Shown here: piece after piece, positions 1 through 26,109 of the stretch
How positions within the stretch are numbered: position 1 is the first letter of the stretch
How the letters are laid out: every line of letters begins with the position of its first letter
Program-made: the position numbers and the translations under genes
The notes under the pieces: model-generated
Database searches by the model: none
What the model saw: the letters and a program-made list of their open reading frames with translations, nothing else
Told to the model about the DNA's origin: nothing
IMG/VR virus record: IMGVR_UViG_3300027793_000258
Location: 1 to 26,109 of that record
Source of the DNA: a virus
Strand: one strand, 5' to 3'
DNA length: 26,109 nucleotides

Positions 1-414
1 GTTTGGTTCGATTACGTAGTGGTTGGTGATAAAGAAGGTGCAGGTAAAACCTATAATACATCTACATCACTAGTATCGGATTATTCAAACGTTCCATATA
101 ATCATATTCCATATTATAGTATAAACTCCATAGGTAAAAATTGGATATACCGATACACACTTGCATTAGCAAAAGAAACGCTTGGTAATGTTCGTGGTAA
201 ATATGACAATGTACCTATTCCAGACCAAATAATTAAAATGGACGGTGACCTTCTTCGTCGTGAGGGTAAAGAAGAACGTGAACTTCTTATTAAAGAAATA
301 CGTGAAACATTGGAACAAACCGGATTACAAGCACAAATGAAGAAGCAAGCAGAAAATGCTAAAATGATGCAAGAATTATTTGGTAAAGTCCCAACTTTAA
401 TTTATATCGGATAA
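1..414 (+). CDS. gp13: Neck protein, T4 gp13-like (C-terminal part; 5' end outside window)
   Basis: The reading frame is open from base 1 and has no convincing start inside the window (the GTG at 19 is internal to the open frame), so only the C-terminal ~137 residues are present. In T4, gp13 forms part of the neck that closes the DNA-filled head and joins it to the tail. From memory of T4 gp13, the end of this product follows the same plan: a motif like RYTLALAKETLG, corresponding to the T4 segment around ATALAKELNG, then a segment with MDGDLLRREGKEERE like T4 DGQRLIEEARLEKE, and a short hydrophobic end (PTLIYIG versus PFGILVG). Residues ~85-125 are highly charged and probably helical. It is followed after one base by the 14-like gene, matching the T4 order 13-14-15. 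Assignment rests on remembered similarity plus synteny. Confidence 0.75.
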   Translation, partial: VWFDYVVVGDKEGAGKTYNTSTSLVSDYSNVPYNHIPYYSINSIGKNWIYRYTLALAKETLGNVRGKYDNVPIPDQIIKMDGDLLRREGKEERELLIKEIRETLEQTGLQAQMKKQAENAKMMQELFGKVPTLIYIG

Positions 415-415
415 T

Positions 416-874
416 ATGCCACGTTTCGTATCTCAAAGAGATTTTAATTTTTTTCAACACATTAACCGTGAATTATTGGTCGATGTGGTGGACGTAGATG
501 TAATCTTATACAAGATTGCATTAGAAACCACTGCGATTAACATCTATGGAGAATCAACAGAAAAAGCACGTTATACTGGTGTAGAACTTAAAGCATTAGT
601 TAAATATCCAAAAGTTCAAACTGATACAAGGGATGGGTTCGGTGTAGACGTAACACAGAATGTTGAATTTAGATTTGCGAGAAGATTGTTGGCAGAAGTA
701 GAAACCTATCCAGAACCAGGTGATATTGTAGAGTATAACGGACTATTCTATGAAATAGACATGACGCAAGATTCACAACTTATCGCAGGTCAACCAGAAT
801 ATTCCACATCACTACTTTGCTTAGCACATCTAACTCGTCGTAGTGGTATTCAAATTGAGGAGGCTAATACATAA
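416..874 (+). CDS. gp14: Neck protein, T4 gp14-like (head completion)
   Basis: A 152-residue protein, shorter than T4 gp14 (about 256 aa). The N-terminal half has the pattern NREL followed by an acidic beta region with YKIALETTAINIYGES. The C-terminal half has an EPGDIVEYNGLFYEID segment that resembles the T4 gp14 stretch around EPKEGDLIYFPMDNSLFEI. T4 gp14 forms the neck with gp13. The start codon is one base after the stop of the 13-like gene, and its own stop overlaps the next start (TAATG at 872-876), so the three genes look translationally coupled. The N-terminal SQRDFNFFQHINRELLVDVV segment fits the 'N/F-x-hydrophobic' opening of this family. Confidence comes mostly from synteny with the clear 15-, 18- and 19-like genes. 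Confidence 0.7.
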   Translation: MPRFVSQRDFNFFQHINRELLVDVVDVDVILYKIALETTAINIYGESTEKARYTGVELKALVKYPKVQTDTRDGFGVDVTQNVEFRFARRLLAEVETYPEPGDIVEYNGLFYEIDMTQDSQLIAGQPEYSTSLLCLAHLTRRSGIQIEEANT

Positions 875-1683
875 TGGCCGACTATAGTAACAGAAAAGTA
901 ACAGATAAAGTAAAACAAGTAGTTGATAATACAAAAACTACAGAATACCAAAATCGTGCGTATGACACAAAAACCGATGCATCGGATACACCAATCACGG
1001 TTACATTATTAACAATTGATGAAACACTTATTAAGTATTTATCTGCAAGAATACAACCTATTTTATCACAAGATGGTAAATCGGTAAAGGTACCTATAAT
1101 TTATGGTAATCCTGAACGCTGGAAAAGTGTTCAAAAAGATGGTGTTATACGTGATAAATTTAATAAGATACAACTACCAATCATTATGATACGTAGAACT
1201 GGTCTAAAGAAGAACTTAAAACAAAACTCACCAGTTAACAAGTATTTAGAACGGGAATTTGAAACTGGATGGAACAAATATAACCCATATGATAGATTTG
1301 CCGCAGTAAATGGTATTAAACCAGTTAAAAAGTATATTACAACAGTAACTCCTGACTATTTTGATCTTACATATGAATGTATAATCTGGACAGAATATAT
1401 GGAACAGATGAACAAAGTCATTGAACAAGTGTCATTTGAGGACGATGAGTATTGGGGTGACAGAGGGCAGTACAAGTTTAGAACACGAATTGATGAGTAC
1501 AAAACTGATACAACTCTACCAAACGTACAAGATAGATTGGTCAGAACTACGTTTACATTAAATGTGTCTGCGTACCTCCTACCAGAGAGAATGGTCAATA
1601 AAACAGGTCAAATTATGCAGACCTCTCAAGAACGATTTTCAGTTAAAAAAATCGTCACTTTTACTGAATTAGAAGAGGGTTAA
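874..1683 (+). CDS. gp15: Tail sheath terminator / tail completion protein, T4 gp15-like
   Basis: A 269-residue protein, close to the T4 gp15 length of about 272 aa. T4 gp15 caps the contracted-tail tube and last sheath ring and connects the tail to the neck. The core matches the family plan: KVPIIYGNPERWKSV (T4: RVPITYASKEHFMMK), a basic 'LPIIMIRRTGLKKN' strand, NKYNPYDRF, then PDYFDLTYECIIWTEYMEQMN, which parallels the T4 segment containing YELSIFTRYEDDM. The C-terminal part has a TTFTLNVSAYLLPE segment like T4 LTFEVNGWMYPP. The first ~40 residues are polar and likely flexible. The start overlaps the previous stop by one base, and a strong GAGGAGG ribosome site at 857-863 lies inside the 14-like gene, which supports this start. 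Confidence 0.82.
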   Translation: MADYSNRKVTDKVKQVVDNTKTTEYQNRAYDTKTDASDTPITVTLLTIDETLIKYLSARIQPILSQDGKSVKVPIIYGNPERWKSVQKDGVIRDKFNKIQLPIIMIRRTGLKKNLKQNSPVNKYLEREFETGWNKYNPYDRFAAVNGIKPVKKYITTVTPDYFDLTYECIIWTEYMEQMNKVIEQVSFEDDEYWGDRGQYKFRTRIDEYKTDTTLPNVQDRLVRTTFTLNVSAYLLPERMVNKTGQIMQTSQERFSVKKIVTFTELEEG

Positions 1684-1709
1684 AAGTCGTGTTTCACAAA
1701 AATAATCTA

Positions 1710-1717
1710 TATTTATA
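1710..1717 (+). promoter_or_regulatory. Promoter-like octamer TATTTATA upstream of the 91-aa gene
   Basis: This octamer lies in the 65-base gap after the 15-like gene, 31 bases before the start codon at 1749. The same motif T[AG][TC]TTATA recurs before six other genes in the window. It probably marks a phage promoter that lets the sheath/tube block be transcribed separately from the neck genes. Confidence 0.5.
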
Positions 1718-1748
1718 ATACGAGTACAGATATACATAAGGAGGTTAT

Positions 1749-2024
1749 ATGACAGAAGTTACGAAGTTAACGGATGAAGAGTTATCATCTGTTAAAAGTT
1801 TGCGTGAAGAAATTATTGGTTCCATTTCCACAGTGGGTCAATTAAAATTGACGCACGATTTAATGAACGAAGATTTAACATCGGTAAAATCAAAGCTTGA
1901 AGAAGAAGTAGTAAAATACAAAGCATTACTAGTTAAAGAAAAAGGATTAGTTGATGAATTGTTAAAGAAATATGGAATGGGTTCTTTGGATGTCGAAACT
2001 GGTGTATTCACCCCTGAGCAATAA
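1749..2024 (+). CDS. Small coiled-coil protein of unknown function
   Basis: I do not recognise this 91-residue protein. It is charged and almost certainly helical. Leu, Val and Ile recur at heptad-like intervals from about residue 8 to 70 (for example EEIIGSISTVGQLKLTH and KLEEEVVKYKALLVKEK), as in a two-helix coiled coil or helical hairpin. There are no cysteines, signal peptide or membrane segment. The start has an excellent ribosome site (AAGGAGG, 1738-1744) and its own promoter-like octamer 31 bases upstream, so good expression is expected. It occupies the place where T4 carries genes 16 and 17, between the sheath terminator and the sheath, so a structural or assembly-helper role is plausible but unproven. 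The small terminase is also helical but much longer in T4-like phages, and nothing here is specific for it. Confidence 0.7.
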   Translation: MTEVTKLTDEELSSVKSLREEIIGSISTVGQLKLTHDLMNEDLTSVKSKLEEEVVKYKALLVKEKGLVDELLKKYGMGSLDVETGVFTPEQ

Positions 2025-2043
2025 GTAATATTGGAGATTCCGT

Positions 2044-4398
2044 ATGGCAGAACGCATTGTTAGTCCTGGCGTTTTCACACAAGAACGTGACCTTAGTTTT
2101 CTAGAACAAGGCGTTGGTGAAATTGCTGGTGCATTTATCGGTCCAACAGCAAAAGGACCAGCATTTATTCCAACTGTAGTTACAAGTCAACAAGACTTTG
2201 AAAACAAGTTTGGTGCACCTGATGGTAAGTCATTCTTAGGATTGACTGTAAAAAACTATCTTCGTGAATCAGGACGAGCAACTGTTGTTCGTGTTCTTGG
2301 TCTAGACGGATATAGTAATACAAGCCACACACCAGCAATTATTAAAGCAACTGGTACTAGTGGTTCGTTTGTATATGCTGTTATTCATCCTACCGTGTCC
2401 GGAAGCGACCTTACAGCAGTAAGTGCTTCTGGAACATCAACAAACTTTGCAGTTACCGTTACAAGTTCAAATGGATCATTTACCGGCACAGGATTAACAT
2501 CAACCACAGCAGCAGGTGGATATATCGGAAACTTCTTTGGATTTGGAACTACTGGTACAAAGGGTGGATACATCTATTCTATCTTCCCAGAAGCAATAGT
2601 AAGTGGTGGTGCATCGGTAGTAATGTCAGCAGAACTTAGTGCAGACTTATTGTTCTTAACTGGCAGTACATATGGACCATACTCATTTGCAACAACTCCT
2701 TGGATTCAATCACAAACACTTGGTGGTGTTAACCAAAACTTATTTAAGGTTCATACATTAAGTGATGGCACATCAGCAAATAAGCAAGTAAAAATTAGTG
2801 TTCTTGGTCCAAAGAAAGCAATTGTATCTGGAACTTACGGAACATTCTCACTTCAAGTACGTGACTTTACAGACACAGATGCAAATCCAAGTGTACTAGA
2901 ACAATATGATAATTTAACACTTGACCCATCTGACGCAAATTTCATCGCTCGTCGTATCGGTAACAGTGCACCTGTAACCGACCCAAATACTGGTGAACGT
3001 TATTTCCAAGGTGATTTTCAAAATAACTCAGCATATGTTCGCGTTGAAATGGCAGATGGTTCGGAAAATATATCACCAGATGCATTACCATTTGGATTTG
3101 CAGCATTAAAGTCACCAATTGGATATTCTGGTTCAGCAGTTCCAGTACCAACATACATTAGTTCAAATTGGGTATCTGGTAGTAGTCGTGGATATAGTAC
3201 CACCGCAACATACAACAGTAACGCATGTTATGGATTTGAATTCTCTGATATTCCAACTACTAATATGTCATACTTGGCACCACTTCCAAGTGGTTCAATA
3301 ACTCGTGGTAGTGACTTCAATCTTGAAAACTTAGCATCAAATGAATTATATGATGCAAACGGTACTGGATATACAGTTGCACAATATCTTGCAGGTGCAG
3401 CACCAACATTAGCATCACTCTTGAAGTTTACAGTTCCATTCCAAGGTGGATTTGATGGTGACAATCCAGCACGTTTGATTAATATGTACGATGGTATTAC
3501 ATCAACAAACACACAAGGATTTAACTTAAGTTCAGCAACAACAGCTGGTTCACGTGCATATAAGAAGGCATTAGATGCAATCAGTAATCCAGACGCATAC
3601 GATATTAACTTGTTGGTACTACCTGGTGTTATCTACAACGACCACTCATACATCGCAAACTACGCATTAAGTGTTTGTGAAACACGTGGTGACTGTTTCT
3701 ACATTATGGATACAGTGGGTGCAAGTGCAACAATTACAGAAGCTGTAAATACCGCAGCATTAATTGATAGTAACTACGCAGCAACATACTATCCTTGGGT
3801 AAGAGTGTTGGATACAAACACAAATAAGTTTGCATTTGTTCCACCATCAGCGGTACTTCCAGAAGTATACGCATATAGTGATAATACAGCAGCAGAATGG
3901 TTTGCACCAGCAGGTTTAAATCGTGGTGGAATTCCAGGAGCAGCAGGTGTTAAGGTTCGTTTGGCACAAGCACAACGTGATTCACTATACGAAGGTAAGG
4001 TTAACCCAATCGCACAATTCCCAGGACAAGGTATCTGTGTATGGGGTCAAAAGACATTACAACGTCGCTCATCAGCACTTGACCGCGTAAATGTTCGTCG
4101 TTTGTTAATCACTGTTAAGAAGTTCATCGCAAGTTCAGCACGTTTCCTCGTATTCGAACAAAATGTTGAAGCAACTCGTCGTCGTTTCCTCAACATCGTA
4201 AATCCATTCTTGGCAAACGTACAAGAACGTTCAGGTCTCTACGCATTCCGTGTTATTATGGACGAAACCAATAATACACCAGACGTAATCGACCGCAACT
4301 TATTGGTTGGTTCATTGTATCTCCAACCAACAAAGACCGCAGAATTCATCAAGTTGGATTTCAACATCCTTCCAACTGGTGCAACATTCGCTGGTTAA
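2044..4398 (+). CDS. gp18: Tail sheath protein, T4 gp18-like
   Basis: The contractile sheath protein, 784 aa versus about 659 aa for T4 gp18. The N-terminus is typical: VSPGVFTQERD, then an AGAFIGPTAKGPAF segment, FENKFG, and a RATVVRVLG strand, matching the family pattern SPGI..E - GP - FG - VVRA. Residues ~95-260 are Ser/Thr/Gly-rich and probably account for the extra length as an outward domain. The middle carries GGFDG and the segment YDINLLVLPGV. The C-terminal conserved sheath domain (about residues 630-784) contains NPIAQFPGQGICVWGQKTLQ, RRLLITVKKFI and a final strand LDFNILPTGATFAG. These are the standard sheath features that make the inter-subunit beta-mesh. A GGAG ribosome site lies at 2033-2036. 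It is followed 55 bases later by the tail tube gene, as in T4. Confidence 0.96.
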   Translation: MAERIVSPGVFTQERDLSFLEQGVGEIAGAFIGPTAKGPAFIPTVVTSQQDFENKFGAPDGKSFLGLTVKNYLRESGRATVVRVLGLDGYSNTSHTPAIIKATGTSGSFVYAVIHPTVSGSDLTAVSASGTSTNFAVTVTSSNGSFTGTGLTSTTAAGGYIGNFFGFGTTGTKGGYIYSIFPEAIVSGGASVVMSAELSADLLFLTGSTYGPYSFATTPWIQSQTLGGVNQNLFKVHTLSDGTSANKQVKISVLGPKKAIVSGTYGTFSLQVRDFTDTDANPSVLEQYDNLTLDPSDANFIARRIGNSAPVTDPNTGERYFQGDFQNNSAYVRVEMADGSENISPDALPFGFAALKSPIGYSGSAVPVPTYISSNWVSGSSRGYSTTATYNSNACYGFEFSDIPTTNMSYLAPLPSGSITRGSDFNLENLASNELYDANGTGYTVAQYLAGAAPTLASLLKFTVPFQGGFDGDNPARLINMYDGITSTNTQGFNLSSATTAGSRAYKKALDAISNPDAYDINLLVLPGVIYNDHSYIANYALSVCETRGDCFYIMDTVGASATITEAVNTAALIDSNYAATYYPWVRVLDTNTNKFAFVPPSAVLPEVYAYSDNTAAEWFAPAGLNRGGIPGAAGVKVRLAQAQRDSLYEGKVNPIAQFPGQGICVWGQKTLQRRSSALDRVNVRRLLITVKKFIASSARFLVFEQNVEATRRRFLNIVNPFLANVQERSGLYAFRVIMDETNNTPDVIDRNLLVGSLYLQPTKTAEFIKLDFNILPTGATFAG

Positions 4399-4423
4399 TA
4401 GGTTATATTTTTAACTTACCGAC

Positions 4424-4431
4424 TATTTATA
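4424..4431 (+). promoter_or_regulatory. Promoter-like octamer TATTTATA upstream of the tail tube gene
   Basis: Exact TATTTATA in the 55-base gap between sheath and tube genes, 22 bases before the tube start codon. It is another copy of the recurrent intergenic motif and could give the tube gene a separate, higher transcript level than the sheath. Confidence 0.45.
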
Positions 4432-4453
4432 GTAAATCTGTTAGGAGATACAC

Positions 4454-4948
4454 ATGGCAAACAATATCGTAGCCGAAAATGAAATTTTCTTTACGGCGTT
4501 CGAACCAAAAGTTAAAAATCGCTTTTTAATGTTAATTGAAGGCGTACCAGCTTACATCGTAAGAAAGGTCAGCCGTCCAGAAATTCGTCAAGATACCATT
4601 AAAGTTCCACACATCAACACCGTTCGTTTTGTTAAGGGTGTGTCTGTATGGCAACCAATGACTTTGACCCTTTACGATCCTGTTGTACCATCAGGTGCAC
4701 AAGCAGTAATGGAATGGGTTCGTCTCCACCACGAATCAGTAACAGGTCGTGACGGATACGCAGAATTCTATAAGAAAGATTTAACACTTCAAGTATTAGG
4801 TCCAGTCGGTGATAAGGTCGAAGAATGGATTATCAAGGGTGCACAAATTACACGTGCAACATTTGGTGACCTCGAATGGGCAGATACCAGTGATAACGTA
4901 GCAATTGAATTAGAAATTCAACCAGACTACTGCGTATTGAACTACTAA
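4454..4948 (+). CDS. gp19: Tail tube protein, T4 gp19-like
   Basis: A 164-residue protein, nearly the same length as T4 gp19 (163 aa). It forms the hexameric rings of the inner tube through which DNA passes. The family plan is visible: an N-terminal segment ending in KVKNRFLMLIEGVPAYIVRK, then SRPEIRQDTIKVPHIN (the tube loop and strand), VWQPMTLTLYDPVVPS, and a C-terminal strand pair around ATFGDLEWADTSDNVAIELE ending in QPDYCVLNY. It follows the sheath gene directly and has an AGGAG ribosome site at 4443-4447. A strong terminator lies immediately downstream, so this is the last gene of its transcription unit. In T4 the portal gene 20 would come next; here a fibre cassette follows instead. 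Confidence 0.96.
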   Translation: MANNIVAENEIFFTAFEPKVKNRFLMLIEGVPAYIVRKVSRPEIRQDTIKVPHINTVRFVKGVSVWQPMTLTLYDPVVPSGAQAVMEWVRLHHESVTGRDGYAEFYKKDLTLQVLGPVGDKVEEWIIKGAQITRATFGDLEWADTSDNVAIELEIQPDYCVLNY

Positions 4949-4971
4949 TCCAAAAAACTCAGGATGTATTT

Positions 4972-5017
4972 ATCCCCTTCGTGATGCAGGTGTTCTATAC
5001 TCACGAAGGGGATTTTT
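4972..5017 (+). terminator. Rho-independent terminator after the tail tube gene
   Basis: A perfect 12-bp stem (ATCCCCTTCGTG at 4972-4983 pairing with CACGAAGGGGAT at 5002-5013) with an 18-base loop, followed directly by a short T run (5014-5017). It separates the sheath/tube block from the fibre block. A promoter-like motif follows 34 bases later. Confidence 0.88.
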
Positions 5018-5050
5018 ACTTATAAAATCTATTTGTATCAATTGAAATGA

Positions 5051-5068
5051 TACTTATATAGAGGTAGA
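5051..5068 (+). promoter_or_regulatory. Promoter-like element TACTTATATAGAGGTAGA before the fibre block
   Basis: This 18-base sequence occurs again, identically, at 24936-24953 before the last full gene of the window. Its core TACTTATA is a copy of the recurrent octamer and lies 35 bases before the ATG at 5094. It sits directly downstream of the tail-tube terminator, as a promoter for the fibre block should. A short inverted repeat, GTATCA (5035-5040) with TGATAC (5048-5053), overlaps its left side. Confidence 0.6.
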
Positions 5069-5093
5069 AATATTTTTAACTTGGGTGTGTAAT

Positions 5094-5441
5094 ATGCCAC
5101 AATTAACAGAATTACGAGTGGGTCAAGGGGAAACATTTGAAGTACTCGTAACGTTATTACAAACTGTCTCAGGCACACCATTAGATATTACACATTACAA
5201 TATCACTGGTCAAGTACGTGAAAATTATACAACAGATGAAATTGCTACATCATTTAATGTAGCAAAAGTTTTACCATATACATCTGGTAGTTTACGTATT
5301 ACATTAAATGAAGATCAAACAATAAATCTTACACAACGTAGATATGTGTATGATATTTTAATTACAAGCGGTTCAGGCACCCCAGTAAATCGTCGTATTT
5401 TAGAAGGACCACTCACCGTTCGTCCAGCTGCAACGAGATAA
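5094..5441 (+). CDS. Small beta-sandwich virion protein, baseplate/fibre adaptor-like
   Basis: A 115-residue protein from the ATG at 5094; an in-frame GTG at 5085 would add only three residues (V-C-N), and I prefer the ATG. The pattern GQGETFEVLVTL, then PLDITHYNITGQVRENY, NLTQRRYVYDILI and RRILEGPLTVRPAATR is that of a small Ig-like beta sandwich seen in many phages just ahead of fibre genes, like the N-terminal domain of baseplate upper proteins (BppU-like). The give-aways are the paired 'G.TF' start, the 'YDI' strand and the final 'LEGPLTVRP'. A role as a docking or adaptor subunit for the giant fibre encoded next is inferred from that resemblance and from the 3-base gap to the 1942-aa gene. 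No strong ribosome site is visible. Confidence 0.68.
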   Translation: MPQLTELRVGQGETFEVLVTLLQTVSGTPLDITHYNITGQVRENYTTDEIATSFNVAKVLPYTSGSLRITLNEDQTINLTQRRYVYDILITSGSGTPVNRRILEGPLTVRPAATR

Positions 5442-5444
5442 AAG

Positions 5445-8400
5445 ATGAGCTTACCAGATATTACTGTTGTTATACAAAAACCAGATGTAGTTGTCAGAAA
5501 CTTAGGTGGTTCAGGATCATTTTTAAATGTCGCTGATTCCGCAGTAAGTTCTTCTTATGCATTGACTGCAAGTTATGCATTAAATGGTGGTGGTGGAGGT
5601 GGTGGTGGAGATGGTGCAACAGGTCCAACTGGTGCAACTGGTCCTCGTGGTGCAACGGGTGTTGCAGGCTCTCCAGGTGGTGCAACGGGACCAACAGGTC
5701 CATCAGGTAGTCAAGGTGCAACAGGTATTCAAGGTTTAACAGGTGCACAAGGTGCAACAGGTGTACAAGGTACCACAGGTCCTACTGGTGCGCAAGGACC
5801 AACTGGTAGCACTGGTCCACAAGGTATTCAAGGTGTCACAGGTCCAACTGGTGCAATTGGTCCACAAGGTGTAACAGGTAGTACAGGACCACAAGGTATT
5901 CAAGGTGTTACTGGATCTACTGGTCCTATCGGTCCACAAGGTGTAACAGGTAGTACAGGACCACAAGGAATCACGGGGCCAATAGGTGCAACTGGTCCGG
6001 AAGGTCCAACAGGTGCATCTGGTCCAACTGGTAGTACAGGTCCTACGGGTATTCAAGGTATTCAAGGACCAACTGGTAGTACAGGTCCGCAAGGTGATAC
6101 AGGTCCACAAGGTTCAATTGGTCCAATAGGCCCAACAGGTCCAACTGGTAGCACAGGTCCACAAGGACCACAAGGTGATATTGGTATTACTGGTGCAACA
6201 GGTATCCAAGGACCAACAGGGTCAACAGGACCGCAAGGTATCCAAGGTGTCACAGGTCCAACAGGTCCAATTGGTCCTGGATTAAATATTAGTGGTAGTT
6301 TACCAGATACGGGTAGCCTTCCTCCATCGGCGCCAACTGGTTCTGCATTTATTATTGGTCAAGATTTATGGGTATATAATGGAACTTCTTGGGTAGACGT
6401 TGGTGATATCTACGGACCATCGGGTTCTACAGGCCCAACAGGTCCACAAGGTACCACAGGTCCAACAGGCCCAATAGGTCCACAAGGTGTAACAGGCAGT
6501 ACAGGCCCAACAGGACCAGAAGGCCCAACAGGTGCATCTGGTCCATCTGGTAGTGTTGGTCCACAAGGTCCAGTCGGTCCAATAGGTCCAACAGGTCCAA
6601 CTGGTAGTACAGGTCCACAAGGACCAGAAGGTAACCAAGGAGAAACAGGTCCAACAGGTGTACAAGGTGCAACAGGTATTCAAGGGCCAACTGGTAGTAC
6701 AGGTCCACAAGGTATAACAGGTCCAACAGGACCAATTGGTGTAACTGGACCAACAGGTGTTGCAGGACCAACGGGTTCAACAGGTCCAGCAGGTACTGCT
6801 GGACCAACAGGTAGCACAGGTCCAATTGGTCCAGAAGGACCAACGGGTAGTACAGGACCAACAGGTCCACAAGGTGTAACAGGTAGTACAGGTCCAGTAG
6901 GTTTACAAGGTGTTACTGGTTCTACAGGCCCAACAGGTCCACAAGGTGTAACAGGCTCAGAAGGTGCAACTGGTCCAATTGGTGTTACTGGTGCAACTGG
7001 TGTTACAGGTTCCACAGGTCCAACAGGTCCAGTAGGTCCAACAGGTAGCACAGGTCCAACAGGTCCACAAGGAACCACGGGTCCAACTGGTGCAACTGGT
7101 TTACCTGGTGACATCTATTCTACAACCAGTAGCACATCACTTTCTATCGGAACTGGTTCAAAAACATTAACTATTGCAACGGGACTTGCATATAGTATTG
7201 GTCAATCTGTTATTATCGCATTCGATAATAGTAACAAAATGGAAGGTAGTGTTACCTCATACGATAGTGGAACAGGTCAATTAGTAGCTAATATTACAAC
7301 GGCTACTGGTTCGGGTACATACACAGCATGGCAAGTAAGTTTGGCAGGTGCACCAGGACCAGCAGGTGTTACAGGTCCAACTGGTCCTGCAGGTCCAATT
7401 ATTGCAGGACTCGTCAGTAGTTCTGCACAATACCCAGGATGGGTCACTAGTTCCGCACAAATTGATTATAACGCAATCACTAATAAGTTGAGTGGTGTAA
7501 TATCCTCCTCAACTCAGTTTAATGCATTAACTGGTACATCTGCCTCATATTCAGCTACCGCATCGTTGTCTACAGCAGTAAGTGGTGGAACAGAAGATTA
7601 TATACCACTTTGGTCATCAGCAAATACACTTACACGTAGTAGATTATACCAAACTGGTTCTAGTATTATATTTGGTGGAACGACATTCTATGATGAAACC
7701 GCACCAGATATCTTTGGCTTGTACGGTGGTATAACAGACTCATTTAATTTAATCACTGCGCACGCAATAATTGACAACTACTTACAAATAAATGTTCGTA
7801 ACTTAAGTACAGGTTCTTCTGCATCATCAGATATAGTTGCGGTTAAGAGACTAGGAACAGAAACATCTGGCTTCATTGATATGGGTATCAATGATGACAA
7901 TTATGTTGGTACGGAAATTTATGATGTTGCGGGTGATGCATACCTTTATACAGTAGGTGGAAATTTAGTAGTAGGTTCTGCAAGTGATACAGGAAGTGTA
8001 GTATTATTTACTGGCGGTGATACTCCATCGGATAAAAAAGTAGAATTACGAGCAAATAATTTACACGACATCACTGGTAGTCTTACAGCAACACAAGGAT
8101 TTACTGGTTCGTTATCTGGTATAGCAACGACCGCATCATTTGCAACAGCAGTTAGCGGTGGAACTACAAACTATATTCCATTCTTTAATACAGCAAACAC
8201 GTTATTTAGAAGTAGATTATATCAAACTGGTTCTAGTATTATATTTGGTGGAACTACATTCTTTGACGAAACCGCACCAGATATCTTTGGTTTATATGGT
8301 GGTCTAACAAATTCATATAATTTAATCACTGCACACGCAACAATTAACAATTACTTACAAATCAATGTTCGTAACTTAAGTACAGGTTCTTCTGTATCGT

Positions 8401-11273
8401 CTGACATAGTTGCAGTAACACCATTAGGTACAGAAGATTTTGGTTACATTGATATGGGTATCAATAGTGATAACTACGTTGGTAATAGAATTTATGATTT
8501 ACCAGGAGACGGTTATCTGTATACCACAGGTAGTAATTTAGTAGTTGGTACATCAACCGCAAATAGTAACGTTACTATTTTCGCAGGTGGTGACACTTAC
8601 GCCAATCGTAAGTTAACATTAAAAGCAAGTAATCAACACGAAATAACAGGTAGTGTAAATATCAGTGGTAGTATATTACCATCAAATGATTCTGTATTTG
8701 ACCTAGGTTCACCATCATTAAAGTTTAGAAGTTTATATCTTTCTGGTTCTACTTTATATCTTGGCACGCTCGCAATCTCTGATAATAATGGTACATTATC
8801 TATAACACCATCGGGGTCATCGACTCTTTCACCTGTATCTGGTGCATTTACTGGGTCGTTCCTTGGTAATTTGATCGGAAATGCTAATACAGCAACAACA
8901 GCATCGTTTGCAACCACAGCATCATTTGCACTAAATGCACAAAACGTACCACTCGGTACAGTATCAAGTTCAGCACAATATCCTGGTTGGGTCACAAGTT
9001 CTGCGCAAATTGATTATAATAGTATACAAAATAAGTTAAGTGGTGTAATATCTTCATCAACACAATTTAACTCATTAAGTGGTACATCAGCATCATTTGC
9101 AACAACCGCAAGTTATGTAGCAGGTGCAGCAAGTGACTGGGCATCATTAGCAAATAAACCAGCAGATATCGTAAGTAGTTCTACCCAAGTCAAGGCGTTC
9201 TTACCTGGTGGCACTGTAAGTGCATCGGCACAATATCCTGGTTGGGTAACCGCATCATCACAAATTGATTATAATAATATTACCAACAAATTATCTGGTG
9301 TAGTTTCCGCATCAGCACAAGTAGTACCATTACTTCCTGGTGGAACCGTTTCAAGTTCAGCACAATACCCAGGATGGGTCACTAGTTCCGCACAAATTGT
9401 GGTGCAAAATACCACTGGTATTGGTGCGTTAGCAACAACTGGTTCAAATACATTTGTTGGTAATCAAGTAATTAGTGGTTCATTAACTACCACCGCAGAT
9501 ACAATGACCTTCAATGGGTCGATGGCCGTATCGGGAACACTTTCATTAACTGGTAGTTTAAATGTATTAAACGGTGGATTTACTGGTTCATTAACGGGTA
9601 GTGCAACTACAGCAACATCGGCGTCATTTGCAACTACCGCAAGCGCAGCAACCAGTATAACATTTATACCAGCAACGTCATCATTTGCATTAACAGCAAG
9701 TTATGTTCCTGGTGCAGCAAGTGATTGGAATTCTGTAGCAAATAAACCAGCAGATTTGGTCAGTAGTTCTACCCAAGTCAAGGCGTTCTTACCTGGTGGA
9801 ACTGTTTCAAGTTCCGTACAATACCCAGGATGGGTAACCGCATCAAGTCAAATTGACTATAACTCAATTCAAAATAAGTTAAGTGATGTTGTATCAAGTA
9901 GTGCACAAGTTCAACCACTACTTCCTAACGGAACAGTATCAAGTTCCGCACAATACCCAGGATGGGTAACCGCATCAAGTCAAATAGAATTAAATAGTAT
10001 TACAGGAACCACATTTGCAACAGCAAACTTTACTTTCCCACAAAACTTAACTGTCGCTGGAACACTTACCGCTCAAGAAATACAAACCGAATACGTAACA
10101 TCATCTATTATTTACGAATCTGGTTCAACTAAGTTCGGTGATACAGCAGACGATACACATCAATTTACAGGTTCATTAAGCGTTCTTGGAACAATTAGTG
10201 GTGGATTGGTATTACCAGCAGGAACTGTAACAGCATCATCACAAATTGATTATAACTTAATTCAAAATAAATTAAGTGGTGTGGTAAGTAGTTCATCACA
10301 AATTCAACCACTACTTCCAGCAGGAACAGTATCAAGTTCTGGTCAAGTAGATGTTCGTAACACAACTGGTATTTCAACACTTGCAACTACTGGTTCAAAC
10401 ACATTTACCGCAACACAAACAATAATTGGAAACGTATTCTTAAGTTCATCGTTCCCATTAGTTTATAATAACGATAACACTAACAATATGTTGTTTGGGT
10501 TCTTTGATGGTAGCTCCATTTACGGTGCATATTATCAAACATTTGGAAATAACTACACGGCACTAAATCAACGTGGTGGTGCAGAGTTTGTATATGATAT
10601 TAGAAATAATAGTGGTGCAAACTTCCATATCGCATCATTTAATGGTGCAACTTGGACTGAAAAGTTTAGAGTAGATGATAACGGAGCACACGTAACTGGT
10701 TCATTGGTATCAACTGGTGGTATTACTGGTTCATTACTTGGAACAGCAAGTTTCGCAACTACAGCTTCATTTGCATTAGCAACCGCAGGAACCGTAGAAA
10801 ATGCAAATACAGCATCATATGTAGCATATACAAATATTGATGGTAAACCAACACTAGTATCTGCATCATCACAAATAGATTACAATTCTATTACGAATAA
10901 GTTGAGTGGTGTATACAGTAGTTCGGCATTCGCATCACCAAACCAAGGTACTGTAAGATTAACATTAAATGGTGTTCAGTTAACTGACGTTGATTTGGGT
11001 GTACAAACATCTGATACCCCAACATTTGCTGGAGTAAGTAGTTCAAATCATATCACTCCAACCGCAGATAATACTTATAACTTGGGTGCACCTGATAAGA
11101 GATGGGCAAACATATACACGGGTGACTTAATATTATCTAATGAAGGTTCTTCAGGTAATACCGTAGATGGAACAACAGGTAACTGGACTATTCAAGAAGG
11201 TGAAGAACATCTATACATTATCAATAACAAGTCTGGTAAGAAGTTTAGATTTATGTTATCGGAGATTAACTAA
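5445..11273 (+). CDS. Giant collagen-containing tail fibre-like protein (1942 aa)
   Basis: A very long modular virion fibre. Residues 1-56 are a short leader ending in a Gly run. Residues 57-279 and 324-555 are uninterrupted collagen-like Gly-X-Y tracts, mostly G-P-T, G-S-T and G-P-Q. They are separated by a ~44-residue insert containing [18 protein letters not shown], a common phage inter-collagen module. Residues 556-634 are a domain beginning with [17 protein letters not shown], well known from phage fibres, then a last short collagen piece (635-651). The rest is a beta-rich shaft of [11 protein letters not shown]-type repeats, two copies of a 191-residue module (711-901 and 902-~1071), an [17 protein letters not shown] motif, and an [19 protein letters not shown] motif. 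The C-terminus (1866-1942) has the fibre ending [16 protein letters not shown]. It probably trimerises and acts in host attachment; the exact virion site is unknown. Confidence 0.85.
7575..8657 (+). repeat. Tandem duplication of a 191-residue (573-bp) fibre module
   Basis: Copy 1 starts at 7575 and copy 2 at 8148, an offset of 573 bp (191 codons). Both contain [49 protein letters not shown] and DNYVG, and then a GNLVVG or SNLVVG strand. The copies have diverged mostly at synonymous and surface-like positions, so the duplication is not very recent. The module resembles a beta domain shared by many phage virion proteins. Confidence 0.9.
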
Positions 11274-14200
11274 TGCCAATTATAGCAGGTCAGATTACAG
11301 GTTCAGCACTTAGTGGTTCGTTAAATTATACGTTCCTATCTAATATTCCTTCTGGAATAGTATCTGGAGCTGCCCAAGTAGCCGCAAATCTACCAGCAGG
11401 GACAGTATCAAGTTCTGGTCAAGTAGATTATAACTCAATAACAAATAAACTGTCTGGTGTTGTTTCTTCGTCAACGCAAATTCAACCATTATTACCTGAT
11501 GGAACAGTTAGTGCATCAAATCAAGTAGATATTACAGCAACTACCAACTACTCGACATTTAGTTCATCGTTGGCAACAGTTGATGCAGGTCAAACCACTC
11601 GTATTGATAATCTAGCAAGTTTGACCAGTTCGTATGCAATTAACGCAACTATTCAAGGCCAACTTGCTGGAGTTGCATCAAGCAGTGCACAAGTAAAAGC
11701 ATACTTACCAGCAGACACAGTATCAAGTTCTGGTCAAGTAGATATTACCGCAACTAGTGGTTATTCAACCTTTAGTTCATCAATTGCAACCAAAAACGAT
11801 ACACAAGACGTATCTATCGGTGCATTAAATGCAGCAACCAGTTCATACGCAATTAACGCAACTATTCAAGGACAACTTGCTGGTGTTGTTTCTTCTTCTA
11901 CACAAGTTAAACCATTACTTCCTGGTGGAACTGTATCAAGTTCCGCACAATATCCTGGTTGGGTCACTGCGTCATCACAAATTGATGTACGTAATACTAC
12001 AGGTATTGCAACAATTGCAACTACAGGATCAAACACATTTAATGGTACTCAAACCGTTACAGGTAGTTTATTTACTAGTGGGTCAAATAGTTTAGTAGGA
12101 AGCACTACGTTATCTGGTAGTTTAGTTGTCTCTGGTGCAGCAATTACCTCGACTCCAAATATTCAAATTTACGGAGATACAGAATTTACTGGATATGCAA
12201 AGTTTAACCCAGTCACCAGTAATATTGATACCTCAATTTCCGCATCCTACATTTATGTTAGTGGGTCAACCCAAGATTTATATTTCTCTCAAAATAGTGC
12301 TGGATATAATAACGTTACTCGTTTACGTTGGTTAGAAAGTAACCTCTACACGGGTCTATTAAAGGGTGGAATACTAACAACAACAACAGGATCTACCACG
12401 TTTAATATCAGTGCAGGTGAAGGTATTGTTGTAACTCTTAACGCATCAACAACCCAAGACCCATATCCAACAATTAAGTTGGTTCGATGGGACGCAAAAA
12501 CCAACGTTCCTATTACGTTTTCGGGTTCAGCAAAGATTACCTACGTTGGATTAGATGTTGCAGGTAATGTTATACAACAAGTTGTTCCTTGGGGTAGTAC
12601 CGACATCAATCAATTTGATACCCAAATCAATTTAGGTGTTATTTTACATTCAAGTGCATCAATATCAACAGGAGCATATAACGCTCCACAAATTTCATAT
12701 GGAGCTCCGCAAAAGGCGGACGACTTCTTTAGATCATTTGGTCCACTAAAAGTTTCTGGTCACACCTTACAAGCAAGTGGTAGTAGCCCATCACTTAGTA
12801 TTAAAAAGACCGCTGGTACATCATATCGTGAAGGGTCAAATTATGCAAATAATCCAAACCATCCCAACACGGTCACAGAAGAAAGTGATATTACAATATC
12901 TAAGATATATCGTTATTATATCTCAGGATCAACTCCTGTTATTGATACGGGTGCTAGTGGATCAGGATATCCCACTCTCGATAACCAAAACCGCGTTGAT
13001 ACAGCAACGGGGTTATTAACATCAATTGGTTTAAGTAATTGGTCTATTCAACGCGTATTCTGGGTTCCAGGGTCACCAACCAACGCGTTTATTGTCTATT
13101 ATGGTAACACCGCATACAGCACACTACTCAATGCAGTTAACGCAATTAATACGGAACCATTCACGGAAGCACCAGATACGGCAGCTAATGCTGTATTCAT
13201 CGGATACATCGTAATTCAAGGTGGTAGTAATCGTGACTTACTAAACGCGACGGATTGTACTATTATTCAAGCTGGATTGTTCCGTAACATTGCTGGTGTT
13301 GGATCGGGTGGAACACAACCAGTAGCAACCACGTTAGCAGGATTATCTGATGTCGGTATTAGTAGTCCAGCTATTGGTGACTTGTTGGTATATACTGGGG
13401 CAACGTGGAATAATACAAAGTCATTAAATGGTAGTTATTCACTTACTGGTAGTTTAGCAACAAATGATGGTATTACGGCAATAACAATTAATGCAACAGC
13501 AGTATCCGCATCACTTTCTGGTAGCGGTGCTGGAGTATTTGGCGTCAACTATAATACCTTATCAAATATTCCAGCAGGTATCGTCAGTAGTTCAACACAA
13601 GTTCAACCACTACTTCCTGGAGGAACAGTAAGTAGCTCAGCACAATATCCAGGATGGGTCACGAGTTCAGCACAAATTGATATTACCGCAACAACTGGAT
13701 ATTCTACCTTTAGTTCATCACTAGCCACCGTAGATGCTGGCCAAACCACTCGCATCGATAACTTGGCAAGTCAAACAAGTTCCTACGCAATCAACTCAAC
13801 AATACAATCGCAACTTGCTGGTGTAGTATCAAGTTCCACACAAGTTAAACCACTTCTTCCTGATGGAACTGTTTCCTCATCAGCACAATACCCAGGATGG
13901 GTCACTGCATCATCACAAATAGATTATAATAATATTACTAACAAGTTAAGTGGTGTTGTAAGTAGTTCTGCACAAGTAGTACCATTACTTCCTGGTGGGA
14001 CAGTATCAAGTTCTGGTCAAGTTAGTTTAACTGCCACCTCAGAATACTCTACATTTAGTTCATCAATTGCAACTAAAAATGATTTGCAAGATGTTTCTAT
14101 CAACGCACTGAACGCAGCAACTGGTTCATATGCAATTAACGCAACAATACAAGGACAACTTGCTGGTGTCGTATCATCGTCGGCTCAAGTTAAACCATTA

Positions 14201-15781
14201 CTTCCTGGTGGAACGGTATCATCATCTGGACAAGTAGACATCACAGCAACAACCAACTATTCAACATTTAGTTCCTCGTTGGCAACAGTTGATGCAGGAC
14301 AAACTACTCGTATTGATAATCTAGCAAGTTTGACCAGTTCGTATGCAATTAACGCAACTATTCAAGGTCAACTTGCGGGAGTAGTTTCTTCTTCAACACA
14401 AGTTAAGCCACTTCTTCCTGGTGGAACAGTTAGTGCATCAAATCAAGTTGATATCACCGCAACTACGGGATACTCTACATTTAGTTCATCACTAGCAACA
14501 GTAGATGCAGGACAAACTACTCGTATTGACAACTTGGCGAGTTTGACCAGTTCGTATGCAATCAACGCAACAATACAAGGACAACTTGCTGGTGTTGTTT
14601 CTTCTTCAACACAAGTAAAACCATTACTTCCTGGTGGTACAGTAAGTGCTTCTGGTCAAGTAGACATTACAGCAACTACTGGATACTCTACATTTAGTTC
14701 ATCACTAGCAACAGTAGATGCAGGACAAACTGCTCGTATTGATAATTTAGCAAGTCAAACAAGTTCCTACGCAATTAATGCAACTATTCAAGGGCAACTT
14801 GCTGGTGTTGTTTCTTCTTCAACACAAGTTAAGCCACTTCTTCCTGGTGGTACAGTAACCTCATCAGCACAATATCCTGGGTGGGTAACCGCATCAAGTC
14901 AAATTGACTATAATAGTATTCAAAATAAGTTAAGTGGGGTAGTATCGTCATCAACACAAATTGTTCCGCTATTACCAGCAGGAACTATTAGTGCGTCATC
15001 ACAAGTGGCATTAAATGCTATTACTGGAGTTACTTTTAGTAATTCCTCATTCTATTTCCCAAATAATTTACGAGTTGAAGGAACATTAACCGCACAAGAA
15101 ATTAATACAGAATATGTTTCTTCATCGATTATTTATGAATCTGGTTCTACCAAATTTGGTGATACAGCTGACGATGTAATGAGTGTTACTGGTTCTATTC
15201 GTGTCTTGGGTGGAAATATTAGTGGGTCGTTTATTGGATTGGTTTCTTCATCGGCACAAATAGACTATAACTCTATACAAAATAAATTATCCGGTGTTGT
15301 TTCTTCATCAACACAAGTTCAACCACTGCTTCCAGTTGGAACTGTTAGTAGTTCCGCACAATATCCAGGATGGGTAACTTCGTCAACACAAATTGTTTGG
15401 TCATCAGTAAACTACAACGGAGGTATCGTCAGTAGTTCGGCACAAGTAAAACCATTACTTCCTGATGGAACCGTATCAAGTTCAGCACAATATCCTGGTT
15501 GGGTCACCGCATCAAGTCAGGTAACAATTACTGGTATATCAGGATTGGGTGCTAACGTAGCGACATTCTTGGGAACACCAAGTTCTGCAAATTTAGCAAC
15601 AGCAGTCACAGATGAAACAGGTACGGGTGCGTTAGTATTTGCAGGAAGTCCAACATTAACTGGTACGGCTACTGCAAATAACATTGTAATGTCTGGGTCG
15701 CAATTCTCAGGAATAGTATCAGGTAGTGGATTACAATATAGATTAGTGGTTCCAGTCGGAACTAACCAATACGCAACCTAA
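11273..15781 (+). CDS. Giant repetitive tail fibre-like protein (1502 aa)
   Basis: The ATG overlaps the previous stop by one base (TAATG), with a GGAGA ribosome site at 11261-11265 inside the upstream gene. The protein lacks collagen. It has seven copies of a 71-residue repeat containing YSTFSSSLATVDAGQTTRI, NLASLTSSYAINATIQ and [17 protein letters not shown], interleaved with the ~44-residue [20 protein letters not shown] repeat shared with the neighbouring giant proteins. Embedded at about residues 295-680 is a non-repetitive, Trp/Tyr-rich module (with LRWLESNLYTGLLKGG, IKLVRWDAKTNVP, INLGVILHSSASI and WSIQRVFWVPGS), a layout typical of a larger globular fibre domain and the best candidate here for receptor contact. 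A TAQEINTEYVSSSIIYES motif is shared with the 1942-aa protein. The last ~30 residues, ending in VVPVGTNQYAT, match the end of the 1118-aa protein. It stops at TAATAA, just before a terminator. Confidence 0.83.
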   Translation: MPIIAGQITGSALSGSLNYTFLSNIPSGIVSGAAQVAANLPAGTVSSSGQVDYNSITNKLSGVVSSSTQIQPLLPDGTVSASNQVDITATTNYSTFSSSLATVDAGQTTRIDNLASLTSSYAINATIQGQLAGVASSSAQVKAYLPADTVSSSGQVDITATSGYSTFSSSIATKNDTQDVSIGALNAATSSYAINATIQGQLAGVVSSSTQVKPLLPGGTVSSSAQYPGWVTASSQIDVRNTTGIATIATTGSNTFNGTQTVTGSLFTSGSNSLVGSTTLSGSLVVSGAAITSTPNIQIYGDTEFTGYAKFNPVTSNIDTSISASYIYVSGSTQDLYFSQNSAGYNNVTRLRWLESNLYTGLLKGGILTTTTGSTTFNISAGEGIVVTLNASTTQDPYPTIKLVRWDAKTNVPITFSGSAKITYVGLDVAGNVIQQVVPWGSTDINQFDTQINLGVILHSSASISTGAYNAPQISYGAPQKADDFFRSFGPLKVSGHTLQASGSSPSLSIKKTAGTSYREGSNYANNPNHPNTVTEESDITISKIYRYYISGSTPVIDTGASGSGYPTLDNQNRVDTATGLLTSIGLSNWSIQRVFWVPGSPTNAFIVYYGNTAYSTLLNAVNAINTEPFTEAPDTAANAVFIGYIVIQGGSNRDLLNATDCTIIQAGLFRNIAGVGSGGTQPVATTLAGLSDVGISSPAIGDLLVYTGATWNNTKSLNGSYSLTGSLATNDGITAITINATAVSASLSGSGAGVFGVNYNTLSNIPAGIVSSSTQVQPLLPGGTVSSSAQYPGWVTSSAQIDITATTGYSTFSSSLATVDAGQTTRIDNLASQTSSYAINSTIQSQLAGVVSSSTQVKPLLPDGTVSSSAQYPGWVTASSQIDYNNITNKLSGVVSSSAQVVPLLPGGTVSSSGQVSLTATSEYSTFSSSIATKNDLQDVSINALNAATGSYAINATIQGQLAGVVSSSAQVKPLLPGGTVSSSGQVDITATTNYSTFSSSLATVDAGQTTRIDNLASLTSSYAINATIQGQLAGVVSSSTQVKPLLPGGTVSASNQVDITATTGYSTFSSSLATVDAGQTTRIDNLASLTSSYAINATIQGQLAGVVSSSTQVKPLLPGGTVSASGQVDITATTGYSTFSSSLATVDAGQTARIDNLASQTSSYAINATIQGQLAGVVSSSTQVKPLLPGGTVTSSAQYPGWVTASSQIDYNSIQNKLSGVVSSSTQIVPLLPAGTISASSQVALNAITGVTFSNSSFYFPNNLRVEGTLTAQEINTEYVSSSIIYESGSTKFGDTADDVMSVTGSIRVLGGNISGSFIGLVSSSAQIDYNSIQNKLSGVVSSSTQVQPLLPVGTVSSSAQYPGWVTSSTQIVWSSVNYNGGIVSSSAQVKPLLPDGTVSSSAQYPGWVTASSQVTITGISGLGANVATFLGTPSSANLATAVTDETGTGALVFAGSPTLTGTATANNIVMSGSQFSGIVSGSGLQYRLVVPVGTNQYAT
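11525..11950 (+). repeat. First block of 71-residue (213-bp) repeats, two copies
   Basis: Copies begin at 11525 and 11738. Each encodes V-D-I-T-A-T, then YSTFSSS, a variable helical segment (VDAGQTTRIDNLASL or KNDTQDVSIGALNAA), SSYAINATIQGQLAG and SSS.QVK..LP..TVSSS. The period is exactly 213 bp. Confidence 0.9.
14021..14872 (+). repeat. Second block of 71-residue (213-bp) repeats, four tandem copies
   Basis: Copies start at 14021, 14234, 14447 and 14660. The last three are very alike at the DNA level; for instance the stretch around AGGACAAACT recurs at exact 213-base steps. The first copy carries the alternative KNDLQDVSINALNAAT segment. A lone further copy lies at 13676-13888. The near-identity of the last three suggests recent amplification by recombination or slippage. 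Confidence 0.92.
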
Positions 15782-15802
15782 TAAAAGTTGATATTTTATG
15801 GT

Positions 15803-15832
15803 AAAAAAGGCATCCAGACGGGTGCCTTTTTT
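15803..15832 (+). terminator. Rho-independent terminator after the 1502-aa fibre gene
   Basis: A 13-bp stem (15803-15815 with 15820-15832; one G-T pair) around the tetraloop AGAC (15816-15819). The stem begins with six A and ends with six T, so the right arm supplies the U tract; because of the A run it could also work for the opposite strand. It ends the block that starts near 5051. Confidence 0.9.
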
Positions 15833-15854
15833 CGTTTATTCCGGTATAAAATGA

Positions 15855-15862
15855 TATTTATA
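15855..15862 (+). promoter_or_regulatory. Promoter-like octamer TATTTATA after the second terminator
   Basis: It lies 23 bases downstream of the terminator and 32 bases before the ATG at 15895, in the context AAAATGATATTTATACGGGG. This resembles the element at 5051 (AAATGATACTTATATAGAGG). Terminator followed by motif is the same arrangement as at 4972-5068. Confidence 0.6.
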
Positions 15863-15894
15863 CGGGGGTGTATACACTTTAGTTTGAGTCTAAT

Positions 15895-18800
15895 ATGAGT
15901 TTATTAAAAGTCAATAATATCGAACTTGCTACATCTGGTAGTACTAACGTTACATTTAATGACGACGTTACATTCGGTGCCGCAGTTAATATTTCTTCAG
16001 GATCTATCACAGCAAGTTTCGCTATTGCAAACGCATCTATCGAAAAAGAAAAACTAACAAATGACGCCAGAGACTTCGTAAATATTCTTAATAAACCAGC
16101 AGGTCTTATCAGTAGTTCTGGTCAGTTCGTTAGTGCAATTTCTGGTTCCTCTTTAGAACTTGGTGGTATATTAGCAACGGGTAGTATTAGAACAACGAGT
16201 GTATTTAGTGGTAGTGGTGCACAACTATTTGGAATTCCAAACGCAGCATTAAATAATAGTTCTATTACAATCAACGGTGGTGCAGTTTCACTCGGTGGAA
16301 CTAGAACGCTTACCACAAGTGATATTACAGAAGGAACAAATCAATATTATACTGACGCACGTGTAAAATCAAAATTAGATAGTGAAACCGTAGTCAGTAG
16401 TTCTGGTCAAATTAATTATCAAGCTGTAACGGGGCAACCTACAGTTAATACGTTTGGTGGAGATGGTAATCAATCGTTTACTATTGTAAATGGTATTTTT
16501 ATTAGTGCATCTGGTGGTGCAGATGGTATTATTGTCACAAACGATTCAGGTAACCAACTATTACGTTTTAGAACTGTTGGTGGAACAGTTTCGTCCTCCG
16601 CACAAGTAACAGCAGCATTACCTGCTGGTGTAGTATCAAGTTCAACACAAGTTCAACCATTACTTCCTGGTGGAACAGTTAGTGCATCGGCACAATACCC
16701 AGGATGGGTGACCGCATCAAGTCAAATTGATTATAACTCAATTACAAACAAATTAAGTGGTGTTGTTTCTACATCAGCACAAGTTCAACCATTATTACCA
16801 GCAGATACAGTTTCCGCATCAGCACAAGTTAAAGCATTTTTACCAGATGGAACAGTAAGTGCATCGGCACAATATCCTGGATGGATTACTTCATCTACAC
16901 AAGTAGTTCAATCATTACCTGGTGGAACTGTATCGGCATCGGCACAATACCCAGGATGGGTTACCGCATCATCACAAATAATTGTACAAAACACTACTGG
17001 TATTGGAGCTATAGCAACCACTGGATCAAATACCTTTATTGGTAATCAAATTATCTCAGGTTCTACAACAATTACTGGTGACTTAACAGTACAAGGAACC
17101 TCGTCTGTTACGTATGTTACCTCGTCGCAACTTAACGTAGGATCAAATACCATTACACTAAATACTACCGATGTACTTCGTTACGGTGGGTTAACAGTAT
17201 TTGATTCTGCTTCTGCTGGACAATCTGGTTCACTTCTCTGGGACAGTGTAAATAATGTATGGTTATATGTCCACGCAGGAACCAGTAATACCAGTAGTAT
17301 ATTGATTACAGGTCCGGAAAATACTGGTGCGTTGGGTAGTGAACAGTTCTTAACACCTAATTTATTACCAAAGGCTGGACTAACTGGTGACCACATTGTA
17401 AATTCACAAATTAGTGATAACGGAACACAAGTGGGTATCGTTGGTGGGCTAAAAGTTACAGGATCCATCACATCGTCTCATATAGTTCCCGCAGTTACTG
17501 ATACCTTTGATTTAGGTTCACCAACCTTAAAGTTTAGAGACTTGTATCTTTCTGGTTCAACGTTATATCTTGGCTCATTAGCAATTAGAGATAATGGTGG
17601 TGCGTTATCTATTGGACCATCTGGGTCAGCAATTGGAACCAATTCACCTGTATCGGGTGCATTTACAGGATCATTCCAAGGTAACGGTAGTCAATTAACT
17701 AATATCGCAAATGCAGCACTTCCTGGTGGTATAATTTCATCATCAACACAACTACCAGCAGGTACAGTATCCGCATCGTCACAATATCCTGGATGGGTCA
17801 CCGCATCAAGTCAAATTGACTACAACTCAATCACCAATAAACTTTCTGGTGTTTTTAGCAGTTCAACACAAATTGCAAATAATTTACCAGCAGGTACAGT
17901 ATCAAGTTCTGGTCAAATTAATGCAGGTGCAACAGCAAACTTTGCAACTGCAGTAGCAGCACAACTTGGTACAGTACACTCTGGTAGTTTTATGAGTACC
18001 GCAACTACTAATAACTTACCAGAAGGTGTCACTAATCTTTACTACACGGATGCACGAGTAAAAACCAAGATGAGTGGTGATGTTGTTCATTCTGGTAGTT
18101 TCCTTGGTACCGCAACCACTGATAATTTAACACAAGGATCAACTAACAAGTATTACGCAAATTCCTTAGTATTAAGTTATATTGACTCACTTTCAGTTCT
18201 CAGTAGTTCACAACAAGTTGTCAATAGATTACCAATTGGAACAGTATCAAGTTCAAATCAAATTTCAAACGTATTAGTTACTAGTGCAAGTTACGCAGCA
18301 ACTGCAAGTTTAGCACTTGGGGTATCTGGGTCACTTGCGGTCAGTACTGATGGATTAAATGAAGGTAGCATAAATCTTTATTACACAGATGCACGAGTTA
18401 AGACCAAGTTAAATGCAGAAAATGTACATTCGGCAAGTTTCTTAGGAACGGCAACCACTACCAACTTAACAGAAGGTATTAACTTATATTTTACCAATCA
18501 ACGTGCGAAGGATGCACTTCCTGGGGTAGTATCATCGTCAGCACAAGTACCAACACTTCTTCCTGGCGGAACGGTATCATCATCAGCACAATATCCTGGT
18601 TGGGTCACCGCATCAAGTCAAATTGACTATAACTCAATACAAAATAAATTATCTGGTGTTATATCTTCTTCTACGCAAGTCAAACCATTACTTCCTGATG
18701 GAACCGTCACATCATCAGCACAATATCCAGGATGGGTCACTAGTTCAACACAAGTTGTCTGGTCATCGGTTAACTACAACGCGGGTATCGTCAGTAGTTC

Positions 18801-19251
18801 TGGTCAAGTTCAACCACTATTACCTGGTGGAACAGTATCATCATCAGCACAATATCCTGGTTGGGTAACAAGTTCTGGTCAAATTGATTACAACTCAATT
18901 ACTAATAAATTAAGTGGAGTTGTTTCATCATCCGCACAGACAGTTGCATTAATTGCATCACAAGATATCGCACCGGCAACAGTAAATGCAACAACGATAA
19001 ACGCATCTATCGTAACAGCATCAAACTTAACTGCAAATCAAGCAGTATTTACAAATGGTAGTGATGGATTGGTCAGTAATGCAATTACCGGAACTGGTAA
19101 TGTGGTAATGAGTGCAAGTCCAACGTTAACAGGAACATTTACGGCAGATAAATCAATTATGTCTGGTTCACAATTCTCGGGAATAGTATCAGGTAGTGGA
19201 TTAGAGTATAGATTGGTGGTTCCTGTTGGAACTAATCAATACGCAACTTAA
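15895..19251 (+). CDS. Repetitive tail fibre-like protein (1118 aa)
   Basis: A third giant beta-rich virion protein. The N-terminus (MSLLKVNNIELATSGSTNV) is distinct from the other two. It contains several copies of a phage-fibre motif around NLYYTDARVKTKL (residues ~151, ~717 and ~829; a variant NLYFTNQRAKDAL follows), and the [20 protein letters not shown] repeat in many variants. Near residue 403 is the module SVTYVTSSQLNVGSNTITLN followed by GSLLWDSVNNVWLYVHAG. Near residue 537 is FDLGSPTLKFRDLYLSGS, which is also found in the 1942-aa protein. The final ~30 residues, ending VVPVGTNQYAT, match the 1502-aa protein. The ribosome site is weak (GAG at 15886-15888), and the gene ends with tandem stops TAATAA. 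Shared modules suggest the three giants are paralogues or exchange parts; a role in host attachment is inferred. Confidence 0.82.
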   Translation: MSLLKVNNIELATSGSTNVTFNDDVTFGAAVNISSGSITASFAIANASIEKEKLTNDARDFVNILNKPAGLISSSGQFVSAISGSSLELGGILATGSIRTTSVFSGSGAQLFGIPNAALNNSSITINGGAVSLGGTRTLTTSDITEGTNQYYTDARVKSKLDSETVVSSSGQINYQAVTGQPTVNTFGGDGNQSFTIVNGIFISASGGADGIIVTNDSGNQLLRFRTVGGTVSSSAQVTAALPAGVVSSSTQVQPLLPGGTVSASAQYPGWVTASSQIDYNSITNKLSGVVSTSAQVQPLLPADTVSASAQVKAFLPDGTVSASAQYPGWITSSTQVVQSLPGGTVSASAQYPGWVTASSQIIVQNTTGIGAIATTGSNTFIGNQIISGSTTITGDLTVQGTSSVTYVTSSQLNVGSNTITLNTTDVLRYGGLTVFDSASAGQSGSLLWDSVNNVWLYVHAGTSNTSSILITGPENTGALGSEQFLTPNLLPKAGLTGDHIVNSQISDNGTQVGIVGGLKVTGSITSSHIVPAVTDTFDLGSPTLKFRDLYLSGSTLYLGSLAIRDNGGALSIGPSGSAIGTNSPVSGAFTGSFQGNGSQLTNIANAALPGGIISSSTQLPAGTVSASSQYPGWVTASSQIDYNSITNKLSGVFSSSTQIANNLPAGTVSSSGQINAGATANFATAVAAQLGTVHSGSFMSTATTNNLPEGVTNLYYTDARVKTKMSGDVVHSGSFLGTATTDNLTQGSTNKYYANSLVLSYIDSLSVLSSSQQVVNRLPIGTVSSSNQISNVLVTSASYAATASLALGVSGSLAVSTDGLNEGSINLYYTDARVKTKLNAENVHSASFLGTATTTNLTEGINLYFTNQRAKDALPGVVSSSAQVPTLLPGGTVSSSAQYPGWVTASSQIDYNSIQNKLSGVISSSTQVKPLLPDGTVTSSAQYPGWVTSSTQVVWSSVNYNAGIVSSSGQVQPLLPGGTVSSSAQYPGWVTSSGQIDYNSITNKLSGVVSSSAQTVALIASQDIAPATVNATTINASIVTASNLTANQAVFTNGSDGLVSNAITGTGNVVMSASPTLTGTFTADKSIMSGSQFSGIVSGSGLEYRLVVPVGTNQYAT

Positions 19252-19269
19252 TAAGAGGTTTTATTAAAT

Positions 19270-20124
19270 ATGGGTCTTAATGAACAAATTCTCGCTGGGG
19301 CAGCAGCACTAAAGCGTGAAAATATAATAATTCCAATAGAAACAGCAAGTGTTCAGTATACAGGGTCAATTGAAATGGGCCGTGTATTTGCTATTACTGC
19401 TGTGCAAGGTTCCAAAATCTGCCGTATAAGATTATATATGGATTCTGGTAGTCGTAATGACGGCACGGAATTAGCAAGACCATTTATTTCGCAAAGTATC
19501 CCATCGGCAATTAGTTTAATAACAGATATTAGTTTAGATAACGAATCGTTATTTCGTTTGGCTCCTCCTGTCTTTGGGGTGAACCTTGACAATCCTATTA
19601 AGAGTAGTATATATTACACTATTGATTCCAGTTCTGGAGCAAATCTAGATGCTGGAGATAAAATAACACTTACTAGATTTTTGATGGAAGATCCTGCGGT
19701 AAGTAATTTAGTAGGAGTAGATACACACAAGACATTAATTATTAGTGCATCGGGATTAGCATCTGGTAGTCACAGAACTGGTAGTATTAGTTCACCACGA
19801 ACATATCTAGCATACGCAGTGGAACCAACAGTTGCACCTATTAGATTACGACTATACACTAGTCAAAGTTATAGAGACGATGTTGGTGAAATTTCTAGGT
19901 CATTTACAACAGAACCATCACAGAGTAACGGACTTATCGCTGACTTTTATATGGAAGATGTTGCAAAGACACCAATGACACCTATACTCATTGGTAGAAA
20001 TGATGCAGATTTATTAAATCCAGCATTATTGTCGGCAGACCAAATAACATATTACACAATTACAAATGGATCTGGCACAGGAACCATATCAGGATCGGTT
20101 TACATATTTTCATTAGAGGATTAA
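19270..20124 (+). CDS. Virion-associated protein with two repeated beta domains, function unknown
   Basis: I do not recognise this 284-residue protein. It consists of two related halves. Half 1 (about residues 30-140) has RIRLYMDSGSRNDGTELARPF, SLITDISLDNESL, IYYTIDSSSGANLDAG and a final LTRFLMED. Half 2 (about 168-284) has RLRLYTSQSYRDDVGEISRSF, GLIADFYMED, ITYYTITNGSGTGT and a final IFSLED. The matching order and spacing show an ancient internal duplication of a beta-sandwich-like domain of about 110 residues. There are no membrane segments and only one cysteine. It has an AAGAGG ribosome site (19253-19258) and lies directly behind the 1118-aa fibre gene, so it is probably a structural partner (adaptor, knob or collar) of that fibre. 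This is inferred from position only. Confidence 0.65.
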   Translation: MGLNEQILAGAAALKRENIIIPIETASVQYTGSIEMGRVFAITAVQGSKICRIRLYMDSGSRNDGTELARPFISQSIPSAISLITDISLDNESLFRLAPPVFGVNLDNPIKSSIYYTIDSSSGANLDAGDKITLTRFLMEDPAVSNLVGVDTHKTLIISASGLASGSHRTGSISSPRTYLAYAVEPTVAPIRLRLYTSQSYRDDVGEISRSFTTEPSQSNGLIADFYMEDVAKTPMTPILIGRNDADLLNPALLSADQITYYTITNGSGTGTISGSVYIFSLED

Positions 20125-20128
20125 AGTT

Positions 20129-20794
20129 ATGAGCGTACAAATGTTTCGTGAGTTACAAGAACTAATTGATACGGCACAACATATAGTTATCGCTGTTATT
20201 GTGGCCGAGGGGTGTGAAAATTACAAGGGTAAATTCTTGACTGATTTGGAAAATCAAATCAAGGGTCAACAGAACCCAGTACATTTACACACCATTTGTT
20301 ATCGTGAAGAACCAATTATGTTTCCACGCCCAATGACACAAGCGGTGTATTATTTCGCACCAAAAAATTATACACCACTTTTTTATCGTCAAGGTGCAAG
20401 AGCGATGGACGCACCAATAGATATTGTAACGGCCATCAAAATGAGGCAGGGGATGTCCTATGCAGAGGCTGCATACGGTGCGGATAAGATGGAAAGTTAC
20501 GAACGAACAGAAAATTTGGTAAAGAACGAAGATACATCAAAGTTTCCTTCATTGTTTCAACAAGCACGTAATTTTGCAAAAGAAATGTGGCACGCAGGTA
20601 AAAATGCAGCAGTTGGATTACCTGTATTAGTAGATGCGGATATTGCATACAATAGATTTGAAACGTGTCGTGGTTGTGAATTTTTAACACAAGATAGTTT
20701 TCGTTGTGAAAAATGTGGGTGTTTTATGAAAACAAAAACACAAATTGCAACTTCTTCATGTCCAATTGGAAAATGGCACGCTATAACGCAGTAA
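20129..20794 (+). CDS. Putative thioredoxin-like / zinc-ribbon protein, function unknown
   Basis: A 221-residue protein unlike its low-complexity neighbours. The C-terminus has six cysteines at 180, 183, 193, 196, 198 and 211 in the pattern CxxC...CxxCxC...K...CPxGKW. I know this arrangement as a recurring zinc-binding tail in proteins of uncultured phages. The N-terminal part might be a divergent thioredoxin-like fold: a hydrophobic strand HIVIAVIVAEGC, a helix, a second strand VHLHTICY, then a Pro-containing turn before TQAVYYFAP and PLFYRQGA. The usual CxxC redox pair is absent there; only one Cys (in AEGCEN) sits at about the right place. The middle (~105-165) is helical and charged. It follows the 284-aa gene by four bases, with an AGAGGA ribosome site (20115-20120). 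It may act in assembly or modification of fibre proteins; this is speculation. Confidence 0.6.
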   Translation: MSVQMFRELQELIDTAQHIVIAVIVAEGCENYKGKFLTDLENQIKGQQNPVHLHTICYREEPIMFPRPMTQAVYYFAPKNYTPLFYRQGARAMDAPIDIVTAIKMRQGMSYAEAAYGADKMESYERTENLVKNEDTSKFPSLFQQARNFAKEMWHAGKNAAVGLPVLVDADIAYNRFETCRGCEFLTQDSFRCEKCGCFMKTKTQIATSSCPIGKWHAITQ

Positions 20795-20821
20795 AAACAA
20801 AGTAGACAACTTGTTGGTGAA

Positions 20822-20829
20822 TATTTATA
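20822..20829 (+). promoter_or_regulatory. Promoter-like octamer TATTTATA close to the collagen gene start
   Basis: An exact copy of the recurrent octamer lying only 10 bases before the ATG at 20840. If it works as a -10 element the mRNA would be nearly leaderless, which agrees with the absence of a ribosome site before this gene. Confidence 0.4.
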
Positions 20830-20839
20830 TTAGAATACT

Positions 20840-21571
20840 ATGTTAAGATTTTTTCCGTATAGAACATTTAGTTCGTCATTTGCATTCACGGGGTCCGCAG
20901 CACAAACTGCATCATTCGTGCTGTCTGGAACCACCGCATCGTTTTCACTAACTGGTGGTGGTCCAACTGGTCCTGTTGGGCAAACGTCGGTAGTACAAGG
21001 TATTACAGGTGTATCAGGACCAACAGGTATAGGTCCAACAGGTCCACGTGGCACCACAGGTCCAACAGGCCCAAGATCAGCAACAGGTCCAACAGGACCA
21101 ACTGGTATTACAGGACCAACTGGCGCTACAGGAGCAACTGGAGCTGCATCAACTGGTCCAACAGGACCAATAGGAGTTTCAGGTAGTACAGGTCCAACAG
21201 GACCAACAGGTGCAACAGGTATTATCGGTATCACAGGTGCAACTGGTCCGACAGGAGCAACAGGTCCAAGTGGTCCAACAGGTATTCAAGGTATTGCAGG
21301 GCCGCAAGGTGTTACTGGTGCTACGGGTCCAACTGGTGCAATTGGTGTCGCAGTATCAGGTATCCAAGGTCCAACAGGTGTAACAGGGCCGTCAGGTCCA
21401 TTTGGTTCTTCTGGTCCACAAGGTACAATTGGTGTTACAGGTCCAACAGGACCAACAGGTGCACAAGGAACCGCATTTACAGGGCCAACAGGTGCAACAG
21501 GTGCAACTGGTGCTACGGGTCCAACAGGAGCTGTGGGAGCTACTGGTCCAACTGGTGCGAACACACCATAA
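20840..21571 (+). CDS. Collagen-like virion protein (243 aa)
   Basis: Residues 1-40 are a leader with [13 protein letters not shown], and residues 41-~240 are an almost continuous Gly-X-Y tract, mostly G-P-T, G-A-T and G-V-T. There is no globular C-terminal domain; the protein ends GPTGANTP. Phage and bacterial collagen-like tracts are known to form triple helices, and in some proteins such as Bacillus BclA the Thr of G-P-T is glycosylated; whether that happens here is unknown. The start is supported by the leader, which matches those of the genes at 21587 ([15 protein letters not shown]) and 24040 ([13 protein letters not shown]). There is no visible ribosome site. It contains no Cys and no His repeat, making it the simplest member of the cluster. 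Probably a stalk-like appendage or a partner that co-trimerises with the neighbouring collagen proteins. Confidence 0.78.
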
Positions 21572-21586
21572 TAGAGAGAAAGTGTT

Positions 21587-23230
21587 ATGACGTTTAAATT
21601 TTTTCCGTTCGGTGTACCAACTACTAGTTCGTTTGCAATAGGAGTCGGAGTAACAGCTACCGCATCTATTGCAATTAATAGTGGTTCTGCGTTCTCTACG
21701 GCGTCATACGCACTGGGTGGGTCCACGGGTGCCACAGGTCCAAGTGGTCCGCAAGGAGCAACAGGTCCAACAGGTCCAACGGGTCCAACAGGCATTTCTG
21801 GATCAACTGGTGTTTTGGGTACTTCTGGTTCAACAGGACCACAAACGTCAGGGTCAACAGGTCCGACTGGACCAAGTGGTATTACTGGAGCAACAGGTCC
21901 AACAGGACCAACTGGTATTACGGGTTCTACGGGTGTAATAGGTATTACAGGACCATCTGGTATTCGTGGTGCAACAGGTGCAACTGGAGCAACAGGTCCA
22001 ACAGGCCCAACAGGTAGTGTTGGTATAACTGCTGGTATCATAGGTGTATCAGGTGTTACAGGCCCAACTGGTTCATCTGGTCCAACTGGTGTACAAGGAA
22101 GCACGGGTCCAACTGGTGTGGGGCCAACTGGAGCAACAGGTGCAACGGGTCCATCTGGTTCAGCAGGACCAACAGGACCAGTGGGACCAACAGGAGCAAC
22201 TGGTGCAATCGGACCATCTGGATCTTCTGGTCCAAATACATTCGGAATAGTTGGTATAACTGGAGCAACTGGTCCTACTGGTGTTATCGGACCAACGGGA
22301 CCACAAGGAAACGCTGGTCGAGCTGTATTTTTCATAACAGGATCATGTAATCAAACACATTCCGATATCACCGTTCCTCACAGTGACGTTGCAGCAAGTC
22401 ATACTGATATCGCAGCAGCACACACAGATACTACCATTAATGCATCACATAGTGACATTGTTACCACAACACCAGCATCACATACAGATAATACTACACC
22501 ATTCGTAAATACGACTATTAACGCATCACATAGTGACACAACAATTAATGCATCACATAGTGATATTGCGCATAGTAATATTACAATTAACGCCGCACAT
22601 ACTGATAATACCACACCATTTAATAATATCGCATTTACTAATATTGCAAAATCACATACGGATATTTCACACAGCAATATATCACATACGAATATCGGAG
22701 CAGCACATACAGATAATACTACACCATTTAATAATATCGCGTTTAGTAATATTGCATTCACAAATACCACTATACCATTTAGTAACATAGGATTTAGTAA
22801 TTCGTATACTCCACATTCAAACATTGCTAAAGGTGCAGTTCATAAAGACGATTACGGTCCACCAGCACATACAAATAGTACAACACCACATAGTAATATT
22901 GCATTCTCAAACACAGGATTCTCTAACTCGTATACTCCACATACAAACGTGGGTCATACGGATATTGCGTTCTCTAATACAGGATTTAGTAATAGTTATA
23001 CTCCACATACTAATATTGGTTCAGCTCACACCAACACTACAATCAACGCATCACACACAGATAATTACACGGCACATCAAAACGTAGCGCATGGAGATAT
23101 ACCGTTCGTGAATAGTTATACACCGGCACAATGTTCGCAATGTCCTGGTGGAGATCCGTCTGAATGTGATTCGTTCTGTGAATGTTATCCAAACTGTGGT
23201 TGCTTCGGTAATACGTGCATCGGTATATAA
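21587..23230 (+). CDS. Modular appendage protein: leader, collagen, HTD repeats, Cys-rich tail (547 aa)
   Basis: Four parts can be read off. Residues 1-44 are the [13 protein letters not shown] leader shared with two neighbours. Residues 45-244 are a collagen-like Gly-X-Y tract. Residues 258-515 are 38 consecutive HTD units ([HF]-x-[DN] anchors spaced 5, 7, 9 or 11 residues apart), for example [10 protein letters not shown] and HTNIGAA. Residues 516-547 are a Cys-rich tail with eight cysteines ending [11 protein letters not shown] ninth Cys (254) sits in the linker just before the repeats. No function is known to me for the HTD repeat. The order rod, shaft, knob suggests an extended virion fibre with a disulfide- or metal-stabilised tip. 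A moderate purine-rich ribosome site (GAGAGAAAG) precedes the start, 15 bases after the previous stop. Confidence 0.78.
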
Positions 23231-23234
23231 TAAA

Positions 23235-23242
23235 TGTTTATA
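23235..23242 (+). promoter_or_regulatory. Possible promoter-like octamer TGTTTATA
   Basis: A one-base variant of the recurrent octamer in the 26-base gap before the HTD-only gene, 14 bases from its ATG. It is the weakest of the seven copies. Confidence 0.3.
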
Positions 23243-23256
23243 ATAGGGAATAAATA

Positions 23257-24033
23257 ATGCCAGGTCCAACACATACAAATATAGGCCACTCCGATATAGC
23301 GTTTGAGAATGTCTACGCTGCGCATACTGATTTTACACAAAATCCGGCACACACTGACAATACCACACCATTTAATAATATTGCAGCAGCTCATACCAAT
23401 ATCGCTCATAGTAATCAGGCATTTCTTAATACTTCATTTAGTAATATAGCAAAATCACACACCAATGTATCACATACAAATATTGGGCATACAGACGGTA
23501 CGGCAGCACATACAGACAACTATTCACCAGCATCGCATTTAGATAATACTAGTGCACACTCAAATATCGCAGCAGCTCATACAAATATTGCACATAGTAA
23601 TATAGCAACATCACACACAGATATATCTCACTCAAATATATCTCATACTAACATCGGTGCATCACACACTGACAATACCACACCATTTAACAATATTGCG
23701 TTTAGTAATATTGGGTTCGTAAACACCACTATTCCACATACTAATATTGGTCACACTAATATAGGTGCAGCGCATTCAGATAATACAACACCAGCAGATC
23801 ACAGCGATATCGCATTTAGTAATATTACGATTAACGCAAGTCACACGGATATTACAATCAACGCAAGTCACACGGATATTGCAGCATCACATACCGATAC
23901 TACCATTAACGCATCACACACGAATATAGTAAGTACCACTCCAGCTTCACATACCGACAGTACAACACCATTTACAAATAGTACTACACCACACTCAAAT
24001 GTTGCGGCCGCTCACAGTAACGCATTCCTATAA
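23257..24033 (+). CDS. Protein consisting only of HTD repeats (258 aa)
   Basis: After five residues (MPGPT) the whole protein is 38 HTD units up to the last residue, with no leader, collagen or Cys. Anchor spacing is 5, 7, 9 or 11 throughout, and position 3 is always Asp or Asn. Shared blocks such as [12 protein letters not shown] and [16 protein letters not shown] also occur in the 547-aa protein upstream, and [12 protein letters not shown] also in the 368-aa protein downstream, so the repeats have been exchanged or duplicated among the three genes. The composition (Asn, Thr, His, Ser, Asp, Ala, Ile) is soluble and not membrane-like. A weak AGGGA site (23245-23249) precedes the ATG. Since it contains only the repeat, it shows that the repeat can stand alone as a protein; it may form a filament or pair with the repeat shafts of the other two proteins. 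Function unknown. Confidence 0.75.
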   Translation: MPGPTHTNIGHSDIAFENVYAAHTDFTQNPAHTDNTTPFNNIAAAHTNIAHSNQAFLNTSFSNIAKSHTNVSHTNIGHTDGTAAHTDNYSPASHLDNTSAHSNIAAAHTNIAHSNIATSHTDISHSNISHTNIGASHTDNTTPFNNIAFSNIGFVNTTIPHTNIGHTNIGAAHSDNTTPADHSDIAFSNITINASHTDITINASHTDIAASHTDTTINASHTNIVSTTPASHTDSTTPFTNSTTPHSNVAAAHSNAFL

Positions 24034-24039
24034 TACACT

Positions 24040-24903
24040 ATGTCGCAATTTTTTCCACTAGGTACACCAACAACTGCAAGTACAGCACTTATCAGTAGTT
24101 TAGCATTTACCGCAACGTATGCTGTGAATGTGAATGTGTTGACAGCATCATATGGTCCTGGACCAACTGGACCACAAGGTGATAAAGGACCAACAGGACC
24201 ACAAGGTGCAACTGGATTGGCAGGGTCAGGTTCTACAGGACCAACGGGCGCAACAGGTCCAACTGGGCTAACTAGTTCAGGTCCAACAGGTCCAACAGGA
24301 CCGCAAGGTGTAATCGGTATTACTGGTATTACAGGCCCAACAGGTGTCACAGGTTCTACAGGCCCAACAGGTCCAATAGGAATTACTGGTGTAATTGGTG
24401 TTACAGGTATTTCTGGTGTAACTGGTATTGCTTCATTTACTTCGGGTTCCACAGGCGCTACTGGGCCAACTGGAGCAACAGGTGCTACTGGTGTGGTGGG
24501 TATTACTGGTGCAACTGGTATTATTGGAATCACAGGACCAACAGGATTGACTAATTTGGTGGGCATTACAGGTCCAACAGGTCCAATAGGATTACCAACC
24601 ACGGGTTCTACAGGTCCAAGTGGTCCACAAGGAGCAACTGGTGTTGTAGGTACTGGTGGTGTTTCTGCAGGAGCGGCGGCATCTGGAGTCATCGGTATTA
24701 CGGGTATTACTGGTGTACAAGGTACCACAGGACCGCAAGGAAGTCGTGGTGTGGACGCCGAATGTCCAGCAGGATTTGTAACCTGTACGGAAGGGGCTCC
24801 GTCATCGGGGTCAAATACATATACAAACCCAAATAGTAGTATATATTCTGTGGTTTGTGCCGCAAGACCAGTAGGTTGTTTAGGAACATTTACGTGTGTA
24901 TAA
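24040..24903 (+). CDS. Collagen-like virion protein with Cys-containing tail (287 aa)
   Basis: Residues 1-40 contain the leader [13 protein letters not shown] and a beta-like stretch; 41 to ~238 are a Gly-X-Y tract richer in G-I-T and G-V-T than the other collagen genes, with an interruption near IASFTSGS. Residues 240-287 form a short non-collagen tail with five cysteines (242, 249, 273, 280 and 286) ending GCLGTFTCV. The tail differs in sequence from the eight-Cys tail of the 547-aa protein but holds the same position at the end of a collagen-type fibre, as expected of a small knob. The gene starts six bases after the previous stop with no ribosome site, so re-initiation by coupled translation is likely. 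Probably a second fibre type that shares its docking leader with the proteins at 20840 and 21587. Confidence 0.78.
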
Positions 24904-24935
24904 CGTTATTTTATAAGTAAAGGTATGGAAAATAC

Positions 24936-24953
24936 TACTTATATAGAGGTAGA
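24936..24953 (+). promoter_or_regulatory. Promoter-like element TACTTATATAGAGGTAGA before the last full gene
   Basis: The same 18 bases as at 5051-5068. The core TACTTATA lies 32 bases before the ATG at 24976. Its reverse complement TATAAGTA occurs at 24912-24919, giving an 8-bp inverted repeat with a 16-base spacer that might be a hairpin or paired binding sites. Confidence 0.6.
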
Positions 24954-24975
24954 CGTTATGTGGAGAGTTTAATAT

Positions 24976-26082
24976 ATGGCTAAAGCACCTGGTAGTATTT
25001 GGGTAGATGGTGAAACCTTTAGATTTATTGACGCAACTGGAAACGAGTACTATTACACTGGTACTGCGGGGTCTAGTCCTGCGGGAGCTAAGGCTGGTTC
25101 AATTTGGGTAGACGGAAATGATTTTCATTATATTTCTGCTACTGGTGTTGACCGTACAATTGCATACACCGATTTGGGTGTAGCAGCGGGATCAAAACCA
25201 GGTTCAGTATGGGTGCAAACCACATTCTGGCAATGGATATCATCGGCAGGAAACGCTCGTCGTGGTCACACCGACGTAACAGCAGCACACACCGACAATA
25301 CCACCCCAGCATCTCACACAGATATTGCATTCGTTAATACTACAATTAACGCGGCACACACAGATACTACAATCAACGCAAGCCATACAGATATAGCAAA
25401 AGCACACACGGATAACACAACACCAAATAGTCACACGGACAACACTACTCCGTTCAATAATATTGCGTTCGTTAATACTACAATCAATGCCGCTCACACG
25501 GATAATACAACGAACGCAAGCCATACAGATATAGCAAAAGCACACACGGATAACACAACACCAAATAGTCATACTAACAGCTATACTCCACATAGTAATG
25601 TCGCACACACCAATATTGGTGCAGCGCACACGGACAACACTACTCCGTTTAATAATATCGCATTCACTAACACCTATATTGGTAACAGTCACACCAACAG
25701 TTATACTCCACACAGTAATGTCGCACACACCAATATTGGTGCAGCGCACACGGACAACACTACTCCGTTTAATAATATAGCATTTACCAATTCATATACA
25801 GGTAATAATCACACTAACAATTACACACCACACACCAATATCGGTCACAGTAATATCGGTCATACTAATATCGGATTTAGTAACATAGCATTTAGTAATA
25901 TTGGATTTACCAATACAACTATCAATGCATCACACACAAATATCAGTCATAGTAATATTGGTGTATCGCATACAAATATCGGTCATAGTAATGTTGGATT
26001 TAGTAATTCGTATACAGGATTTGTAAATTCTTACACACCACAAAATCACACAAATTCGTATCAGGGTGGTCCTTCAGCCTAA
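24976..26082 (+). CDS. Modular HTD-repeat protein with triple N-terminal GSIWVDG domain (368 aa)
   Basis: Residues 1-97 hold three copies of a motif at exactly 35-residue spacing: GSIWVDGETFRFIDATG (from residue 6), GSIWVDGNDFHYISATG (41) and GSVWVQTTFWQWISSAG (76). The WVDG.. F..I.A.G pattern looks like a small beta-hairpin repeat as found in fibre-docking or carbohydrate-contact segments, but I cannot name the family. From residue 98 to the end there are 39 HTD units (271 residues), the final one ending GGPSA. Compared with the 547-aa protein, the collagen N-terminus has been replaced by the WVDG domain, and there is no Cys tail. A good GGAGAG ribosome site (24962-24967) and the promoter-like element upstream support the start. 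Two sets of exact DNA repeats (59 and 65 bp) lie in the shaft. Likely another appendage using the same shaft on a different base. Confidence 0.76.
   Translation: MAKAPGSIWVDGETFRFIDATGNEYYYTGTAGSSPAGAKAGSIWVDGNDFHYISATGVDRTIAYTDLGVAAGSKPGSVWVQTTFWQWISSAGNARRGHTDVTAAHTDNTTPASHTDIAFVNTTINAAHTDTTINASHTDIAKAHTDNTTPNSHTDNTTPFNNIAFVNTTINAAHTDNTTNASHTDIAKAHTDNTTPNSHTNSYTPHSNVAHTNIGAAHTDNTTPFNNIAFTNTYIGNSHTNSYTPHSNVAHTNIGAAHTDNTTPFNNIAFTNSYTGNNHTNNYTPHTNIGHSNIGHTNIGFSNIAFSNIGFTNTTINASHTNISHSNIGVSHTNIGHSNVGFSNSYTGFVNSYTPQNHTNSYQGGPSA
25375..25571 (+). repeat. Exact 59-bp direct repeat in the HTD shaft
   Basis: Bases 25375-25433 and 25513-25571 are identical over 59 bp, an offset of 138 bp (46 codons). 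They encode part of an INAS unit and the run HTDIAKA and HTDNTTPNS. Confidence 0.9.
25594..25778 (+). repeat. Exact 65-bp direct repeat in the HTD shaft, period 120 bp
   Basis: Bases 25594-25658 and 25714-25778 are identical over 65 bp, an offset of 120 bp (40 codons). The repeat encodes [19 protein letters not shown] and FNNI. Identity without synonymous change points to recent duplication. Confidence 0.9.
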
Positions 26083-26102
26083 TGCATGAAAAGGAATAAT
26101 AT

Positions 26103-26109
26103 ATGAATC
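26103..26109 (+). CDS. Start of a further gene (cut off by window edge)
   Basis: An ATG at 26103 preceded by AAGGAA (26091-26096) at suitable spacing suggests the next gene begins here. Only two complete codons are visible, so nothing can be said about the product. Confidence 0.35.

What the first reader, a model, noticed from the sequence alone, without database searches (positions are those of the whole stretch)
22358..26082. HTD repeat: a three-protein repeat family whose anchor spacing is always odd (5, 7, 9 or 11 residues)
I split the repeat regions of three proteins (genes at 21587, 23257 and 24976) at every [HF]-x-[DN] anchor and measured all intervals. All 115 units fit: position 1 is always His or Phe, position 3 always Asp or Asn, and the distance to the next anchor is only 5, 7, 9 or 11. 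Even spacings never occur, although indels of single codons would be expected in a disordered low-complexity tract. Growth in two-residue steps suggests a beta-structured solenoid or trimeric shaft in which insertions must preserve side-chain alternation. The pattern is not the classic pentapeptide repeat (A[DN]Lxx) and not a collagen. Known precedent for His in phage fibres is the HxH iron-binding motif of the T4 gp37 tip; the layout here is different. I do not know a described family with this grammar.
Basis: partly seen in the sequence, partly recalled or inferred. Interest (0 to 1): 0.88.

Follow-up and report, generated by a model that had tools for sequence, protein, structure and literature searches.

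The report
Phage fibre repeats for radical-SAM modification
Three neighbouring phage tail-fibre-like proteins are built from over a hundred copies of a tiny His/Phe-x-Asp/Asn motif, and in close relatives a radical enzyme encoded just downstream probably cross-links each copy, a fibre chemistry we did not find described.

Summary
The repeat is real: 115 [HF]-x-[DN] anchors in three genes, 112 internal intervals, all 5, 7, 9 or 11. Odd spacing holds in the nearest phages (7 even of 664) but not in the family: 16% even in the sister clade, 35-47% elsewhere. What is conserved everywhere is the tripeptide.

Just beyond the window's end, in relatives with identical gene B, come a fourth array gene and a radical-SAM/SPASM enzyme. 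Its homologues in Thermus phages and many bacteria sit beside H-x-D arrays (35 of 66 bacterial, 13 of 15 viral loci) or small peptides ending in one H-x-D (16 more bacterial loci). A DUF483-like partner is present in 65 of 66 and 13 of 15. Sixty-three control loci have none of these.

In alignments anchor His is replaced almost only by Phe, and Asp only by Asn. That suits aromatic/C-beta (i, i+2) crosslinking of the three-residue-cyclophane type better than metal binding. I infer polycyclised fibres. That the arrays are the enzyme's substrate is strongly supported; the chemistry is not shown. A 2024 paper noted the Thermus module and proposed DNA modification.

The parts
21587..23230 (+). gene A: collagen-like N half, then H/F-x-D/N array, then Cys-rich tail (547 aa)
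   Evidence: ORF; Pfam Collagen 83.6 bits; anchors
22358..23113 (+). array of gene A: 38 anchors, aa 258-509
23129..23227 (+). Cys-rich C-terminal tail of gene A (aa 515-547)
   Evidence: translation; similar tails end array genes in L003 (5311-5970) and L004 (5233-5970)
23257..24033 (+). gene B: almost entirely array, 38 anchors (aa 6-255), no recognisable leader domain
   Evidence: best PHROG match only E 0.35
24976..26082 (+). gene C: GSxWV triple module followed by the array
24976..25266 (+). N-terminal triple 'GSIWVDG' module of gene C (aa 1-97), shared with array genes next to radical-SAM genes in distant phages
   Evidence: BLASTP of gene C module: L040 1e-46, Cumys_13 2e-17, L054 2e-15, L049 8e-14
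25267..26055 (+). array of gene C: 39 anchors, aa 98-360
26103..26109 (+). first 7 bases of a fourth array gene (gene D), cut by the end of the record
   Evidence: window sequence and the complete gene in L001/L002/L019; the radical-SAM gene follows it there, outside this window

Best explanation
The [HF]-x-[DN] tripeptide is the modification site of a phage-encoded radical-SAM/SPASM peptide maturase whose gene follows the array genes (just beyond the end of this record). The array proteins are fibre-like virion proteins. I infer that the enzyme, with a DUF483-like partner, works along them and forms a covalent bond inside each tripeptide, between the aromatic ring of residue 1 (imidazole of His, phenyl of Phe) and C-beta of residue 3 (Asp/Asn), as three-residue-cyclophane enzymes do. 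An otherwise unstructured, Thr/Ser/Asn-rich chain would become a rigid, protease-resistant rod studded with small rings. Shown: the tripeptide arrays, the radical-SAM and DUF483-like neighbours in relatives, their strong co-occurrence across phages and bacteria, and the aromatic/acid-amide substitution pattern. Inferred: that the arrays are the substrate (about 0.9), that the product is an i,i+2 ring-to-C-beta crosslink (about 0.6 to 0.65), that the array proteins are virion fibres, and that stiffening the fibre is the purpose (about 0.5).
For: (1) In 9 of 9 contigs found with gene B or gene D homologues a radical-SAM ORF follows the last array gene. (2) That enzyme has CX3CX2C and the full SPASM pattern CX14GX4C...CX2CX5CX3C...C, invariant in 11 of 11 and 23 of 23 aligned homologues; its model resembles anSME (Z 29.2) and ChlB (28.5), and its sub-cut-off NCBIfam matches include DynA, YhhB, AmcB, GrrM/OscB, XyeB and FxsB. 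(3) Thermus phages phiLo (52% identity), Cumys and phiMa (45%) have the same enzyme and H-x-D arrays; in Cumys/phiMa the array gene is directly upstream. (4) Family-wide: an ORF with at least 8 H-x-[DN] per 100 aa within the fetched flanks (up to 8-10 kb) in 35 of 66 bacterial and 13 of 15 viral member loci, against 0 of 14 and 0 of 49 non-member loci. A stricter non-overlap filter gave 25 of 66 and 11 of 15 against 0 of 63 (Fisher 1.8e-11). (5) 16 further bacterial loci (Bradyrhizobium, Sphingomonas, Marinicella and others) have 59-107-aa peptides with a C-terminal H-x-D; the one cluster whose neighbours I scanned (L223) holds a curated RiPP C-methyltransferase, TIGR03975, 607 bits against a cut-off of 282. 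(6) DUF483-like partner in 65 of 66 and 13 of 15 members, 0 of 63 controls; the model was built from 8 proteins, 3 of them from these 66 loci. (7) Reverse test from H-x-D: 22 of 80 loci had an array-like ORF; 15 have long G-x-y runs in another frame (collagen-like genes read out of frame); of the other 7, five lie beside this enzyme family, one (L131) beside a weak match of another family, one (L086) beside none. (8) Between related proteins anchor His aligns to H 1422, F 126, Y 2 and others 4; D/N aligns only to D/N, 1548 of 1548. (9) PMC11002830 (passages read): known i,i+2 crosslinks Phe-Asn (OscB, XncB), His-Ala (HaaB), His-Arg (YhhB), Tyr-Asp (YxdB).
Against: The radical-SAM gene is not in the window itself but in relatives with identical gene B. 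No NCBIfam model reaches its curated cut-off, and the closest solved enzyme is a sulfatase maturase, not a crosslinker. In the passages I read no 3-CyFE is recorded as joining His to Asp. Array-level similarity to phiLo is weak (tblastn E 0.2), so that link rests on the enzyme and the motif. Fifteen of 66 bacterial members had neither a dense array nor a terminal-H-x-D peptide; most show small H-x-D clusters, but L209 and L241 showed no target I could call and L217 starts at a contig edge. Window proteins have no recognisable leader peptide. The 1548 of 1548 figure partly restates that array His and Phe are nearly always anchors, and the aligned sequences are not independent. No mass-spectrometry data exist here.
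Confidence: 0.65

Rival explanations
1. The radical-SAM enzyme does modify H-x-D, but by other chemistry (epimerisation, hydroxylation, C-methylation, a C-N bond from imidazole, or Asp side-chain remodelling), perhaps completed by the methyltransferase-like domain fused to DUF483 in this clade.
For: The gene association fits any peptide modification. The DUF483 gene of L019 (DUF483 27.0 bits, cut-off 25) has weak sub-cut-off methyltransferase matches. The Bradyrhizobium cluster L223 adds YydG-epimerase-like and C-methyltransferase genes. DynA, the maturase of dynobactin, is among the best sub-cut-off matches.
Against: The need for an aromatic at position 1 and Asp/Asn at position 3, with Phe tolerated, is the published motif type of i,i+2 crosslinkers; single-residue chemistry would not obviously need both positions.
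Confidence: 0.25
2. The H-x-D residues bind metal ions, in the manner of the HxH iron sites of T4 gp37, and the radical-SAM gene has another job.
For: His and Asp are common metal ligands; HxH iron sites are known in phage fibres (PMC11705849, passages read).
Against: 34 of 115 anchors are Phe-x-Asn, where Phe cannot ligate metal; in alignments His is replaced by Phe, not by Cys, Asp or Glu. No H-x-H: every array His has D/N at +2. It does not explain the radical-SAM and DUF483 association.
Confidence: 0.05
3. Unmodified beta-structured trimeric shaft or solenoid in which even-length loops between three-residue strands force odd spacing.
For: Zero even intervals of 112 here and 7 of 664 in the near clade; gene A is fused to a collagen-like, presumably trimeric, half; weak pentapeptide matches.
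Against: Even spacing is frequent in the rest of the family. AF2 monomer of gene B pLDDT 38.6 with no strands. Not exclusive with crosslinking.
Confidence: 0.07
4. The radical-SAM/DUF483 module modifies phage DNA, as proposed for Thermus phages Cumys and phiMa (PMC11437467), and array genes are neighbours only because both are late genes.
For: Published suggestion based on cyanobacterial loci beside deazapurine genes (passage read).
Against: Array or terminal-H-x-D peptide in 51 of 66 bacterial and 13 of 15 viral loci against 0 of 63 controls, including a RiPP cluster; the top eight structural matches are a sulfatase maturase and peptide-modifying enzymes by title; in several phages the enzyme itself carries H-x-D tails.
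Confidence: 0.03

Closest known systems
Triceptides and three-residue-cyclophane-forming radical-SAM enzymes (XncB, OscB/GrrM, FxsB, YhhB, HaaB, YxdB)
   Same: SPASM radical-SAM enzyme next to a substrate rich in aromatic-x-(N/D) tripeptides; His, Phe and Tyr at position 1 and Asn/Asp at position 3 are each documented (PMC11002830, passages read)
   Different: Substrate is a large fibre-like phage protein set with over 100 sites and no leader-core layout; the enzyme reaches no curated family cut-off; His-Asp pairing not reported in the passages read; extra DUF483-like partner
His-Xaa-Ser (Hxs) system, HxsA repeat protein with HxsB/HxsC
   Same: His-x-residue motif protein with radical-SAM maturases (mentioned in PMC9062424, passages read; details recalled)
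   Different: Third residue is Ser there, Asp/Asn here; HxsB model only 35.7 bits against a cut-off of 370 for the phiLo enzyme
'rSAM module' of Thermus phages Cumys and phiMa (Kolesnik et al. 2024, PMC11437467)
   Same: The same three-gene module: 'unknown' protein, radical-SAM, DUF483
   Different: In the passages read the third protein is of unknown function and DNA modification is suggested; 'HxD' and 'histidine' occur 0 times in the main text. Here that protein is recognised as an array gene with 61 aromatic-x-D/N anchors
T4 gp37 HxH iron-binding needle
   Same: Histidine-rich motifs in a phage fibre
   Different: H-x-H against H/F-x-D/N; Phe at 34 of 115 anchors
Pentapeptide repeat proteins
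   Same: The 5-residue units resemble x-N-I-x-x; weak sub-cut-off Pfam hits
   Different: Only 42 of 112 intervals are 5 residues long; scores below the gathering cut-off

Membership tests
Three-residue-cyclophane (triceptide) radical-SAM system | radical-SAM CX3CX2C and SPASM cysteines in the maturase | tested here: met
   Invariant in 11 of 11 and 23 of 23 aligned enzymes of relatives; the gene is outside this window
Three-residue-cyclophane (triceptide) radical-SAM system | substrate with aromatic-x-X3 tripeptides next to the maturase | tested here: met
   115 [HF]-x-[DN] in the window; H-x-D is the top i,i+2 pair in all seven groups tested (z 10 to 46)
Three-residue-cyclophane (triceptide) radical-SAM system | score above the curated cut-off of a cyclophane-forming maturase family | tested here: not met
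   L019 enzyme: YhhB 65 of 445, AmcB 58 of 425, GrrM 48 of 310, FxsB 45 of 370, XyeB 38 of 450 bits; all 23 A3 members match these models, best E 4e-23
Three-residue-cyclophane (triceptide) radical-SAM system | C(sp2)-C(beta) crosslink in the product | not testable with these tools
   needs MS and NMR
RiPP precursor | short precursor with leader and C-terminal core | tested here: not met
   Window proteins are 258-547 aa with long arrays; met in outline only by bacterial relatives with 59-107-aa peptides ending in H-x-D
Pentapeptide repeat (PF00805/PF01469/PF13599) | gathering score and 5-residue period | tested here: not met
   18.7 of 38 and 20.1 of 26.4 bits; intervals 5, 7, 9, 11
HxH iron-binding fibre | His-x-His repeats | tested here: not met
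   every array His is followed at +2 by D/N
His-Xaa-Ser system | Ser at position 3 and HxsB/HxsC-level scores | tested here: not met
   position 3 is D/N; TIGR03978 35.7 of 370 bits for the phiLo enzyme, not among the listed best 25 for L019
Collagen-like fibre (PF01391) | G-x-y triplets above gathering score | tested here: met
   gene A N-half 83.6 bits against 27.2; no collagen match for genes B and C

The most novel reading that the evidence does not exclude
Tailed phages encode hypermodified polycyclophane fibres: virion proteins carrying well over one hundred enzyme-installed His-Asp, His-Asn and Phe-Asn carbon crosslinks per gene set (115 sites in three window genes, plus 44 in gene D of a relative), made by a dedicated phage radical-SAM/DUF483 module shared with bacterial RiPP-like clusters. 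It would be a new class of structural biopolymer and, to my knowledge, by far the most heavily crosslinked substrate of this enzyme type.
Probability: 0.5. Interest if true: 0.95.

Novelty: new variant of a known kind. Interest (0 to 1): 0.85.

Why it matters
Radical-SAM peptide maturases are known mainly from small natural products. A family that acts on long structural proteins of virions would extend the chemistry to fibres and suggest why such unstructured repeats persist. It gives a testable function to the unexplained 'rSAM module' of cultivable Thermus phages (host T. thermophilus HB8), so the question can be settled by mass spectrometry of one virion protein. It may also supply enzymes with a natural taste for His/Phe-x-Asp/Asn that tolerate long, leaderless substrates.

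Tried and rejected
PDB sequence search with gene B gave one hit, polygalacturonase 1bhe, E 0.093, which I take as chance. tblastn of gene B against annotated phages gave only phiLo at E 0.2.

Odd-parity grammar as a family rule: rejected. Indels between related proteins were 165 even and 138 odd in length, which does not single out two-residue steps, though gains and losses of whole units confuse that count.

Bacterial scan with a gene-D homologue (L005) found no relative. A first DNA pattern returned four contigs already known. L131 has a (HSD)8 run beside MoaA-like enzymes of another family.

Choices made before counts: the threshold of 8 H-x-[DN] per 100 aa was chosen by me after seeing arrays. 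The non-overlap version lost real arrays because longer spurious ORFs in GC-rich genomes displaced them, so both counts are given. 'Member' means a nearly full-length match at 35% identity or more; the remaining hits are 22-35% identical, mostly over partial lengths. For one search I left out L180, L189, L191 and L212 as near-duplicates, counted only the longest anchor cluster of each ORF, and admitted Y and W as first residue. A looser test for short ORFs ending in H-x-D was uninformative: 41 of 66 members but also 6 of 14 and 13 of 49 controls, hence the tighter form. That form found 15; L224 is counted by me as the 16th because its homologous peptide ends HIDIPI. Some outputs were cut, so not every neighbour of every locus was seen. 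Three-residue-cyclophane enzymes do not appear by name among the fold matches, which says nothing either way.

Literature: listings; passages read in PMC11705849, PMC11002830, PMC9062424, PMC11437467 and PMC13060819 (its one HxD is a metal site of another enzyme). Apart from PMC11437467 on the module itself, no listing pointed to H-x-D arrays with this enzyme; most subscription journals are not held.
Full report
OBSERVATION. The window is a 26109-base viral record with contractile-tail genes (tail sheath, Pfam 50 bits and PHROG 254 bits), long fibre-like genes and several collagen-like genes. At its 3' end three genes carry the reported repeat. Recounting gave 115 [HF]-x-[DN] anchors in three arrays and 112 internal intervals, all 5, 7, 9 or 11. 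All H and F inside the arrays are anchors except one F in gene B. The 112 linkers comprise 50 distinct words, all of even length (2, 4, 6 or 8 residues), so the rule is not just many copies of one unit. Phe is always paired with Asn, His with either (Fisher 1.4e-8).

HOW FAR THE SPACING RULE GOES. Eight viral contigs with relatives of gene B carry several array genes each, and a further array gene D lies just beyond the window's end in relatives; its first 7 bases are in the window. In this clade (five contigs) 7 of 664 intervals are even. In the sister clade (L040, L041, L043) 44 of 273 are even, in L049/L051/L137 25 of 59, in Thermus phages 96 of 273, in other viral loci 183 of 484, in bacterial loci 300 of 632 (longest anchor cluster per ORF, Y and W also admitted as first residue, four near-duplicate bacterial loci left out). 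The parity is therefore a feature of this lineage's stock of linker words, not of the family. The tripeptide is conserved: H-x-D is the most enriched i,i+2 pair in all seven groups (z 10 to 46).

THE NEIGHBOUR. After gene D comes an ORF of about 437 aa with a radical-SAM domain (Pfam 58.3 bits, cut-off 29.5), in 9 of 9 contigs found. Four larger records searched whole (148, 105, 54 and 49 kb) have one radical-SAM match each at E 0.001. Aligned homologues keep CX3CX2C and the SPASM pattern CX14GX4C - CX2CX5CX3C - C. The predicted structure (pLDDT 83.8) resembles the sulfatase maturase anSME (Z 29.2, 329 residues, rmsd 3.0), ChlB (28.5) and a thioether-forming maturase (24.4). No NCBIfam cut-off is reached by the L019 or phiLo enzyme; the best sub-threshold models are anSME, DynA and several cyclophane-forming maturases.

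FAMILY-WIDE ASSOCIATION. The closest enzymes in annotated phages are those of Thermus phages phiLo, Cumys and phiMa (52% over 400 aa for phiLo); the next hit falls to 22%. All three have H-x-D arrays: phiLo genes 135-137, and Cumys_13 and phiMa_29 immediately upstream of the enzyme, with 61-62 aromatic-x-D/N anchors in about 343 residues. By sequence the arrays themselves are hardly alignable (tblastn of gene B to phiLo E 0.2). The N-terminal GSxWV module of window gene C is homologous to that of Cumys_13, L040, L049 and L054 array genes (E 1e-46 to 8e-14 against gene C). An alignment-based scan found 66 nearly full-length members in bacterial genomes and 15 in viral contigs, with 14 and 49 non-member hits as controls. 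Arrays (at least 8 H-x-[DN] per 100 aa) lie near 35 of 66 and 13 of 15 members, and near 0 of 63 controls (six viral controls reach 5-7); the two viral misses have under 1.4 kb upstream of the enzyme. Sixteen further bacterial loci have 59-107-aa peptides ending in H-x-D, such as -TIHIDIL, -VVHIDF, -IIHIDV. Of the remaining 15, most show smaller H-x-D clusters; L209 and L241 showed none that I could call, and L217 starts at a contig edge. In the one Bradyrhizobium locus whose neighbours I scanned (L223) they include a RiPP radical-SAM C-methyltransferase well over its curated cut-off (607 against 282 bits) and a YydG-like epimerase (93.7 against 300, below cut-off). A DUF483-like gene accompanies 65 of 66 and 13 of 15 members and 0 of 63 controls, by a model of 8 proteins of which 3 come from these loci.

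REVERSE TEST. Of 22 with an ORF of 8 or more H-x-D, 15 have G-x-y runs of 24-267 aa in another frame and are probably collagen-like genes read out of frame. Of the other seven, L089, L107, L115, L127 and L137 lie beside this enzyme (36-53% identity), L131 beside a different radical-SAM pair (29% over 120 aa), L086 beside none; L075 had the enzyme but no array over the threshold.

MECHANISM. In pairwise alignments of related array proteins, anchor His aligns to His 1422 times, Phe 126, Tyr 2, anything else 4; the third position, where position 1 stays H/F, aligns only to Asp or Asn, 1548 of 1548 (sequences are related and the aligner favours matching anchors, so these are not independent events). 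A metal site would be expected to tolerate Cys, Asp or Glu and not Phe. An i,i+2 bond between an aromatic ring and C-beta needs an aromatic and a residue with an activatable C-beta. A review passage lists Phe-Asn, His-Ala, His-Arg, Tyr-Asp and Trp-Asn/Asp crosslinks made by such enzymes (PMC11002830, passages read). Hence the best reading is enzymatic cyclisation of each tripeptide. What is shown is the association and the motif; substrate status and chemistry are inferred. The unmodified monomer is predicted to be unstructured, which fits a chain that gains stiffness from the modification but does not prove it.

KNOWN OR NEW. Kolesnik et al. 2024 (PMC11437467; passages read) described the Cumys/phiMa module as radical-SAM, DUF483 and a protein of unknown function, and suggested DNA modification. 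The present data identify the third protein as an H-x-D array gene and point to protein modification instead. My literature searches (listings) showed no paper that describes this. The nearest known kinds are triceptides and, by analogy, the His-Xaa-Ser system (details recalled). The window's proteins are not RiPP precursors in the usual sense, and the enzyme does not pass any curated cyclophane-family cut-off, so I call it a new variant of a known kind rather than a member.

Noticed in passing
window 11273-15781 and 15895-19251 (C-termini); L034, L041, L049, L051, L137, L056: Fibre-like genes upstream of the array genes in several phages end in a conserved tail, e.g. YRLVVPVGTNQYAT here and WVVLPVGTDRWAP in Thermus phage Cumys. 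Possibly a shared assembly or attachment signal.
   Followed up: partly
L019:5971-6873, L040:2680-5289, L049:5956-6558, L056:10952-11992, L089:1900-3489: An array gene before the enzyme often ends in a conserved H-x-D-Q-P-(V)-like tail across distant phages. Could be a recognition or terminal anchor signal.
   Followed up: partly
L019:6942-8258 C-terminus; L019:8280-8675; L031:1726-3174: The radical-SAM enzyme itself carries C-terminal HADHTD-like tails in the window clade and H-x-D tails in Thermus phages, and a small ORF after it carries HADHVD. Self-modification or substrate mimicry is possible.
   Followed up: partly
L001, L002 and window gene C: Gene C differs in length between contigs with identical gene B (357, 397 and 368 aa), a sign of rapid array turnover.
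   Followed up: no
L223:6679-12567 and related Bradyrhizobium/Sphingomonas loci: An RiPP-like cluster: peptide ending in HIDIL, YydG-epimerase-like gene, RiPP C-methyltransferase, H-x-D radical-SAM, DUF483-methyltransferase-like gene; I found no family model for the peptide.
   Followed up: partly
L131:3-2968: Cys-rich repeat protein with a (HSD)8 run near its end, followed by two MoaA-like radical-SAM genes of another family.
   Followed up: no
L054:10001-16748: A 156-kb viral contig with two paralogous radical-SAM genes near an H-x-N array gene; two adjacent related genes between them include the one I used in the DUF483-like model.
   Followed up: no
window 20840-21571, 21587-22321, 24040-24903: Three collagen-like stretches interleaved with the array genes; the collagen fusion of gene A suggests that its array is displayed as a trimer.
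   Followed up: no
window 20129-20794: Small protein with a Cys-rich C-terminus (DUF6171, 28.2 bits against a cut-off of 27) just upstream of the collagen and array genes; a similar protein sits in the same place in L041.
   Followed up: no
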